From: Sporisorium sorghi
Lineage: Eukaryota > Basidiomycota > Ustilaginomycetes > Ustilaginales > Ustilaginaceae
Length of the DNA: 64,000 nucleotides
Assembly (NCBI GenBank): GCA_023212695.1
Contig: JALCCG010000041.1
Coordinates: forward strand, 47,116 to 111,115
Reading direction: 5' to 3'
Of this stretch, positions 1 through 64,000 are shown in pieces. The notes beneath the pieces are model-generated. The model did not search any database and was not told the origin of the DNA. It saw only the letters and a list, made by a program, of their open reading frames with translations. How positions within the stretch are numbered: position 1 is the stretch's first letter; each line of letters opens with the position of its first letter. The translations under genes and the position numbers were made by a program.

Positions 1-2
1 AT

Positions 3-188
3 GTCCTGGTCGACGGTGACTCCGTAACGGTGATCAAAGATCTGAAAGTAAAGGGCAGCTCCTCCGTACTGAAAATAGGCACCAAGGTGAAAAATATCCG
101 TCTGGTTGACGGCGATCACGATATCGATTGCAAAATCGACGGATTTGGCGCGATGAAATTGAAATCGGAATTTGTGAAAAAGATTTAA
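3..188 (+). CDS. PhnA-family protein, C-terminal part (partial)
   Basis: The reading frame is open from the left edge of the window and stops at 186-188, so only the last 61 residues are present. The piece contains the small beta-barrel typical of the PhnA/YjdM C-terminal domain: a [20 protein letters not shown] segment, then [18 protein letters not shown], ending in [10 protein letters not shown]. The zinc-ribbon N-terminal half lies outside the window. PhnA proteins are conserved small cytosolic proteins whose biochemical role is not settled despite the historical phosphonate name. The TSUP permease follows 35 bases downstream on the same strand and could be co-transcribed. Confidence 0.85.
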
Positions 189-223
189 ATTGTGCCCGCA
201 GTCGTGAAGAAAGCAGGTGTAAC

Positions 224-937
224 GTGGATATTGTTCTGTTCGTGTTCATTATACTTGTGGCATCCATACTCCAGACCAGCACCGGGTTCGGGTTCTCCAT
301 CCTGGCGACTCCGTTTCTGCTGCTGCTATTCCAGCCGGCTGAAGCGATTCAGATCAACCTGGTTCTATCCCTTGTGATTTCAGCTGCGCTGATCGCCAAG
401 ATTCGCAAGGATATCGACTATGGCATCTTAAAAAGATTGGTCATCGGAAGCGCAGCCGGTCTGCCTGCAGGGATCATCGTGTTCTCGCTCATCGATATCG
501 ATGCTTTGAAATTAGGCGTGAGCCTCATCATTCTGGCCCTAACCGCGCTGCTGATGCTGAAGTTTAGAATCCGCCAGAACCGGGGCAGAGATTTGGCAGT
601 GGGAGGACTATCGGGCTCTCTGACAACCAGTATTGGTATGCCAGGCCCGCCGTTACTGTTATATTTCTCCGGCACGGATACGCAGAAGGCCAAGCTTCGA
701 GGGACAACCCTGGCCTTCTATTTGTTCATATATTCGCTCAGCCTGATCATTCAGGTGACGGTGGCGGGAACGAGCAAGACGGTCTGGATGTCCAGCGGAA
801 TCGCACTTCCCTTGGTCTTCGCCGGGCTGTTCATCGGACAACGTTTATTCAACGTCATTAACCAGCGGGTGTTTCAAATCTTCACCTACATCATCTTAAT
901 CTTTACGGGTGTGTACATGCTGATCGAGAGCCTGTAA
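224..937 (+). CDS. TSUP family (TauE/SafE-like) membrane permease
   Basis: A 237-residue protein made of about eight hydrophobic segments with little else, matching the TauE/SafE/TSUP family of sulfite/organosulfonate or other anion permeases. The N-terminal half has the family's QTSTGFGFSILATPFLLL motif and the second half repeats it in degenerate form around GGLSGSLTTSIGMPGPPLLLY. I chose the GTG at 224, preceded by an AAGCAGGTG ribosome site, because the upstream ATG at 128 would add 32 charged residues encoded inside the PhnA tail. The transported anion cannot be told from sequence. It sits just downstream of the PhnA-like gene and is convergent with the GH8-like gene. Confidence 0.85.
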   Translation: MDIVLFVFIILVASILQTSTGFGFSILATPFLLLLFQPAEAIQINLVLSLVISAALIAKIRKDIDYGILKRLVIGSAAGLPAGIIVFSLIDIDALKLGVSLIILALTALLMLKFRIRQNRGRDLAVGGLSGSLTTSIGMPGPPLLLYFSGTDTQKAKLRGTTLAFYLFIYSLSLIIQVTVAGTSKTVWMSSGIALPLVFAGLFIGQRLFNVINQRVFQIFTYIILIFTGVYMLIESL

Positions 938-944
938 TGAAGAG

Positions 945-2060
945 TTATCGTGCCGTGTTCTTCAGCATCGCCTCTGCGAGCAGGGGAAACAGGTTATCAA
1001 AAGCATGCGTATTGCCGTCAAATACATAACCTCCCGGATAAGCGGGATCTTGGCCCCGGAATTGGGTCATACGATCGTATAATTGCTGTGCCCAAGGGAG
1101 GTCATCCGTTTTCAGCGCGAGAATTATGGCCAGAGCGTATACAGCAGGGGACTCATAAGCCGCGTCCGGCTTGCGGGTCTCCCGGTGGTAGCGGCCAACC
1201 AGCTGTCCGTTCTGCTGAAACTCTTCCTTGAGGAAAGGTATAAGCTTCCTCGGTGGATGGTTCATCTCCGCCAGGTGAATGCCAACGATCAGCTGGTCAA
1301 TCAGATTGACCGAGGTGTCGTATTCATATTGGCCGGAGCCGATCTGAAAAGTCTTGGGATAGAAGACGCCGTCATTCGGCATATGGAACAGCAGGTCTTG
1401 GTATCGTGCATAATCCTGGCTGGACAGAATTCCGATCTGCTCCATCTCCCGCAGTGCGGATATATCTGCATAGACCAGGCTTAACACGGCTGGCGATTCA
1501 TTCCGCTCAAAATCATGATAATCCACCAAATATCCTTTGGTTTGAGAGGAGGCCTGCAATGTCGACCCGATCCTTTTTGCCAATGGAAGATAGGACTCGT
1601 TGTTGTCCCACAGTCTGGATGCCTTCAGCAAGGCGTCCAGGATTCGCAGATCATCGCCCAGCGCATTCGTGGTTACGTCGGATCGTCCGTCCGGTCTAAG
1701 CTTCCACCGGATATAGGTCTCCTTGTTCTGGTGAAGGAAATAAGTTGTAAGCAGCTGAACGCTCTCATCGAACCTTGCCTGATCACCGGATAGGATGGCG
1801 TACTGCATCCAGAGCCCGAGTGACTCGGATAACGCTTCTCTGCCTGCAACGATATCCGGGTGCTCTGAAGGAGCCGGCTTGAGATAGGTAGCCAGCGTAC
1901 CGTTATCGTTCCGCATATGTTCTTCGATAAACGCAGCGGTCATGTCGGGGTTCTCCCTGTTCTGAAGGATGGAATAAGTTATAAAAAAGATGCCGGTAAA
2001 AGCAAGGGTGGCGGTGATTGCAAGAATGGTTTTCTTGCGGGTCGAAAATCGCTTTGTCAT
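945..2060 (-). CDS. GH8-like glycosyl hydrolase, membrane anchored
   Basis: A 371-residue protein with one N-terminal signal anchor (about residues 10-31) followed by an alpha/alpha-barrel-type repeat-rich domain. The segment TTNALGDDLRILDALLKASRLW resembles the GH8 signature region around the catalytic aspartate, and later segments (ESPAVLSLVYADI, YDTSVNLIDQLIVGIHLAEM, AYESPAVYALAI) repeat the helical pattern. Related proteins are Bacillus YdaJ and Listeria PssZ, which cut exopolysaccharide outside the cell; that parallel is from general knowledge. The ATG has a GAGGTGA ribosome site. It lies 198 bases downstream of the deacetylase gene, but a strong terminator separates them, so it probably has its own promoter. 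Confidence 0.7.
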   Translation of the reverse strand: MTKRFSTRKKTILAITATLAFTGIFFITYSILQNRENPDMTAAFIEEHMRNDNGTLATYLKPAPSEHPDIVAGREALSESLGLWMQYAILSGDQARFDESVQLLTTYFLHQNKETYIRWKLRPDGRSDVTTNALGDDLRILDALLKASRLWDNNESYLPLAKRIGSTLQASSQTKGYLVDYHDFERNESPAVLSLVYADISALREMEQIGILSSQDYARYQDLLFHMPNDGVFYPKTFQIGSGQYEYDTSVNLIDQLIVGIHLAEMNHPPRKLIPFLKEEFQQNGQLVGRYHRETRKPDAAYESPAVYALAIILALKTDDLPWAQQLYDRMTQFRGQDPAYPGGYVFDGNTHAFDNLFPLLAEAMLKNTAR

Positions 2061-2182
2061 AGGTTCACCTCGAACATACTATTCTACACTTGCGTGCCAA
2101 TGCCTTTAAGAAGAGCTGGGGATGGCTGCATACAGCCTTTTTTTGATTATAGCTTTGTTGATTATAAGCTTTGTTATACCCC

Positions 2183-2237
2183 AAAAAGGGCTGTACCCTG
2201 GATGTTTGAAGTACAAAACATCCAGGGTACAGCCCTT
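2183..2237 (-). terminator. Strong intrinsic terminator
   Basis: A perfect 21-base-pair inverted repeat (2186-2206 with 2217-2237, loop of 10) followed on the minus strand by a T run. It ends transcription of the deacetylase gene. Confidence 0.9.
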
Positions 2238-2257
2238 ATGTATAAGCATAGGATCGG

Positions 2258-3535
2258 CTATTGCAAACGGACAATCTTCAAACTCTGATCCTGCAGATGC
2301 TGAATGATTCGCGGCAAGGCATCCACAACCGCCTGCGATTCGTGCAGAAGAATAATGGAGCCGGAAGCCTCGATGTGCTGGACATAATCCAGGATTTTAT
2401 CCTCGTCGCGAGTCAGCCAATCCTCAGGGTCCCGGTTCCAGAGCACCATTTTGTTGCCTTGGTGACGGCTTAATGCTTCGGTCTGGCCATCAAACGCCCC
2501 GTAAGGCGGGCGGAAGAGCACCAATTTCTCGTGCGTAATATTCTCAATGAGTTCAGCCACGCGGGTCAGTTCCATTTCCTGCTGTTTATAGGATAGGCTC
2601 GACATTTGGCTATGGGTCATGGAGTGGCTGCCGATCGAAAATCCATTGGCATGGATAGCCTGGACATAATCGGGATGTTTTTTCACATTGGTGCCCACAA
2701 AGAAGAACGTGCCGCCCACCCCATATTTTTGCAAGATGTTCATGATATCCACGGAGTGCTTGGAGGGTCCATCATCGAATGTTAGAGCTACATAGCCTTT
2801 GGGAATGCTGAAGCTGATAAACTCATCAAGCTCCAGATATGGAACGGTGTCAGAAGGAAGATGATGATCCTCCGGCTGTTTCTCAGTTTCCTCCTCCAGC
2901 GAAGCTACGGGTTTAGCCATTATCGTATGTCGGTTCTCGGCCAGCAGCTGGATGACCGTTTCTACCTCCACCGCGGCCGTTGTTGCTTGGCGGGGCTGAA
3001 TGCCACTTGGATCTGAGTAATTAAATGAACTTAATAACAACACAAAGATCAAACTCATCATGGTTGCGCTTACCAGCTTTAGCGGAAGCCGATGCCTTTT
3101 CCTTCCGGAACGTCGGGCGTCTATACCCTCCTCGGTCGGTACTGCTATGGGTTCATCAGGCTCAGATCGATACGCAGACAGGAAGGGCAAAGTATGTAAG
3201 TCATCCAAACGCCTTGCATTCTTAATCGACTCTAATTCGTTTCTGAAAGAAACCGAGCACGCGAATTGAAACCGATCACTATGATCACGATATGTACGCG
3301 TAATTAAACCCATGTATTGCTGTTGATTTACATCCCATACGGTTTGCAAGGATAATCGGTATTTGTGAATCCCGTTGAATTCCGACACGGCTGCTATATT
3401 CTCGATGGTATCGGTATCAGTGATCCATATTAGCTCTGCCGATTCAGTGAAGGACAGCTTGATTCGTAGACCGAAGACTTCGGAATCCCTCTCGATAGCC
3501 AGCAGTTCAATGACTTTTCCATAGGAGTCTGACAT
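2258..3535 (-). CDS. Membrane-anchored polysaccharide deacetylase (NodB/CE4) with N-terminal cytosolic domain
   Basis: A 425-residue protein in three parts. Residues 1-145 are a soluble, beta-rich region I do not recognise, residues about 153-171 form a single membrane helix preceded by a basic stretch (RRSGRKRHR), and residues 245-425 are a NodB-homology domain. The domain has the metal and catalytic motifs TFDDGPS (D254, D255), SHSMTH (H304, H308) and RPPYG (R342), plus DPEDW and ILLHE motifs near the end, so it should be an active extracellular N- or O-deacetylase of peptidoglycan or exopolysaccharide. The ATG follows an AAAGGGGGG ribosome site. The unusual cytosolic N-terminal domain suggests control from inside the cell. 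It is preceded by the coiled-coil gene in the same direction. Confidence 0.85.
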   Translation of the reverse strand: MSDSYGKVIELLAIERDSEVFGLRIKLSFTESAELIWITDTDTIENIAAVSEFNGIHKYRLSLQTVWDVNQQQYMGLITRTYRDHSDRFQFACSVSFRNELESIKNARRLDDLHTLPFLSAYRSEPDEPIAVPTEEGIDARRSGRKRHRLPLKLVSATMMSLIFVLLLSSFNYSDPSGIQPRQATTAAVEVETVIQLLAENRHTIMAKPVASLEEETEKQPEDHHLPSDTVPYLELDEFISFSIPKGYVALTFDDGPSKHSVDIMNILQKYGVGGTFFFVGTNVKKHPDYVQAIHANGFSIGSHSMTHSQMSSLSYKQQEMELTRVAELIENITHEKLVLFRPPYGAFDGQTEALSRHQGNKMVLWNRDPEDWLTRDEDKILDYVQHIEASGSIILLHESQAVVDALPRIIQHLQDQSLKIVRLQ

Positions 3536-3576
3536 GAAGGCCCCCCTTTCTCTAGATGTTAGATTACGGGCTGTAT

Positions 3577-4317
3577 TTATTCAGATGATGTGCTGGAAGC
3601 CGATGTCTTCGGTGAGAAGGAGAAGGACATTTTCTCGGTAAAATCATTGATGGTCTGCATCAGTCTGGCTTTATCATCCAGAATATTCTGGTATTGCTCC
3701 GCGTATTTCTCGTTTGCGATCTCCAGCTCGCGGACCTTCTCTTCAAGCGAGCTGATCTTGAGCATGCTTTGATATTGTGAATGGTTAGCCTCTTCATAGA
3801 GCTTGTTATATTTGGCGGTCTCCGTTTCGAGCTGGTTGGAGAGCTTCTCGTACGCCAGGTTCGATGTCAGCTGATATTCCTTGTAGTCCTCAAGCAGCTG
3901 GTCGTAACTCATCTGTTTGTTGGTCAGCACATTCTCGAGCTCGCGGATCTCTTTGTTCTTCTCCTGAACGAGCTGATCTCTCTTGATCTGCTCGTGCTTA
4001 TACCGGTTAATCGTTTCGTTTGCGGTTAAGAGCTGGTCCTCCAAGCCTTTATTCTTATAAGACAGCAATTGGCGTTCCTTCAGCATGTTCTCGATGGACA
4101 CAATGACGTCAAGGCCGATTTTGTCCTGATTATCCTTGGAGAACAGATGTTTATTGCTTTCTGCAGCAGGCATCTCAGCCTCTACGGAATAAGCCGTTTC
4201 CTCTTCTGCCGCTGCGGCGATCTCCTGGTATTCGGTGTTGTTCTTCTCGGGTTGGCTCTGATTCGAGCGAGCATTCTTAAACCAGACCATACCTTTTTTT
4301 TCTGTTTCCCTGGCCAA
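3577..4317 (-). CDS. Coiled-coil protein of unknown function
   Basis: A 246-residue acidic protein. Residues from about 75 to 230 have near-continuous heptad spacing with many E, K, Q and L residues, so a long coiled coil is expected; the tail is Ser/Thr rich (SFSPKTSASSTSSE). No membrane segment or enzyme motif is visible. I chose the TTG at 4317 because AGGAG sits eight bases before it; a second TTG 24 bases upstream lies inside poor sequence. It is 41 bases upstream of the deacetylase gene in the same direction, so the two are probably one transcription unit and the coiled coil may organise or regulate the deacetylase. That role is inference. Confidence 0.7.
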   Translation of the reverse strand: MARETEKKGMVWFKNARSNQSQPEKNNTEYQEIAAAAEEETAYSVEAEMPAAESNKHLFSKDNQDKIGLDVIVSIENMLKERQLLSYKNKGLEDQLLTANETINRYKHEQIKRDQLVQEKNKEIRELENVLTNKQMSYDQLLEDYKEYQLTSNLAYEKLSNQLETETAKYNKLYEEANHSQYQSMLKISSLEEKVRELEIANEKYAEQYQNILDDKARLMQTINDFTEKMSFSFSPKTSASSTSSE

Positions 4318-4431
4318 AATATCAACTCCTATATATTTCAATGAATGTCATATGAGATTAGAGTAAAAGACCCTACTAATAGTCATCGGTAAAAACACCC
4401 TAAAAACTTTGCCCTGTTCCCTTGTGAAAAC

Positions 4432-4460
4432 AAAAAAAAGCCCCACAGCGTTGTGGGGGC
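4432..4460 (-). terminator. Intrinsic terminator
   Basis: GCCCCACA/TGTGGGGGC stem with an eight-T run on the minus strand, ending the glycerophosphodiesterase transcript. Confidence 0.9.
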
Positions 4461-4545
4461 ATGAAAGCGGCAAATCAGCCGTTCCTTATGGACGAAAGAG
4501 CGGGGACTCTGATAGAAAAAAAGGATGTGCAGATGCTGCACTCCT

Positions 4546-5532
4546 CTATTCAGGCTTCTGAATGATCAGTTTCGGGGCGATGACATCCACCCGATTCGTC
4601 CAAATTCCGCCGCTGTAATCGTCTGGCAGCCGCTGCAGATCCAGCTCGGAGTCAAAGCCCTCCGACCAGCCCCCGTCTCCGGCAACCAGGATGACGCGCG
4701 TATTGATGCTGTCCATCCGGTTCAGGAATTTATCGGGCCAGCCCCATAAATAGCGGGCATACTTCTCCGGGATGTGCAGCTGGGTGTTGCGGCAGACCGA
4801 GGGAATGTAACCGCTCCAGCCGGCTCCGGCGTAGGATACAAGACAGCTCTTGAGTGTATCCATCGACATGACGCGCAGAGAAGGCAGCTGCGATTTTAAC
4901 GTACGAATCGGTTGATCGTCCCCGTAAACGGTCAGCTGGCTAAGACGCTTCAGCGGCAGCCCGGCCAGATAGTCCGCAAGCAGCTTCCCTTCCTCTGGGT
5001 CTGTGCTTTTGATATGGATAAGAAATTCCCCGTCCGGGAATTCCGTTAACACTTCCTCTAATGATGGAATCAGGCCCACGCCCTTGCCGCGGAACGGATA
5101 GGTGGCCCCTTGATCAGCCGTGTAGCCATACCCGATGTCTATTTTTTTCAGCTGGTCCATGGTATAATCCTTGACCGAGCCCTCCACATTGGTGCGGCAA
5201 TCCAGAGTCCAGTCGTGGAACACAGCGATCTGACCGTCCTTGGTCGGCTTGACATCCAGCTCCACGATATCGGCACCGGCCTCAAACGCAGCTTCCATGG
5301 ACGGAAGGGTATTTTCCAGATAGGCATGCTCCGGCACATAGATGCGGGAAGCGGTGCAAGTGTCAGCCTCAATGCCCTCCATCGGGAAGGTCTGACCGAG
5401 CCCGCGATGGGCCAGCAGCAGCGGCTCTCCATGACGGTCTTCGGTGAATAGCGATGTATTATTAACAAATAGAAATACAAACAGAACGACAAAAAACAGT
5501 ATGATATTCTTCCATCTTTTTAGTGTTCGCAT
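4546..5532 (-). CDS. Glycerophosphodiester phosphodiesterase, membrane anchored
   Basis: A 328-residue GDPD-family TIM-barrel enzyme that should hydrolyse glycerophosphodiesters such as deacylated phospholipids or teichoic-acid fragments. A single N-terminal hydrophobic helix (residues 10-24) places the catalytic domain outside the membrane. Family motifs are present: AHRG (H42), ENT (72-74), ELD (E91, D93) and FHDWTLD (H106). The ATG at 5532 is preceded by GGGGGAT at proper spacing; the TTG fifteen bases upstream overlaps that ribosome site. The C-terminal half has several Cys residues unusual for a cytosolic protein but fitting an exported one. The FHA regulator gene is divergent, 193 bases away. 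Confidence 0.9.
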   Translation of the reverse strand: MRTLKRWKNIILFFVVLFVFLFVNNTSLFTEDRHGEPLLLAHRGLGQTFPMEGIEADTCTASRIYVPEHAYLENTLPSMEAAFEAGADIVELDVKPTKDGQIAVFHDWTLDCRTNVEGSVKDYTMDQLKKIDIGYGYTADQGATYPFRGKGVGLIPSLEEVLTEFPDGEFLIHIKSTDPEEGKLLADYLAGLPLKRLSQLTVYGDDQPIRTLKSQLPSLRVMSMDTLKSCLVSYAGAGWSGYIPSVCRNTQLHIPEKYARYLWGWPDKFLNRMDSINTRVILVAGDGGWSEGFDSELDLQRLPDDYSGGIWTNRVDVIAPKLIIQKPE

Positions 5533-5725
5533 GATCCAATCCCCCAAAATCGTTTACAATAAGCAGTAATAGTAGATTTGATTAACTTCTCTCTCTAAGT
5601 TCTCTATTTCTTTCTCTTATTTAAATCTTAGTGATTTTGGGCGCATACTCAATGGCTGGAGCATGACAATTGCATAATAGCGAACTGATAAATACGATAG
5701 GTAATTTAAGGAAACAGGAGGGAGC

Positions 5726-6421
5726 ATGATGGACAAATCCTCCTTTTTGATGGTGGAGCGGGGGAATCCCTACGAGCGTGGAGACGTAATACCGTTAACC
5801 AAACCGATGATGGTGCTTGGCCGCAAGGGGCAGCACTTTCATCCGGATATTGCGTTTGATAATATTTTTGTGTCCCGGCGGCATGCGGCGCTGCTGTATA
5901 GAAACGGGCATTTCAGCATTAAGGATCTGGACAGCAAGCATGGAACCTACGTCAATAAGGAGCGGCTGGCTCCTCAAGAGGAAGTTCCCCTTCAGCATGG
6001 GGATATCATTGTGCTGGCGGGCGATCTTATCGTGCTGTCCTTCTCGATTCTGAGCATGGATGAGACGATGGACATCACGCCGCTGATCAAACATCTGGCC
6101 GCTATTGAGACGTCCGGCGGATTTCAGCTGAACCCTTTTAAGCAGGAGATGGTATATGGCGAAGACGTGTACGCTTTTTCGGAAAAAGAGTACAAGTGCA
6201 TGGAGCTGCTTATTCATCATCAAGGCCAGTTTGTGTCCAAGGAGCAGCTGAAGACCTACGTGTGGCCCGAGCGAAGCTGCAGCACGGACGAAGTGCCCGA
6301 CGTGAGCTCGGAGGAGCTGAACGCGCTGATCTATCGGGTGCGCAAGAAGACGCGGAATATTCTGGCGATTGAGAGCATCCGTGGAAAGGGTTATATCCTT
6401 CAGTCCGAAGATGAGCGGTAA
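5726..6421 (+). CDS. FHA domain protein with C-terminal winged-helix DNA-binding domain
   Basis: A 231-residue cytosolic protein. Residues about 28-105 form an FHA phosphothreonine-binding domain with LGR (31-33), SRRHA (50-54) and HGTYVN (72-77). Residues about 125-228 look like an OmpR/PhoB winged helix: FSEKEYKCMELLIHHQGQ, then a variable wing and VRKKTRN...IESIRGKGYIL. This would be a transcription factor whose input is binding to a Thr-phosphorylated partner rather than receiver phosphorylation. AGGAGGG precedes two ATGs (5726 and 5729); the second has better spacing. It is divergent from the glycerophosphodiesterase gene, a possible target. A Ser/Thr kinase partner is not encoded in this window. 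Confidence 0.85.
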   Translation: MMDKSSFLMVERGNPYERGDVIPLTKPMMVLGRKGQHFHPDIAFDNIFVSRRHAALLYRNGHFSIKDLDSKHGTYVNKERLAPQEEVPLQHGDIIVLAGDLIVLSFSILSMDETMDITPLIKHLAAIETSGGFQLNPFKQEMVYGEDVYAFSEKEYKCMELLIHHQGQFVSKEQLKTYVWPERSCSTDEVPDVSSEELNALIYRVRKKTRNILAIESIRGKGYILQSEDER

Positions 6422-6456
6422 TCATGTTTGCATAATTCAGATAAAAAACAGACAGG

Positions 6457-6494
6457 CAGGCTCTTCCTCATTTTGCGGGAGGAGCCTGTTTTTT
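6457..6494 (+). terminator. Intrinsic terminator after the FHA gene
   Basis: CAGGCTCTTCC paired with GGAGGAGCCTG (one G-U pair), followed by a T run. Confidence 0.85.
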
Positions 6495-6635
6495 AGCTGA
6501 ATTTACGGCAATGGGGAAGAGTGAAGCCATTTATTTTCAAGGATTATGGATAGCGAAAGGGAACCTGATGATGTGTATCGAAGTGTAACAGCATAGAATT
6601 TTGAATGGACCATTCAGAGAGGTGAGTATGGGAGC

Positions 6636-8264
6636 ATGAAGATGAAGCATGAACAACCGATCGGCATTGCCGTTAACCAGCTGGGCTACCGGAGCCAGGA
6701 CACCAAGATTGCGGTTATCCCTGGTCAGGGAGGTCGTTTTCATCTTGTAGATGATCAGAACGGGGAGACGGTTTGGCATGGGAGCACATCGCCTGCCATC
6801 GTGGATGCTGCCAGTGGGCAGACGGTAAGCCGGGGAGATTTCACGGGGTATGAAGCTCCAGGCACCTACCGGATCGAAACGGAGGATGGGCAGACCTCGG
6901 CTCCTTTTGTCATTGCGGAGTCTGTCTATGAGGATGCACACCGCGCATTATTGAAAGCGTTTTATTACTTCCGGTGCGGGATGGCCTTGGACGAGTTGCA
7001 CGCTGGACCATGGAAGCATGAAGCGTGTCATCTCGCACCTGCCATCGTTTATGGAGAGGAATCCAGGCAAGTGGATGCCTGGGGAGGGTGGCATGACGCC
7101 GGGGACTATGGCAAGTATGTCGTTCCGGGCGCCAAGGCGGTAGCCGATCTGCTGCTGGCCTTCGAGCTGTACCCGGAGGCATTTGCACAGCCGCTGCCAT
7201 TGCCGGAAAGTGACGGCTCCATGCCGGATGTGCTCCATGAATGCCGGTATGAGCTGGAGTGGATGCAGCGCATGCAGGATGAGGAGTCGGGAGGGCTGTT
7301 CCACAAGCTCACGACTTTGCAGTTCCCGGGAGGAGACGTCATGCCGGAGGACGATACGGCCGCACTGTACCTGTCGCCGATATCGGCGACAGCAACCGGT
7401 TGTTATGCTGCCATTATGGCAATGTCGGCGCGGATCTACGCCCCTTACGACGAGCCCTTCGCTGCCAGCTGCCTGAAGGCGGCAGAACGCGCTTGGGCAT
7501 GGCTGGCGGAACATCCGGATATGCCGGGCTTCCGCAACCCGGCGGATATTGCTACGGGTGAATACGGTGACGGTCAGGATGCCGATGAACGATACTGGGC
7601 GGCGGCCGAGCTGTATCGCACCACGGGTGAAGGGCGTTACCATGAGGCTTTCCAAGCGTTAGCCAAGCAGAATGCCTTCGGTAAATATGAACTGGGCTGG
7701 GCCGACATGGGCGGCTATGGAACCTTTGCCTATCTGATGTCGGAGCGGGAAGAAGACCCGGAATTGGCGGAAGTTTTGATGCGGGGTTTAATTCAACGTG
7801 CGGACGAGCTTGCCGCGGTCAGTGAACGGGACGGGTATGGTATTTCACTTCATCCGGATCAATACATCTGGGGCAGCAACATGCTGGTATTAAATCACGC
7901 GATGCTCCTGCTGATAGCGGGCAGATTGTCCGGCACCGAAAACTATGAGTCCCATGTACATGAGCATGTACACTATTTGTTCGGAGCTAACGTGATGGGG
8001 ATGAGTTACGTCACCGGGTACGGGGCGAAGCCGATCCTGTATCCGCATCATCGCCCTTCCGAAGGAGACGGCGTTAAGGCGCCCGTTCCAGGTCTCGTCT
8101 CAGGCGGTCCGAATAAGGGGCTTCAGGATGATTATGCGCTTAAGCACTTGGCAGGCAAGGCGCCGGCAGCTTCTTTTGCCGATGTGATGGAGAGTTACTC
8201 TACCAACGAAGTGACCATCTATTGGAACTCGCCGGCTGTGTTGGTATTATCCCATTTTGTATAG
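6636..8264 (+). CDS. Intracellular GH9 family glycosidase
   Basis: A 542-residue protein with an N-terminal Ig-like CelD_N domain (about 8-95) and a GH9 alpha/alpha-barrel catalytic domain. GGWHDAGDYGKY (150-161, D154 and D157 as base pair), PHHRPSEGD and the terminal SYSTNEVTIYWNSP with the catalytic Glu are all visible. There is no signal peptide, cellulose-binding module or dockerin, so it should act in the cytosol on imported oligosaccharides, such as cellodextrins or chito-oligosaccharides, rather than on polymer. Intracellular GH9 beta-glucosidases and glucosaminidases are known; which one this is cannot be read. A GAGGTGAG ribosome site lies about eleven bases upstream; the third codon is also an ATG. 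It stands alone between two terminators. Confidence 0.88.
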   Translation: MKMKHEQPIGIAVNQLGYRSQDTKIAVIPGQGGRFHLVDDQNGETVWHGSTSPAIVDAASGQTVSRGDFTGYEAPGTYRIETEDGQTSAPFVIAESVYEDAHRALLKAFYYFRCGMALDELHAGPWKHEACHLAPAIVYGEESRQVDAWGGWHDAGDYGKYVVPGAKAVADLLLAFELYPEAFAQPLPLPESDGSMPDVLHECRYELEWMQRMQDEESGGLFHKLTTLQFPGGDVMPEDDTAALYLSPISATATGCYAAIMAMSARIYAPYDEPFAASCLKAAERAWAWLAEHPDMPGFRNPADIATGEYGDGQDADERYWAAAELYRTTGEGRYHEAFQALAKQNAFGKYELGWADMGGYGTFAYLMSEREEDPELAEVLMRGLIQRADELAAVSERDGYGISLHPDQYIWGSNMLVLNHAMLLLIAGRLSGTENYESHVHEHVHYLFGANVMGMSYVTGYGAKPILYPHHRPSEGDGVKAPVPGLVSGGPNKGLQDDYALKHLAGKAPAASFADVMESYSTNEVTIYWNSPAVLVLSHFV

Positions 8265-8291
8265 GAAACATAGGGAATGCACAGAGGAAAA

Positions 8292-8327
8292 AGAAACGCC
8301 AAAGAGAGTCTCCGGCGTTTCTTTTTT
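8292..8327 (+). terminator. Intrinsic terminator after the GH9 gene
   Basis: AGAAACGCC/GGCGTTTCT stem with a T run. Confidence 0.9.
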
Positions 8328-8423
8328 ACTAGTTTTCCAATCTGGTCCGGCTTGCCTAGTACATGGATTATCTCAAACGATTGATTCGTTATTTCTTCGA
8401 CGGTGCTTCATTTTTGTGCTCAA

Positions 8424-8669
8424 TCACATGCAATACTTTGCATCATTCAAGAAGGCATCGGCAAAATAATCCGGCTTGCCGCTCGTGGTGAAGAAACCTT
8501 CTACTTCAGCGTTGGAAGGCGCAGCCTCACCTCCGATCAGAGAAGCACTGATGGTATAGCCATGCACAAATACCTGGTAGAACGGCTCGCTGGCTCCCTT
8601 TTTGCTGTAATTCAGCATCCACGTTTTTTGATCCGGCTTCTCCTTGGGCTCCCAGTTCTCTTTTTGCAT
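8424..8669 (-). CDS. Small protein of unknown function
   Basis: An 81-residue protein I do not recognise. It is supported by a good AGGAGGG ribosome site about nine bases before the ATG and by ordinary codon use. It begins with a charged, Trp-containing stretch (MQKENWEPKEKPDQKTW) and ends in CM; no membrane helix or signal peptide is seen. It is convergent with the GH9 gene, whose terminator lies between. It could be a small stress- or spore-associated protein, but nothing shows this. Confidence 0.5.
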   Translation of the reverse strand: MQKENWEPKEKPDQKTWMLNYSKKGASEPFYQVFVHGYTISASLIGGEAAPSNAEVEGFFTTSGKPDYFADAFLNDAKYCM

Positions 8670-8901
8670 TCAGAGGGCCCTCCTGGGTAAGCAGCTTACA
8701 CCCTATATTGTCTCTATGGCAGAAAAAGGTTCGGTCCCTCTTCTTATTTTTTTGCAAAAGGCTAAAGCGCAAGAGGACAGCTATCGGTTCGTTGAACTTA
8801 GGAAGATAGGTGTACGAGCTCCGTGAAATTCGCCCATTGGCAGGGTAATATCACTCATAAAATTGGAATTTACAGGGTGGTGCGGTCATGCGAATCTTCG
8901 A

Positions 8902-9025
8902 ATGAAAACGCGAGCCATCATGTATTTTCAAAAAAACGACATGATCCTTTTAAAAGTTGTCAACAATATTCTTGACGAAACCCGCTTTTCCTTTCGTTGA
9001 GCCTTTTGCCGGGCTGACTTAACAT
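8902..9025 (+). promoter_or_regulatory. Mannitol operon control region (candidate cre, MtlR-like site, promoter)
   Basis: Bases 8670-9091 hold no gene. Three candidate elements are visible. A cre-like sequence ATGAAAACGCGAGCC begins at 8902 (two mismatches to the CcpA consensus). An imperfect inverted repeat TTGTCA (8957-8962) and TGACGA (8973-8978) resembles MtlR operators (TTGNCA...TGNCAA) but has longer spacing. A promoter TTGAGC (8997-9002), 17 bases, TAACAT (9020-9025) lies just downstream, as expected for an activator site. ACAATATTCT also occurs twice (near 8964 and 9051). All are visual matches. Confidence 0.35.
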
Positions 9026-9091
9026 ATAGATGTCAGAGCAAGGCGACAACACAATATTCTATTGTTCAAATATGACTAGGAGGTCAATACG

Positions 9092-10525
9092 ATGTCCAAT
9101 GAGACAAATACAAACGCTTCCAAAGGTATCCGGGTAAGGGTTCAACAGCTCGGCCGTCTCCTTAGCGGCATGGTGATGCCGAATATCGGCGCGTTCATCG
9201 CTTGGGGTCTGATTACGGCTCTGTTCATCCCGACCGGCTGGTTCCCTAACGAGAAACTCGGGGAATTGGTTGGCCCGATGATCACGTATCTGCTCCCGCT
9301 CTTAATCGGTTATACTGGCGGACAGATGGTCCATGGCAAGCGCGGTGCGGTTATCGGTGCTGTGGCAACGATCGGCGTCATTGTCGGGGCGGATATCCCG
9401 ATGTTCCTCGGCGCCATGATTGTTGGTCCGATTGCAGCTTGGGTATTGAAGCAATTCGACAAGCTGATTGACGGCAAAATCAAATCCGGCTTCGAAATGC
9501 TGGTCAACAACTTCTCGCTCGGTATTATCGGGGGCGCGCTAACCCTGGTGGCTTACACCGGAATCGGGCCGCTGGTACAGGGAATTACCAGAGCACTCTC
9601 GGCTGGCGTGGATGTACTGGTCAATGCCAACCTGCTGCCGCTCGTTAACATTATCATTGAGCCGGCGAAAGTGCTGTTCCTTAACAATGCAATCAACCAT
9701 GGAATTTTCAGTCCAATCGCCTCGGAAGAATCAGCACGCCTTGGCCAATCTGTACTGTATATGCTGGAATCGAATCCAGGCCCAGGGCTCGGTATCTTGC
9801 TCGCCTATTGGTTCTTCGGACGCGGTTCTGCCAAATCTTCCGCGCCGGGCGCGGTTGTGATTCACTTCCTGGGCGGTATTCATGAGATTTACTTCCCATA
9901 CGTTCTGATGAAGCCGGTTCTGATTCTGGCCGCGATTGCGGGCGGTGTTGCCGGAACCTTCACCTTCCAGATCCTTGGAGCCGGATTGGCGGGTCCTGCG
10001 TCGCCGGGCAGCATCCTTGCTTACATCGCCATGGCGCCTAAGGGCGGACTGCTTCCTGTGCTGGCAGGTGTCCTTGTTGCAACGATTGTGTCCTTTATCG
10101 TAGCGGTATTGCTGCTGAAAACAGGCAAACAGACAGAAGAAGAGCCGAATCTTGAAGAAGCCTCCGCGAAGATGAAGGAAATGAAGACAGGCGGCATGAA
10201 CGACCAAGTTGCTCCTGCTTCTGCGGCTGTTGCCAATCTGGATAAAGACAATGTGAACAAAATCGTGTTTGCTTGCGATGCCGGCATGGGCTCCAGCGCA
10301 ATGGGCGCTTCGGTGCTTAGAAAGAAACTGCAGCAAGCGGGTGTCAACATTACCGTTGTGAACTCGGCGGTAAGTGAAATACCGGATGACGCGGATATTG
10401 TCATCACCCAGAAGACACTCACCGAGCGGGCCATCGCCAAGAATCCGAATGCGGAGCATATCTCCATCGACAACTTCTTGAAGAGTCCGAGATATGATGA
10501 GCTGGTGGAACGACTCAAAGACTAA
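9092..10525 (+). CDS. mtlA: Mannitol PTS transporter, EIICB component
   Basis: A 477-residue inner-membrane PTS permease that imports and phosphorylates mannitol to mannitol 1-phosphate. The N-terminal EIIC domain (about 15-350) has the mannitol-type start GIRVRVQQLGRLLSGMVMPNIGAFIAWG and the substrate-site region NNAINHGIFSP. The C-terminal EIIB domain (about 385-477) has the phosphocysteine in FACDAGMGSSAMG (C395). The linker is long and charged. EIIA is not fused; it is the separate mtlF gene, as in Gram-positive bacteria. AGGAGGT precedes the ATG. It heads an mtlA-mtlR-mtlF-mtlD operon. Confidence 0.97.
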   Translation: MSNETNTNASKGIRVRVQQLGRLLSGMVMPNIGAFIAWGLITALFIPTGWFPNEKLGELVGPMITYLLPLLIGYTGGQMVHGKRGAVIGAVATIGVIVGADIPMFLGAMIVGPIAAWVLKQFDKLIDGKIKSGFEMLVNNFSLGIIGGALTLVAYTGIGPLVQGITRALSAGVDVLVNANLLPLVNIIIEPAKVLFLNNAINHGIFSPIASEESARLGQSVLYMLESNPGPGLGILLAYWFFGRGSAKSSAPGAVVIHFLGGIHEIYFPYVLMKPVLILAAIAGGVAGTFTFQILGAGLAGPASPGSILAYIAMAPKGGLLPVLAGVLVATIVSFIVAVLLLKTGKQTEEEPNLEEASAKMKEMKTGGMNDQVAPASAAVANLDKDNVNKIVFACDAGMGSSAMGASVLRKKLQQAGVNITVVNSAVSEIPDDADIVITQKTLTERAIAKNPNAEHISIDNFLKSPRYDELVERLKD

Positions 10526-10545
10526 ATAGTTCTGCATCATATGAC

Positions 10546-10569
10546 ACGCTGGCGTAATTACGCCGGCGT
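10546..10569 (+). terminator. Hairpin between mtlA and mtlR (partial attenuator)
   Basis: ACGCTGGCGTAA directly followed by its near-perfect inverse complement forms a GC-rich ten-pair stem with an AATT loop. There is no strong T run, so it probably stabilises mtlA mRNA or only partly lowers readthrough into mtlR. Confidence 0.45.
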
Positions 10570-10581
10570 TGTCTCCATTTC

Positions 10582-12666
10582 ATGAAGAAGGGAGCCATGC
10601 GTCTGGGACAAATCACTGCCCGCCAGCGACAAATCCTTCTGCTCCTGATGAGCAGGACCGAGGGCATGACAGCTGCGGAAATAGCGGCTGAGATCGGGGT
10701 CAGCGTCAGGACGGTTCACCGGGAAATGGAGGAGATTGAGAAAGGACTGCAAGGCGCAGACGTTCTGCTTCATAAAAAGTCGGGAACGGGCATCCGGCTG
10801 GAAGGAGAGACGCCTGAGGGTATCGCCCAGCTGCGGAAACGCCTGCTTGAAGGTAAGCCTGCCGATTATTCCGTGGAAGAGCGCAAAATCCTCATGTTAT
10901 GTGCTTTGCTTGAGGCTGATGAACCCATCAAACTGTTTGCCCTGGCCCACAGTCTGAAGGTGACCGTGCCTACCGTCAGCAGCGATCTGGATGAGCTGGA
11001 GCCCTTAATGAAGAGGTTCAAGCTTAATCTGATCCGCCGCAGAGGTTACGGGGTTGAGCTTGAAGGCACGGAAGCCGTAAGGCGAAGGGCCATTTGCAGG
11101 CTTGCGGAGGAATATCTCGATTATTCGGATCTTGTCGGGGACGGTTACAGCGATGCCCGAGAGCCGGTGACGGCCCGGCTGCTCTCCATGGTTGGTAAAC
11201 CGGTGCTGCTGGATGTGGAGAAAAGCTTGTGGGATATGAACTGGAGCTGGACGGAGAGCCTTAGCGAAAGTGCCTATACCTCCATGCTGATTGCCTTATC
11301 GGTTTCCGTGAAGCGGATCAGGCAGGGACGGCGTATGGAGGAGGCCGATATCGCCACTCAGGATGGAGCCTCCCCCTCCATGGAGGAAGCCAGAGATTTT
11401 GCCGTTCGTCTCGGTGAAACACTGGAGATCCCTTTTACGGATTCAGAAATGAAATATATCTCGAATTTGTTCGAGGCAGCCAGGGATATGTCCGAGGTCA
11501 GTGAGCTGGCCCATACGGATGTGGAAATGGTGGAGATGGCGCACCGCCTGATCGAGCGGGTGCAGCGGCGCACCGGCATTCCGTTTCAAGAGGATCGCAC
11601 GCTGCGGGCAGGCTTGGTGGAGCATATCGGTGCAGCCATGAAACGGATTCGGGAAGGGACTCGGATTCGGAATCCGCTGCTGAGTCCGATCCGGAAGGAT
11701 TATGAGGAGCTGTTCGGGATTGTCCGGCATTCGGTTGATGAGCTGAGGCTGGGCTTGACCATCCCGGATGAGGAAATCGGGTTTCTGGTTATGCATTTTG
11801 GGGCGTCAAGTGAACGCCTGAACCAGCTGGGACACCATCTGAAAGCCATCCTCGTATGCTCCAGCGGTCTTAGCTCCTCAAGGCTTCTCGGAACCCGGCT
11901 GAACAAGGAGATGCCTCAGATTGAGGTGCTTGGCAACGTGTCATGGTATGAAGCGGCTCGAATGCCGAAGGAGCAATATGATCTCATTATATCGACCATA
12001 GATCTTCCGCTGCCGAAGGATCGATATGTGAGATTAAGCCCGCTGCTGACAGCGGATGATAAAGAGGCGCTGCTTCAATATATCCAGAGCACGTCCGTGA
12101 AGCCGGGTGGAAGCGGCACGGCCGTCAACCGGATCGAAGAACAGCGTAAAGCTGCATCATTCGAACGGCTTCGCCTGCAGGCCGCGCTGATGAATGCGAT
12201 TGTATCGCTCCTGGACGGCTTTCATGTGCATGATCTGGATAACCGTCCGGATGACCTGGAGGGTACGTTGAACGAGGCCTTGGCCAAGGTATACGAGTGC
12301 GGTGCGGTCAGCGATGCGGGGAAGGTGAAGGAGCGGTTGCTTGAGCGTGAACGGATGGGCACTCAGCTCATCCCGGATACGACGCTGGCTTTGTTCCATA
12401 CGCGCAGCCGTTATATCGCCTGCCCGTCGCTTACCCTGTTCCGGTTAGCGCATGCCGCACCGCTTGAGGATGGGGCGGAAGCAGGGGTCATTCTGCTGAT
12501 GCTGGCACCGAAGCAGCTCCCGAAGGAGAGCCTGGAGGTGCTCAGCGAGATCAGTGCGATGCTGCTCGGCTCCGAGCTGATTGAGCTGATGGAGCGGGGC
12601 GGCGAGGACGAAATTCGGTCATACCTGGCTGAAGAGCTGCAGCATTTTTTCAATCACAGACCATAG
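10582..12666 (+). CDS. mtlR: Mannitol operon transcriptional activator MtlR
   Basis: A 694-residue PTS-regulated transcription factor. Order of domains: HTH_11/Mga-type helix-turn-helix at the N terminus (MTAAEIAAEIGVSVRTVHREME), two PRD regulatory domains (about 200-290 and 315-415), a Gat-type EIIB domain with its phosphorylatable Cys in ILVCSSGLSSSRLLG (about 425-435), and a C-terminal EIIA-Mtl-like domain with the phospho-His in ALFHTRSRY. In Bacillus, HPr/EI and the mannitol EIIs phosphorylate these sites to set activity. The start is uncertain: ATG 10582 lacks a ribosome site, while ATG 10597 follows AAGGGAG closely. It lies between mtlA and mtlF. Confidence 0.95.
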   Translation: MKKGAMRLGQITARQRQILLLLMSRTEGMTAAEIAAEIGVSVRTVHREMEEIEKGLQGADVLLHKKSGTGIRLEGETPEGIAQLRKRLLEGKPADYSVEERKILMLCALLEADEPIKLFALAHSLKVTVPTVSSDLDELEPLMKRFKLNLIRRRGYGVELEGTEAVRRRAICRLAEEYLDYSDLVGDGYSDAREPVTARLLSMVGKPVLLDVEKSLWDMNWSWTESLSESAYTSMLIALSVSVKRIRQGRRMEEADIATQDGASPSMEEARDFAVRLGETLEIPFTDSEMKYISNLFEAARDMSEVSELAHTDVEMVEMAHRLIERVQRRTGIPFQEDRTLRAGLVEHIGAAMKRIREGTRIRNPLLSPIRKDYEELFGIVRHSVDELRLGLTIPDEEIGFLVMHFGASSERLNQLGHHLKAILVCSSGLSSSRLLGTRLNKEMPQIEVLGNVSWYEAARMPKEQYDLIISTIDLPLPKDRYVRLSPLLTADDKEALLQYIQSTSVKPGGSGTAVNRIEEQRKAASFERLRLQAALMNAIVSLLDGFHVHDLDNRPDDLEGTLNEALAKVYECGAVSDAGKVKERLLERERMGTQLIPDTTLALFHTRSRYIACPSLTLFRLAHAAPLEDGAEAGVILLMLAPKQLPKESLEVLSEISAMLLGSELIELMERGGEDEIRSYLAEELQHFFNHRP

Positions 12667-12682
12667 AAAGAGGGAGACTAAC

Positions 12683-13123
12683 ATGAATAACATACTGTCC
12701 AAAGATAAAGTCGTATTGAATGCGAAGGCAAATGATAAAAGCGAGGCCATCCGCATGGCGGGGAATCTGCTGGTGCAGGCAGGCCACGTATCAGAGGATT
12801 ACGTAGATAAGATGCTGGAGCGCGAAGAGATTGCATCCACTTATATGGGCGGGGGACTCGCGATTCCTCACGGCACCAAGGAAGCCAAAGGCATGGTTAT
12901 CTCTACGGGATTGTCCATCGTTCGCTTCCCGGAAGGCGTTGATTTCGGCGGAGACGAGCCGGCGTTCATCGTCATTGGGATCGCGGCCGCTGGCGGTGAC
13001 CATATGGAGATTCTGACAAACGTTGCGATGATCTTCACAGATGACGAGAGCATTGAGAAGGTGATGAACGCATCGAGCGAAGAGGAGATTCTGGCCATCT
13101 TCGAAGGAGGAATGGGCGCATGA
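12683..13123 (+). CDS. mtlF: Mannitol PTS EIIA component
   Basis: A 146-residue cytosolic phosphocarrier that passes phosphate from HPr to the EIIB domain of MtlA. The active His is in GGLAIPHGT (about residue 63), within a typical EIIA mannitol/fructose fold. AGAGGGAG precedes the ATG. The stop codon overlaps the start of mtlD by four bases, so the two are translationally coupled. Confidence 0.96.
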   Translation: MNNILSKDKVVLNAKANDKSEAIRMAGNLLVQAGHVSEDYVDKMLEREEIASTYMGGGLAIPHGTKEAKGMVISTGLSIVRFPEGVDFGGDEPAFIVIGIAAAGGDHMEILTNVAMIFTDDESIEKVMNASSEEEILAIFEGGMGA

Positions 13124-14289
13124 AGGCAGTCCATTTCGGAGCAGGGAACATCGGGCGCGGGTTTATAGGGCTTCTGTTGTCCCAGGCAGGTTACGAGGTT
13201 TGTTTTGTCGATGTGAACGAGGAGCTGGTTTCGGAGCTGAAGGCTCGTGGAGAATATCCTGTAACACTGGCCAGCGAAGGGCAGGAGACAACGGTTGTAA
13301 AGGGCATTACGGCCCTCAACAGCGCTTCGGAGCCGGAGGCTGCCGCGCGTGCGGTGGCAGAAGCCGATCTCGTCACAACAGCGGTAGGCGTGAACATTCT
13401 GAAGTTTATTGCCGGTACCATTGCCGAAGGGCTAAAGCTTCGGTTGCAGGGAGAATCGGCACCGCTGCATATTATTGCATGCGAGAATGCCATCGGCGGC
13501 AGTACGCAGCTGAAAGAGCATGTGTACGGTAAGCTGGATGATGAGACGAAGCAGAAGGCCGACCAGCGGGTGGCTTTCCCGGATGCAGCCGTAGACCGGA
13601 TCGTGCCGCTGCAGCAGCATGAGGACCGCTTGAAGGTGGTGGTGGAGCCGTTCTATGAGTGGGCGGTGGATCGCTCGCAGATGTTTGAAGGCTACACGCC
13701 GGTAGAAGGCATTCACTATGTGGACCGCCTGGAGCCGTACATTGAGCGCAAGCTGTTTACGGTGAATACCGGTCACTGCTCTGCTGCCTATGTAGGCTTC
13801 CTGAAAGGCTATGAGACGATTCAGGACGCCATGAAGGATGACGAGGTGGCGGCCCATGTGCGCGCGGTGCTGGAGGAAACGGGGGCTGCGCTTGTGCATA
13901 AACATGGCTTCAATTCTGCCGAGCATGGAGCGTATATTGACACCATTCTGGAGCGGTTCCGTAATCCGGCGCTGACAGACGAGGTATCCCGCGTCGGACG
14001 CTCCCCGATTCGGAAGCTGTCTCCCGGCGACCGGCTGGTATCTCCAGCGATGCTGGCATTCGAGAGCGGGCTCCCTTACAAGAGTCTGGCCAAATCCATG
14101 GCAGCGGCCTTGTTGTTTGATGTGCCCGAAGACCCGGAAAGCGTAGAACTGCAAGCCTCCGTACGGGATATCGGAGTAAGCGACACGGCTTCCCAATATA
14201 CCGGTATGGCTGGCGAGCATCCGATTATGGGTGAGCTGATGGAGCAATATGAAGCCTTGAAGGCGGAGACTGAGGCTGGGCGGTCATAA
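13120..14289 (+). CDS. mtlD: Mannitol-1-phosphate 5-dehydrogenase
   Basis: A 389-residue NAD-dependent dehydrogenase that oxidises mannitol 1-phosphate to fructose 6-phosphate. The N terminus has the dinucleotide motif FGAGNIGRGFIG (residues 5-16), and the C-terminal domain has the polyol dehydrogenase region KLFTVNTGHCSAAYVG with the conserved Lys and downstream His. Length matches the family. The ATG overlaps the mtlF stop (ATGA). A strong terminator follows, so mtlD ends the operon. Confidence 0.97.
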   Translation: MKAVHFGAGNIGRGFIGLLLSQAGYEVCFVDVNEELVSELKARGEYPVTLASEGQETTVVKGITALNSASEPEAAARAVAEADLVTTAVGVNILKFIAGTIAEGLKLRLQGESAPLHIIACENAIGGSTQLKEHVYGKLDDETKQKADQRVAFPDAAVDRIVPLQQHEDRLKVVVEPFYEWAVDRSQMFEGYTPVEGIHYVDRLEPYIERKLFTVNTGHCSAAYVGFLKGYETIQDAMKDDEVAAHVRAVLEETGAALVHKHGFNSAEHGAYIDTILERFRNPALTDEVSRVGRSPIRKLSPGDRLVSPAMLAFESGLPYKSLAKSMAAALLFDVPEDPESVELQASVRDIGVSDTASQYTGMAGEHPIMGELMEQYEALKAETEAGRS

Positions 14290-14306
14290 TTTTTAGCTAT
14301 GAGAGA

Positions 14307-14347
14307 AAACCCCTGATTTTCTTTACGGAGAAATCAGGGGTTTTTTG
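14307..14347 (+). terminator. Terminator of the mannitol operon
   Basis: AAACCCCTGATTT/AAATCAGGGGTTT stem with six further T residues. Confidence 0.93.
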
Positions 14348-14497
14348 GGCTCGCTTCAGGATGAGCTCCGCTTCCTCAACGCTGGTGTCCAGCTGCCAGG
14401 GAGGAATTCCATAATTTCCATCCGTTGATTTTCAGAAAATTTTCGCTTATTTTCGGAATTAAGAGTACACTAGAAGTAAGAAACCGAAGTGGATGTG

Positions 14498-14980
14498 ATG
14501 AACATGGCAGAAGAACTGATCTTGACCCAAGAGGGCTATGATAAACTCCAGGAGGAACTGGATGACCTCAAATATGTAAAACGCAAAGAGTTAGCGGAAC
14601 GGATCAAGCTTGCGATCAGCTATGGTGACTTGAAGGAGAACAGCGAGTACCACTCGGCCAAGAACGACCAGGCGTTTATGGAAACGCGCATCATTATCCT
14701 AGAAAAAACACTGAACAGCGCCCGGATTGTCGACTCCAAGCAGGTAAGCTCGACAACGGTGAATGTCGGTTCGAATGTCGTCCTGAACGACATCGAGTTT
14801 GCAGAGAAGCTTGAATATCAGGTTGTAGGCCCGGCAGAAGCAGACGTGTTGAATAATAAAGTCTCCTATGAAAGCCCGCTCGGCAAAGCACTGATGGGCA
14901 AAGCGGTTGGCGACCAAGTCAACGTGGATGCACCGATGGGCATCGTCAAGTACGAGCTGCTGGAGATCAAGGTGTTGTAA
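14498..14980 (+). CDS. greA: Transcription elongation factor GreA
   Basis: About 160 residues with the N-terminal antiparallel coiled coil (ILTQEGYDKLQEELDDLK ... RIKLAISYGDLKENSEYHSAK, carrying the two acidic tip residues that reactivate RNA polymerase) and the C-terminal FKBP-like domain (GSNVVL ... SYESPLGKALMGKAVGDQV). It rescues backtracked polymerase by stimulating transcript cleavage. Several starts are possible (GTG 14489, ATG 14498, ATG 14504). ATG 14498 has GAAGTGG at suitable spacing, while ATG 14504 gives the family-like MAEE start. It stands alone, followed by a terminator shared with the convergent MFS gene. Confidence 0.95.
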   Translation: MNMAEELILTQEGYDKLQEELDDLKYVKRKELAERIKLAISYGDLKENSEYHSAKNDQAFMETRIIILEKTLNSARIVDSKQVSSTTVNVGSNVVLNDIEFAEKLEYQVVGPAEADVLNNKVSYESPLGKALMGKAVGDQVNVDAPMGIVKYELLEIKVL

Positions 14981-15102
14981 ACGATCGATCATTTGCGTCT
15001 AACGCCATGATGGATGGGATCCTTGGAACTGCTGGCTGTCTGCATAGCAGACGTTATTCAGATTGCCGCAGCATCTGTAGATGGATGAACTCATATATAA
15101 AT

Positions 15103-15145
15103 GAAAGGCGTAATCCGGGAGTGTCATGTCCGGTTACGCCTTTTC
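15103..15145. terminator. Bidirectional terminator between greA and the MFS gene
   Basis: AAAGGCGTAATCCGG/CCGGTTACGCCTTT stem with T runs on both strands. Confidence 0.88.
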
Positions 15146-15151
15146 TCATGA

Positions 15152-16366
15152 TTATGCCCCAGCCGCAGCAGCCTTGCGCTCATACATATAGCAGGCTACC
15201 CCGAGAATGAAGGCAAGTCCTACTAATGCAGCTCCTACCCAAGGCAGGGAGGTTAAGCTCAAATGGGTAATGACCAATCCGCCAATGAAGGCTCCCGCTG
15301 CATTTCCGAGATTACCGGCGGAGTGGCTTGCCGTAGAGGCAAGTGCCGGGGCCGACTGGGCAAGACTCATCACGCGTACCTGCATCCCGGGCATCACAGC
15401 GAAGGAGGCAGCGCCCCAGAGCACGATGGTCAGCACAGCAGTCACCGGATGATAGATGGTAACGGTGAAGATGGTCAGGATAACGGCAGTCGTGAAGTAG
15501 ACGCCCAGAATGGAGGGCAATAGCTTCCAGTCTGCAAGTCTTCCGCCCACGATGTTACCCGCGGTCACGCCGATGCCGAACAGCACCAGAATCCAGGTGA
15601 CGCTGGGCTCTGCAAAGCCGGTGATCTCAATGAGCAGCGGAGCAATATAGGTGAATACAGCGAACAGGCCCGCGTTGCCAAGCGCTCCGATGAGCAGGAA
15701 GAGAAGCAGTCCTGGCTTCATAAGGGCTGTGATCTGCTGGGCGATGCTCGAGGCCTGCTCCTGGCGGATCTTCGGAATGAAGATCAGAATACCAATCAAT
15801 GCGATAACGCCCATAATGGCAATCGCCCCGAAGGAGGCGCGCCAGCCCATCGTTTGACCGATGAAGGTACCGATCGGAACCCCGATGATGTTGGCTATCG
15901 TTAACCCTGCCATCATGATCGATACGGCCCCGGCTCGCTTGTCCGGCCGTACCAGGTTCGAGGCGATAACGGCTCCCACACCGAAGAAGGTGCCGTGTGT
16001 CAGTGCCGTCAGCATCCGGGCACCCATCAGCACGGCATAGTTGGGAGCGAAGACCGATACGCCGTTGCCCAGAATGAATAAACCCATGAGCAGCAGGAGC
16101 AGCTTCTTTTGCGGGATTTGGTGGGTAAGAACGGTCAGGATAGGAGCTCCTACAGCTACCCCGAGCGCATACATCGTAATCAGCTGTCCGGCAGAGGCGA
16201 TGCTGACGTTCAGATCGTCCGCGACGTTCGGGAGTATTCCCATGATCACGAATTCCGTCATTCCAATGGCAAAAGCGCCTACAGTAAGAGACAATATCGA
16301 GATGGGAAACGGCTCTTTAGGCCCTTTGTTCCCAGTGGCCTGCTGCGATAATTCCATGATGTTCAA
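15152..16366 (-). CDS. MFS transporter, DHA1 family (AraJ/YdhP-like efflux)
   Basis: A 404-residue, twelve-helix major facilitator. The start of helix 1 (LTVGAFAIGMTEFVIMGILPNVADDL) and the following ASAGQLITMYALGVAVGAPILT region are typical of the DHA1 sugar/purine/drug efflux group that includes AraJ, YdhP and PbuE. The loop between helices 2 and 3 is short (HQIPQKKLLL). It probably exports a small metabolite or drug; substrate unknown. The TTG at 16366 follows AAAGG at good spacing; the ATG nine bases later is the alternative. Confidence 0.88.
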   Translation of the reverse strand: MNIMELSQQATGNKGPKEPFPISILSLTVGAFAIGMTEFVIMGILPNVADDLNVSIASAGQLITMYALGVAVGAPILTVLTHQIPQKKLLLLLMGLFILGNGVSVFAPNYAVLMGARMLTALTHGTFFGVGAVIASNLVRPDKRAGAVSIMMAGLTIANIIGVPIGTFIGQTMGWRASFGAIAIMGVIALIGILIFIPKIRQEQASSIAQQITALMKPGLLLFLLIGALGNAGLFAVFTYIAPLLIEITGFAEPSVTWILVLFGIGVTAGNIVGGRLADWKLLPSILGVYFTTAVILTIFTVTIYHPVTAVLTIVLWGAASFAVMPGMQVRVMSLAQSAPALASTASHSAGNLGNAAGAFIGGLVITHLSLTSLPWVGAALVGLAFILGVACYMYERKAAAAGA

Positions 16367-16647
16367 GTCAACCTTTCTGCTGTGTATGTTAAAGATATAA
16401 ACCCAATCTATATTATCGGATTTGAAAGTGGGCCTGTTACATATTATTTAACGTTCTCCGATGATAATCAAGAATTTTATTTTTGGGCAAAATGGACATG
16501 CTGATCATGTAAGCTTATTCGGCATACCAGCTTGTCCGCTATGTAAAGCTTGAGAGAGTACCATCTCGGCACTCTCTTCATGAAGCAAGCAAACGATTGT
16601 GGTCATCCCATACAGTCGGTTGATCCTGTCCCTTTGCTGTGATGGAT

Positions 16648-16938
16648 TTAGAAACAGGTAAACGACTCGATTCTCCCCAGATCAAATCCTGAGAATACCC
16701 ACATCCTCCCGGTCCAGCGAAAGCCGGCAACCGATGTCCGGCCAACAAAGGTCGGATAAAACCAGAAGCCCGGCCCATTTCTCGGCCAAATATAGGTGTT
16801 GCGGAATAGACAGCCCGTAATAGCTCCAGGGTCAACGGCAAAGGTAGCTGCAAGCGGTTGTTGGGGTACAGTCTGCGGGGGTGGAGAAGAGGGCCCTTGT
16901 TGCGGTCCCTGAGGTCCTTGCGGCGGCATAAATGCCAT
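16648..16938 (-). CDS. Small Pro/Gln-rich, aromatic-rich protein
   Basis: A 96-residue protein I cannot assign. The N-terminal third is low complexity (MAFMPPQGPQGPQQGPSSPP), and the rest is a compact hydrophobic, aromatic-rich region with GCLFRNTYIWPRNGPGFWFYP and TGRMWVFSGFDL and two Cys. AAGGAGTG lies eight bases before the ATG, so it is very likely translated. The composition resembles spore-coat or surface proteins of Bacillales, which is a guess. It lies 84 bases downstream of the LSm-like gene on the same strand and may share its transcript. Confidence 0.6.
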   Translation of the reverse strand: MAFMPPQGPQGPQQGPSSPPPQTVPQQPLAATFAVDPGAITGCLFRNTYIWPRNGPGFWFYPTFVGRTSVAGFRWTGRMWVFSGFDLGRIESFTCF

Positions 16939-17022
16939 AATGGATTCACTCCTTAATCGGTTTATAGGCTTGGAAGTGAGCAAGAGCGGCTACACCATCT
17001 AGAATGCAAGATAAGCCAGGCT

Positions 17023-17319
17023 CTAGGTGTAGAGCAGGGTGATTACTAGTAATTCGAAGAGGACAAGGGGCAGAATGACATGATTATAGTAGCTGGGACC
17101 GAAACCGCGCTGGTGATTGTAGTCTGGCAGACTTAAGTATAGAATTCCTCTGTCACACCGGATAATCGTCCCTTCAAAGACGTCACCGTCCAGCGTTTCG
17201 ACGCGAACCAGTTGGTTCGCATGCTGTTTGCACAGATGGTGAATATGATCCCGAACGGATTGGATGCTGTGCCTCATATTGGGTTCAGCTTGATATAAGG
17301 TTTGTTCCTGAAGACTCAT
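17023..17319 (-). CDS. Small protein with LSm-like fold and C-terminal hydrophobic segment
   Basis: A 98-residue protein. Residues about 36-70 (NQLVRVETLDGDVFEGTIIR, then CDRGILYLSL) have the alternating beta pattern and G-D-x-F-x-G turn of Sm/LSm domains, and the last 20 residues (VILPLVLFELLVITLLYT) form a probable membrane helix. The N-terminal 30 residues are His-rich and helical. Known LSm proteins bind RNA, but a membrane-tailed LSm-like protein is unusual and RNA binding is not shown here. The ribosome site is weak (GGGGGTC). Neighbour of the Pro/Gln-rich small gene. Confidence 0.6.
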   Translation of the reverse strand: MSLQEQTLYQAEPNMRHSIQSVRDHIHHLCKQHANQLVRVETLDGDVFEGTIIRCDRGILYLSLPDYNHQRGFGPSYYNHVILPLVLFELLVITLLYT

Positions 17320-17471
17320 ATGGAAAGACCCCCATCGTTATTAGTCATACATAGATTACATCCTATGCGGATGCCTATAGCGGGGTGCTCCTGAAATTCC
17401 CGCATGGGCAAATTTGTAGATTAGTGATACTATTTAGATCAATATATGAATTGAGGAAGTGAGCGTTAGTC

Positions 17472-17828
17472 GTGATCAATATAACCATCCCCAAGCCGGA
17501 CGTCACCATTACCAAGCAGGCTGCTCCGGAACTGAGCCATATTTATGGATTTACGGATTTCCACCTGATCCCGAGAGACCGGGGCGGGATCTTTATGTTC
17601 TACAACAGCAAGGAGGAGCTCTTGTTTGTTGGCAAAGCGAGAAAGCTAAGACCGCGGATCAAGAAGCATTTTGAAGATAGCGTATCTCCCATTAAGGACC
17701 ATCGTAATGAAGTGACAAGAATAGAGGTCTGTGTCATCGAAGATGCCGTTCACAGAGAAATCTATGAAACCTATATTATCAATGAATTAAAGGCTGAATA
17801 TAATGTGGACAAAGTGTTCTTTAAATAA
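17472..17828 (+). CDS. Stand-alone GIY-YIG nuclease domain protein
   Basis: A 118-residue protein consisting of one GIY-YIG domain, resembling the N-terminal domain of UvrC and the Bacillus YurQ protein. The GIY and YIG equivalents are GIFMFY (about 39-44) and LFVG (about 51-54), followed by KARKLRPRIKKHF with the catalytic Arg; the metal-binding Glu is in HREIYETYIINEL and the domain ends in EYN. It probably nicks DNA, but the repair or restriction role is unknown. It starts with GTG; AGGAAGTGA lies upstream. No UvrC helix-hairpin-helix or RNase H part is present. Confidence 0.8.
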   Translation: MINITIPKPDVTITKQAAPELSHIYGFTDFHLIPRDRGGIFMFYNSKEELLFVGKARKLRPRIKKHFEDSVSPIKDHRNEVTRIEVCVIEDAVHREIYETYIINELKAEYNVDKVFFK

Positions 17829-17930
17829 AGGACATGTGTAATGGAGCAAGGAGAGGCAATAGACGGGTCTTGGAGAGATCAACGTTTATTGCTTTTTTTT
17901 TGTTGTCGTCCATCATTACAATAAAATCTA

Positions 17931-17968
17931 AATATTCCTTTACAGGAATATTCCTGATGTGGTATATT
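17931..17968 (+). promoter_or_regulatory. arsR-type promoter with overlapping inverted-repeat operator
   Basis: AATATTCC (17931-17938) and GGAATATT (17945-17952) form an inverted repeat that covers the -35 hexamer TTTACA (17939-17944). TATATT (17963-17968) lies 18 bases downstream as -10. GGAATATTCC is repeated within it. This placement fits autorepression by the downstream ArsR protein. Confidence 0.65.
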
Positions 17969-18021
17969 GAATTCAAGAAATCAAACACACCATTATATCC
18001 GTAAAAAAAGAGGTGATGATG

Positions 18022-18105
18022 ATGACGGGAACAGAGAGAATGAAGAATTGTCATATCTCAAGGACCATCGGTGCTGTAACGGTCATCATGACACAATGGA
18101 ACTGA
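18022..18105 (+). CDS. Possible 27-codon leader peptide overlapping the arsR start
   Basis: An AGAGGTG ribosome site is followed by ATG at 18022 and an open frame of 27 codons that stops at 18105, ten bases past the arsR ATG (18096) in another frame. arsR itself has a poor ribosome site, so translation may reach it by coupling. No family similarity is seen. It could equally be chance sequence in the leader. Confidence 0.35.
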   Translation: MTGTERMKNCHISRTIGAVTVIMTQWN

Positions 18106-18425
18106 CAACGTTTACCGCATTAGCTGAACCGAGTCGCTTCCGCATTGTGGACCTTCTGCTGAGGGGACCGATGACGGTAGGGGATATCGCCGAACGTCTG
18201 GAGATCAGACAGCCCCAAGCCTCGAAACATCTGAAGGTGCTGCTGGAGGCTGGGCTGGTGGAAGTTAAGGCTGACGCCAACCGGCGAAATTACATGCTTC
18301 GATCCGAGCCGTTTGAGGAGATGGACCACTGGCTGAATGATTACCGCAGAATTTGGAGCGAGCGGTTCGACAACTTGGATAACTACTTGGAGAAACTTCA
18401 GGCTGACACGAAGAATCAGGATTAA
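18096..18425 (+). CDS. ArsR-family transcriptional regulator
   Basis: A 109-residue winged-helix repressor. The core is LAEPSRFRIVDLLLRGPMTVGDIAERLEIRQPQASKHLKVLLEAGLVEVKADANRRNYMLR, ending in a helical dimerisation tail. No metal-binding Cys cluster is seen in helix 3, so it is probably not a metal sensor but of the group paired with SRPBCC proteins. Upstream in-frame codons to 17967 exist, but the promoter maps there, so I start at ATG 18096. It is followed 24 bases later by the SRPBCC gene, its likely target. Confidence 0.85.
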   Translation: MELTTFTALAEPSRFRIVDLLLRGPMTVGDIAERLEIRQPQASKHLKVLLEAGLVEVKADANRRNYMLRSEPFEEMDHWLNDYRRIWSERFDNLDNYLEKLQADTKNQD

Positions 18426-18449
18426 GCTACTTAATATGAGGAGGAATGT

Positions 18450-18962
18450 ATGATGGCAAACACCATGATTACCCGTGTGGAAGGGCAAGTACTTGTACTG
18501 GAACGTGTTTTTAATGCACCAAGAGAGCTGGTATTCAAGGTATTCTCTGACGGAGAGCATCTGAAGCAGTGGTGGGGCCCGCGCGGGTGGGAGGTTACCG
18601 TATCCAGCATGGATTTCCGTCCAGGCGGTTCATGGCATTACTGTATGAAATGCATGGATAAGAATCAGGGCGATTTCTACGGCATGGAATCCTGGGGCAA
18701 ATCGGTTTATGAGGAAATTGAGGCGCCTGGGAAAATAGTCTATATCGACTATTTCTCGGATGCGGAAGGCCAAGTTGCAGAGGGGATGCCCGCAACCACG
18801 GTTACCATGACCCTTGAGGAGATCGATGGAAAGACCAAGCTGGTCAGTCGAGGTGTATATGAATCCCCAGAAGCACTCAAAACCGTGCTGGAGATGGGAA
18901 TGGAAGAGGGCATTACCCAAACCTGGGACCGTCTCGAGGAATACTTGGCAGCCCAACAGTAA
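18450..18962 (+). CDS. SRPBCC (AHSA1-like) domain protein
   Basis: A 170-residue protein of the START/Bet v1-like AHSA1 group. Typical sequence marks are the start RVFNAPRELVFKVFSDGEHLKQWWGPRGWEV, the central RPGGSWHY and the C-terminal helix GMEEGITQTWDRLEEYL. Such proteins bind hydrophobic ligands and are often encoded next to ArsR regulators, as here; the ligand is unknown. AGGAGGAATGT precedes a double ATG. A terminator follows at 19003. Confidence 0.85.
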   Translation: MMANTMITRVEGQVLVLERVFNAPRELVFKVFSDGEHLKQWWGPRGWEVTVSSMDFRPGGSWHYCMKCMDKNQGDFYGMESWGKSVYEEIEAPGKIVYIDYFSDAEGQVAEGMPATTVTMTLEEIDGKTKLVSRGVYESPEALKTVLEMGMEEGITQTWDRLEEYLAAQQ

Positions 18963-19002
18963 CTTTATTACCATCATGCAATCTCGGTTACGCGATATAA
19001 AG

Positions 19003-19038
19003 AATGGCTGGAATCCGCAAGGATACGGCCATTTTTTT
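19003..19038 (+). terminator. Intrinsic terminator after the SRPBCC gene
   Basis: AATGGC...ATCC paired with GGAT...GCCATT, followed by seven T residues. Confidence 0.75.
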
Positions 19039-19200
19039 ATTTTCCTGACATCATGATTGCATAGAATCCACCGCATCAGTTAACTTGTAACTTGAAAAAC
19101 AGAAGCCAAAAGTTCAATATAAAGATAAATGGATAATCAAAACCGTGTTGTCTGCCGGAGGGGCGGGTCAATGACACATACATAACAGGAGGAAATCGAG

Positions 19201-20262
19201 ATGGAGATCGGAGTCAGTTCATTTGTTGAGACATGGCCGGATGTGAAGACCGGGGAAGTGATCAGCCATGCGCAGCGGCTGCGCGAGGTAGTGGAGGAGA
19301 TCGTTCTGGCCGATCAGGTGGGCCTGGATGTCTATGGCGTAGGCGAGCACCATCGCAAGGATTATGCCGCATCTTCGCCAGCCGTTGTGCTTGCCGCGGC
19401 AGCGTCGCAGACGAAGTGGATTCGGCTGACCAGCGCAGTTACGGTGCTGTCCTCTGCGGACCCGGTGCGGGTCTTTCAAGATTTTGCTACCTTGGACGCG
19501 ATTTCGAACGGGCGTGCAGAGATTATGGCGGGCCGGGGCTCCTTCATCGAATCGTTTCCGCTGTTCGGCTACGATCTGAGTCATTATGACGAGCTGTTTG
19601 AAGAGAAGCTGGAGCTGCTGCTTAAGATCCGGGAATCGGAGAAGGTAACCTGGAGCGGCGGACACCGTCCCGCGATCCAAAACTTAGGCGTGTACCCACG
19701 CCCGGTTCAGAATCCGCTGCCGGTGTGGATTGGCAGCGGCGGCAATTCGGAATCGGTCGTGCGCGCAGGCTTGCTCGGTTTGCCGCTTGTGCTGGCGATT
19801 ATCGGCGGCAGCCCCTTGCAGTTCGCGCCGCTGGTCAAGCTGTATAAAGAAGCGGCGGCCCATGCGGGGCATGATGTGTCAAAACTGCCAATTGGCTCGC
19901 ACTCGCATGGATTTATTGCGGAAGATACCGAGATGGCAGCGGACAAGTTCTTCCCATCGACCCAAGCCAGCATGAATGTGCTGGGACGGGAGCGGGGCTG
20001 GGGATATTATGACCGTGCGAGCTTCGATGCGGCACGAAGCTTCGAAGGTGCCCTTTATGTGGGAGACCCGGAGACGGTCGCCCAGAAAATCATTCACCTC
20101 CGCAAACACGTAGGCATTACCCGCTTTATGCTGCATGTCCCGGTCGGGACGATGCCTCATGATGAAGTCATGAGAGCCATTGAATTGCTCGGAACCGAGG
20201 TAGCACCCCGGGTCCGCAAGGAAATTGATCGCTGGGAAGCGTCTGGTGAGCCAGAGGAATGA
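19201..20262 (+). CDS. LLM-class flavin-dependent oxidoreductase
   Basis: A 353-residue luciferase-like monooxygenase. Family features are the start EIGVSSF, the conserved VYGVGEHHRKDYAASSP segment, TSAVTVLSSADPVRVFQDFATLDAISNGRAEIMAGRGSF and the C-terminal ALYVGDPETVAQKI. It is expected to use FMN supplied by a reductase to oxidise a small organic or sulfur compound; no substrate is indicated. AGGAGGAAAT precedes the ATG. A GC-rich hairpin (near 20306) lies downstream without a T run. Confidence 0.88.
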   Translation: MEIGVSSFVETWPDVKTGEVISHAQRLREVVEEIVLADQVGLDVYGVGEHHRKDYAASSPAVVLAAAASQTKWIRLTSAVTVLSSADPVRVFQDFATLDAISNGRAEIMAGRGSFIESFPLFGYDLSHYDELFEEKLELLLKIRESEKVTWSGGHRPAIQNLGVYPRPVQNPLPVWIGSGGNSESVVRAGLLGLPLVLAIIGGSPLQFAPLVKLYKEAAAHAGHDVSKLPIGSHSHGFIAEDTEMAADKFFPSTQASMNVLGRERGWGYYDRASFDAARSFEGALYVGDPETVAQKIIHLRKHVGITRFMLHVPVGTMPHDEVMRAIELLGTEVAPRVRKEIDRWEASGEPEE

Positions 20263-20366
20263 AGCCATGGTTGATAACAGGATCGGATTTAAATAGAAAC
20301 CTTTCGGGGTCACCCCGCGTCTATTACATAGGCTAAGACAAGCTGAGAATAGGGTGGGATGGTTTT

Positions 20367-20801
20367 ATGAACGTTGCCAAATATTTTGCGATGGGGTTCA
20401 TATTTATGTTCCTGTTGACCGGAGCTTACCTCGGGCTTGAGTTAATGGAAGGATACAGTATCCGTACAAGCATGTATTACGGCATCCACAACCTGGGTTT
20501 TGCCTTAATTGCGGTGGTCTTTCTTGCCTCGGTGATCATTTACATGGTGATCATGTTTCCATTATCTTGGCTGCTGGGTTTCATCCCTTGGAAAAGAAGT
20601 GTCATGACGCTTTATCTTCTCTTGTACTGTGTATTATGGGTTGCGGCAGGCGTGTGGCTGTTCCACCAGCTGTATGATCCTGTATATGTGAAGGAGTATC
20701 ATCTGCGTATCGACACGGCTATCTTTATATTTGGCGTGATGGGACTGCTCTATGGCTGGATCGAATGGCTGCTGATTCGAAGAGCTGCGATAAAACCCTG
20801 A
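20367..20801 (+). CDS. Four-helix integral membrane protein, unknown function
   Basis: A 144-residue protein with four hydrophobic segments (about residues 7-27, 41-68, 80-100 and 116-137), linked by short charged loops; no motif I recognise. GGGTGGGATGGTTTT lies before the ATG. It is followed by a terminator, so it is probably monocistronic or the end of a unit with the flavin monooxygenase 104 bases upstream. Confidence 0.65.
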   Translation: MNVAKYFAMGFIFMFLLTGAYLGLELMEGYSIRTSMYYGIHNLGFALIAVVFLASVIIYMVIMFPLSWLLGFIPWKRSVMTLYLLLYCVLWVAAGVWLFHQLYDPVYVKEYHLRIDTAIFIFGVMGLLYGWIEWLLIRRAAIKP

Positions 20802-20874
20802 ACGTATTGAAAAGAAGGCCGTTGTGAGTGAAGTGAAGCTGCTTGGCCTTGAAGAGTTGCATATTAACGGAAAG

Positions 20875-20906
20875 GGCGTTCCTCTATGATCAGGAACGTC
20901 TTTTTG
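20875..20906 (+). terminator. Intrinsic terminator
   Basis: GGCGTTCCT/AGGAACGTC stem (one G-U) with six T residues. Confidence 0.85.
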
Positions 20907-20969
20907 TGTTGCCGTAAGAGGATATCAAATTTGTGCCTATCGCCTTAAAACCAGCATTATCCGGAAAAA

Positions 20970-20978
20970 TGGTATAAT
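20970..20978 (+). promoter_or_regulatory. Extended -10 promoter of the beta-lactamase gene
   Basis: TGGTATAAT (20970-20978) is an extended -10 element; no good -35 is found at 17 bases. It leaves a leader of about 130 bases before the beta-lactamase start, and no blaI-type operator palindrome was noticed in it. Confidence 0.5.
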
Positions 20979-21114
20979 AAATGGAAAAACAGGAAGAGAC
21001 GCTTTGATACATCATAGGAAAACACAGGCAGGGTTCGGATAGTCGATGCTATGGGGGCGGCTTGTACTGCAACGAAAATCAATCCCTAATCATCATAGGA
21101 AAGAGGGTTAAATC

Positions 21115-22053
21115 ATGAATAAATCATATAATGCTATATTCGGTCCACATATCATCAAAATGGCTCAACTTATGTTCATCTTTGCACTCATCTCGCTCTC
21201 CGGGTGTACGAAAGCCGACGTTGCTCCCCCTGTTGCTCCGACTGAGAATACGCCCCAGACGGCACCAGCAGCTCTGGCTGACCCAGATTTCGTTCAACTC
21301 GAGAGCAAGTTTAGTGCTCGTCTCGGTGTCTATGCTATCGATACTGGCACCGAGCGGATCGTCGCCTACCGTCCCGATGAACGGTTTGCATACGCGTCTA
21401 CCTTTAAGGCTCTTGCCGCAGGCGCAGTATTGCAGCAAAACTCGATAGACGCGCTTGATAAAGTTATCACTTACACCAGCAAAGACTTGGTCACCTATTC
21501 GCCGATCACCGAGAAGAACGTGAATACCGGGATGACCCTTAGGGAACTTAGTGAGGCTGCTATCCGTTACAGCGATAACACTGCGGGAAATCTCTTGTTA
21601 AAAGAACTGGGAGGCCCTGATGGCTTCAGGACAGCATTAAAGAAGGCCGGTGACAACGTAACCAACCCCGAACGCTTCGAGACAGATCTGAATGAAGCCA
21701 TCCCGGGAGACAATCGTGACACAAGCACCCCGAGAGCGCTCGCCGCCACGCTTCAGGCTTACACGGTTGGCGACTTGCTCCCGACGGATAAACGCACGCT
21801 CCTCATCGACTGGCTGAAGGGGAATACCACTGGAGACAAACTGATCCGTGTGGCCGTGCCTGAAGGCTGGGAGGTCGGGGATAAGACCGGAGCCGGAGGT
21901 TATGGAACGCGAAACGACATTGCCGTCGTTTGGCCGCCAAACAAAGAGCCCATCGTTATTGCCATTCTGTCCAGCCGCGATACACCAGATGCCACTTATG
22001 ACGATGCGCTTATCGCACAGGCTGCCAAGATCGTACTTGACGCTCTGAAGTGA
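21115..22053 (+). CDS. Class A beta-lactamase, lipoprotein
   Basis: A 312-residue serine beta-lactamase that hydrolyses beta-lactam antibiotics outside the membrane. All class A motifs are present: STFK (S95, K98), SDN (153-155), the omega-loop Glu in ERFETDLNEAIPGD (E189) and KTG (257-259). The N terminus is a lipoprotein signal with lipobox LSGC (Cys31), giving membrane attachment, then an Ala/Pro-rich linker. GAAAGAGGG precedes the ATG. No blaR1/blaI regulators lie nearby, so expression is probably constitutive or controlled elsewhere. The substrate profile cannot be read from motifs. Confidence 0.95.
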   Translation: MNKSYNAIFGPHIIKMAQLMFIFALISLSGCTKADVAPPVAPTENTPQTAPAALADPDFVQLESKFSARLGVYAIDTGTERIVAYRPDERFAYASTFKALAAGAVLQQNSIDALDKVITYTSKDLVTYSPITEKNVNTGMTLRELSEAAIRYSDNTAGNLLLKELGGPDGFRTALKKAGDNVTNPERFETDLNEAIPGDNRDTSTPRALAATLQAYTVGDLLPTDKRTLLIDWLKGNTTGDKLIRVAVPEGWEVGDKTGAGGYGTRNDIAVVWPPNKEPIVIAILSSRDTPDATYDDALIAQAAKIVLDALK

Positions 22054-22172
22054 ATCGTAAGCAGCCCACACATCGCTAATGATGTATGTAATTCTTCAAT
22101 AGCAGTCTATCTTGAATTGCATCTCCGCGGGCTCTCTTGTCCGGCCGTTCGTTCCAAAAGCCGAAGCGGGTG

Positions 22173-22871
22173 CTATTCGTAGCGAATGCCGTTTGAAGCT
22201 CTCTCGATGGCGTCCCAATCCAGAACGCGGATCATTTGCCCGTTGCGTTCCAGCATCCGGTTCTGCACAAAAGCCTGCAGCACCCGGTTTAAATGGCGGT
22301 GTGTTGTGCCCAGCAGGCTGGCGATCTCTCCAATATGGTCGGTTTGCAGTTCCATGCCGAATGAGGCATTCGATCCTGGCGACATCGTCGACATAAGATA
22401 ACTGGCGAAGCGGTTCTCCACGGACGCGAGCAGGTTAACCCGGGAAGCAGTCGTGCAGGTCTGGAGCTTGTAGCTTAAGTGATCCAGCAAAGTGGATGTA
22501 AAGCGGGGGTTCTTCATTTCATGCTGCTTGATATAGTCAAAGGAAAGCCCGATCAACAAGCATTCGTTAACGGCTTCAATCCTCGACTGGACCGGTACGT
22601 TTCGAATCAATTCAATATCGCCGATGATGGAAAAGGGATGGCCAAAGCGCAGCAGGAGCGATTTGCCGGTTTCGATGCTGGAGGTCACCTTGATTTTCCC
22701 CTGTACAAGGAACAAGAGGGAGTGCAAGGCGAAGCCTTCATGCAGAATGATCTCGCCCGGCTCGTATTGCTGCAATGCAAAAGGCACAGGTCTGGTTAAG
22801 TCCAGCATGTGCTCGAATTGATAATCTTTCAGCTTGGCTTTCAGCAATGGCTCGTCATTAAGCAGTTTCAT
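22173..22871 (-). CDS. Crp/Fnr-family transcriptional regulator (YeiL-like)
   Basis: A 232-residue regulator with a cyclic-nucleotide-binding-type beta-barrel (about 20-125: YEPGEIILHEGFALHSLLFLVQGKIKV, GKSLLLRFGHPFSIIGDIE) and a C-terminal winged helix (IGEIASLLGTTHRHLNRVLQAF). No Fnr-type Cys cluster is present at the N terminus. The overall look is like E. coli YeiL. It is divergent from the HAD phosphatase gene, and a perfect 12-base palindrome lies at its own promoter. AAGGGAG is upstream but distant from the ATG. Confidence 0.85.
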   Translation of the reverse strand: MKLLNDEPLLKAKLKDYQFEHMLDLTRPVPFALQQYEPGEIILHEGFALHSLLFLVQGKIKVTSSIETGKSLLLRFGHPFSIIGDIELIRNVPVQSRIEAVNECLLIGLSFDYIKQHEMKNPRFTSTLLDHLSYKLQTCTTASRVNLLASVENRFASYLMSTMSPGSNASFGMELQTDHIGEIASLLGTTHRHLNRVLQAFVQNRMLERNGQMIRVLDWDAIERASNGIRYE

Positions 22872-22899
22872 GGATTTTTTCGGGGCTCCCTTCTCTTCT

Positions 22900-22922
22900 G
22901 GACATATGTCCTTCTCATTATA
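22900..22922 (-). promoter_or_regulatory. Palindrome at the promoter of the Crp-family gene
   Basis: GGACATATGTCC (22900-22911) is a perfect palindrome placed at the expected transcription start, just downstream of a minus-strand TATAAT (22917-22922). It is a candidate operator for autoregulation and for the divergent HAD gene. Confidence 0.5.
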
Positions 22923-22972
22923 CGATCAACTGATATGATAAGGGCAATGAGAAGATACAGGGGGAAGCGGGG

Positions 22973-23734
22973 ATGAAATTTGTATTCGATCTGGACGGAA
23001 CGATCTGTTTTAAAGGTCAGCCGGTTTCGGACATGCTGTTGAAGACTTTGGAGGTGCTGGTGGGGCAGGGGCACGAGGTTATTTTTGCTTCCGCAAGACC
23101 GATTCGTGATTTGCTCCCGGTCCTCCATGAGCGTTTCCATCATTACCCCATGATCGGGGGCAATGGCTCGATGGTAGCGACAGGCGGGAATATCGTATCC
23201 ACGGTAGGGTTTAATCATGAGGTTTTACCGGTGCTTCTTGAACTGTTGGCTAAGTATAATGTGAGTTATTTAATCGATGGGGATTGGGATTATGCTTACA
23301 CGGGTTCCGAGGATCATCCGATCCGGCTGAATCTGGATCCGCACAAGCTGGCTAAGCGAGTGGCGCTCCAGGAGCTGGAATCCATCGTGAAAATATTGAT
23401 GCTGACCTCGGACCGCATGGCCGAAGTCGAAGAGAAGCTGAAGACACTGGATGTCGTTGTACACGTACATGGGCAGGAGAACGTGCTGGATATAAGCCCG
23501 ACGGGGATTCACAAGTGGAGCGGGCTTCAGCAGCTCGGAGTTAAGGAGGGCGAATTCGTTGCCTTCGGCAATGATGCCAATGATATCTCGATGTTTCAGC
23601 ATGCGCTGCACAGCGTGATGATCGGTGACCATCCGCTGCTGGCCCCGTATTCTTCGGAGCAATTGCTGCTGGATGGTAATATCGAGCATGCCATTTCGGA
23701 CAGATTGAAGGATCTTGGGTGTTTGTATCGGTAA
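22973..23734 (+). CDS. HAD-superfamily hydrolase, Cof/type IIB
   Basis: A 253-residue phosphatase. Motif I is FDLDGT (D6, D8) at the very N terminus, motif II is in IFASARP, the C2B cap spans about residues 80-180, and motif IV is GNDANDISMF near 200. Such enzymes dephosphorylate sugar phosphates, nucleotides or flavin precursors; the substrate here is unknown. GGGGGAAGCGGGG precedes the ATG. Divergent from the Crp-family gene, which may control it. Confidence 0.88.
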   Translation: MKFVFDLDGTICFKGQPVSDMLLKTLEVLVGQGHEVIFASARPIRDLLPVLHERFHHYPMIGGNGSMVATGGNIVSTVGFNHEVLPVLLELLAKYNVSYLIDGDWDYAYTGSEDHPIRLNLDPHKLAKRVALQELESIVKILMLTSDRMAEVEEKLKTLDVVVHVHGQENVLDISPTGIHKWSGLQQLGVKEGEFVAFGNDANDISMFQHALHSVMIGDHPLLAPYSSEQLLLDGNIEHAISDRLKDLGCLYR

Positions 23735-23784
23735 TTTAGAGTAATAGAGCAGGTCATTATGTAGAAGAAACCTCGTCTCATGGG

Positions 23785-23816
23785 AGCCACTCGCTTATAA
23801 GCGGGTGGCTTTTTTC
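23785..23816 (+). terminator. Intrinsic terminator after the HAD gene
   Basis: AGCCACTCGCTT/AAGCGGGTGGCT stem with a six-T run. Confidence 0.93.
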
Positions 23817-23929
23817 TTTGGGCTTCCTAGGGCAGCCGTTCCCCTTCCGGATATCTTGTTAATTTAACTTACAGAGTTCTGACAATTCCAGATTCTAACC
23901 GTACTTGCAAGGCTCCTTATGTGTTGATA

Positions 23930-23948
23930 TGAATGGCAATTCCATTCA
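23930..23948. promoter_or_regulatory. Inverted repeat upstream of the ergothioneine-type operon
   Basis: TGAATGG (23930-23936), five bases, CCATTCA (23942-23948). It lies about 100 bases upstream of the -35 of the operon in an otherwise empty 395-base region, a place where an IclR-type activator could bind. No second copy was found. Confidence 0.35.
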
Positions 23949-24050
23949 AATAGTCAAAATGGCAGAATTTTGGAGAGTGCAAAATAGCGATTTCTATATA
24001 TAATTAATCCGACAGAGTTACTTTAAATAACATAAACCCGATAAAATCTA

Positions 24051-24114
24051 TTGACTGCAAAGAATGCGTCTGATATTTTTTAAATAATATTAAATCATTA
24101 TTATATATTGATAA
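24051..24114 (+). promoter_or_regulatory. Promoter and AT-rich motif of the ergothioneine-type catabolic operon
   Basis: TTGACT (24051-24056), 17 bases, TATTTT (24074-24079) with an extended TGA before it. Immediately downstream lie AATAATATT (24083-24091) and TTATTATATATTGATAA (24098-24114), which recur almost unchanged at the transporter promoter near 32600, so they are a candidate shared operator. Confidence 0.6.
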
Positions 24115-24130
24115 TTTGGAGGTTGAGGAC

Positions 24131-25768
24131 ATGACAGGGATCACGGCTGCGAGAGGCACCGAGCTGCGCTGCAAAGGCTGGAGACAGGAAGCTTTGCTGC
24201 GCATGCTCGAGAATGTGCTGGAAAATGGCGAGAATCAGAAGGAGCTGACAGTCTATGCGGCTTTGGCGAAGGCAGCTCGCAACTGGGGCTCTTATCATGC
24301 CATTGTGGATACGCTCAAGAACCTGGAAGAGGAAGAGACCTTGGTCATTCAGTCCGGCAAACCTATCGGCATCATGCGAACGCATAAATACGCCCCGATT
24401 GTGATCATGGCTAACTGCAATATGGTTGGCAAATGGGCGACAAGCGATCAATTTTATAAATTTCAGGAGCAGGGGTTAATCGTCTGGGGCGGACTGACTG
24501 CAGCCGCTTGGCAGTACATTGGTTCCCAGGGCGTCATTCAAGGGACGTATGAAATCTTCCAATCGATTGCAAGGATGCATCTTGACGGACAACTGGCAGG
24601 ACGTTTCGTTCTGACGGCTGGCCTGGGCGGAATGGGGGGTGCCCAACCGCTGGCGGGAACGATGGCCGGAGCAGCCATCCTCTGTGTGGAAGTATCCGAA
24701 GCCCGTGTGGATAAACGAATCGAAGTGGGGTATCTGCAGCGCAAGACGGCTGATTTGGACGAAGCGTTGTCCTGGATTGAGGAGGCGGTGAGCCGTAAGG
24801 AGAGCCTCTCGGTCGGCCTTATCGGCAATGCGGCAGAGGTTTATCCGGAGCTGATCCGAAGAGGGGTCCAGCCGGATATCGTGACAGACCAGACATCGGC
24901 GCATGACCTGCTGTATGGCTATATTCCGGCTGGGTACACGCTCGAACAGGCAGCGGAGCAGCGATTAGCGAATCCAGCCCGACTGCAGCAGGACGCGGGC
25001 GCATCCATCGCGCGCGAGGTCGAGGCGATGCTCGCTTTTCAGGAGCGCGGAGCGATTGTGTTCGATAACGGCAATAACATTCGGACCCAGGCGGTTCAAT
25101 ATGGCGTGGAGAATGCCTTCGATATTGTGGTGTTCACGGAGGGCTTCTTGAGACCGCTATTTGCACGCGCGATCGGTCCCTTCCGGTGGGTGGCGCTCAG
25201 CGGCAATGTGGAGGATATCCGCAGAATTGACGAATACATTCTGGAATTCTTCCGGGATAACGAGATCGCGGTGAACTGGATCAAGCTGGCGAATCAATAC
25301 GTTCCGGTAGAAGGGCTGCCAGCCCGCATCGGCTGGTTCGGACATGGCGACCGCACGAAGCTGGCACTGGCGGTGAACGAGATGGTCGCGCGCGGAGAAC
25401 TGAGCGGTCCGGTGGCCTTCTCCAGGGATCATCTGGATGCTGGAGCCATGGCGCACCCTAACATCATGACGGAGAACATGAAGGACGGAAGCGACGCTAT
25501 TGCGGATTGGCCGCTGCTCAATGCCATGCTGAACTGCTCATCAATGGCTGACCTCGTTGCGATTCACTCCGGGGGCGGCGGCTACAGCGGCTACATGACA
25601 AGCGCGGGTGTCACCATTGTTGCAGACGGGACAGAGGATGCAGCCTTGAGACTGAAGACAACGCTGGATAATGATACCAGCCTCGGCGTATTGCGTTATG
25701 CTGACGCCGGATATGAGGAATCGCTGGATGAAATCCAGCAGAAGGGCATCCGCCGCATCGATACGTAA
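24131..25768 (+). CDS. Urocanase-family enzyme, probable thiourocanate hydratase
   Basis: A 545-residue cytosolic NAD-dependent hydratase of the HutU family. The NAD-binding and core motifs are intact (IQSGKPIGI, LTAGLGGMGGAQPLA, GLIGNAAEVYPELI, DIVTDQTSAHD, FDNGNNIR, RDHLDAGAM, KDGSDAIADWPLLNA). Key urocanase positions differ: the active-site Cys of P. putida HutU (GLPARICW) is Gly401 here (GLPARIGW), and the HHGGGVG loop is HSGGGGYSG. Thiourocanate hydratase of Burkholderia is known to be urocanase-like yet inactive on urocanate, and the neighbours fit that role. GGAGG precedes ATG 24131; the TTG fifteen bases earlier overlaps it. First gene of the operon. Confidence 0.8.
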   Translation: MTGITAARGTELRCKGWRQEALLRMLENVLENGENQKELTVYAALAKAARNWGSYHAIVDTLKNLEEEETLVIQSGKPIGIMRTHKYAPIVIMANCNMVGKWATSDQFYKFQEQGLIVWGGLTAAAWQYIGSQGVIQGTYEIFQSIARMHLDGQLAGRFVLTAGLGGMGGAQPLAGTMAGAAILCVEVSEARVDKRIEVGYLQRKTADLDEALSWIEEAVSRKESLSVGLIGNAAEVYPELIRRGVQPDIVTDQTSAHDLLYGYIPAGYTLEQAAEQRLANPARLQQDAGASIAREVEAMLAFQERGAIVFDNGNNIRTQAVQYGVENAFDIVVFTEGFLRPLFARAIGPFRWVALSGNVEDIRRIDEYILEFFRDNEIAVNWIKLANQYVPVEGLPARIGWFGHGDRTKLALAVNEMVARGELSGPVAFSRDHLDAGAMAHPNIMTENMKDGSDAIADWPLLNAMLNCSSMADLVAIHSGGGGYSGYMTSAGVTIVADGTEDAALRLKTTLDNDTSLGVLRYADAGYEESLDEIQQKGIRRIDT

Positions 25769-25867
25769 GCCGTATGTGCCGGAGAGCCTGCATGACTTAT
25801 GGAACAAGCAAGGTAGGGTAAGCCCTGCGGAATGAACACTAAATTCGTGAAATCGAGAAGGAGACCT

Positions 25868-26965
25868 ATGATGCGTGAATTAACGATAGCGGACGTCAGA
25901 GCAGCCGTGAGAGGTGGCTCGGTATTTGCATCCGGCGGAGGCGGATGGGTGGACCATGGACTGGAGATCGGCGGAGCCGCGGTTGGAATTGGTCGACCGA
26001 AGCTGGTATCGGTGGATGAACTGCCAGATGATGCCATCATCATCACGACAACAGCCATCGGTGCCCCGGCGGGCAGGGAGTGGGAGATGTGGGGAGTCGA
26101 CTACATTAAGGCAGTCCAACTGCTCATGGATAACTATGAAGGCAAGGTGGTCGGCGTTATGACGCCGCAGAACGGCATGTCCAGCACGATTAATGGCTGG
26201 CTGCCTGCAGCGGCTCTCGGTTTGGTTGTCGTGGATGCAACGGGCGATATCCGTGCTCATCCTACCGGCAAAATGGGGTCCATGGGCCTTGCCTCAAGAA
26301 CCGATTATGAAACCATTCAAGTGGTGGTTGGCGGACGCAGAGATACGGGCTCTTACCTGGAGCTTGTCGTCAAGGGCACACCTGCAAAAACTTCGAATAT
26401 TCTGCGCACAGCCTCGGATATGTCCGGAGGATTCATCGCTTCCGCACGGCATCCTCTGCCGGCCTCTTACATTAAAGAGCATGCAGCCATTGGCGGCATT
26501 TCCATTGCCCTCGATTTGGGATATGCGATGTTGGAGGCGGAAGCGCAAGGACCGGAGGCTGTTATGGAGGCGGTCAGCCGCAAAACCCAAGGCCGGTATA
26601 TCGGAAGAGGCCAGGTCTTGAAGAAGGATGTGCATTATTCCGGTGCATTTGATATCGGTACGATTACGATGGAGGACGGAGGCGGCAATGAATTGACGCT
26701 TCATGTCATGAACGAATATATGGCGGTGGACGATCAAGAGGGGCAGCGTCTGACAACATACCCTGATGTGATCACGACATTCGAGGCAGCCACAGGCCTG
26801 CCGGTGAGTGTTGGCGGGGTGAAGGAGGGCATGGAGATTGCGCTCTTCGCGATTGACAAGCAGTACGTGCCGCTAAGCTCCAGTGTGAAGGACCATTCGG
26901 TGTATCCGGAAGTAGAGCAGGCGCTCGGCATTCCGCTGGCGGTGTACGGTCTCAAGGGCATCTAA
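25868..26965 (+). CDS. DUF917 (S-Me-THD) family protein, probable thiohydantoin desulfurase
   Basis: A 365-residue protein of the DUF917 family (PF06032), which as I recall has been renamed S-methyl-thiohydantoin desulfurase. The N-terminal domain has the glycine-rich FASGGGGWVDHGLEIG, then a Rossmann-like series (VISV.. ITTTAIGAP, VGVMTPQNGMSS, GLVVVDATGD); the C-terminal half is beta-rich (AFDIGTITMEDGGGNELTLHVMNEYM). In the proposed route it removes sulfur from the thiohydantoin-propionate made by the hydratase, giving hydantoin-5-propionate. AGAAGGAGA precedes a double ATG at 25868, so the in-frame upstream ATG 25832 is unlikely. It lies 99 bases after the hydratase gene. Confidence 0.75.
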   Translation: MMRELTIADVRAAVRGGSVFASGGGGWVDHGLEIGGAAVGIGRPKLVSVDELPDDAIIITTTAIGAPAGREWEMWGVDYIKAVQLLMDNYEGKVVGVMTPQNGMSSTINGWLPAAALGLVVVDATGDIRAHPTGKMGSMGLASRTDYETIQVVVGGRRDTGSYLELVVKGTPAKTSNILRTASDMSGGFIASARHPLPASYIKEHAAIGGISIALDLGYAMLEAEAQGPEAVMEAVSRKTQGRYIGRGQVLKKDVHYSGAFDIGTITMEDGGGNELTLHVMNEYMAVDDQEGQRLTTYPDVITTFEAATGLPVSVGGVKEGMEIALFAIDKQYVPLSSSVKDHSVYPEVEQALGIPLAVYGLKGI

Positions 26966-27020
26966 GGTAGGTATTTCACACGAAATAGACCACGAACATT
27001 TGTAAAAGAGGGTGCTCGGT

Positions 27021-28604
27021 ATGTTGTATGAGATGGAATCAATTCCGTCCGGATTCCGTTTGGATCCGCTCTTGCCGGTTGTAAGGCTGGATGGAGCCTC
27101 CTTATCAATTGAGGCGCTGGAGAAAGTCGCGAAGCAGGGATACGGCGTGGAGCTTGCTGAAGAAGCGGTCCGCCGTGTAGAGGAAGGATATCAATTGCTG
27201 GGTGAGCTTGTCTCCTCCGGGATTCCGATCTATGGCGTGAACCGGGGGGTAGGACTCAATAAGGACCGTGAGATTACCCGTGAGCAGAGCGAAGCCTTTA
27301 ATCGGAGACTGCTTCGCTCCCATGCCTCTGCGGTGGGTCCATATGCAGGGGAGGAACAGGTGAGAGCCATCATGACGGCGAGACTCAATTCGCTCTTGGC
27401 GGGTGCTTCCGGCATGCAGCCGGCGGCTCTGTTCATGTACAGAGACTTCCTTAATGCCAGGATTCATCCCTTGGTGCCCCTCCGGGGCTCCGTAGGCGCG
27501 GCGGATATCTCCGTATTGTCCCATGTTGGTCTGGCGATGCTTGGGGAAGGAGAGGTGTTGTTCGGAGGAGAGGTGATGCCGGCGCTTCAGGCGCTTCAGG
27601 CAGCCAATCTGTCTCCCGTCACGCTGATTCAGAAGGATGGACTCGCCATAGTCAGCTCCAATGCCCTCTCGTCTGGCTTAGGCGCCCTGGTGCTTGGTGA
27701 AGTGAAGCGTCTGCTGCGCACGGCCGATTCCATCTTTGCGTTATCGCTGGAAGGGATCGACGGGACGACCAGTCCGCTGGACCCTGCCGCTCACCGGGTT
27801 CGTCCGCTGGAGGGTGCGGCCGACAGTGCCGCCTATGTCAGGCGCTGCCTAAAGGGCGGAGCGATTATGGGGCAGTCGACGGAGCAAAAAACCGGCAGGA
27901 TCCAGGATCCGCTGAGCTTTCGCAGCGCATGCCATATCCATGGCGCAGCGCGGGATGCCCTGCGTTATACGGAGCAGCAGCTGCTGCTCCACCTGAACGC
28001 ATCCGATGATAACCCGAGCCTTGATCTGGAAGGCCGCCGAATGGTACCCAGCTCGAATTTCGATGTCACGTCGTGGGTGCTGGCTTTTGAGATGCTGGCC
28101 ATTTCGCTCAGTCATGTCTCGAAATCATCCTGCTATCGTTCCATCAAGCTGGGCACGCCGGAGGTAACGGGCCTCAGCCGGTTCCTGACCCCAACTCCCG
28201 AGAGCATAGCCTTCAGCACTATGCAAAAGACCTATACCTCACTCGATGCGGAAATCCGGCTGTTGGCCAATCCCGTGTCCATGGATTACTTCTCCCTTGC
28301 AGGAGATATCGAGGATCATGCAACCAACGCTCCGCTGGTGGTCCGGAAGCTCGGGGACATTGTCGAGCTGTTATCCAACATTCTTGGCATGGAGGCCCTT
28401 CATGCCGCTCAGGCAGTGGATCTTCGCGGGAATGTTCAGTCCTTGGGCGAGGGGACGGCCTGCATTTACCGGGCTATTCGGGATGTGGTGCCGCCGCTCA
28501 CCGAGGACCGGGTCCTGACCCCGGACATTCAGGCGATGGCCGAACGAATTCGAAGCGGCGGCATCATTTTTGATACCGGTACGGAATCGGAAGAAGAGGT
28601 TTAG
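27021..28604 (+). CDS. Histidine ammonia-lyase paralogue lacking the MIO triad, probable ergothionase
   Basis: A 527-residue protein of the HAL/PAL fold: YGVNRGVG (71-78), LRGSVGAADIS (154-164), a large helical core and C-terminal QKTYTSLDAEIRLLANP. The MIO cofactor forms from Ala-Ser-Gly in GSVGASGDLAPL; here that tripeptide is Ala160-Ala161-Asp162, so no MIO can form and normal ammonia-lyase chemistry is excluded. Ergothionases split trimethylamine from ergothioneine by acid/base catalysis and are about this length. Next to the urocanase paralogue and DUF917 gene, ergothionase is the best reading. ATG 27021 has AGAGGGTG at good spacing; GTG 27012 overlaps it. Confidence 0.78.
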   Translation: MLYEMESIPSGFRLDPLLPVVRLDGASLSIEALEKVAKQGYGVELAEEAVRRVEEGYQLLGELVSSGIPIYGVNRGVGLNKDREITREQSEAFNRRLLRSHASAVGPYAGEEQVRAIMTARLNSLLAGASGMQPAALFMYRDFLNARIHPLVPLRGSVGAADISVLSHVGLAMLGEGEVLFGGEVMPALQALQAANLSPVTLIQKDGLAIVSSNALSSGLGALVLGEVKRLLRTADSIFALSLEGIDGTTSPLDPAAHRVRPLEGAADSAAYVRRCLKGGAIMGQSTEQKTGRIQDPLSFRSACHIHGAARDALRYTEQQLLLHLNASDDNPSLDLEGRRMVPSSNFDVTSWVLAFEMLAISLSHVSKSSCYRSIKLGTPEVTGLSRFLTPTPESIAFSTMQKTYTSLDAEIRLLANPVSMDYFSLAGDIEDHATNAPLVVRKLGDIVELLSNILGMEALHAAQAVDLRGNVQSLGEGTACIYRAIRDVVPPLTEDRVLTPDIQAMAERIRSGGIIFDTGTESEEEV

Positions 28605-28651
28605 AGTTGTTCCAGTTCGTGCAATCGCATCATAAGGGAGGATTAGAAGAG

Positions 28652-30016
28652 ATGAAGGATCGGTTGGATCTGGTTGTATACGGCAATGTGGTGCTGCCGG
28701 AAGGTGTCTGTCATAACACGTATCTCGGCATAAAAAACGGCGTCATCGTAAGTATTGGTGATTTGGGCCCGGACGTTGTCCGGGAAGCTTCCCGGTATGT
28801 GGATGCTGCCGGTCAGTACGTTCTGCCGGGTGCGGTGGATGCTCATGTGCATTGCTATAGCTCGCTGGATGAGGGATTCACTCATGCCACTCGCGCCGCT
28901 GCGGCGGGCGGGGTGACGACCATTATTGAGATGCCTTATGATGCGACGGGCATGATCTGTACACGGGAAGCTTTTGAAGAGAAGAGGGAACGGCTGGAAC
29001 AGGAGTCCGTGGTGGACGTGGCGATGCTGGTCACCATACACAAGCAGGACGGATACGACGATATACGGCAGCTCGCTGAAGCCGGTGCTTGCGGCTTCAA
29101 GGTCTCGATGTTTAATACGGATTCCTTCCGTTTTCCCCGGATCGATGACGGCCAGTTGCTGGATTCCTTTGCCGTCATTGCAGACACCGGCTGTCCCGTC
29201 GGGGTGCATGCCGAGAACGACGAGATCGTGCGCCGATACATTGGAAAATTCCAATCGAGCGGGAGTGATCCGCGCTCGCATGGCTGGAGCAGACCGAGGG
29301 TTAGCGAGTCCACTGCGGCGCTGACAGCGATGGAGCTTGCCTTGGAGACCGGCGCGAAGCTGCATTTGTACCATTGCACGTATCCGCGAATTCTCAATCT
29401 GGTGGAGATGTATCGGGAGATGGGAGCCAGGGTGACAGCGGAGACCTGCACGCATTACCTGACGCTGTCCGAGGAGGACATGCCAAGACTCCATGCCAGA
29501 GCCAAAATCAATCCGCCGCTGCGAACGCCTGGTGACGTCGAGGGTTTATGGGAGCTTGCCGCGGCAGGGAGAATCGACATGATTACCTCCGATCATGCGC
29601 CATGGCTTCTGGAACGCAAGCGTCATGAGGATATATTCCAGAATTCATCCGGTGCGCCCGGCGTGGAGCAGCTGCTCCCGATCCTGTACAGCGAAGGGGT
29701 GGCTAGAGGGCGACTCTCCCTGCTGGAGCTGGTCTCGCTGATTAGCGAGCGGCCGGCAAGGGTGTTTGGACTGGGTCATCGCAAGGGCCGCATCGCGGAG
29801 GGCTACGATGCCGATCTGGTCATTCTCGATCCTCATGCGTCTTGGGTGCTGGATGAAGACAAGCTGCATTCCAGTGCAGGCTGGAGTCCATATCACGGAA
29901 TGAGGATGCAGGGTAAGATCATGTTCACTATGGTCCGCGGCGTGACCGTCTATGAGAACCATGTGGTTACAGGTCAACCGGGGCACGGTAGCTTTGTTCG
30001 TGCAGATCATCGATAA
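28652..30016 (+). CDS. Cyclic amidohydrolase (hydantoinase/allantoinase family)
   Basis: A 454-residue metal-dependent TIM-barrel hydrolase. Metal ligands are visible: DAHVH (HxH), a Lys in CGFKVSMFN where carboxylated Lys is expected, GVHAEN, LYHCTY and SDHAPW with the catalytic Asp. It has the usual beta-sandwich ends of dihydropyrimidinases and allantoinases. In context it should open hydantoin-5-propionate to N-carbamoyl-glutamate. AAGGGAGG stands ten bases before ATG 28652; the in-frame TTG 28607 has no site. It is 47 bases after the lyase gene. Confidence 0.85.
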   Translation: MKDRLDLVVYGNVVLPEGVCHNTYLGIKNGVIVSIGDLGPDVVREASRYVDAAGQYVLPGAVDAHVHCYSSLDEGFTHATRAAAAGGVTTIIEMPYDATGMICTREAFEEKRERLEQESVVDVAMLVTIHKQDGYDDIRQLAEAGACGFKVSMFNTDSFRFPRIDDGQLLDSFAVIADTGCPVGVHAENDEIVRRYIGKFQSSGSDPRSHGWSRPRVSESTAALTAMELALETGAKLHLYHCTYPRILNLVEMYREMGARVTAETCTHYLTLSEEDMPRLHARAKINPPLRTPGDVEGLWELAAAGRIDMITSDHAPWLLERKRHEDIFQNSSGAPGVEQLLPILYSEGVARGRLSLLELVSLISERPARVFGLGHRKGRIAEGYDADLVILDPHASWVLDEDKLHSSAGWSPYHGMRMQGKIMFTMVRGVTVYENHVVTGQPGHGSFVRADHR

Positions 30017-30046
30017 AATGGCGAAAGCGATGGAAGGAGATGGAAT

Positions 30047-31327
30047 ATGGCAGGGGAGATGGATAGCTTGAAACCCGATTTGAAGCGTTTGACTTCGGAT
30101 ATCGAAGTGCTGTCATCATTCAGCGACCCTTCCAAGCCAGGCTGGACCCGAAGACCGTTCACATCCTGGTATGAATCCAGCAGGCAATGGCTGGCGGGAC
30201 AGATGCAAGAAGCCGGGCTTGAGGTGAGTTTGGACGCAGCCTCGAACCTCATTGGGCGTTTGCCCGGCTTGAATCCGGCGCTGCCGCCGATCATCATCGG
30301 TTCCCACACCGATACGGTTAACGGGGGCGGGCGATTTGACGGGATTATCGGCGTCGCAGGGGGTTTGGAGATCGCAAGGCTATTGAAGGAATCGGGAGCA
30401 AGGTTGCAGCATACCTTAGAGATTGTTGATTTTACAGCAGAGGAGCCCAGCGAATTCGGAATATCCACGATTGGAAGCCGGGGAATGGTGGGGACGCTGA
30501 CGGAAGCGATGATGAACAAGCAGGACCCGAACGGCTTGCGGCTGCGCGATGCGTTGGATGCCATCGGGGGAAGAAGTACCGACGTGGCAGCCGAGGCCAG
30601 AAAACCGGGATCAGCCGCTCTCTATCTGGAGCTGCACATTGAGCAGGGGCCTGTGCTCGAGGAGACCGGCCATACGTTAGGAGCAGTGACGGGCATTGTC
30701 GGCATCCACCGCTACCGGATGAGAGTGACGGGCAAACCGAATCATGCGGGAACTACGCCGATGCATATGCGCAGAGACGCGCTGGCAGGATTCAGCGAGA
30801 TCTGCCTTGCCTTGGAGCGGCACTGCCGTGCCTATGGAGAGCGCCTTGTCGGCACCATAGGCAGAATATTCAATGAGCCGAATGCCTCTAATGTCATACC
30901 GGCGGAAGTGATCTTCGAGCTGGAGATTCGATCGCTGGAGCCGCAATTGTCGGAAGAAGTGTACGGAGCATTCGTGAACGAGGCATACGTCATTGCAGCA
31001 CGGCGCCAGTTGGATCTGGCGGAAGAGCTGTTGTCGAGGTCGGAGCCGGTGCACGTAGCAGCCGAGGTGCTGGAGCTGATCGAGCACAGCTGCGCCCGTG
31101 TGGCTCCCGTGATGAAGCTGCCGAGCGGTGCAGGACATGACGCGAATCAATTGGCACGAATTGCGCCGATCGGGATGATATTTGTTCCGAGCCGGGACGG
31201 AAGAAGCCATTGTCCCGAAGAGTGGACGGATGAGGATCAGGTTGTTGCAGGTGTTGAAGCTCTGGCTCTATCGATGCTCCGTTATGACCAATTATACGGG
31301 GACGTGCAGATTCATGTTTCTGAATGA
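30047..31327 (+). CDS. M20 family N-carbamoyl-L-amino acid/allantoate amidohydrolase (copy 1)
   Basis: A 426-residue di-metal hydrolase of the HyuC/AmaB/AllC group. Metal and catalytic motifs: IGSHTDTVNGGGRFDG, FTAEEPSEFG, LHIEQGPVLEETG, NHAGTTPMHMRRDA in the dimerisation lid, and GAGHDAN. The expected reaction here is N-carbamoyl-glutamate to glutamate, CO2 and ammonia. GGAAGGAGA precedes the ATG, 30 bases after the hydantoinase. A second, different copy follows with overlapping ends. Confidence 0.85.
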   Translation: MAGEMDSLKPDLKRLTSDIEVLSSFSDPSKPGWTRRPFTSWYESSRQWLAGQMQEAGLEVSLDAASNLIGRLPGLNPALPPIIIGSHTDTVNGGGRFDGIIGVAGGLEIARLLKESGARLQHTLEIVDFTAEEPSEFGISTIGSRGMVGTLTEAMMNKQDPNGLRLRDALDAIGGRSTDVAAEARKPGSAALYLELHIEQGPVLEETGHTLGAVTGIVGIHRYRMRVTGKPNHAGTTPMHMRRDALAGFSEICLALERHCRAYGERLVGTIGRIFNEPNASNVIPAEVIFELEIRSLEPQLSEEVYGAFVNEAYVIAARRQLDLAEELLSRSEPVHVAAEVLELIEHSCARVAPVMKLPSGAGHDANQLARIAPIGMIFVPSRDGRSHCPEEWTDEDQVVAGVEALALSMLRYDQLYGDVQIHVSE

Positions 31328-32567
31328 AGGCATGAAGGTTAATGGTGATCGACTCTGGCGGACGATTGTGGAATTGGGGGAAATCGGGGGAAACGGGCAT
31401 GGGGGTGTCACCCGCCTGTCCCTTAGCCAAGAGGAGCTTCTGGGCAGAAGCTACATCGCTTCATTGATGGAGGAAGCCGGGTTAGAGGTCCGGCGGGATG
31501 AGGCGGGCAACGTCATTGGACGCTTGCCAGGTCCGAAGCCCGAAGCCCCGGTCGTTGTCACCGGCTCCCACATAGACACCGTTCGGGAGGGCGGGCGTTT
31601 CGACGGCGCACTGGGTGTGCTTGCCGGCATTGAAGTACTGCGTACCATGAAGGAACAGGGGCTCGCTCATCACCGACCGCTGGAAGTGATTTGTTTTACG
31701 GATGAAGAAGGCGTCCGCTTCGGCACCGGATATTTGGGAAGCCGGGCGTTGGTGGGGCAATGGAATGATGCGTGGCTGTCTCTTACGGATCAGGACGGGG
31801 TCACGCTTCGTCAAGCCATGGCCGGGGCAGGTTTATCGCCGGCTGATGCAGCCTTCGCAAGGCGGAGGCCTGAGGATGTTCATGCCTATGTGGAGCTGCA
31901 CATCGAGCAAGGCCGTGTGCTGGAGCATCTGGGACTCCAGGTGGGGATTGCCACCGCTATCTATGGACACCGATGGCTGAGCATCACCATAAAAGGGCAG
32001 GCCGACCACGGCGGTACTACGCCCATGGAAATCCGCCGCGATGCAATGGCTGCCGCGTCGGAAGCTATTCTTCGTATCGAGCAGAGCGCTATTGACCATG
32101 GCGGGGTAGCTACGGTAGGGAACCTTCAGGTCAAGCCGGGCTCGATCAACGTCATTCCGGGTGAAGTGACTTTTACCGTAGATGTGCGTCATGGGGAGGG
32201 GCATGGCCTGAACCGATTGGCTTCAGAGATTGAGGCGGCCGTCGCTGAGTGTGCAGGCAGGCGTGATGTTGCTGTCAGCATCACCGTGACGGATGCCGAT
32301 GAACCGGTGCAGGCATCGGAACATATCATCGGTGTGATTCAGGAGGCCTGCAAGGAAGCAGGATATGCTTCCTTCATGATGAACTGCGGTGCAGGCCATG
32401 ATGCGGTAGCGATGCATGCCGTAACCGACATAGGCCTCATCCTGGTACGTTCAAAGGATGGAATCAGCCATCATTCGGCAGAGTGGAGCACGCCTGAGGA
32501 TTGCGTGGCAGGTGCCAATGTCCTTTTGCACACTTTATACGCTCTATCCCATTCATTAATAACATAA
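31314..32567 (+). CDS. M20 family N-carbamoyl-L-amino acid amidohydrolase (copy 2)
   Basis: A 417-residue paralogue with the same motifs as copy 1 (TGSHIDTVREGGRFDG, FTDEEGVRFG, LHIEQGRVLEHLG, DHGGTTPMEIRRDA, GAGHDA), but clearly diverged along its whole length, so it is not a recent duplicate. The start at 31314 overlaps the end of copy 1 by 14 bases; ATG 31332 is the alternative. Having two carbamoylases suggests two substrates (for instance N-carbamoyl-glutamate and another carbamoyl or ureido acid) or dimer partners. Last gene before the transporter promoter. Confidence 0.83.
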   Translation: MFLNEGMKVNGDRLWRTIVELGEIGGNGHGGVTRLSLSQEELLGRSYIASLMEEAGLEVRRDEAGNVIGRLPGPKPEAPVVVTGSHIDTVREGGRFDGALGVLAGIEVLRTMKEQGLAHHRPLEVICFTDEEGVRFGTGYLGSRALVGQWNDAWLSLTDQDGVTLRQAMAGAGLSPADAAFARRRPEDVHAYVELHIEQGRVLEHLGLQVGIATAIYGHRWLSITIKGQADHGGTTPMEIRRDAMAAASEAILRIEQSAIDHGGVATVGNLQVKPGSINVIPGEVTFTVDVRHGEGHGLNRLASEIEAAVAECAGRRDVAVSITVTDADEPVQASEHIIGVIQEACKEAGYASFMMNCGAGHDAVAMHAVTDIGLILVRSKDGISHHSAEWSTPEDCVAGANVLLHTLYALSHSLIT

Positions 32568-32573
32568 TTCCGA

Positions 32574-32632
32574 TTGACATAATAGGATATATAGTTTAAT
32601 AATATTGGTAAATTGTTATTATTAATTGATAA
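32574..32632 (+). promoter_or_regulatory. Promoter and shared motif upstream of the OpuC-type transporter
   Basis: TTGACA (32574-32579), 17 bases, TAATAA (32597-32602): a strong sigma-A promoter. TTAATAATA (32596-32604) and TATTATTAA (32617-32625) form an inverted repeat over the -10. AATAATATT (32598-32606) plus TTATTATTAATTGATAA (32616-32632) match the motif at the first operon promoter at 24 of 26 bases. Confidence 0.65.
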
Positions 32633-32654
32633 ATCGATGAAAGGGGGAGGCAGA

Positions 32655-33296
32655 GTGGACGTTCTCGTTGGTGCTTATGAGTATGTCGTGGCGAATAGCG
32701 ACCGGTTCCTGGAGGCATTGAAGGTTCATGTCACTATCAGCCTGTACGCCCTGCTTATCGCGGCCGTTCTATGTATACCGCTTGGCATTATATGCGCGAA
32801 GAAGCAGTGGCTGACAGGGCCGATTATGGGATTGTTCAACTCGCTTCGCGTCATTCCGAGCCTGGCTGTGCTTATCATTATTTTGCCGCTGATGGGGACG
32901 GGCTTCGGTCCGGCGTTAATCGCGTTGACGCTGCTTGCCTGTCCGCCCATCTTGATTAACACCTATATGGGCTTTCGTACGATTGAACCATCCATCGTCG
33001 AGGCTGCTGCAGGAATCGGGATGGGGCCGCGCACCATACTGCGCAAGATCGAGCTTCCACTGGCACTGCCGCTCCTCTTGTCGGGCCTTAAGACCGCAAC
33101 GGTGGAGGTTGTTGCCAGTGCGACGCTGGCGGCTTTTATCGGAGGAGGCGGACTTGGGACGTTTATCATCAATGGTCTTGGGATGTACAACTTCTCGCTG
33201 CTGCTCGTAGGGGCGATACCGGTTGCTGCGCTGGCCATTTTCTCGGAAGTCAGTTTTGCCTGGATCGAAAGATCTGTTACCAAATACGCCCGCTAA
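32655..33296 (+). CDS. OpuC-type ABC transporter permease 1
   Basis: A 213-residue permease with five to six membrane helices and the BPD family signature EAAAGIGMGPRTILRKIELPLALP (EAA loop). It is of the ProW/OpuCB type that moves quaternary amines. The GTG at 32655 follows AAAGGGGGAGG; upstream in-frame codons lack a site. First gene of a four-gene importer and preceded by its own promoter. Confidence 0.88.
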   Translation: MDVLVGAYEYVVANSDRFLEALKVHVTISLYALLIAAVLCIPLGIICAKKQWLTGPIMGLFNSLRVIPSLAVLIIILPLMGTGFGPALIALTLLACPPILINTYMGFRTIEPSIVEAAAGIGMGPRTILRKIELPLALPLLLSGLKTATVEVVASATLAAFIGGGGLGTFIINGLGMYNFSLLLVGAIPVAALAIFSEVSFAWIERSVTKYAR

Positions 33297-33318
33297 AGCG
33301 GGAGAGGAGTCCATGAAT

Positions 33319-34224
33319 ATGAAAAAGAGATTGTCCCTGATGTTAACCGTATTGATTGGCGCAGCGATGCTCGTCAGCGCATGCTCGGGAAGCGGAGGCA
33401 GTTCGGGCAAGCCGGTAGTGAAGGTGGGGTCCAAGAACTTTACCGAATCCCTGATTCTTGGGGAGATGTATGCTGTTGCATTGGAGCAGAAGGGTTACAA
33501 GGTAGACCGCAAGCTGAATCTTGGAGGCACCCTGGTTGCGCATGAAGCGCTGAAGAGCGGCGAGATCGACTTCTATCCCGAGTATACGGGGACGGGCCTT
33601 ATCAACGTGCTGGAGCTTCCTCCCAAATCCGATGCCCAGGTTGTATATGACGAAGTATCCCAAGGGTATAAGGATAAATTCAACCTGATCTGGCTCGAGC
33701 CGACGGATGCAAACGATTCCCAGGGTCTTGTGACAACGAAGAAGATTGCAGAGCAGTACAATCTGTACAAAATCTCTGACCTTCCGAAGCTCGCTCCTGA
33801 ACTGAATCTGGCTGCTGTGCCTGAATTTGAAGAGCGCGAGGATGGCTTGAAGGGCCTTAACGCCTTCTACGGACAGATGGACTTCAAGAGCATCAAGCTG
33901 TTTGATTACGGGATTAAATACCGCGTCATTCTGGACGGAGAAGCGGATGTAACGGTTGGCTTCACAACCGACGGCGACCTGACCAATCCGGATCTTGTGC
34001 TGCTGGAGGACGATCAGAAGTTCTGGCCGCCTTATTATGTAGCTCCGGTTATCCGCGGAGAGTTGAATGAACAGGATCCCGAAATTGCCAAAATCCTGAA
34101 TGAAGTCTCCTCGAAGCTCGACAACGAAACCGTTCAGAAGCTGAACGCACAGGTTGATATCGACAAGAAGGAATACGCCGACGTGGCGAAGGCCTTCCTG
34201 GAAGAGCAAGGCTTGTTGAAATAA
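33319..34224 (+). CDS. OpuAC/ProX-type substrate-binding lipoprotein
   Basis: An approximately 302-residue lipoprotein with signal peptide and lipobox LVSAC, then the quaternary-amine-binding fold: KVGSKNFTESLILGEMYAVALEQKGYKVDRKLNLGG, DFYPEYTGTGLINVL, and a second lobe ending in KEYADVAKAFLEEQGLLK. Members bind betaine, choline, carnitine and, in the EgtU branch, ergothioneine. Context points to ergothioneine or its S-methyl form; the aromatic cage cannot be checked without a structure. GAGGAG precedes ATG 33313 (3 bases) and 33319 (9 bases); I take the latter. Confidence 0.85.
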   Translation: MKKRLSLMLTVLIGAAMLVSACSGSGGSSGKPVVKVGSKNFTESLILGEMYAVALEQKGYKVDRKLNLGGTLVAHEALKSGEIDFYPEYTGTGLINVLELPPKSDAQVVYDEVSQGYKDKFNLIWLEPTDANDSQGLVTTKKIAEQYNLYKISDLPKLAPELNLAAVPEFEEREDGLKGLNAFYGQMDFKSIKLFDYGIKYRVILDGEADVTVGFTTDGDLTNPDLVLLEDDQKFWPPYYVAPVIRGELNEQDPEIAKILNEVSSKLDNETVQKLNAQVDIDKKEYADVAKAFLEEQGLLK

Positions 34225-34309
34225 GCACGCCCTGTCATGACAGCATTTGAAATCGATCGTGTTCTGTATTGCCGGCGTCAGGGCCGGTGCCTAAGGAGTG
34301 GATGAATGA

Positions 34310-35272
34310 ATGAGTAAATCAGCAATCGTGTTTGATGGAGTGTCGAAAACGTTCCCGAAGGCCTCCAAGCCGTCGGTCAACGAAACGAGTCTCGTCATTG
34401 ATCAAGGGTCGTTCGTCACGATACTAGGGGCCTCTGGCTGCGGCAAGACAACATTATTAAAAATGGTAAACCGAATTATCGAGCCCACTTCGGGTACGAT
34501 CTCGATCTTTGGCAAGGATATCCGGCAGCAGCCGCTCACGGAGCTGCGCCGCAGCATCGGCTATGTCATCCAGCAGATCGGTCTGTTCCCGCACATGACC
34601 ATTGAGCAGAATATTGCGGCCGTGCCGCATATTCTCGGATGGGATCGGGGCCGCGTTGAAGCGAGGGTGAAGGAGCTGCTGGAGCTGGTCCATCTGCCCG
34701 AGAGCTTCAGGAACCGGTATCCTCGCCAATTATCGGGTGGACAGCAGCAGCGTGTAGGCATTGCCCGGGCGATGGCCGGCGATCCGGAGGTGCTGCTCAT
34801 GGACGAACCGTTTGGCGCCATTGATGCCATTACCCGGGCCAGACTGCAGGATGACCTGAGGGACATTCAGAAACGGCTGGGCAAGACGATTTTATTTGTC
34901 ACACATGATATCGATGAGGCGCTCAAATTGGGTGACCAGATGATTGTCATGAACGAAGGGTCCATCCAGCAGTATGACAAACCACTGGCGATTCTGGACA
35001 ACCCGGCCAATGAATTTGTATCCAGGCTGGTGCAGTCCGAAGATTTATTTCAGCGGCTGCAGCTGGTCCAGGCAGGAGACAGCATGGAGCCACTGGTTGA
35101 GGATGCCCCTGAGGGCTATCCCCGCATCACCGCCGACAGCAGCATGAAGGAGGCGCTTCAGCTTCTGCTTCAGCATCATGGCCGCTCGCCTTATGTGGTT
35201 GTCATCGATGGGGAGGGGCAGGAGATCGGCAAAATTACGATGAATGAACTGTCCTTGGTCGGAGGCCGCTAA
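34310..35272 (+). CDS. OpuCA/ProV-type ABC transporter ATPase
   Basis: A 320-residue ATPase with Walker [11 protein letters not shown]-loop, signature LSGGQQQR, Walker [10 protein letters not shown] and switch His in FVTHD. The C-terminal region (about 240-320) is a single CBS-like module ([31 protein letters not shown]), shorter than the tandem CBS of OpuCA, so ionic-strength gating may differ. AAGGAGTGG precedes the ATG. Its stop overlaps the next permease start by one base. Confidence 0.9.
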
Positions 35273-35916
35273 TGGGAATCGGAGAATATTTTGCCCGATA
35301 TTACGGAACGCTGTTCTCGGCATTGATCGAGCACTGCACGATGACCTTAATCTCGCTGGCGATTGCTTCAGCCATCGCACTTCCAGTTGGATATTGGCTG
35401 TCCCGTCACCGTAAAATAGCCGTTCCTGTTCTGTCCGTGCTTGGCATCGTTTACGCCATTCCCAGCCTGGGGATGTTTGCGCTGCTGATCCCGCTGGTAG
35501 GCCTCGGCTTTAAATCGGCCATCATTGCGCTGGTCGTATACAGTCAATTGATCCTTGTGCGCAACGTGATTGCGGGATTTCAGTCCATCGACCCGTCAAT
35601 CATTGAGGCGGGAGCCGGCATGGGATACAGCAAGTGGCAGCTGTTTCGGAAGATTGAACTGCCGCTTGCGACCCCTGTCATCATCGGCGGACTTCGGATT
35701 GCTTCGGTATCCATAATCGGTATCGCCACGATTGCAGCCTGGATCAATGCCGGGGGACTTGGCGTGATTCTGTTCGAGGGTCTGTACCAGAGCTCGGTTC
35801 CCAAGATGGTATGGGGAACGATGTTGGTTTCGCTGCTGGCCATCCTGGTCAATATGGCACTGCTTAAGGTGGAGAAAATATCAATGTTAAAGGCACGCGG
35901 CGAATGGCGCATGTGA
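35272..35916 (+). CDS. OpuC-type ABC transporter permease 2
   Basis: A 214-residue permease paralogous to permease 1, with the EAA loop EAGAGMGYSKWQLFRKIELPLATP and about five to six helices. The start overlaps the ATPase stop (TAATG), so translation is coupled. Two different permeases would form a heterodimeric channel, as in OpuB/OpuC. Confidence 0.88.
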   Translation: MGIGEYFARYYGTLFSALIEHCTMTLISLAIASAIALPVGYWLSRHRKIAVPVLSVLGIVYAIPSLGMFALLIPLVGLGFKSAIIALVVYSQLILVRNVIAGFQSIDPSIIEAGAGMGYSKWQLFRKIELPLATPVIIGGLRIASVSIIGIATIAAWINAGGLGVILFEGLYQSSVPKMVWGTMLVSLLAILVNMALLKVEKISMLKARGEWRM

Positions 35917-35955
35917 TATAATGATCACGAAATTGCTGATGACCGAGGTGCTAAT

Positions 35956-36699
35956 ATGAATGGAACACAAACGTTAGGACGTGCGATTGATATTTTATTT
36001 GTGCTCGCAGAGTCAGGCTCCACCCTTACCGTCAGCGAGATTGCGGAGAAGGTGGGAATTCCGGACAGTACGGCCTATCGTTTCATCCAAACGCTCATCA
36101 AGAACGGATTTGTCGAGCGAAAGGGCAGAGGGCAGATCGGCCTTGGCCTTCGTATCTTCGACTTGGCCAGAAGTTTATCCCAGCAGATTGAACGTGATCT
36201 GTTAACTGTGGCGAGACCGATTATGGAGGCATTATCCGATGACACGGGAGAAACCACGGTATTATTCATCCGCTCCGGATCGAAGGCCATCTGTATAGAG
36301 CATGTGACAAGCAAGCGGCTGATCCGGTTCTCGATCGAAAGCGGAAGGGTATTGCCGCTTGCTTCCGGTGCCTCCGGCAAGTCACTGCTTGCGTTTGAGA
36401 GCGAGCGGGTGCTCAAGGAGATGCTGAAGCTGTTCGGAGAGAAACAATCCGAGGAGACCCGCCTTCAACTTGTGAAGGAGCTGGAAGCCATCCGAGAGCA
36501 GGGATATTCGCTTACGCTGGGCGAGGTGGATAGTGACGTATTTGCCATTGCGGCACCGATATTCGATCCTCAGCAGAACATCATGGCCAGTCTCTCCGTT
36601 GCAGGACCGGTTCACCGGCTGAATGAGGATGATATTCCGGCTCTCATTGATCAGGTGAAGAATGCCGCCTCGCGGATTTCCGTCAAGCTTGGCGGGTAG
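35956..36699 (+). CDS. IclR-family transcriptional regulator
   Basis: A 247-residue regulator with an N-terminal winged helix (residues 1-75: TLTVSEIAEKVGIPDSTAYRFIQTLIKNGFVERKGRGQIGLGLRI) and a C-terminal IclR effector domain (about 85-247: DDTGETTVLFIRSGSKAICIE, FSIESGRVLPLASGASGKSLLAF, LGEVDSDVFAIAAPIFD). It closes the catabolic block 39 bases after the permease and is the obvious candidate regulator of both promoters. GAGGTG precedes the ATG. GTGAT...ATCAC flanks a TATAAT just upstream and may be its own promoter and operator. Confidence 0.88.
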   Translation: MNGTQTLGRAIDILFVLAESGSTLTVSEIAEKVGIPDSTAYRFIQTLIKNGFVERKGRGQIGLGLRIFDLARSLSQQIERDLLTVARPIMEALSDDTGETTVLFIRSGSKAICIEHVTSKRLIRFSIESGRVLPLASGASGKSLLAFESERVLKEMLKLFGEKQSEETRLQLVKELEAIREQGYSLTLGEVDSDVFAIAAPIFDPQQNIMASLSVAGPVHRLNEDDIPALIDQVKNAASRISVKLGG

Positions 36700-36730
36700 G
36701 GAAGAGGCACAATTCCATATAATCGCTGTA

Positions 36731-36761
36731 AAGCTGTCGAGTCCAACTCGGCAGCTTTTTT
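36731..36761 (+). terminator. Intrinsic terminator after the IclR gene
   Basis: AAGCTGTCGAGT/ACTCGGCAGCTT stem with six T residues; closes the catabolic block. Confidence 0.92.
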
Positions 36762-36896
36762 GGTTATTTCAGCGGGCATGCTGCTCCAGCCAAAATATTA
36801 TGCCGGTTTCAACTCCGGAAGAAGAGGATAATCGGCAAGCTTCGAGAATATCATGTGGCATAAGCGTGTGGGAAACGGGAGGGTGTTGATAGAGGG

Positions 36897-38084
36897 ATGG
36901 CCACTTATGAGTATTATAAAGAGATATTCGCGGAAGTCCCGAGGCCGTTCGCCTTGGTGGATCTGGACATGCTGGACGACAATGCAAGGGCCATTGCAGG
37001 GGCTGCAGGGGGCAAAAGGGTGCGGCTGGCAAGCAAGTCGATCCGTTCTGTGGACGTGCTGAGCCGTATTCTTGCTTCAAGCCCGATCTATCAAGGGATC
37101 ATGTGTTATACGGCGGCAGAAGCAGCTTTTTTGGCGGAGCACGGCTTCGACGACCTTCTGCTTGGGTATCCGCAGTGGCAGCCGGAAGCGATTCGAACCT
37201 TGATGAACCGGGTAAGCGAAGGCCGCTCGATTACCTTGATGGTCGATAGCGTCGAACATGTTGAGCACGTGGAACAACTTGCCAGACAAGAGGGAACCGT
37301 TATGCCGCTGTGCATTGACCTGGATATGTCGGTCCAATATCCCGGCCTGCATTTCGGTGTGTGGCGATCGCCCGTCCATTCGTGGGAGGGCATGTACCCG
37401 ATTGTAGAACAGATAATCCACTCCCCCTGGCTTTCTCTGGATGGCATCATGGGATACGAGGCGCAGGTGGCAGGCGTAGGCGATAATGCAGCCGGAAAGT
37501 ACCTGAAGAATAAAACGGTCCGGTGGCTGAAGAGACGCTCCATCGTCGAAGCCGCCAAGCGCAGGAAGGAAGTTGTGGAGCGGCTGATGGCCATGGACCT
37601 TCGGCTTCGCTTCGTGAATGCAGGAGGAACCGGCAGTATGGAGAGCTCCAGGGAGGAAGCATGGGTAACCGAAATTACGGCAGGCTCGGGTTTCTATGCG
37701 CCGGGCTTGTTTGACCATTATGCTTCTTTCCGTTATCAACCGGCAGCAGCTTATGCCGTAGAGGTGGTGCGTTTCCCGAAGGCAGGGATCGTGACGTGTA
37801 TGGGCGGCGGATACACGGCATCCGGCACAGCGGATGCGGATAAGCTGGCAAAGCCTTATTTGCCTTCAGGATTGAAACTGTTCGCGCTGGAAGGCGCCGG
37901 GGAGGTACAGACGCCGCTGCGCTTGCCTGCGCATGTAGAGCTTAAACCGGGAGAACCGGTGTTCTTCCGCCATGCGAAGGCAGGCGAGCTGTGCGAGCGG
38001 TTCAAGGTGCTGCATGCGGTCTCGCAGGGCCGTATTGTGGGTGAGTATGCTACCTATCGCGGAATGGGAGCGTGTTTTCTATGA
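36897..38084 (+). CDS. Alanine-racemase-fold PLP enzyme (amino acid deaminase/aldolase type)
   Basis: A 395-residue fold-type III PLP protein. The N-terminal barrel has the PLP lysine region RLASKSIRSVDVLSRIL (Lys about 47), then GIMCYTAAEAAFL, and a glycine-rich phosphate loop NAGGTGS; the C-terminal beta domain includes VEVVRFPKAGIVTCMGGGYTASG and VFFRHAKAGELCERF. Related enzymes are D-threonine aldolases and D-serine deaminases; the exact reaction is not readable. The stop overlaps the ATG of the lactone-oxidase pseudogene by four bases (ATGA), so the two were once co-translated. It starts after a GAGGG site, 136 bases past a terminator. Confidence 0.8.
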   Translation: MATYEYYKEIFAEVPRPFALVDLDMLDDNARAIAGAAGGKRVRLASKSIRSVDVLSRILASSPIYQGIMCYTAAEAAFLAEHGFDDLLLGYPQWQPEAIRTLMNRVSEGRSITLMVDSVEHVEHVEQLARQEGTVMPLCIDLDMSVQYPGLHFGVWRSPVHSWEGMYPIVEQIIHSPWLSLDGIMGYEAQVAGVGDNAAGKYLKNKTVRWLKRRSIVEAAKRRKEVVERLMAMDLRLRFVNAGGTGSMESSREEAWVTEITAGSGFYAPGLFDHYASFRYQPAAAYAVEVVRFPKAGIVTCMGGGYTASGTADADKLAKPYLPSGLKLFALEGAGEVQTPLRLPAHVELKPGEPVFFRHAKAGELCERFKVLHAVSQGRIVGEYATYRGMGACFL

Positions 38085-39403
38085 AGCAGGCCCAGTGGTC
38101 GAATTGGTCGGGAACGGTACGAGCCAATCCAAGAACGGTGCTTCACCCTACCTCCACGCAGGAAGTCGTAAAGATTGTGCAGATGTGCAGACAGGCGGCT
38201 GCGAGTGGTCGGTTCAGGGCATTCGTTTACCCCCATTGCGGCATCGGAGGATTGTGTGGTCTCCCTGGACGGCATGCAGGGGCTGGTCCATGTGGACGCA
38301 GAAGGTTTAACAGCCACCGTCTGGGCGGGAACGAAGCTGAAGCTGCTGGGTGAGCTGCTGTTTCAGCATGGGCTGGCTCAGGAGAATTTGGGCGATATCG
38401 ATGTGCAATCCATCGCAGGCGCCATTAGTACGGGGACGCATGGTACGGGCCGGACCTTCGGGAATATCTCAACGCAGGTTGTCGGATTTACGGTAGTCAC
38501 GGGTACGGGCGAGGTGCTTGAATGCAGCCGGGAGTCACACCCGGATTGGTTCCGGGCGCTCCAGGTATCCTTGGGAACACTCGGAATTATCGTTCAAGTT
38601 ACGTTGAGGCTTGAGCAGGCCTATCGGATCGAATACGAGAGCAGGCGAGTGACACTGGATGAATGCTTGAAGCAGCAGGCCCGATTAGCTGAGGAGAATC
38701 GCCATTTCGAATTCTACTGGTTTCCTTATGCGGAGCCGTGCCAGATCAAGCTGATGAACAAGACGGATCAAGAGGCGAAGGAGCATCGGATCAAGGATTA
38801 CTTTAATGGAACGCTGGTGGAGAACACCCTCTTCGGCCTGATCTCGGAGCTGTGCCGTAAGCTGCCCAAAGCAAGTCCCTATGTAAGCCGCTTCTCTGCG
38901 TCACAAGTGCCGCTCGGACGCAAAGTGAATCACAGCCATCGTTTGTTTGCAACCCAGCGGCTCGTTCGATTTAACGAAATGGAGTACAACCTTCCCGTGG
39001 AGGCCATGAATGCGGTCATCGAAGATATGCGTGAGGAGCTGTCGCGCAGTAAATTCCATGTGCATTTTCCTGTGGAATGCCTTATGCCAAAGGCGACGAT
39101 ATTTGGTTAAGTCCCGCATATGGCCGGGATTCGGCCTACATTGCGGTTCATATGTACAAAGGCATGCCGCATGAGGACTATTTTGAGGCGATGGAGCGCA
39201 TCTTTCTCCGTTATGGTGGTCGTCCGCATTGGGGCAAAATGCATTCCCTTGAGGCTGCGCAGTTGAAGGAGCTGTATCCGATGTGGGACGCATTCCTTGC
39301 GGTTCGGGAGGAGCTGGACCCGGATGGCGTATTATGGAGTGATTATACGGGAAGGCTGTTCGGTTCATCCGGCGCTGTCTTCAACAACTTGCTTTTTCTT
39401 TGA
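38081..39403 (+). pseudogene. FAD-linked lactone oxidase (ALO/gulonolactone-oxidase type), frameshifted
   Basis: The coding region is spread over three frames. The N-terminal 38 codons (from ATG 38081) read WSNWSGTVRANPRTVLHPTS, as in this family. At about 38195-38205 the similarity jumps one frame to LRVVGSGHSFTPI, the FAD-binding core, and continues with GDIDVQSIAGAISTGTHGTG. At about 39078-39083 it returns to the first frame with YAKGDDIWLSPAYGRDSAYIAVHMYKG and the ALO C terminus. The two shifts cancel: total length is 1323 bases, exactly 441 codons. No start-to-stop reading exists, so it is a pseudogene or contains two sequencing errors. Intact members oxidise aldonolactones or related polyols. 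Confidence 0.85.
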
Positions 39404-39477
39404 ATTTTACTTGGAGTATATAAAAAAGCCTGATGAGGAAATTCTAGTAGCAAAAAGAAAAAGGGGAATTACATTAC

Positions 39478-39885
39478 ATGAAGCGGCGATTCATGATCCA
39501 TGTTCTGCTGTTATGCGCCTTGGTCCTGTTCAGCCTCGGAAGCGCAGCTGCCTATGCGCAGCCACAAGAAGAGAAGCCGCCCAGAGAGCGGCAGCTTGAG
39601 AATGCCATGCTGCAGCAGCTATATCCGGTTATCCGATCCTCTCTCCAGGACATATATAACGAGGCATATCCCTCGTTTGGCTGCGAGCGGATTATATCGA
39701 TCAACGAGCGGGTAACGATGGCAGAGGATAGCCAGCATGCCAGTCCGGTGGATGCAATGCACGGGGCAACCTATTTTGAGATTACAGTGGGCTTATGCAA
39801 GGGGAGTGGGGAGAAGATCGAGCTGCGCCTCAAGAATGATACGCCTACGGCGCAATATTATGTGGACGTGTTTCATGTGAGATAA
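39478..39885 (+). CDS. DUF3888-like secreted protein
   Basis: A 135-residue protein with a clear signal peptide (MKRRFMIHVLLLCALVLFSLGSAAAYA) and a mature domain with the pattern QLENAMLQQLYPVIRSSLQDIYNEAY...FEITVGLC...IELRLKNDTPTAQYYVDVFH, which matches the DUF3888 family of Bacillales. Function unknown; the two mature Cys residues could pair. AAGGGGAA lies about 11 bases before the ATG. Stand-alone gene. Confidence 0.7.
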   Translation: MKRRFMIHVLLLCALVLFSLGSAAAYAQPQEEKPPRERQLENAMLQQLYPVIRSSLQDIYNEAYPSFGCERIISINERVTMAEDSQHASPVDAMHGATYFEITVGLCKGSGEKIELRLKNDTPTAQYYVDVFHVR

Positions 39886-40022
39886 CGCTTCTCTTGTTCA
39901 GCGTATCTGAGAAAAAATGAGTTAAACCATTTTATGCGGTTTGGGGTGCTTCATCCTGTAGTAGAATTAGTCATGATTTGCGATGCTGCTCATTATCCGT
40001 TTCATGAAGGAGTGAATGAACC

Positions 40023-40508
40023 ATGGCGCATGCGCATGACGTTCTATTGAATCAGCTGTTAGCCAATGCGAATGATCCCAGCTGGCACGTTCCTTTCCAG
40101 CAATCCGTTGAGAATATAACGGAGGATGAAGCGTTCTGGACCCCTGCCAATGACAGCCACAGCATTGCTGAGATCGTGCAGCATCTGCTTTATTGGAATG
40201 AAACCTGGCAAACCAGATACCGGGAATCACGAATGAGTGCGGTGTCTTCTATTGGAGACAATCAACATAGCTTTATCATTCCCGACAATGCGACCTTTGC
40301 AGAGCTAAGAGACCGACTGTTAGCCGTGCTATTGCAGTGGCAGGAACTGCTGACAGAGGCGAAGCTCGAGCAGGAGGTGGACGGTTATCCCGTACCGGCC
40401 AAGTGGTGGGAGATCATAAGCAATGCGGCTGCGCATAATGCCTATCATATCGGTCAGATCGTGTACATTCGAAAGCTGCAAAAGAGCTGTAAGACGCTGG
40501 TATGGTAA
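40023..40508 (+). CDS. DinB-family putative metalloenzyme
   Basis: A 161-residue four-helix-bundle protein of the DinB/YfiT superfamily. The three metal-binding His positions are visible: HLLYWNETW in helix 2 and AHNAYHIGQI in helix 4. These proteins include thiol-dependent transferases and genes induced by DNA damage; no specific role can be assigned. AAGGAGTGA precedes the ATG. Convergent with the BceB-type gene. Confidence 0.85.
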   Translation: MAHAHDVLLNQLLANANDPSWHVPFQQSVENITEDEAFWTPANDSHSIAEIVQHLLYWNETWQTRYRESRMSAVSSIGDNQHSFIIPDNATFAELRDRLLAVLLQWQELLTEAKLEQEVDGYPVPAKWWEIISNAAAHNAYHIGQIVYIRKLQKSCKTLVW

Positions 40509-40602
40509 GTTTCATTAAGAAGTAAGGTTCCCCCGCTCTGGATCCCGCCTAGGCTCTCTGCTGCTTGATCCCCGGGCCAGCTTCCCTGCTCTAACGAGCA
40601 AA

Positions 40603-40642
40603 TGCATGGAGGGGTCCGGATTACCCTGGACCCAACCATGCA
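40603..40642. terminator. Large hairpin between convergent genes
   Basis: TGCATGG + GGGTCC pairs with GGACCC + CCATGCA (small internal bulges). It lacks a clear T run, so it is a probable but unproven bidirectional terminator. Confidence 0.45.
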
Positions 40643-40652
40643 TGCACCTCTC

Positions 40653-42605
40653 TTACAACGCCTCTTTAATTATCCGTTTATAGAACAGCACCGATAACAG
40701 CCCGAATATGGAATACAGTGCCGTATACAGCAGCATAACCATAACCATGGGCAGCCACAGCTCGGTTCCGAAGAAGAACCAGCCGGATTTAACGGCGAAG
40801 TAACTATGGAACAGGCCAACGATCAGTGGAATGCCGAAGTTGAACAGCTGCTTCATCTGAATGCCCTTCAGCAGGTTGCCCTGAGTGAAACCGAGTTTTC
40901 TCAGAATGGTATAGTTCGCTTTCTCTTCTTCACCTTCATCCATTTGTTTGAAGTACAGGATGCAGCCGGAGGTGATCAGGAAGGTGAGTCCAAGGAATCC
41001 CACGATGAACATCATCAGGCCCATGTTGCTCTTCTGGTTCATTATCAGCTCACTCTGGGACAGGTTCCCGGTAGACTCACTAATGCCGAGATCCTTGAAG
41101 ATCTGATTGGCTTGATCGATGGCGATCGGGTCGACAAGGTCGATACCGTAGTAGACATTCGTTTCCTTCTGGATCTTCGGATCCAGATCCTGGGCCAGCT
41201 TGTCAAAGACGGTGTGGTCCACAATCGCTGCCGGCAGACCTCCGCTGGCAAAATAATAGGATACATAGGAGTCCTTCTCCAAGCCTATCAACTGCTGTTT
41301 TATTTGCTGGTTAGGGCTTGTCAGCTCAATATCCCCCGTGGCCTGAATCGACATAAACTGTTGAATTGCATCGCTGGATCCCGTGAACAGCGTCTCCTCA
41401 GGAGAAACATCGATTCCTTCCACACTCTCGTCGCTGATGACCGGTATGACCATTGGTTGCTGTTCTCCTGGACCTGATACGACCTCCAAGTTGGCCCCAA
41501 TCACCTGAGAAAGGTCAGCATTCACTTGAATAACGTCACGTTTGGTCTGCTTGAACTCTATATTCTCGTCGGTCAGCGCTTGGATATAAGCAGCCAGATC
41601 GTTGGAATTTGCTACCGTAAAATGATTGGGTACGCTCTGCCGTGCTGATTTCTCCGCGGAGTAGTAAGAGATGTAGCTGAGGGACAACAGCCCGATCGCT
41701 AACGCGGATACGGTCGTAATGATCGTTAACAGCAGTGCGTTGGATTTCATGCGGAACATGATGGAGGAGAGCGACAGCACTTCATTCACGGACAAGTAAC
41801 CGCCCTTGCTCTTCCGGATCGCGTTGAAAATAAAACTGACGGATCCTTTATAGAATAAATAGGTTCCGATAATGACCGATCCCAGGATCAGGATCATCGC
41901 CATGAACAGCTCGTTCATGGAGGTGAAATCCCCGCTGAACAGCTTGGTTGACACATAATAACCGAGAAGAATAAGTCCGATTCCGAGCAAGCCGAATAAC
42001 ATTTCGAGGAAGGACATCTTCTTGATCTGATTCTCCGTTGTAGATACCGCACGGAACAGGGACAGAATGCTCTGCCGCTGGATGAACGTATAATTCATGA
42101 TCATGATCAGCACATAGATGACGGCAAACACAATGACGGTTTGGATCAGCGCTTCGGTGGAGAAGGACAAGGCGGCTTCAGCGTCAACACCGATAACCTT
42201 GAACAAAATCATCAGGATCAAGCGGGAAGCCGCAAATCCGGCAAAGATGCCAATCACCATGGAACCGAAATACAGAATCAGGTTCTCCGCGCTCAAGATT
42301 CGGAATATCTTGCCTTTGGTTAAGCCGATGAGCTGAAACAACCCGATTTCCTTGCTTCGCCGTTTAATGAAAATCGTGTTGGCATACAGCAGGAAAATCG
42401 CAACGATGGCCACAAGCAGCACCGAGGCGGCTCCCAGAGCTGCAGCCCCCTTCACAGATCCCTTGGCCTCATCCGTGGCCGGATCATATTGCAGCGTCAC
42501 AAAGGCGAAATACAGACCCACGCTGAAGATGAGGGCAAAGACATACAGATAATAATTTTTAATATTCTTCTTCAGATTCCGGTAGATCAGATAATTAATG
42601 TTCAT
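40653..42605 (-). CDS. BceB-type ABC transporter permease (FtsX-like)
   Basis: A 650-residue permease with ten membrane helices and a large extracellular domain of about 200 residues (between about 320 and 530), as in the BceB/VraG family that detects and removes peptide antibiotics such as bacitracin. Two FtsX-like halves are seen. ATG 42605 has AGGCGGTG upstream; it overlaps the ATPase stop by 11 bases. Last gene of a minus-strand regulator-kinase-ATPase-permease block. The antibiotic recognised cannot be predicted. Confidence 0.92.
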
Positions 42606-43356
42606 TCTGAACACCGCCTAGCACGCCCTGAGTCTTGATGATGTCATTGAAGAAGGCCTGCCGGGACTGCTCGCCCTTGTTCAGCTGGGTATAAATCTGT
42701 CCGTCCTTAATGAAGACAACCCGGCTGCAATAGCTGGCGGCCACAGGATCATGAGTAACCATGATGATGGTGGAGTCGATCTTCAGATTCAGTTCGCTTA
42801 ATTTGTTCAACAGATCGGAAGCGGACTTCGAGTCCAGCGCTCCGGTCGGCTCATCTGCAAAAATAATGCTGGGATCGTGAATGAATGCGCGGGCCGCTGA
42901 AGTCCGCTGCTTCTGTCCACCGGATATCTGATTCGGATATTTGTCCTTGAGTTCGTATATGCCAAGCTCGGTTGCTATTTTTTGAAACCTCTGGTTCGCA
43001 TCTTTTTTGGATACCTTCTTGATGGATAGCGGCAGTAGAACATTTTCTTTGACAGTCAGCGTGTCCAGCAGGTTGTACTCCTGAAAAATAAAGCCCAGAT
43101 GGTGCTTCCGGAATTCGGCCAGTTCCTTCTCTTTCATGCCAGTAAACTCTTTGCCTTCGATTTTTATGCTGCCAAGGCTCACTTTATCGATGGAAGAGAG
43201 CACGTTCAGCAGCGTGGTTTTCCCTGAGCCTGATGCGCCCATGATGCTGACGAACTCGCCTTTATCCACACGGATATCGATGCCCTTCAGCACCTCCTGT
43301 TTATTGAATTTATTGCCGAAACTCTTATGGATTTGGTTTGCTTCCAGAATTGCCAA
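42595..43356 (-). CDS. BceA-type ABC transporter ATPase
   Basis: A 253-residue MacB-like ATPase: Walker [11 protein letters not shown]-loop, signature ISGGQKQR, Walker [13 protein letters not shown], switch His in MVTHDP. I use the TTG at 43356, eight bases after AGGAG, giving [14 protein letters not shown], the usual length for BceA; the longer frame to 43443 adds a region overlapping the intergenic leader. Forms the detoxification pump with the overlapping permease and also relays flux to the kinase. Confidence 0.92.
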
Positions 43357-43455
43357 GTTCCTCACTCCTTTGTTTACTGTCCTTATCATAAAGGAGCGGC
43401 AAGGGCCTTTTCCTTCGATTCGCCGAACAAAGTGCAAAAGCATGTGACATTGTTG

Positions 43456-44460
43456 TCACATGCCGATAATCCTCACAACATCGTTCTTCTTCGGAAAAAT
43501 TAAAGTGAAGGTTGTGCCTTTGCCTGGCTTCGATTCCACCTGAATGCGGATCAATAGGGCATTGGCTGCCTTCTGTGTCAGATACAGCCCCATGCCGGTT
43601 GCCGCACGGTCCTGATGTGAGGTCGTGGACGTGAAACCTTTGTCAAAAATACGAGGCATGTCCTTCGGATCGATGCCGCGTCCGGAATCCCGAATGATGA
43701 GTCTAACATGGTCATCCACGAGCTCACTCTGCAAGGCAATATCCGATGCAGAGCTGTATTTAACGGCATTGGTCAGCAGTTGACGGATAATGAAGCCCAG
43801 CCATTTCGTATCGCTCAGCACCTCCGTTACCTGCAGGGAGACGTCAAAACCGATGCCTTTTTGCATGCACCAGGATTTGAGTGCCCGTATCTCCTGGAAG
43901 ATGATCGGCTCAAGCGCGGACACCTCAATATGGAGATCGTTCTGGATAAAGGGGATGCGCTTTTGGTGCAGCTGCTGGTCCAGCAGCAGGTGGATGCGGA
44001 GCCATTCGTACTGTAGCTGTCCTTTTAACGTCTCATCCTCCATGCGCTCGATCATCAACTGCATGGTGGTTAGGGGCGTTTTCACTTCGTGGATCCAGGA
44101 CAGCAGCTCATCCTTCTCCTCTTCCATCTCCATCAGGCGGATGGAGGATTCCTTCTTGAAGTGCTCGGTCTGGAGGGAGAGCATATCCATGGCAATCGTT
44201 TCAAAGGGATGCTCCGGCTCGGTGATGGCGGCTAAGTCGAAGGTGTCATCCCATGCCTGGAGGCTTTTGTAGAATTTCGTCTCCCGGTTGTACCTGACAA
44301 TCAGAAACACAATGAAGAGCATAGACGACAGAAACACAATATAGAGAATGGGCAGGAACGGGATTTGGGAATCCACAGCGGCAACAAACAGAAGCAGCAG
44401 CTGCAGGAACAGAAATAACAGAATCCAGCTTAGTCGTTCCCGAATATAGGCAAGTATCAT
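43456..44460 (-). CDS. BceS-type intramembrane-sensing histidine kinase
   Basis: A 334-residue kinase with two N-terminal helices (about 11-28 and 36-56) joined by a very short loop, no extracellular sensor, then a dimerisation/phosphorylation helix SWIHEVKTPLT (H124) and an HATPase_c domain (N box LTNAVKYS, G1 DSGRGI, G2 GMGLYL). Such kinases take their signal from the partner BceAB transporter. The start overlaps the regulator stop (ATGA). Confidence 0.93.
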   Translation of the reverse strand: MILAYIRERLSWILLFLFLQLLLLFVAAVDSQIPFLPILYIVFLSSMLFIVFLIVRYNRETKFYKSLQAWDDTFDLAAITEPEHPFETIAMDMLSLQTEHFKKESSIRLMEMEEEKDELLSWIHEVKTPLTTMQLMIERMEDETLKGQLQYEWLRIHLLLDQQLHQKRIPFIQNDLHIEVSALEPIIFQEIRALKSWCMQKGIGFDVSLQVTEVLSDTKWLGFIIRQLLTNAVKYSSASDIALQSELVDDHVRLIIRDSGRGIDPKDMPRIFDKGFTSTTSHQDRAATGMGLYLTQKAANALLIRIQVESKPGKGTTFTLIFPKKNDVVRIIGM

Positions 44461-45146
44461 GCATGGGCCTCTTCTGTCGCGATATATCCTTGTCCCACCT
44501 TGGTTTCAATGTAAGGGTCAAGGCCAAGAGGCTCCAGCTTCTTACGCAGTCGATTCACATTCACCGTTAACGTGTTATCACTGACAAAATGCTCATGGTC
44601 CCATAAACTCTTGATCAGCTCCTCCCGGCTGACGATCTGATTCTTCCTCTCCATGAGGATCTTTAGAATATACATTTCATTCTTCGTCAGTTCGACCGTG
44701 CCTTGAGGGCTGCTAATGGTATTCTTGCCGAACTCGACGGTTGCTCCGCGCCAGGCTCTCAGCTCTGTTCGTTCGGTGCTGTAGTTGTAAACCCGGCGCA
44801 GGGTGGCCTGGATTTTGGCAATCAATACATCAAAGTGGAACGGCTTCTGAATGAAATCATCCGCTCCCAGCTGCATGGACATCACCATGTCGGTAGGATG
44901 ATCCCGTGAAGACAGGAAGATAATCGGGACGTTCGAATGGGATCGAATCATCCGGCACCAGTGAAATCCGTCGAATTTGGGCAGCTGGATATCGATAATG
45001 ACAAGATCCGGCTGTACGGCTGTGAATTCCTGGAGTACACTGCTGAAATCCTTGATGCCATATACGTCATAAGACCATTGCGAGAGCCGTTCCTGCACTT
45101 CATGGAACAGGGTCGCGTCGTCTTCGATAAGCATAATTTTGAACAA
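44457..45146 (-). CDS. BceR-type response regulator (OmpR family)
   Basis: A 229-residue regulator: receiver with acidic pair E8-D9-D10, phospho-acceptor D52 in VIIDIQLP and conserved Lys in IQKPF, then an OmpR winged helix (VELTKNEMYILKILMERKNQIVSREELI...TVNVNRLRKKL). The TTG at 45146, five bases after GGTGA, gives MFKIMLIEDD, the usual BceR start; GTG codons at 45158/45155 are alternatives. It should activate the downstream BceAB genes. Confidence 0.92.
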   Translation of the reverse strand: MFKIMLIEDDATLFHEVQERLSQWSYDVYGIKDFSSVLQEFTAVQPDLVIIDIQLPKFDGFHWCRMIRSHSNVPIIFLSSRDHPTDMVMSMQLGADDFIQKPFHFDVLIAKIQATLRRVYNYSTERTELRAWRGATVEFGKNTISSPQGTVELTKNEMYILKILMERKNQIVSREELIKSLWDHEHFVSDNTLTVNVNRLRKKLEPLGLDPYIETKVGQGYIATEEAHA

Positions 45147-45341
45147 AAGATTCACCACGCTTTATAAGGTTGTCCCAAAAAAGCCGGGGTTCCCGGAAAC
45201 TTCCCGTTGCTGTAGATGGGCCTTTTAGTTTTGGACTTTATGTAATCGGCACTTCATTCCCAGTGTATAGCAAAAAGGGAGCAAGTGCCATCCGGTGGAT
45301 GAACATAAGCGCATGCGTAGATGACGAGGCTGAATTACCTA

Positions 45342-45370
45342 TTTACAAACATTTCCTATCTCCCGATAAT
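45342..45370 (+). promoter_or_regulatory. Promoter of the copper-amine-oxidase-N-like gene
   Basis: TTTACA (45342-45347), 17 bases, GATAAT (45365-45370), 32 bases before the ATG. The divergent 250-base region also must hold the bceR promoter, which I could not locate with confidence. Confidence 0.6.
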
Positions 45371-45402
45371 AGATATGAGCCTATGACCTGGGAGGGGACA
45401 AT

Positions 45403-46920
45403 ATGAATATGCATAAGAAGTTTAAATGGTTGACCGTACTCGTTGCAGCTATGCTTGTCATTATGACAGGGTGTCAGTCCGTGGGAGGTTTGGATATCAA
45501 CAAGGCGATGCTTACAAGTCTTGATGTTAAATCCAGTGAATCCAGTGCAAGCATTCGATTCGAGGCGGTGCCTGCCGACCGGGCCCTGTCGTCTGAAGAT
45601 AAAGAAGCGATTGAACTTATTAATTCGTTATCATTGAATGTGGATCGTGCCATCGTCCAGGATGCCAACACCGTGTCCATTCAGGGCAGTGTGCATTATT
45701 TGGACAAGAAGATTCCGCTTCACTTGTCCATGGATCCCAAAGGAATGGCGATTCAACTGGAAGGCGCCAAGCAGCCGTTCTATCTCTCAATGGATACAAC
45801 GGTTCCCGGAATGCCTGACACCAGCCAATACGAGCAGGCGATTCAAGACGTAGTGAAGAAGGCGGCCGGGCTTGTACTGAAGCATTTTCCGAATCCGACA
45901 AAAATTGCTGTGAAATCTGCCCAGGAGAAGGTGAATGGGGAGAGCTTGAACCTGACGCATCTCCATATGGAGCTGACCGGGGAAGAGATATTGACGATGT
46001 TCAAGCCTTTTGCAGAGAGTCTCATGAAAGACGAAGCAGGCTTGAAGCAGTTGATTGGTGATGCTTATGATGCCATTTATCCGATGATGGTTAGCATCGG
46101 TGAGGCTTACGGGGAAGATGTGGAGCTCTTGCCGCAGGAATCCAAGGAAGAGGTTGTGGCTTCGCTCTACGAAATCGTTCATGGCAGCTTGGCCGAATTG
46201 ACGGAGAATTACGATGAACAGAAGGAACAGCTGTTGGAGGAGTTCCCAGGAGGCGATACCGTCTTCGGTAAGGATACGGTTCTCAAGCTGGACTATTACT
46301 TTGACGAGCAGCTTAACACACGCAAGAACGCTGTGGAACTGACTGTCGCACTTCCGGCTTCCGAAGACATGCCATTGAAATCCTTCAAGGTGTACTCCGA
46401 GGGCGAGGTATGGAATATCGGCAGTGCGGTGAAAGCCAATAAAGTGGATACATCCAAGGGCGCTCTGGATGTCCTGAGCGAATCGGTGACACCAGGCCAG
46501 GTGCTGCGCAATTTCGAGAAGAATTCAACGATTTATAACGTGCTGAAGGATGATTTGCAGATCACGCACAAATCGCTGTATCTTAATACCTCGAACGAGG
46601 ATGTTGGATACGGTGCGATCAAGAAGAACAATCAGACCTTTGTTCCACTTCGTTACCTGACCGATCGTCTTGATGCCGAAGTGAAGTGGGCGAAGGGCTC
46701 CAAGAACATTACGGTCATCAATGATCTGACAGGCGAGGAAATCAAGCTGACGGTAGGTTCCCAGAAAGCGACTGTAGGCGGTAAAAGCGTGACCCTGCAG
46801 GCGGCTCCGTTTGTCCATAGCGACGGATCTACCTACGTTCCGCTTCGGTTTATGGCGGAAGCCCTCGGGGCAACGCTTCATCTGGAGGGCGATGGCTGGA
46901 TTATCATTGAGCGTGATTAA
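45403..46920 (+). CDS. Lipoprotein with C-terminal copper-amine-oxidase-N-like domain
   Basis: A 505-residue lipoprotein (lipobox IMTGC, Cys24). Residues about 30-370 are an acidic helical region of unknown function. The last 120 residues carry two copies of the stalk-type domain common in Paenibacillus surface proteins: TFVPLRYLTDRLDAEVKW and TYVPLRFMAEALGATLHL. Despite the Pfam name there is no amine-oxidase chemistry; the domain is thought to bind cell wall or other partners. GGGAGGGG precedes the ATG. Ends at a strong terminator. Confidence 0.82.
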   Translation: MNMHKKFKWLTVLVAAMLVIMTGCQSVGGLDINKAMLTSLDVKSSESSASIRFEAVPADRALSSEDKEAIELINSLSLNVDRAIVQDANTVSIQGSVHYLDKKIPLHLSMDPKGMAIQLEGAKQPFYLSMDTTVPGMPDTSQYEQAIQDVVKKAAGLVLKHFPNPTKIAVKSAQEKVNGESLNLTHLHMELTGEEILTMFKPFAESLMKDEAGLKQLIGDAYDAIYPMMVSIGEAYGEDVELLPQESKEEVVASLYEIVHGSLAELTENYDEQKEQLLEEFPGGDTVFGKDTVLKLDYYFDEQLNTRKNAVELTVALPASEDMPLKSFKVYSEGEVWNIGSAVKANKVDTSKGALDVLSESVTPGQVLRNFEKNSTIYNVLKDDLQITHKSLYLNTSNEDVGYGAIKKNNQTFVPLRYLTDRLDAEVKWAKGSKNITVINDLTGEEIKLTVGSQKATVGGKSVTLQAAPFVHSDGSTYVPLRFMAEALGATLHLEGDGWIIIERD

Positions 46921-46994
46921 GCGATAACCCATTTCTATAACAGACGGACCTGTCGGTCGGCGAGTTAGAGATGGATACACAGGGAAGTATTGCG

Positions 46995-47041
46995 GGGGCT
47001 GTTTCCCGTCATCTTGGGATGGCGGGAAACAGCCCTTTTTG
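46995..47041 (+). terminator. Intrinsic terminator
   Basis: GGGCTGTTTCCCGTCATC paired with GATGGCGGGAAACAGCCC, then T residues. Confidence 0.93.
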
Positions 47042-47260
47042 TCATGGTTGCTGATGTGTTATCAGCGGTTCTTACAGCATAATCGCAGGGCAAGGAAAAG
47101 GTATGGATACATCCTATCCTTCCTTCGCCCCATCAACTGTATCGGTACAGTTGGCGTTATTTCTAATCGTAAGGGTGCTCCTCCCGCCGTATGCTAACTT
47201 TAGCAGATGCAACACTCCAGGATTGCAATGCATACGAGAAAATAAAGGAGATCATGATTA

Positions 47261-48214
47261 ATGAATACACCGCATACAGGCCGGGCCTATGCCGCAGCGT
47301 TAGGATATACCGTCATTATAGGTTTTTCGTTCATGTTTGTGAAAATGGCACTGATCGTATCCAACCCGCTGGACACGTTAGCGCACCGGTTCACCCTCTC
47401 TTTCATTGCCGCCGCACTGGCATTGCTCATCGCCCGCAGAAGAGTTCCGCTCCATCTGAAGCGACTGCTGGTTATTGTGCCCTTGGCGATATTCTATCCG
47501 TTTCTGTTCTTTACACTGCAAACCTTCGGTTTGGTCTACACCAGCTCAGCTGAAGCGGGAATTATCCATGCTACCGTTCCGATCTTTACGATGCTGCTGG
47601 CATCATTATTTTTGAAGGAACGCTCAGGATGGGCACAGAAGCTGTTTACCGTATTGTCGGTAACAGGGATTATTTCGATTTTCGTGCTGAAGGGCGTTTC
47701 CTTTGAAGCCTCCAGCATGCTCGGTATCGTGCTTATTCTGTTGTCGGCACTGTCTAATGCCATTTATAGCGTAATGGCCCGCAAGTTAACCCAGAAGCAG
47801 CCGGTGCTGGATATTACGTTCATCATGACGCTAATTGGATTCGTGCTGTTTAACCTGATGTCGGTTGTTCAGCATGCGGCCCAAGGAACGCTCATGCAGT
47901 ATTTTGACCCGTTTGCTCATCCTTCCTTTGTATGGGCGGTCCTGTATCTTGGTGTCCTGTCTTCCCTGGGTACGTCGCTTCTGTCGAATTATGCCTTATC
48001 CCAGCTGGAAGCGTCGCGGATGAGCATCTTCAACAATTTGGCAACTGTAATCACCATCTTTGGAGGTGTCTTCTTCTTGAACGAACAGTTGGCCTATTAT
48101 CATTTCATTGGCGCAGGACTCGTTATTATCGGGGTGATTGGTGCCAGTTTCGCTGGAAGATCCAAGCGGGCTGCACCAACGGGATTGACCCCGGGTGAGT
48201 CCAAATCCACTTAA
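47261..48214 (+). CDS. EamA/DMT-family transporter
   Basis: A 317-residue, ten-helix drug/metabolite transporter made of two EamA repeats (about 10-145 and 160-300), with the usual ends TSSAEAGIIHATVPIFTMLLAS and YALSQLEASRMSIFNNLATVITIFGGVFFLNEQL. Probable exporter of an amino acid or other metabolite. AAAGGAGA stands eleven bases before the ATG; an out-of-frame ATG (47253) is nearer the site. Single gene. Confidence 0.85.
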   Translation: MNTPHTGRAYAAALGYTVIIGFSFMFVKMALIVSNPLDTLAHRFTLSFIAAALALLIARRRVPLHLKRLLVIVPLAIFYPFLFFTLQTFGLVYTSSAEAGIIHATVPIFTMLLASLFLKERSGWAQKLFTVLSVTGIISIFVLKGVSFEASSMLGIVLILLSALSNAIYSVMARKLTQKQPVLDITFIMTLIGFVLFNLMSVVQHAAQGTLMQYFDPFAHPSFVWAVLYLGVLSSLGTSLLSNYALSQLEASRMSIFNNLATVITIFGGVFFLNEQLAYYHFIGAGLVIIGVIGASFAGRSKRAAPTGLTPGESKST

Positions 48215-48263
48215 CTTAACACCAGTGTGTAGAATAAGTGTAGAGAAATTGTCGAGATCCGCC

Positions 48264-48354
48264 TTGTATGATTACATGCTGAACCATCTGTTTCCCATTA
48301 GCAGGTAGTCATAGCATTCATTTTTAGAACAGATGAAATCATACAAAGAGGTGG
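48264..48354 (+). promoter_or_regulatory. Long 5'-leader hairpin ending at the surface-protein ribosome site
   Basis: TTGTATGATT (48264-48273) pairs with AATCATACAA (48337-48346), and inside it CATCTGTT (48285-48292) pairs with AACAGATG (48328-48335). The stem ends exactly where the ribosome site AGAGGTGG (48347-48354) begins. It may control translation or stability of the surface-protein mRNA. Confidence 0.55.
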
Positions 48355-48363
48355 ATCTATACG

Positions 48364-51300
48364 ATGTGGAAGAAAGGAAGCATTCTGGTACTGGCACTCC
48401 TGCTGCTGTTTCAGGGGATGTTCGGTACGGGTGCAGGTTTTTATGATTCGGGTCGTGCATGGGCTGCACCAGCTGATCCGGTTGTGTCGGTGGATCCCTT
48501 GGATCCGGGCAACGGGAATGGACCTGCGGATTCGGTAACGGATGCGGTATATCAAGATCCGGGCCAGACGCAAGGGGCGAACGCAGGCGCAGGACAGAGC
48601 ATTCTGACGAAGGTTACGATTAAGGACAAGAACGGTACGGTCATTGATTCGGTATACAATCCGGATCTGGGAGAGCGTATTGAGCTTGGCTCGGACGTGA
48701 GCTTGTCGTATGAATGGGAGCTGCCGAATGGGCATGATTACGTCGACGGCTCGACCTTTGAATTCGACATTCCGGGCGCCTTCAAAATTTATAACAGCTT
48801 TAACGGGAGTCTCCTTGCCGATGGCGGCGATGTGGGGACATTCTCTGTATCGACGAGCGGCCAGGTGGTGATGACCTTTAATGATCAGGTTAACAACTCC
48901 GAGGTACGGGGGACGCTGGAATTCCTCACCGAGATTAGCAAGGAGACCGTTAAGGGCAGCACGGAAGTACGAATCCCATTCCCGATCCGGGACGGAGAGC
49001 AAGTGGCTATCCTGTATATCAAACCGGCAAAAGGCTCCCATCTGGACAAGAAGGGACAAGCCAATCAAGCGTCGAGCATCCTTTGGAGGATCGATGCGAA
49101 CACCATCCTGCATCCGATTGACTTAGCGGTCATACAGGATCAGATTCCAGCAGGGTTAACCCTGGATGAGAGCTCTGTGAAGGTATACAAGCTGGACGTC
49201 AATATTGATGGAAGCACGGTACGCGGAGCGGAGGTGACGGCAGGGTTCAGCCTGAATACAGGTCCTTCTGCATTCACGATTGCTTTTGACCAGAAGATCA
49301 CATCGGCTTATCGCGTGGAATATACGACGGCAGTAGGCAAGGGCGATGAGACGAGTTTCACGAATAACGCTGCATTATCGGGGAGCGGAATGCCGGACCA
49401 AACGGTGAACGCCACGGTGACAATCGATCGCGGAGAGCTGTTGACAAAGAAGGTTGCCAGCTATGACAAGGGCACCCGGACGATCGGCTGGAGTATCGAA
49501 TACAATTTCCGTGAAAAAGAAATTTCCCGGCAGGATGCCGTTCTGGCAGACCGCTTCAACGGGACTCAGGAGCAGGAATCCGGCTCATTTAAGGTAAGAC
49601 ATGCCGGAACCGGAGGCGCGGAGCTGGTTGAGGGAACCGATTATATCCTGACACCTGTACAGAATGATAACGGGAAGAACGGATTTGATCTGGCCTTCCA
49701 AAGTGATATCGATTCCGGCTATATCATCACCTATAGGACCAAAACCGACGATCGCATCTATACGGATGAGACTGTGGCAAATACGGTTAAGGCCAATGGC
49801 GTAACGAAGACCGCTAGTCAGAAGCATGAGGCTGTTATCCTCAAGAAGTACAACAGAGCGGTGGATTACAACGCCAAAACGACAACATGGGAAATCAGCC
49901 TCAACGAAGACCAGTTCGATATGGACTCGGTGGTCCTGACCGATACGTTCCCGAATGGCGGGTTAGAGCTGGTTGCCGGTACGCTGAAGGTGCTCCACGC
50001 AGATGGAAGTGCGGTTGATCCCTCCTGGTATACGGCGAAGGAAGACGAGCCTAAGAAAGGCTTCACGGTTACCTTCCATCAGACGTTCAACGAGACTTTG
50101 AAGGTGACGTACACCACGACTTTCAACAACGATTGGAAAATCGATAAGACCAAGTCCGAGTTCCGTAACCGGGCTCATCTGGCTTGGCTTGAAGGTACCC
50201 AGAACAAGACGATAACAAAGGACGCTGTGCTGAGCCCCGATAATTTAACGAAGACGAACGGGGACAAGAGCGGTGCATACAATCCGCGAACCAAGGAGAT
50301 CTCCTGGACCATCCGGGCAAATTATAATAAAAAAGAAGTGGCACAAGCCGTCTTCACCGATAAGCTGCTGCAGAATCAGAAGTTTGTTCCAGGGTCGCTT
50401 CTCGTATATGAAATGAAACTGACGGGCGCTGCTAACGGGACAACTCGGGGAGATCTCGTAGACCCGATCCTGTATGATGCGGTGCTTCCGGATGAAGCTA
50501 ATGGCAACGAGCTGCGGGTAGCGTTCAAGAACGCTATCAACAGCCCTTATCAGATTGTGTTCAAAACCACGTTAGACGGAGAGGTCATCGCAAGCGAAGT
50601 GTCGAATACAGGCATTTTTCTTGATGGCACAAGCAAGCTGGCGGAGTGGACGGCCAAGGTGAGCATTCCGCAAGGTGGCGAATATGTATTCAAGAACGGC
50701 GTGCAGAACGGTGAGAAGCTGAAGTGGACCGTCTATGTCAACCGCGGTCAATCTTATGTGGAAGAAGCCACGATTATGGATGAGCCCACAAGCAATCTCA
50801 TCCTGGTGGAAGATTCGTTCCACGTCTACGCAACCACTGTTGCCGCGAATGGTGCGGTTTCCAAGGCAGCCGAGTTAGTGCGTGACCAGGACTACACGCT
50901 GGAATTCATCTATGGAGCGACCGAATACTTCGTGCTTCGCTTCAAGAACCCGATTGATAAGGCTTATATTGTGGAGTATGAAACACTGATTGATGCGGCA
51001 GACAGAGAAAAGGTGGGCAATAGCGTCTCCTTTGAGGGGCTTGGTATTACAACCGGTATCCGTGAGACTACACAGGAGATCGAAGTACGCATGTCTTCAG
51101 GCTCCGGCACCGGCTCCGGGGTCCGCGGCAGTCTGGAGGTCCTGAAAGTCGATAAGGATGATGCTGCTCTTGCCCTGGAAGGAGCCGTCTTCGTTCTTCG
51201 AGACCAAGAGGGCAAGCGACCAGCCGTGACACTGACAACCGATGCGGACGGCAAGGTGTTGTTTACAAAATTGCTGTATGGCCAATATGTTCTGGAAGAG

Positions 51301-52005
51301 ACGACTGCTCCGCAAGGGTATGTGATCGATCAGGCGACGACTACAGTTACGATCGATTCAAGCATTAAACAGACAGGCAACATCAAGCGAATCACCATCA
51401 CGAACAGCAAAAAAAGCGTTCCACCCGGCCCTGATCCAGGCACCCCTGGTCCCGATCCGGGTAACCCCGGCCCCGATCCAGGCACCCCTGGTCCTGATCC
51501 AGGCACCCCTGGTCCCGATCCGGGTAACCCCGGTCCCGATCCAGGCACCCCTGGTCCTGATCCAGGCACCCCTGGCCCTGATCCAGGTAACCCCGGTCCC
51601 GATCCGGGCAGCCCTGGCTCATCACCGGGAGGTCATTCCGATAACGGGACGCCGACCGTCCCCGGGGAGATTGTATCGCCCGGTGATCACGATGGGGTGG
51701 ACAAGCCAGCCCATCCGGTTGACCCGGCAGTTCCGGGTGAAGTTGATCCAGAACCGATTCCTGTAGAGGAACCGGAAGAGGGCGTTTTGGTTAGTAATGA
51801 GATATCCAAGCCGGAAGATAAGCCGGCTCCACCGACGGAGCATGATGCGAATAGCGCCGATCCGGTTGATGAAACCAAACCGGACAGCGGGGCCGCCATG
51901 CTTCCGAAAACAGGGGAGAGCAATCCGCATCCGCTCCAATTCGGAGGGCTTGCACTTATGCTCGCAGGTTTCTTCTTGAGCCGTCTGCGCAATAAGCGTC
52001 AATAA
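48364..52005 (+). CDS. LPXTG-anchored multidomain surface adhesin-like protein
   Basis: A 1213-residue cell-wall protein. A signal peptide (residues 1-35, ending AWAA) is followed by a series of beta-sandwich modules with the repeated pattern ...ILTDTFPNGLELV..TLKV..GFTVTF..TLKVTYTT, typical of adhesin and collagen-binding folds (about 75-900). Residues about 920-1017 are a SpaA/Cna_B isopeptide-type module (LEVLKVDKDD ... YVLEETTAPQGY). Then come a Pro-Gly-Asp repeat, a Pro/acidic wall-spanning stretch, and LPKTG (1180-1184) with hydrophobic helix and RLRNKRQ tail. Expected to be attached to peptidoglycan by the sortase encoded next. AGAGGTGG precedes the ATG. Ligand unknown. Confidence 0.9.
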   Translation: MWKKGSILVLALLLLFQGMFGTGAGFYDSGRAWAAPADPVVSVDPLDPGNGNGPADSVTDAVYQDPGQTQGANAGAGQSILTKVTIKDKNGTVIDSVYNPDLGERIELGSDVSLSYEWELPNGHDYVDGSTFEFDIPGAFKIYNSFNGSLLADGGDVGTFSVSTSGQVVMTFNDQVNNSEVRGTLEFLTEISKETVKGSTEVRIPFPIRDGEQVAILYIKPAKGSHLDKKGQANQASSILWRIDANTILHPIDLAVIQDQIPAGLTLDESSVKVYKLDVNIDGSTVRGAEVTAGFSLNTGPSAFTIAFDQKITSAYRVEYTTAVGKGDETSFTNNAALSGSGMPDQTVNATVTIDRGELLTKKVASYDKGTRTIGWSIEYNFREKEISRQDAVLADRFNGTQEQESGSFKVRHAGTGGAELVEGTDYILTPVQNDNGKNGFDLAFQSDIDSGYIITYRTKTDDRIYTDETVANTVKANGVTKTASQKHEAVILKKYNRAVDYNAKTTTWEISLNEDQFDMDSVVLTDTFPNGGLELVAGTLKVLHADGSAVDPSWYTAKEDEPKKGFTVTFHQTFNETLKVTYTTTFNNDWKIDKTKSEFRNRAHLAWLEGTQNKTITKDAVLSPDNLTKTNGDKSGAYNPRTKEISWTIRANYNKKEVAQAVFTDKLLQNQKFVPGSLLVYEMKLTGAANGTTRGDLVDPILYDAVLPDEANGNELRVAFKNAINSPYQIVFKTTLDGEVIASEVSNTGIFLDGTSKLAEWTAKVSIPQGGEYVFKNGVQNGEKLKWTVYVNRGQSYVEEATIMDEPTSNLILVEDSFHVYATTVAANGAVSKAAELVRDQDYTLEFIYGATEYFVLRFKNPIDKAYIVEYETLIDAADREKVGNSVSFEGLGITTGIRETTQEIEVRMSSGSGTGSGVRGSLEVLKVDKDDAALALEGAVFVLRDQEGKRPAVTLTTDADGKVLFTKLLYGQYVLEETTAPQGYVIDQATTTVTIDSSIKQTGNIKRITITNSKKSVPPGPDPGTPGPDPGNPGPDPGTPGPDPGTPGPDPGNPGPDPGTPGPDPGTPGPDPGNPGPDPGSPGSSPGGHSDNGTPTVPGEIVSPGDHDGVDKPAHPVDPAVPGEVDPEPIPVEEPEEGVLVSNEISKPEDKPAPPTEHDANSADPVDETKPDSGAAMLPKTGESNPHPLQFGGLALMLAGFFLSRLRNKRQ
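51424..51612 (+). repeat. Nine 21-base units encoding PGPDPG(T/N/S)
   Basis: Nine tandem 21-base units; the seventh residue runs T,N,T,T,N,T,T,N,S, a 63-base higher-order period. Units 2 and 5 are identical, as are 4 and 7. The segment forms a rigid linker between the SpaA module and the wall anchor and is prone to copy-number change. Confidence 0.92.
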
Positions 52006-52011
52006 TGGATG

Positions 52012-52053
52012 AAATCCCCTTCTCCTGCTGATGCATGGAGAGGGGGATTTTGA
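52012..52053 (+). terminator. Terminator-like hairpin between surface protein and sortase
   Basis: AAATCCCCTTCTCC/GGAGAGGGGGATTT with only a short T run; probably lets a fraction of transcripts continue into the sortase gene. Confidence 0.65.
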
Positions 52054-52086
52054 ATGTTAATTCATCCATAGGGAAGGACGGATAGA

Positions 52087-52731
52087 ATGAGAAAACTCTC
52101 AATTGCTCTTATCGTGGTTGGGCTTCTCGTGTTCTTATATCCAATCCTTCGCGATTGGAATGGGGACCGCCAGCAGAAGGAATTGCTGAGGGAAGCCGCG
52201 CGATTAGAGGTCGAAGCTGATCAGCGTTCTGCACAAGATTCCGCTGCTTATCAGAACATGGAATTGTCTCGCATCCTGGACGAGGGAGAGATGGCTGCTT
52301 CCGGACAAGAGGAGCCTGCTGATTATGAAGCCGGATCTCCCATCGGCATTATTCGGATTGATAAGCTGGATCTGGAGCTGCCCATTCTTGAAGGGGCAAC
52401 CCAGTCTAACATGAAAAATGCAGCGGCTCGCGTTACGGGTACGGCGAAGCTCGGCCAAACCGGGAATGCAGCCATTGCTGCCCATCGCGCCCATAAGACC
52501 GGGCGGCTATTTAATCGGTTGAATGAGCTCACATACGGTGATGAGATCATTATTATGACAGCAGGACGCGAGTTGGTTTATCGCGTGGATCAGATCTCGA
52601 TTGTGGAACCAACGGATGTGTCCGTATTGGAAGGCAACCCTGATGAACAGAGGCTTACGCTGATTACTTGCGACCCTCTTTACGAGGCGACGCATCGTCT
52701 TATCGTCCAGGCTGAACGGGTATCAGGCTAG
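52087..52731 (+). CDS. Class D sortase
   Basis: A 214-residue transpeptidase with an N-terminal membrane anchor (about 5-21) and an extracellular sortase domain. The catalytic triad is visible: H133 in IAAHRAHKTGRLF, C195 in LTLITCDP and R204 in THRLIVQAER. Start IGIIRIDKLDLELPILEG is typical. It should cleave the LPKTG signal of the adjacent surface protein. GGAAGGA precedes the ATG. Confidence 0.93.
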   Translation: MRKLSIALIVVGLLVFLYPILRDWNGDRQQKELLREAARLEVEADQRSAQDSAAYQNMELSRILDEGEMAASGQEEPADYEAGSPIGIIRIDKLDLELPILEGATQSNMKNAAARVTGTAKLGQTGNAAIAAHRAHKTGRLFNRLNELTYGDEIIIMTAGRELVYRVDQISIVEPTDVSVLEGNPDEQRLTLITCDPLYEATHRLIVQAERVSG

Positions 52732-52791
52732 CAGATTGATTGTCGCAGATCTGCAAGAAGTGCTGCGGTATATGAAGTGAGATGAGACCTT

Positions 52792-52835
52792 AAGGGGCTT
52801 CCGGGAAATCTGTATGATTTTGGGGAAGTCCCTTT
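52792..52835 (+). terminator. Intrinsic terminator after the sortase gene
   Basis: AAGGGGCTTCC/GGAAGTCCCTT with a loop that can extend the stem by G-U pairs, then a T-rich tail. Confidence 0.75.
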
Positions 52836-52981
52836 CCGTTTGTTTTTGGGCGATTGAACCCAGTGCTGCTCTTCTTGAGATTATGCCTCTATATTAGCAG
52901 GAAAATAGGCTTGCGATATTAGGTGACACTTAATAAAATAAGGTGTGAACTAATATTGTGTGTGGAATGGAGGGGGACCCT

Positions 52982-53224
52982 TTGCTCGAATGGATGCTAC
53001 GAAACGTTATGGCAAAGAGAGGGATATGGTCGGGAGCTGCGTTAGCGAGGCTGATGAAAGAGAAGGCCGATTACAGTCTTTCAGCGGCTTCCATTAGTGC
53101 ATTGCTGACGAGCCAGCCCAGGCAGATGAAGGCAGAGACGTTAGATGCCCTGTGCACAACCTTAGAGTGTACTCCAGGGGACTTATGGGTGCATACACCT
53201 CCTTCTAAAACAAAGGGGGCATAA
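52982..53224 (+). CDS. Small Cro/C1-type helix-turn-helix protein
   Basis: An 80-residue XRE-like DNA-binding domain: MLRNVMAKRGIWSGAALARLMKEKADYSLSAASISALLTSQPRQMKAETLDALCTTLECTPGDLW, of the HTH_26 type. I start at TTG 52982, preceded by GGAGGGGGA; ATG 52967 is the alternative. It lies four bases before the peptide deformylase gene, so they are one unit. Target unknown. Confidence 0.8.
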   Translation: MLEWMLRNVMAKRGIWSGAALARLMKEKADYSLSAASISALLTSQPRQMKAETLDALCTTLECTPGDLWVHTPPSKTKGA

Positions 53225-53228
53225 ATGG

Positions 53229-53747
53229 ATGACAGTAAAAGCTATAGTGCCATTCGGCGATCCCATTCTGCGAAAAGTCGCGCGGCCTGTTGATCCCGTG
53301 AATGCGAGGGCATTAAAGATACTCGATGATATGGCGGAAACGTTGTATGACAGCGCTGGCCGTGCCGGCCTTGCCGCACCACAAATCGGTATTTTGCGAA
53401 GACTTATTGTTATGGACTGCGGTGAAGGGTTGATTGAACTTATTAATCCTGAAATTGTGGAGATGAACGGTGAGCAGGTGGGCCCGGAAGCTTGTCTATC
53501 TTATCCAGGATATTACGGGTATGTGCAAAGAGCCCATCAGGTTAAGGTGAAGACCCTGAATCGGCAGGGAGAGACGATCATCCTGGAGGGTGAGGATTAC
53601 CTGGCGAGGTGCATACAGCATGAGATCGACCATCTTAATGGACTGCTTTTTGTGGACCATGTTCGGGATGGATGGCTGTACCATGAGGAGACTCATCGGC
53701 GCGTCGAGTTGTTCCCTGTTATTGGGTTATCCAATACAGGTACGTAG
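53229..53747 (+). CDS. def: Peptide deformylase
   Basis: A 172-residue metalloenzyme removing the formyl group from nascent proteins. Motif I GLAAPQIG (47-54), motif II EACLSYPG (C89 as metal ligand; canonical EGCLS has Gly where Ala88 is), motif III QHEIDHLNG (H131, E132, H135). The SYPG form of motif II marks a type distinct from the usual housekeeping E. coli form, so this may be an additional copy. AAAGGGGGC precedes the ATG. Confidence 0.93.
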   Translation: MTVKAIVPFGDPILRKVARPVDPVNARALKILDDMAETLYDSAGRAGLAAPQIGILRRLIVMDCGEGLIELINPEIVEMNGEQVGPEACLSYPGYYGYVQRAHQVKVKTLNRQGETIILEGEDYLARCIQHEIDHLNGLLFVDHVRDGWLYHEETHRRVELFPVIGLSNTGT

Positions 53748-53832
53748 CGCAATCATGAAGGCTGCCTAATGATGGTCGACAGCGATCCAAGCATGTCCCC
53801 GACACTCATGTGCGCACAATGTGTATAACAAA

Positions 53833-53863
53833 AAAACGGCCGGAGCCTCTCCGACCGTTTTTG
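53833..53863 (+). terminator. Intrinsic terminator after def
   Basis: ACGG-CGGAG/CTCCG-CCGT stem with five T residues. Confidence 0.85.
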
Positions 53864-53923
53864 CGATGTGTTGTTTTACGATCCTTTTTTTGATATCGAC
53901 AAATTTTCGAATTCTTGAAGGGA

Positions 53924-53970
53924 TTGACGAACCAGGAATATCATGATATTATTATCTTAAATTAAAGATA
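53924..53970 (+). promoter_or_regulatory. Promoter with MhqR-like operator
   Basis: TTGACG (53924-53929), 17 bases, TATTAT (53947-53952) with extended TGA. It is followed at once by the inverted repeat TATCTTAAATTAAAGATA (53953-53970). This matches, in its TATCT...AGATA arms and ATT centre, the MhqR operator of B. subtilis (TATCTCGAATTCGAGATA, from memory), which controls quinone-responsive dioxygenase genes. Confidence 0.7.
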
Positions 53971-54040
53971 TATTAAATCGAAGTAATAATTCAAGATAGT
54001 CGTGCAAACACTTTATGATATGAGATGGAGGAATTTAAAC

Positions 54041-55018
54041 ATGAATGGATTAAAAGGAATTCACCACGTAACAGCGATTACAAGCAGTGCTGAGAAGAAC
54101 TATGAGTTCTTCACTTATGTTCTGGGGATGCGTTTGGTGAAGAAGACTGTCAATCAGGATGATATTCGGACGTACCATTTGTTCTTCGCTGATGACAAGG
54201 GGAGTGCGGGAACGGATATGACCTTCTTTGATTTCCCGGGTATTCCAAAAGGAAGACATGGCACAGACGAGATTTACAAAACCTCATTTCGGGTTCCTAA
54301 TGATGCGGCATTGGAATATTGGGTTCAGCGTTTTGACCGGATGGATGTGAAGCACCAAGGCATTCAAGAGCTGTTTGGCAAGAAAACACTTGCTTTTGTT
54401 GATTTTGATGATCAGCAGTATCAACTCATCTCCGATGAGAACAATGCAGGCGTGGCTTCGGGAACGCCATGGCAGAATGGACCGATCCCGCTGGAACATG
54501 CCATTACCGGACTTGGCCCGGTCTTTGTGCGGGTCTCCAGCTTCGATCCCTTCAAGGAAGTGATGGAGAACGTGCTGCAGTTTACGGAAATTGCCAAGGA
54601 AGGCTCGCTTCATCTGTTTGAGGTTGGTGAAGGCGGCAATGGCGCTCAGGTGGTGGTTGAGTATAATGCGGTTCTTCCAAGAGCGCAGCAGGGTTTCGGA
54701 ACCGTTCATCACGCTGCCTTCCGGGTAGAGGACCGATCGGTGCTGGAGCACTGGATCAAGCGTCTGGACGACTTCCAGTTCCATACATCGGGCTTCGTGG
54801 ACCGCTTCTTCTTCCAGTCCCTGTACGCACGGGTGGCCCCGCAGATTCTGTTTGAATTCGCAACCGACGGTCCGGGCTTCATGGGGGATGAGCCGTATGA
54901 AACACTGGGCGAGAAATTGTCCCTGCCTCCATTCCTGGAATCGAAGCGCGAGCAGATTGAGGGTATGGTTCGTCAGATTGACACGGTGCGCAGCACGAAG
55001 GAATTCGTGAAGGAATAA
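54041..55018 (+). CDS. Ring-cleaving (VOC superfamily) dioxygenase, MhqO/MhqA-like
   Basis: A 325-residue vicinal-oxygen-chelate protein with two glyoxalase-like modules: GIHHVTAITSSAEKNYEFFTYVLGMRLVKKTVNQDD and GTVHHAAFRVEDRSVLEHWIKRL, with the metal-site His and Glu (ILFEFATDGPGF). The family in Bacillus (MhqA/MhqE/MhqO) detoxifies hydroquinones and catechols. ATG 54041 follows GGAGG; the frame extends upstream to 54002 without a site. The MhqR-like operator supports induction by quinones. No mhqR gene lies in the window. Confidence 0.9.
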   Translation: MNGLKGIHHVTAITSSAEKNYEFFTYVLGMRLVKKTVNQDDIRTYHLFFADDKGSAGTDMTFFDFPGIPKGRHGTDEIYKTSFRVPNDAALEYWVQRFDRMDVKHQGIQELFGKKTLAFVDFDDQQYQLISDENNAGVASGTPWQNGPIPLEHAITGLGPVFVRVSSFDPFKEVMENVLQFTEIAKEGSLHLFEVGEGGNGAQVVVEYNAVLPRAQQGFGTVHHAAFRVEDRSVLEHWIKRLDDFQFHTSGFVDRFFFQSLYARVAPQILFEFATDGPGFMGDEPYETLGEKLSLPPFLESKREQIEGMVRQIDTVRSTKEFVKE

Positions 55019-55037
55019 ATATCGTGAGTCCAAGAAG

Positions 55038-55079
55038 CAATCCGGCTTGTTTATAACAAGCGGCGGATTGTTTTTTTTT
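55038..55079 (+). terminator. Intrinsic terminator
   Basis: CAATCCG..CTTGTT paired with AACAAG..CGGATTG, then nine T residues. Confidence 0.88.
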
Positions 55080-55290
55080 ATGTAACGACTATATTCATGC
55101 CATCACATTTAACCGGAGTGGAAGATCCACGATATGATGTACAGCCAGCCACCGCCGGGCTGTTGTCTCACGATCTCCCTGTAGATGACAATTCACTGCA
55201 ACAAGCCAATTTACCGATTAAGTACATCAATTCTGGTTTAAATACAAATACTGTATAGGAATTCATAACGAATTGGCTGAGGTGGAGCGT

Positions 55291-56841
55291 GTGAAAGGAA
55301 GTTTGTTTAAAAACGTTGTATTTTCGATATCGGCCGTAATCATTGCGGTTTTGGCTATCCTGGGGGCAATTAGACCGGGGGCATTCGGGGAAGTAGCAGG
55401 GTATCTTTTTAGATTCACAACCAATAGTTTCGGTTGGTTCTATTTGCTCTCGATATTCATCATCATCGTCTTTCTGATTTGGGTTGCGGCAAGCAAATAT
55501 GGCACGATTCGTTTAGGCGGAGACAAGGAAAAGCCGGATTATCCGTTCTTTACCTGGATCGGCATGCTGTTCTCCGCCGGTTTCGGGGTGGGGCTGGTAT
55601 TCTGGGGTGTTGCCGAACCGATGAGCCATTTCTTTAATACACCCTTTGCAGGCGTGGAAGCAGAGGGCGTTGAGGCCGCGCGTGTGGCTATGGGCTATTC
55701 CTTTTTTCATTGGGGAATCAGTCAGTGGTCCGTCTTCGCCTTGGTTGGTCTTGTCATCGCTTTTCTCCAATTTCGCAAGCAGAAGGACGGGCTGGTCTCT
55801 ACGGCACTTGAACCTGTCACCGGCACCAAACGGGGCGTGAAGAATACGATTGATATTCTGGCCGTTATCGCTACAGTCATGGGGATAGCTACCTCTATTG
55901 GACTGGGCGTGCTGCAAATGAGCGGCGGCTTAAACTCCATTATGGGAATAAACAATGGGGTCGGTCTGCAATTGATCGTGCTGGGGATTATTTTTGTAGC
56001 GTATATGATCTCTTCGACTACGGGACTGGACAAGGGCATTAAGTATTTAAGCAATCTGAACCTTGCGATGGCACTTGTCCTTTTATTGTTTGTATTTATT
56101 ACCGGACCCTCTGTATTCATACTTGAAACGTTTACGCTGGCAATCGGGGATTATGTTTCGAATTTTGTGTCGTACAGCTTGAGGCTCCAACCTTATGCGG
56201 AAGGGACATGGGTACGGGAATGGACGATTTTTTACTGGGCGTGGGCCATTGCCTGGTCGCCATATGTGGGAGCCTTCGTAGCCAGAGTTTCCAAGGGAAG
56301 AACCGTTCGGGAATTCATTGTGGGTGTGATGGTCGTGCCGCCCGTCATTGCCTGTCTCTGGATTGCTGTCTTCGGCGGGACGGCAATTTGGTTTGATCTG
56401 CACGAGAATACAGGGATTGCGGCGGCCGTCAATGCGGATGTCACCTCCGCTTTATTCCAGCTGTTTAACCAGTTGCCCTTCTCGTCTGTGATGAATGTGC
56501 TCGCGATTATCTTGATTCTGACCTTTCTGGTGACTTCGGCGGATTCAGCGACCTATATCTTATCCAGCATGACGACTTACGGCAGCCTGAACCCTCCTCA
56601 AATTGCAAAAATCGTGTGGGGCACACTCATGGCAGCAATTGCCGGCGTGCTGCTCTACGCCGGTGGATTGGAAGCCTTGCAGACGGCTTCACTGATCGCA
56701 GCACTGCCATTCACCGTGCTGCTGCTGCTTCTCATTATTGCGATCGTGAAGCTGCTGCGCCGTGAACCGCTTCCGATTCGGAAGGCCGATCTCAAACGGT
56801 TCCGTCATCTGGAGGAGGCTGCGAACAAGGGCAAGAAGTGA
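55291..56841 (+). CDS. opuD: BCCT-family glycine betaine transporter, OpuD-like
   Basis: A 516-residue, twelve-helix betaine/choline/carnitine transporter. Signatures: GFGVGLVFWGVAEPMSHF, and the Trp-rich WTIFYWAWAIAWSPYVGAFVARVSKGRTVREF forming the betaine cage. It should import glycine betaine with sodium during osmotic stress. The basic C-terminal tail (KLLRREPLPIRKADLKRFRHLEE) resembles the osmosensing tails of this family. GTG 55291 follows GAGGTGGAG; the in-frame TTG 55273 overlaps it. Confidence 0.9.
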   Translation: MKGSLFKNVVFSISAVIIAVLAILGAIRPGAFGEVAGYLFRFTTNSFGWFYLLSIFIIIVFLIWVAASKYGTIRLGGDKEKPDYPFFTWIGMLFSAGFGVGLVFWGVAEPMSHFFNTPFAGVEAEGVEAARVAMGYSFFHWGISQWSVFALVGLVIAFLQFRKQKDGLVSTALEPVTGTKRGVKNTIDILAVIATVMGIATSIGLGVLQMSGGLNSIMGINNGVGLQLIVLGIIFVAYMISSTTGLDKGIKYLSNLNLAMALVLLLFVFITGPSVFILETFTLAIGDYVSNFVSYSLRLQPYAEGTWVREWTIFYWAWAIAWSPYVGAFVARVSKGRTVREFIVGVMVVPPVIACLWIAVFGGTAIWFDLHENTGIAAAVNADVTSALFQLFNQLPFSSVMNVLAIILILTFLVTSADSATYILSSMTTYGSLNPPQIAKIVWGTLMAAIAGVLLYAGGLEALQTASLIAALPFTVLLLLLIIAIVKLLRREPLPIRKADLKRFRHLEEAANKGKK

Positions 56842-56968
56842 GAAGAAACCGTCGTAAGAAGCGGGAACAGATACTTTACGGTTTAACATAAGGGGCACTC
56901 ATGCAGTGTTCCCTTTTTATTTTGTTGCTGAAGATATAGGCTCTGCATGGACCACAACGGTCGTACTG

Positions 56969-57014
56969 CAAAAAAAAGCCTTTATTACACCCGGGGGAGC
57001 GTAATAAAGGCTTT
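56969..57014 (-). terminator. Terminator of the siderophore transport operon
   Basis: AAAGCCTTTATTAC/GTAATAAAGGCTTT stem; the T run is on the minus strand. Confidence 0.92.
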
Positions 57015-57037
57015 GGGAAAACCAGCAGGAAAACCTG

Positions 57038-58048
57038 TTATTTTTTCTTGAGCAGCAAATATACAAAATACGGCGCACCGATGATGGCAACCATGATCCC
57101 GGCGGCGATGCCGTCAGGATCTACGATATTGCGCCCGATCGTGTCTGCAAGCAGCAGCAGCCAGCCGCCAATCAATACAGCAATCGGAATGTAGAGCTGA
57201 TTCCGCGGACCTACGAGCGCTTTGGCGATATGCGGGCCCATGAGTCCAATGAACGTAATGCCGCCCGTCACAGACACGGCAGATGCTGCAAGAGCTACAG
57301 CTGCCAGAAGCAGCACAATGCGTTCCTTCTCGATGGACACGCCCACCCCGATGCCTACGGGGTCGCTTAATCCCAGCAAGTTCATTCGCTGCGCTTTGTA
57401 CAGCGTGAAGGGAACCAGGATAATCAGCCATGGCAGAAGCGCAGCAATGAAGGGCCAATCGGTACCCCATATACCACCCGCTAACCATTTGGCTATAAAA
57501 TCGACCTTGGTTCGTTCAGCGGATGAAGTGAGTACAATCATGACACCCGAAAGCGCCATGGAGAACCCGACGCCGGTAAGCACCAGTTTAACGGGCTGCA
57601 GGCCTTGGCCTTTTCGGAATGAGAACAGGTAGATACACACCGCGGTCAGCACGGCACCGATAAATGCGGCAAGCGGCAGCATGTATATAAAGGAACCCGC
57701 CTCAATCGGGAAGAACAAGAAGAATACGGCTACCCCTACCCCAGCGCCGGAGTTAATCCCGATAATGCCGGGATCGGCGAGGTCGTTGCGGGTAATGTTC
57801 TGCAGAATAGCACCGGAGAGCGCAAGTGCCATTCCTGCCAGCAGCGTGATGATCATGCGCGGCAGACGAACATCAAAGATAATGAACTTTTCTTTGAAGC
57901 TGCCCTGGCCGAACAGGGTCGGCAGAATCCGGTCATAGCTGACGGACGAATAACCCAGACCAAGCCCGATCAGGATAGTCAGCAGTGTCAGCACGAACAG
58001 GGCAATAAATGTTATGCGCTGCTTTCTTACTAAGGATGGATGAATCAT
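57038..58048 (-). CDS. Iron-siderophore ABC transporter permease (FecCD type) 2
   Basis: A 336-residue permease with about ten helices and FecCD marks: ITLLAGMALALSGAILQNITRNDLADPGIIGINSGAG and the coupling region GGITFIGLMGPHIAKALVGPRNQ. AAGGAGGG precedes the ATG, which overlaps the stop of permease 1 (ATGA). Last gene of the operon. Confidence 0.94.
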   Translation of the reverse strand: MIHPSLVRKQRITFIALFVLTLLTILIGLGLGYSSVSYDRILPTLFGQGSFKEKFIIFDVRLPRMIITLLAGMALALSGAILQNITRNDLADPGIIGINSGAGVGVAVFFLFFPIEAGSFIYMLPLAAFIGAVLTAVCIYLFSFRKGQGLQPVKLVLTGVGFSMALSGVMIVLTSSAERTKVDFIAKWLAGGIWGTDWPFIAALLPWLIILVPFTLYKAQRMNLLGLSDPVGIGVGVSIEKERIVLLLAAVALAASAVSVTGGITFIGLMGPHIAKALVGPRNQLYIPIAVLIGGWLLLLADTIGRNIVDPDGIAAGIMVAIIGAPYFVYLLLKKK

Positions 58049-59058
58049 GTTAGTCCACGCCCTCCTTTATGCACAATGAACAGGAAGAAGGGCAATCCCA
58101 TAATGGCAATCAGGGCAGCAACCGGCGTCTCATAAGGAGCATGCAGCGTCCGGCCGACCGTGTCAGCAAACAGCATGAAGATGGCTCCAACCGTTGCCGA
58201 CATCGGAATCACGTGGCGGTAATCGGTTCCAACGATACCGCGGACGATATGGGGAATCATGAGGCCGAGGAAGGCCAGATTCCCTACCAATGCTACGGAC
58301 GTTCCTGCCAGGAGGACAATCACCACAAACAGAATGAGTTTGATGGCTGCGATATTTTGCCCCAAGCCGACAGCGACTTCTTCGCTCAAGCTGAGGATGG
58401 TCAGCTGTCTGGATAATACGATGGCGATGACAATGCCTATTAGAATAAACGGAAATATCGTCTGAAGCTGACCCCATGACGTGCCGATTACGCCGCCAGC
58501 CGTCCACATGGATATGTCTTTGGATATTTTAAAATAAATACCGATGCCTTCTGCGATGGCGTACAAAAATGCCGAGACAGCTGAACCGGCCAACACCATC
58601 TGCAGGGGAGAGAAGCCGCCTCTTCGCATGGCTCCGATTCCGAAGACCATGACAGCCCCAACCGCCGATCCAATGAAGCAGGCCACCATAATGCCGAAAT
58701 AATTGGCGGTAGGAATGAAGGCCAGCGTAAAAGCCAGAGCCGCATTGGCTCCGCTGGTAAGGCCTAACAGACCGGGGTCAGCCAGCGGATTGCGCGTGAT
58801 TCCCTGCATGATGGCGCCGGAGACCGCAAGCGAGGCTCCTACCAGAATGGCAGCAACCTCACGGGGCAGGCGAATTTCCCGAAGGATGGATAATTTCTCG
58901 CCTTGCATTGAGGTGGTAAGGGCAAACCACACATCCTTGATGGTGGTTTCAGCCGCACCGAACACCATCGCAATGACAAACATGCCAATGAATACGATGA
59001 TGCCTGCGATCAATTTAAGAGAAAAAGGAATAGACCGTTTTGTTGGCATGAGAATCAT
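58045..59058 (-). CDS. Iron-siderophore ABC transporter permease (FecCD type) 1
   Basis: A 337-residue paralogue of permease 2 with AAILVGASLAVSGAIMQGITRNPLADPGLLGLTSGAN and GNLAFLGLMIPHIVRGIVG. The two permeases form a heterodimer. The ribosome site is weak and the ATG at 59049 is an alternative start. Confidence 0.93.
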   Translation of the reverse strand: MILMPTKRSIPFSLKLIAGIIVFIGMFVIAMVFGAAETTIKDVWFALTTSMQGEKLSILREIRLPREVAAILVGASLAVSGAIMQGITRNPLADPGLLGLTSGANAALAFTLAFIPTANYFGIMVACFIGSAVGAVMVFGIGAMRRGGFSPLQMVLAGSAVSAFLYAIAEGIGIYFKISKDISMWTAGGVIGTSWGQLQTIFPFILIGIVIAIVLSRQLTILSLSEEVAVGLGQNIAAIKLILFVVIVLLAGTSVALVGNLAFLGLMIPHIVRGIVGTDYRHVIPMSATVGAIFMLFADTVGRTLHAPYETPVAALIAIMGLPFFLFIVHKGGRGLT

Positions 59059-59117
59059 CTTTTCATTTTAAAGTTTGAATAACTCGTAGTTAGTCTGGCC
59101 CAGGGCAGATTCATATG

Positions 59118-60095
59118 TTAGTTGCCCAGAAAATGTTCAATAAAGAAATCCAGTTGGTAGTCGAGCGTAGTAGCATCGTTAAAATAGAACCGTGTCGCAT
59201 CAGCTTCGAATACGTGGCCATTCTTCACAGCCGGTATTTGTTTGTATGTTTCGGTTTCCTGGAAAGAGCTATCCGCCCCAGGGGTTTTACTGAAGATCAC
59301 GTAGTCGCCGGCAAACTCCGGCAGTACTTCGGCGGACAGCGCATAGTATCCGTCTTTCAATGCCATTTCTTTCACCTTTTCAGGCATTTTCAGTTTCATT
59401 TCCCCGTAGAGAATTTCGGTACCGCGGCCCCAGTTATCGCCGAATACATAAATTTGCTTTTCAAAATTCTCGATGACGGATACCGTGGCATCCTCACCGA
59501 TTTTGGCACGGATATCCTCACCGGCTTTTTGGGCGCGTTGTTTGAAATCGTCGATCCAGGCTTGCGCCTCTTTCTCCTTGTTAACCAGCTTTCCGATCTC
59601 CAGATGCTGGGTCAGATAATCCACTTTGTTGTAGGTATAGGTAACGGTTGGCGCAATCTCCTTGAGTTTGTCGACGTTCTTGATATTGGAGAGACCGATG
59701 ATCAGGTCGGGATCAAGCTCAATGATTTTCTCCAGACTTTCGTCGCTGACTTCCATAGCATCCTTGATTTTATCCGCAAATGCCGGATTGCTTTTAGACC
59801 AGGAATCAACCCCGACAAGATTGACGTTCAGCGCAATCAGGTTGCCTGTGAACGCGGATAACACAATGACACGCTGCGGATTGGCCGGCACCTCGATGGG
59901 TCCGTTCTCGGACTCATATGTAATGGTTCCCGCTGCAGTTTCCTTTTGTTCCGCTTTAGGTGTTTCGGTAGTTCCTGCATTGCTGCTGCTTGTCTCTGCC
60001 GGCTTGCTGTTGCAAGCGCTAAGAATGAACAGCAGTGCGATAAACGGGATGAGTAGCTTCTTCATAGTTGTCGTTTTGCTCCGTTTTGAGTACAT
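59118..60095 (-). CDS. Iron-siderophore binding lipoprotein
   Basis: A 325-residue lipoprotein (lipobox LFILSAC) of the FepB/FhuD cluster 8 fold: YESENGPIEVPANPQRVIVLSAFTGNLIALNVNLVGVD, then IIELDPDLIIGLSNIKNVDKLKEIAPTV. It binds ferric siderophore outside the cell and hands it to the FecCD permeases. ATG 60095 has AAGGGGA upstream; ATG 60065 (MKKLLIPF) would give a shorter signal peptide. Its first 77 bases overlap the 3' end of the ATPase gene in another frame. Confidence 0.92.
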   Translation of the reverse strand: MYSKRSKTTTMKKLLIPFIALLFILSACNSKPAETSSSNAGTTETPKAEQKETAAGTITYESENGPIEVPANPQRVIVLSAFTGNLIALNVNLVGVDSWSKSNPAFADKIKDAMEVSDESLEKIIELDPDLIIGLSNIKNVDKLKEIAPTVTYTYNKVDYLTQHLEIGKLVNKEKEAQAWIDDFKQRAQKAGEDIRAKIGEDATVSVIENFEKQIYVFGDNWGRGTEILYGEMKLKMPEKVKEMALKDGYYALSAEVLPEFAGDYVIFSKTPGADSSFQETETYKQIPAVKNGHVFEADATRFYFNDATTLDYQLDFFIEHFLGN

Positions 60096-60894
60096 TCTCT
60101 TTTTCCCCTTTTAATAGATTGTATGTGATGCATATAGGTTTCGCGGTGCGGGGATCGCGGCCGATCTCTGCATCGATATGGAATACTTTCTTTAATACAT
60201 CGTGGGAGATAACCTCTTCCGGATCTCCGGCTTGAATGATGTCTCCGTCTTTCATCGCAATGATGTAATCAGCGAATCTTGCAGCCTGGTTGAGATCATG
60301 CAGAACCATGACAATGGTACGCTGCTGCTCGATATTCAGCTTCTCCAGAAGCTCCAGAATTTCAAGCTGATGCGCCATATCCAGATAAGTGGTTGGCTCG
60401 TCGAGGAAAATCATCTCGGTCTCCTGCGCAAGTGCCATCGCAATCCATACCCGCTGGCGCTGCCCACCGGACAGAGCATCCACCGAGCGATATTTATATT
60501 CCTGGGTTCCCGTAACCTCCAGTGCCCAGTCAATGACTTCCATATCCTGCTTGGACAAGCGGCCAAAACCGCGCTGATGTGGATAGCGGCCATAAGATAC
60601 CAGCTCGCCAACGGTCAGTCCGCCTGGCCCTTCGGGTGTCTGAGGCAGAATTGCGAGTTTCTTCGCCAGCAGCTTCGTGTTCATCTTGGCGATTTCTTCT
60701 CCATCGAGAATGGCGGCTCCGGCTTGATAGGGAATAATGCGGGTAACGGCTTTCAAAAGAGTAGACTTGCCGCAGCCGTTAGGACCGATAATAGTTGTGA
60801 TTCTTTTATCAGGAATATCTACATTAAGACGATTCAATATCAGATTCTCGCCGTAGCCGACGCTTATTCGATCTGTACTTAGGCGAATCATCAT
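60019..60894 (-). CDS. Iron-siderophore ABC transporter ATPase (FepC type)
   Basis: A 291-residue ATPase: Walker A GPNGCGKSTL, signature LSGGQRQR, Walker B MIFLDEPTTYLD, switch His in VLHDLNQAARF. The double ATG at 60894/60891 follows GGAGGTGAC; the open frame extends upstream to 61023 but includes the Fur box, so it is not coding. The C-terminal 25 residues (after YNLLKGEKENVLK) are read from the start of the lipoprotein gene and look like an extension past the usual end. Confidence 0.92.
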   Translation of the reverse strand: MMIRLSTDRISVGYGENLILNRLNVDIPDKRITTIIGPNGCGKSTLLKAVTRIIPYQAGAAILDGEEIAKMNTKLLAKKLAILPQTPEGPGGLTVGELVSYGRYPHQRGFGRLSKQDMEVIDWALEVTGTQEYKYRSVDALSGGQRQRVWIAMALAQETEMIFLDEPTTYLDMAHQLEILELLEKLNIEQQRTIVMVLHDLNQAARFADYIIAMKDGDIIQAGDPEEVISHDVLKKVFHIDAEIGRDPRTAKPICITYNLLKGEKENVLKTEQNDNYEEATHPVYRTAVHS

Positions 60895-60923
60895 GTCACC
60901 TCCAGAATAGTTAGCAATCAAAC

Positions 60924-60939
60924 GATAATGATTCTCAAT
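60924..60939 (-). promoter_or_regulatory. Fur box upstream of the siderophore transport operon
   Basis: GATAATGATTCTCAAT matches the Fur 7-1-7 half-sites with one central mismatch and lies about 30 bases before the ATPase start. Iron-replete repression is expected. Confidence 0.75.
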
Positions 60940-61143
60940 TTCATCCATAAATATAATGTGGAGGCGCGCCGTTGTCAATAAATATCTTAATGGAAATTTC
61001 AAATAATATTCATGTTTCTTCATAATAATAACAACATGTAGGTTATGGTCTTATGGAATGACTGTATATAGGCGAAATTGTGACAAAATGAATTTTTTAT
61101 AAATGTTTGATTGTAAAACAGAGGAAGTCAACGTATACTAATT

Positions 61144-61162
61144 GATAATGATAATCATTTAC
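61144..61162 (+). promoter_or_regulatory. Fur box upstream of the ferredoxin/flavodoxin-NADP reductase
   Basis: GATAATGATAATCATTTAC agrees with 17 of 19 bases of the classic Fur box and lies about 53 bases before the reductase ATG. Divergent from the siderophore operon, whose own Fur box is about 200 bases away. Confidence 0.88.
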
Positions 61163-61214
61163 GTTACAAGGTGATCACAACAGCCTTTTAATCTATAGAC
61201 CGGGAGTGAAATGC

Positions 61215-62264
61215 ATGAGTGGGAATGAGATATTTGATGTAACCGTTATTGGTGGAGGACCAGCAGGATTATATTCTGCTTTTTATAGTGGACTGCGTGG
61301 AATGAAGACCAAGATTATAGAATATCAACCCATGCTAGGCGGGAAGGTTCACGTCTATCCGGAGAAAATGATATGGGATGTCGGAGGGCTGACGCCGACT
61401 CCGGGCGCGAAGCTGATCGAACAGATGGTTCAGCAAGGCTTGACGTTTAATCCCGAAGTGCTGCTAAACGAGAAAGTGGAATCGATTGTCCGCAACGAGG
61501 AAGGGCTATTCGAATTACATACCGCGCATTCCGGCGTGCATCTGTCCAGAACGGTTATCGTGGCGGTCGGCGGAGGCATCCTGAATCCGCAGAAGCTGAA
61601 GATTGAAGGAGCAGAGCGGTTTGAAGTGTCGAACCTGAATTACACGGTGAAGTCCCTGCAGCATTTCAAGGGCAAGACCGTCATCGTGTCGGGCGGAGGA
61701 AATTCGGCGGTGGATTGGGCAAACGAGTTGGAGCCTGTGGCGGAGAAGGTGTTCCTGGCCTATCGCAAGGGCGAATTGTCGGGTCATGAAGCCCAGGTGG
61801 AGCAGTTGATGAATAGTACGGCGACCTGTCATCTCAATACATCAATCACGAAGCTTATTGCTTCCGATAATCATGAGGTGATCGAGCGGGTGGAACTGAC
61901 CAATAACGAGACGGGGGAAGTTTCGTATCTGGCCGTGGACGAAGTCATCATTAACCATGGCTACGAACGGGATATGTCGCTCTTGGAGAACAGCAAGCTC
62001 GAGATTGAACGGAAAGACGACTATTATATTGCGGGCAACGCAAGCTGTAAATCCTCCGTACCCGGACTGTATGCCGCAGGTGACATCCTGCATTTTGACG
62101 GGAAGCTGCACTTGATTGCGGGTGCTTTCCAGGATGCAGCGAATGCGGTGAACAGCGCGAAGCAATTCATTGAACCGGACGCCACAAGTTACGCCATGGT
62201 TTCTTCGCATAATGATGTATTTAAGGAACGAAATCGCGAATTAGTGAAGCAATTGATCAATTAG
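61215..62264 (+). CDS. Ferredoxin/flavodoxin-NADP reductase, YumC/YcgT type
   Basis: A 349-residue thioredoxin-reductase-like flavoprotein without the redox CxxC: FAD motif VTVIGGGPAGLYSAFYSGLRG, NADP motif VIVSGGGNSAVDWANEL, and GLYAAGDILHFDGKLHLIAGAFQDAANAVNSA. It reduces ferredoxin or flavodoxin with NADPH, supplying electrons for iron release or heme degradation; B. subtilis YcgT is likewise Fur-controlled. ATG 61215 follows GGGAGTGAA; the in-frame GTG 61206 lies within that site. Confidence 0.92.
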   Translation: MSGNEIFDVTVIGGGPAGLYSAFYSGLRGMKTKIIEYQPMLGGKVHVYPEKMIWDVGGLTPTPGAKLIEQMVQQGLTFNPEVLLNEKVESIVRNEEGLFELHTAHSGVHLSRTVIVAVGGGILNPQKLKIEGAERFEVSNLNYTVKSLQHFKGKTVIVSGGGNSAVDWANELEPVAEKVFLAYRKGELSGHEAQVEQLMNSTATCHLNTSITKLIASDNHEVIERVELTNNETGEVSYLAVDEVIINHGYERDMSLLENSKLEIERKDDYYIAGNASCKSSVPGLYAAGDILHFDGKLHLIAGAFQDAANAVNSAKQFIEPDATSYAMVSSHNDVFKERNRELVKQLIN

Positions 62265-62291
62265 AACGAAGGCATGCCGTTTTACTAGAAG

Positions 62292-62325
62292 AGAAGCGAG
62301 GGAATCCGAGCTTCTTTTTTTTTTT
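62292..62325 (+). terminator. Intrinsic terminator
   Basis: GAAGC-GAGG/CC-GAGCTTC type stem followed by ten T residues. Confidence 0.85.
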
Positions 62326-62461
62326 GCGTTCCCCTATTGTTCTTGATAATCCCTGAAGTAATCAACGGGCCGTAGCTGATCAGCTGCGCCATCAGAGTCA
62401 GGGCGCCCTTTGATCTGATTCCCTAAGGAAACCGTCAACAAATGGACGCCCTGCGGTTCTT

Positions 62462-63445
62462 TCAAAACGTGACAAAACCCATCGCTTTCTTGGCTGCAAG
62501 GAGTGTTCCGCTGGCGGTTTCGGCAGCCCGCTGGGCCCCGTCCATCAAGATGCGGTCAAGCTCGGAAGAATCCACAATTTGATGGAACTTCTCTTGAATC
62601 GGAAGCAGCTTCTCAATGACCACCTCGGCCAATTCCTTCTTGAAGGTGCCATACCCCTGACCTTCATATCGTTTCTCGATGACGGAGATATCTTCCTCGG
62701 AGAATACGGAATAAATCTCGATCAGATTGCTGACAGCAGGCTTCTGCTCCCAATCGTGACGAACCTCGCCTTCGGAGTCGGTAACGGCTTTGGAGAACTT
62801 CCTGCGGATATCCTCCGGCGAATCCATCATGTGGACGCAGCTGTTCTTGTTGGGATTGCTCTTGCTCATCTTCTTCGATGGATCATCCAATCCCATGACG
62901 CGGGAGCCAATGTCCTGAATGATCGGCTCAGGGATTATAAACGTGCTGCCAAACCGGTTATTAAAGCGCTCCGCCACATCACGGGTCAGCTCCAGATGCT
63001 GCTTCTGGTCGTCGCCGACAGGCACATGCGTTGCCTGATAGAGGAGCACATCGGCCGCCATCAGGACCGGGTACGTAAACAGTGCCGAGCTCACTGTATC
63101 TTTCCCTTCCGATTTCTCCTTGAATTGGGTCATTCGCTTTAACTCCCCGAAATGTGCCTGCGTCTCCAGCAGCCAGCTAAGCTCGGCATGGGCAGGGACC
63201 TGCGATTGCAGAAAGATCGTCGCTTTACGGGGATCCACGCCCGACGCGACGTACAGAGCCGCTATGTCCCGCGTACGCTTATGCAGCTTCTTAGGATCCT
63301 GATACACCGTTACCGCATGAAGATCGGGCACAAAGAAATAGGATTCGTAATCATGCTGCAGGTTCACATACTGGCGAAGGGCGCCTCCGTATCCGCCGAT
63401 ATTCAAATCTCCGCTGGGTTTGATGCCTGACAATAATCGATTCAT
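62462..63445 (-). CDS. trpS: Tryptophanyl-tRNA synthetase
   Basis: A 327-residue class I synthetase that charges tRNA-Trp. The HIGH-equivalent is diverged (GDLNIGGYGGALRQ in place of TIGNY), KMSKS is intact (KKMSKSNPNKNS), and the central FTYPVLMAADVLLYQATHVPVGDDQKQHLELTRDVAERFN is canonical. AGGAGGTG precedes ATG 63445. A tRNA-Trp T-box leader and promoter lie upstream. Because the HIGH region departs from the housekeeping form, a second trpS elsewhere is possible. Confidence 0.95.
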   Translation of the reverse strand: MNRLLSGIKPSGDLNIGGYGGALRQYVNLQHDYESYFFVPDLHAVTVYQDPKKLHKRTRDIAALYVASGVDPRKATIFLQSQVPAHAELSWLLETQAHFGELKRMTQFKEKSEGKDTVSSALFTYPVLMAADVLLYQATHVPVGDDQKQHLELTRDVAERFNNRFGSTFIIPEPIIQDIGSRVMGLDDPSKKMSKSNPNKNSCVHMMDSPEDIRRKFSKAVTDSEGEVRHDWEQKPAVSNLIEIYSVFSEEDISVIEKRYEGQGYGTFKKELAEVVIEKLLPIQEKFHQIVDSSELDRILMDGAQRAAETASGTLLAAKKAMGFVTF

Positions 63446-63475
63446 TACACACCTCCTGATGATTTGGAACAACAC

Positions 63476-63770
63476 AAAAAACACCTCATCCCCCTATGGG
63501 ACGAAGTGTAACTCCGCGGTACCACCCGAATTCGACTGAAGTGTCGCACTTAAGCATGACATAGGAACTTGACTGCTCGTTGTTTCCTGTCATCTCTCCC
63601 AAGGTAACGGAGGAGCACCGTCAAGGCCTACTGCTCAAGCGTTTCAGAGGTTCGGGTTGAAGCGAGAAGATCCATTCACATATTCCAGGGTACCGGGCCT
63701 CGCACCAACCGCCGGTTCGCTTTAACCTTGGAAATAAGCTACTATTTCTTCTCATAGCCGTGTGGTATGT
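63476..63770 (-). ncRNA. T-box riboswitch leader of trpS (tRNA-Trp)
   Basis: On the minus strand a stem I region with GGTTGGTGCGAGG is followed by the T-box GGGTGGTACCGCG (63515-63527) and a terminator hairpin (63481-63509) with its T run at 63476-63480. Candidate specifier codons are TGG at 63672-63674 (in GAATGGATC) and 63685-63687. Uncharged tRNA-Trp would bind and prevent termination. Confidence 0.93.
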
Positions 63771-63829
63771 TGTTCATGAATTCCATCGCCTGTTCAGCAT
63801 AAGAGCAAGCAGGATGGATTTGATCAGAA

Positions 63830-63858
63830 TCATTACACAGGTCTTATGTGAATGTCAA
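63830..63858 (-). promoter_or_regulatory. Promoter of the trpS leader
   Basis: On the minus strand TTGACA (63853-63858), 17 bases, TAATGA (63830-63835) preceded by TGTG; about 60 bases before the T-box stem I. Confidence 0.8.
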
Positions 63859-63931
63859 CCAGGAAGGTAACCTTTTTCATACAAAGTGGCACTTCGTTAT
63901 AGAGACACGATGAAGGGAGGTACGGAAGAAA

Positions 63932-64000
63932 GTGTTCCAGTGGATCGAGGATGCCAAGAGGGGTATCGCGGAAGCTCATGAAAAATTGGTCAAACATTAT
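63932..64000 (+). CDS. Start of an unidentified gene (partial)
   Basis: GTG at 63932 follows GAAGGGAGG by eleven bases and opens a frame that runs to the window edge (23 codons, MFQWIEDAKRGIAEAHEKLV...). The helical, charged start is not enough to assign a family. Confidence 0.55.
   Translation, partial: MFQWIEDAKRGIAEAHEKLVKHY

Follow-up and report, generated by a model that had tools for sequence, protein, structure and literature searches.

An eleven-gene island on the + strand (24131-36699) of the 64,000-nucleotide stretch of DNA analysed here (the window) probably forms one import-and-degrade regulon for ergothioneine, which would be switched by an IclR-family protein through two 17-bp palindromes. 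The cluster is of a Paenibacillus type: its first genes match ergothioneine breakdown enzymes by sequence, and these are followed by a transporter that is likely an ergothioneine importer. Gene content, gene order, profile matches, linkage and the two palindromes with their conservation were all observed directly. The predicted enzyme chemistry is that of an already known pathway. What is new is a non-EgtU importer genomically tied to a desulfurase, the two-site palindrome and the presence of this palindrome at split lyase loci in relatives.

In the proposed scheme, the transporter would import ergothioneine, from which an ergothionase-type lyase would take off trimethylamine to give thiourocanate. 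The hydratase would convert thiourocanate to thiohydantoin propionate, and a DUF917-type desulfurase would then swap sulfur for oxygen, freeing sulfide. Finally, the hydantoinase would open the ring and a carbamoylase would yield glutamate, CO2 and ammonia. All of these activities, together with the transported ligand, the inducer and the IclR protein as binder, are deduced from sequence.

Layout and boundaries of the island

The island is flanked by two long terminator-like hairpins:

23782..23813, + strand, hairpin closing the upstream gene (14 pairs, T tail)
36730..36758, + strand, hairpin closing the island (13 pairs followed by Ts)

Open reading frames and family profiles recover every gene that the first-pass annotation had listed, all on the + strand and in the order given there, and its closing terminator is the second of these hairpins. 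Terminator-like sites (11 in total, shuffle mean 9.2) are close to chance in number, so the ends are marked by the two long hairpins and not by site count. Promoter-like sites in the region are also near chance (12, shuffle mean 9.7), and position 24051, where the island had been taken to start, coincides with the -35 box of a promoter-like sequence that matches weakly. The identical eleven-gene order occurs in 12 of 80 loci (the best 80 of 358). L012, another syntenic locus, has the same order minus the second carbamoylase; together these are the 13 syntenic loci referred to below. This recurrence in relatives takes the island beyond chance. An Rfam scan of positions 20000-41000 gave no match at the gathering score. 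The assembly with this contig measures 23 Mb and is eukaryotic in appearance.

Palindromes, promoters and the IclR regulator

Two features are additions to the first-pass annotation, namely an internal promoter match and a palindrome 3' of both promoters:

24017..24031, + strand, possible GlnR/TnrA-type nitrogen-control site, core GTNA-N7-TNAC
24051..24079, + strand, promoter-like site for the catabolic genes, TTGACT-17-TATTTT (9 of 12; site number near chance)
24098..24114, + strand, palindrome TTATTATATATTGATAA, predicted operator 1, before the hydratase gene (perfect site, conserved)
32574..32603, + strand, internal promoter-like site for the transporter genes, TTGACA-18-AATAAT (11 of 12, the best in the region)
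32616..32632, + strand, palindrome TTATTATTAATTGATAA, predicted operator 2, before the importer genes (perfect site, conserved)
35956..36699, + strand, regulator of the IclR family and predicted binder of the palindrome (family profile, phylogenetic occurrence)

The motif TTATYA-N5-TRATAA, drawn by eye from related leaders, has exactly two perfect sites in the 64 kb, against a shuffle mean of 0.01. Both palindromes are present in all 13 syntenic loci (one of the 26 sites carries two mismatches), where 28 of the 30 sites with at most one mismatch fall within the two leader regions. As a check of the prediction for importer leaders, five stretches were taken; one of them (L143) lacks any gene of the cluster and is not counted, and a perfect site precedes the importer ATPase gene in all four informative stretches. 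Counting against the case, a one-mismatch site precedes the ATPase gene at another OpuC-type transporter locus (L104). In 17 kb around a hut-like operon (L100), no palindrome has fewer than two mismatches. Across six genomes there are 34 perfect palindromes, 11 of them at linked loci, versus 25 for the reversed control. The motif alone is thus not selective, and the case for it rests on position and conservation.

Judging by sequence, the palindrome is probably the operator of the island's IclR protein. Of 45 Firmicute loci, 41 have a homologue of this protein, against none of 35 other loci, and the protein itself reaches no named IclR equivalog. Since the palindrome lies just 3' of each predicted promoter, IclR would act as a roadblock and repress both transcripts, and an inducer (ergothioneine or thiourocanate) would relieve this repression. 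The upstream site would add nitrogen control: its core, which we take to be the GlnR/TnrA-type consensus, is found in 12 of 14 upstream regions (the window and the 13 syntenic loci), compared with a mean of 1.09 and a largest value of 4 in shuffles. The TTGAC box also recurs in the aligned leaders.

The transporter and its predicted ligand

The second predicted transcript would begin with four transporter genes:

32655..33296, + strand, ABC permease 1 (start GTG 32655 after GGGGGAGG, or ATG 32637)
33313..34224, + strand, substrate-binding protein of OpuC/ProX type, predicted to bind ergothioneine though not of EgtU type (profile, alignment, linkage)
34310..35272, + strand, ABC ATPase, ProV-like (TIGR01186, 315 bits, below the cut-off of 327)
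35272..35916, + strand, ABC permease 2 (Pfam)

The importer had been likened to the EgtUV transporters. According to PMC9732360, an invariant G244 and a Y-to-F switch (F293) contribute to the affinity of EgtU for ergothioneine, and E375, R379 and D381 lie near the ligand. Our comparison is anchored on motifs around the residues named there and not on a residue-by-residue alignment with EgtUC, which is itself among the PDB matches of the binding protein. By this comparison, the island protein is of the same betaine type, its EFEERED motif supplies the equivalents of E375, R379 and D381, and motif-anchored counting finds that of T275. On the other hand, it has F at the G244 position, Y at F293, Q at the cage tyrosine Y341 and F at Y419, and the binding protein and the two permeases are separate, unfused genes. 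EF...D segments similar to EFEERED are seen in other aligned relatives too. Given G244, F293 and the unfused domain, the importer is ruled out as an EgtU by this motif-anchored comparison; the part of the earlier claim that stands is the tie between importer and pathway, through linkage and a shared predicted operator.

With the EgtU determinants missing, the ligand's identity rests on linkage. Among 51 genomes of one genus, a binding protein of at least 83% identity occurs in eight, the same eight that carry a desulfurase of 87-90%, and the two genes lie 7.2-7.5 kb apart in each (the eight share members with the 13 syntenic loci and do not count as independent of them). It is rather unlikely, but the strongest rival account, that the enzymes degrade ergothioneine while the transporter is a neighbour importing another quaternary amine, such as glycine betaine, choline or histidine betaine. 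Such a division would suit both the missing determinants and the settings of some binding-protein paralogues: of the five (53-60%) with neighbourhoods inspected, one belongs to the hut-like operon L100 and another lies beside a monooxygenase (L096), so the subfamily is not ergothioneine-only. However, the linkage to the desulfurase holds in eight of eight genomes, the importer has its own palindrome copy in the window and in 13 of 13 syntenic loci, and the OpuC-type transporter that this palindrome precedes in other Firmicute clusters is a different one. We therefore keep ergothioneine as the predicted ligand.

Catabolic enzymes

The genes of the first predicted transcript are the following:

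24131..25768, + strand, thiourocanate hydratase, urocanase-like (NF058530, 1016 against a cut-off of 930; best PDB match 7ned, 983 bits; tree)
25871..26965, + strand, thiohydantoin desulfurase of the DUF917 / S-Me-THD-like superfamily (NF058529, 599 against 440)
27021..28604, + strand, ergothionase-type trimethylamine lyase, HAL-like (best PDB match 6s7j; no MIO triad)
28652..30016, + strand, hydantoinase, predicted hydantoin-5-propionate hydrolase of a third ErtD subtype (best two models are ErtD, both below cut-off)
30047..31327, + strand, N-carbamoyl-L-glutamate amidohydrolase ErtE, M20 (NF058540, 544 against 520)
31332..32567, + strand, second M20 carbamoylase (ErtE model, 424 against 520)

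The lyase matches 6s7j, the Treponema denticola ergothionase, at 448 bits, about twice the 226 of the best HAL, and the side of the tree holding both has support of 95/94. The two share a HAL fold without the ASG (MIO) triad, as well as K81, conserved in 60 of the 61 lyases aligned, and D82, conserved in 59 of them (two short matches, L033 and L072, were left out); the island lyase differs in being diverged and operon-borne. Ergothionases are not alone in lacking the triad: it is also missing from the L100 lyase, which passes the HutH model (611, cut-off 539). Triad absence as the sole ergothionase mark was accordingly dropped, and our confidence in the main reading was slightly lowered, though it stays high. 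Operon L100 shares with the island a lyase and a hydratase, together with later hydrolases and a related transporter of OpuC type, but its enzymes pass HutH and HutU and its lyase has no K-D pair.

PMC13405746 names T. denticola for ergothionase and, in a reference title, ergothioneine sulfonate catabolism in another bacterium. The latter agrees with another 2-thioimidazole (free thiohistidine or an oxidized ergothioneine such as the sulfonate) being the physiological substrate, and several precursors could yield thiourocanate. We consider this improbable, because ergothionase is the nearest solved relative of the lyase and a sulfonate leaving as sulfite would presumably make a thiohydantoin desulfurase needless.

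S-methyl-ergothioneine, with release of methanethiol, had been proposed as the real substrate on account of the DUF917 step. The desulfurase does carry the Pfam domains S-Me-THD_N and S-Me-THD_C, and there are weaker matches to both S-methyl models. Yet the hydratase fails the S-methyl thiourocanate hydratase model of NCBIfam (NF058531, 787, cut-off 880) and the desulfurase fails its S-methyl counterpart (NF058532, 308, cut-off 450), while both pass the non-methylated models, a pattern repeated in relatives L027 and L021. NCBIfam also holds a separate thiohydantoin desulfurase in this superfamily, so that DUF917 does not imply an S-methyl substrate. With two curated models against it, the proposal was ruled out, and we give it very little chance.

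An ordinary histidine-utilization operon with diverged HutH and HutU is practically excluded: the superfamilies are the same and the hydratase clears the broad HutU cut-off (706, cut-off 375), as do thiourocanate hydratases such as that of L027, but it scores 1016 as thiourocanate hydratase versus 706 as HutU (in L100 the reverse, 709 versus 986), 21 thiourocanate-type rows separate from 8 HutU-type rows in the tree with support of 100/100, the lyase fails HutH (360, cut-off 539), and a desulfurase and a hydantoinase stand where imidazolonepropionase would be expected. Neither lyase nor hydratase thus branches with ordinary histidine-pathway enzymes, and the originally proposed route from ergothioneine to glutamate is supported by these trees and by the equivalog cut-offs that hydratase, desulfurase and ErtE pass.

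The five-step bacterial ergothioneine catabolism reportedly described by Beliaeva, Leisinger and Seebeck in 2021 comprises an ergothionase, a thiourocanate hydratase, a thiohydantoin desulfurase, a hydantoinase and a carbamoylase, all of which the island is predicted to encode. Over a stretch of 204 residues, the solved chain 7ned shows 100% identity with the L027 (Paenibacillus sp. Root444D2) hydratase, which passes the thiourocanate model (1023, cut-off 930) and whose locus has the same enzyme set in a different gene order. The PDB lists 7ned as a urocanate hydratase. The island differs from the five-step pathway in its hydantoinase subtype, an extra carbamoylase and the importer. The hydantoinase scores 502 and 466 on the two ErtD models (cut-offs 650 and 600), as those of relatives L003 and L013 also fall below, and we predict a third ErtD subtype. 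The second carbamoylase, whose best PDB match is 3n5f, an N-carbamoyl-L-amino acid hydrolase, is by its sequence extra to the known pathway. The view of the island as a complete unit holds in that each step has a candidate, with the hydantoinase below both cut-offs.

A split lyase in relatives

In three relatives, the palindrome also precedes a paralogous binding protein adjoining a split lyase pair. A tentative and rather doubtful joint reading is that the island represents a second, non-EgtU ergothioneine importer family, coupled to degradation through a single IclR operator (TTATYA-N5-TRATAA), and that in sister genomes this operator also drives the paralogous binding protein next to a two-gene lyase. 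The halves of that lyase would retain complementary portions of the HAL active site, which would place an obligate heteromeric lyase in the regulon. No counterpart of such a lyase was met in this analysis, whose paper searches concerned the operon, its regulator and its operator. In the open literature (most subscription journals fall outside it) we found no report on the operon, its regulator or its operator, which leaves novelty unproven; the sole co-occurrence of 'ergothioneine' and 'IclR' there concerns, by its title, another subject.

Implications

Ergothioneine is an antioxidant obtained from the diet, and its microbial loss affects availability and yields trimethylamine. If soil Firmicutes use other OpuC-type importers, EgtU would be unfit as the only marker of ergothioneine uptake. 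With the predicted operator, the regulon can be searched for cheaply, along with its inducer and any missing parts, and the ligand of the transporter becomes directly testable.

Layout and conservation of the island

The island proposed by the first-pass annotation is present as claimed: eleven plus-strand genes span 24131-36699, their families are confirmed by Pfam and NCBIfam, and hairpin terminators bound them on both sides. The features discussed below are listed here; the hydantoinase and the two M20 carbamoylases complete the set.

23782-23813, hairpin terminator, upstream bound of the island
24131-25768, plus strand, hydratase
25871-26965, plus strand, desulfurase (DUF917 protein)
27021-28604, plus strand, lyase
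32655-33296, plus strand, importer permease 1
33313-34224, plus strand, importer binding protein
34310-35272, plus strand, importer ATPase
35272-35916, plus strand, importer permease 2
35956-36699, plus strand, IclR protein
36730-36758, hairpin terminator, downstream bound of the island

Relatives were gathered by scanning genome contigs for matches to the DUF917 protein, and the best 80 of 358 loci were kept. All eleven genes occur in identical order in 12 of these 80, and one locus (L012) has ten of the eleven, without the second carbamoylase. The 13 syntenic loci are titled Paenibacillus, Cohnella or ‘Bacillus’ FJAT strains, and one is a metagenome bin.

Several neighbouring genes deserve mention in their own right. 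Just past the island, 36897-38084 is a distant match to the 3-hydroxy-D-aspartate aldolase BhcC (57 bits, far below the cut-off); BhcR is the best named match of the IclR protein, likewise far below the cut-off. An FAD-linked sugar-lactone oxidase (38175-39403) is broken across two frames that overlap (38175-39110 and 39077-39403) and align to consecutive stretches of a single model; the break reads as a frameshift or an assembly error. On the other side, 21115-22053 encodes a Firmicute-type class A beta-lactamase (NF012167, 459 bits; cut-off 427).

Enzymes and substrate

The candidate pathways were told apart by curated NCBIfam models with cut-offs. The hydratase scores 1016 on the thiourocanate hydratase model (cut-off 930) and the desulfurase 599 on the thiohydantoin desulfurase model (cut-off 440). 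The suggestion that S-methyl-ergothioneine could be the real substrate is not borne out: on the S-methyl models the hydratase (787, cut-off 880) and the desulfurase (308, cut-off 450) both fall short. The hydratase also scores 706 on HutU (cut-off 375), a broad model passed by the hydratase of Paenibacillus sp. Root444D2 (locus L027) too.

Phylogenetic placement, the check proposed for the lyase and hydratase, agrees with the first-pass reading of both. A 29-hydratase tree splits at 100/100 into 21 thiourocanate-type rows, the window among them, and 8 HutU rows, which were assigned by 49-54% identity, with only that of L100 checked against the model. In a 22-lyase tree the window and the solved ergothionase 6s7j fall on the same side of a split with 95/94 support, opposite two MIO-bearing histidine ammonia-lyases (HALs) and the L100 lyase; the long branches L065 and L080 are unsurely placed. 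6s7j is also the best solved relative of the lyase (448 bits, against 226 for the best HAL), and the score on HutH is 360, below the cut-off of 539.

At the position of HAL's Ala-Ser-Gly triad, which forms the MIO cofactor, the window lyase reads GSVGAADI, and the triad occurs in none of 61 aligned lyases (the window and 60 others, two short matches being left out). According to PMC13405746, ergothionase has no MIO. The triad is nevertheless an imperfect divider of ergothionase from HAL, because the lyase of L100, a hut-like operon, passes HutH yet lacks it. The aligned lyases have in common with 6s7j a K-D pair (K81 in 60/61, D82 in 59/61) that is absent from the L100 lyase and two aligned HAL chains.

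L100 (6695-17000) is a side observation of its own: its lyase (611 on HutH, cut-off 539) reads GSVGYLTHMAH, its hydratase scores 986 on HutU (cut-off 375), and the operon includes a relative of the window's OpuC-type transporter. Seven Brevibacillus and Lederbergia-type clusters (L013:14340-16055, L036:17892-19529, L014, L035, L037, L039 and L041) have lyases only 30-32% like the window's, also without the triad. In the tree, those of L013 and L036 join the HAL rows and not ergothionase, and lyases of this type possibly lost MIO independently.

For the later steps, the first carbamoylase passes ErtE (544, cut-off 520). The second, at 424, falls short of it, and its closest match is a general N-carbamoyl-L-amino acid hydrolase. 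The window hydantoinase is under both ErtD cut-offs (502 against 650, 466 against 600). It would belong with those of L003 and L013 to a third subtype, because among four relatives scanned L027 passes one ErtD model (784, cut-off 650) and L052 the other (742, cut-off 600), whereas L003 and L013, like the window, pass neither.

A 204-residue stretch of the solved chain 7ned is identical to the Root444D2 hydratase, and that locus has the same enzyme set as the window. Given the model scores, both trees, the 7ned match and this shared set, the chemistry of the island appears to be that of an already known pathway. Beliaeva and others reportedly reconstructed a five-step ergothioneine pathway in vitro in 2021.

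The importer

The window binding protein is a member of the betaine/choline/EgtU group. A superfamily binding protein lies inside the fetched stretch of 52 of the best 80 of 358 loci, with at least three pocket types. PMC9732360 names G244 and an F293 switch as contributing to the affinity with which EgtU binds ergothioneine. With positions anchored by motif to the residues given there, the window protein has F at G244, Y at F293, Q at the cage residue Y341 and F at Y419, while E375, R379, D381 and T275 are retained. It follows from the four differences that, judged by sequence, the protein is not an EgtU.

Among 51 genomes of the P. radicis genus, 8 have the binding protein at no less than 83% identity, and the same 8, which overlap with the 13 syntenic loci, have the desulfurase at 87-90%, 7.2-7.5 kb away; in one of them (G020) the single-frame desulfurase match covers residues 1-240 only. 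Surroundings were examined for five binding-protein paralogues (53-60%): the hut-like operon L100 contains one, an FMN monooxygenase (L096) is next to another, and the remaining three adjoin a split lyase. The first two settings count against a simple importer story.

Proteins resembling by eye the NtaA/DmoA-type monooxygenase of L096 (the only one model-scanned) occur in two other Firmicute ergothioneine clusters (L021:6880-8238 and L102:7660-9021), where they lie between the importer and either the hydratase or the desulfurase; no such protein is encoded in the window's island.

The split-lyase loci (L097:4821-8664, L098:5195-9041, L099:8743-12742) combine a binding protein that resembles the window's at 57-59%, preceded by a perfect copy of the palindrome described below, with two adjacent genes resembling complementary parts of HAL. 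In the two loci scanned, L097 and L098, one gene of the pair covers positions 3-223 of the HutH model and its partner roughly 98-503. Across all three pairs, the Tyr loop and QEDH segment are retained by the first and the QDAxSxR segment by the second; the MIO triad is missing from both. The pair looks like a split HAL-type enzyme with complementary active-site halves; it was not found in the window's own assembly.

A palindrome in the leaders

TTATYA-N5-TRATAA, with at most two mismatches, occurs in all 24 hydratase leaders (the window and 23 loci), mostly 31-55 bases ahead of the start, against a mean of 5.97 and a maximum of 11 in composition shuffles. Exactly two mismatch-free copies exist in the 64 kb (shuffle mean 0.01): 24098-24114, and 32616-32632, which precedes the transporter and directly follows the best promoter match in the region. 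Of 30 sites with no more than one mismatch in the 13 syntenic loci, 28 fall within hydratase and importer leaders; among these loci, the hydratase leader of L010 has two mismatches. Five further stretches, from places where the importer leader was truncated or had not come into view, were taken as a test of the importer-leader site; one held no cluster gene and was left out, and all four with the importer, Root444D2 among them, have a perfect palindrome before the ATPase gene.

Among the best 80 of 358 loci, 32 of 45 from Firmicutes have a site with no more than one mismatch close to a cluster gene, versus 0 of 35 others, although the higher G+C of the latter (62% versus 49%) by itself lowers chance matches. 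IclR homologues follow the same division (41/45 versus 0/35). The palindrome is probably bound by the IclR protein. Judging by their titles, all of the 35 are proteobacterial but for L057, labelled Bacillus subtilis SK6B4, whose gene order and identity match Pseudochrobactrum ergothioneine clusters and which is probably a mislabelled or mixed assembly.

Genome-wide, perfect sites number only 4-8 in each of six genomes but hardly exceed the reversed control (34 versus 25), and linked loci account for 11 of the 34. In the non-pathway loci, at up to one mismatch, no site occurs in L096, L100 or L101; L103 has a site distant from the transporter, and in L104 a site precedes the ATPase. Of 14 leaders, 12 have a GlnR/TnrA-like core upstream (1.09 in shuffles); this evidence is weaker than the palindrome's, because the 14 leaders are related.

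Origin of the contig

The assembly (23.17 Mb, 469 contigs) is flagged for introns and gives 13 actin-family matches, some full-length; the argument rests on the two strongest (466 and 426 bits), because in a control the actin family also gives matches in bacteria. The window lies at the end of a contig of 111 kb (G000:C352, 111,115 bases), and its desulfurase is closest, among the best 80 of 358 loci, to that of Paenibacillus sp. JCM 10914 (94%). The window is thus probably a bacterial (Paenibacillus) contaminant or companion within a eukaryotic assembly.
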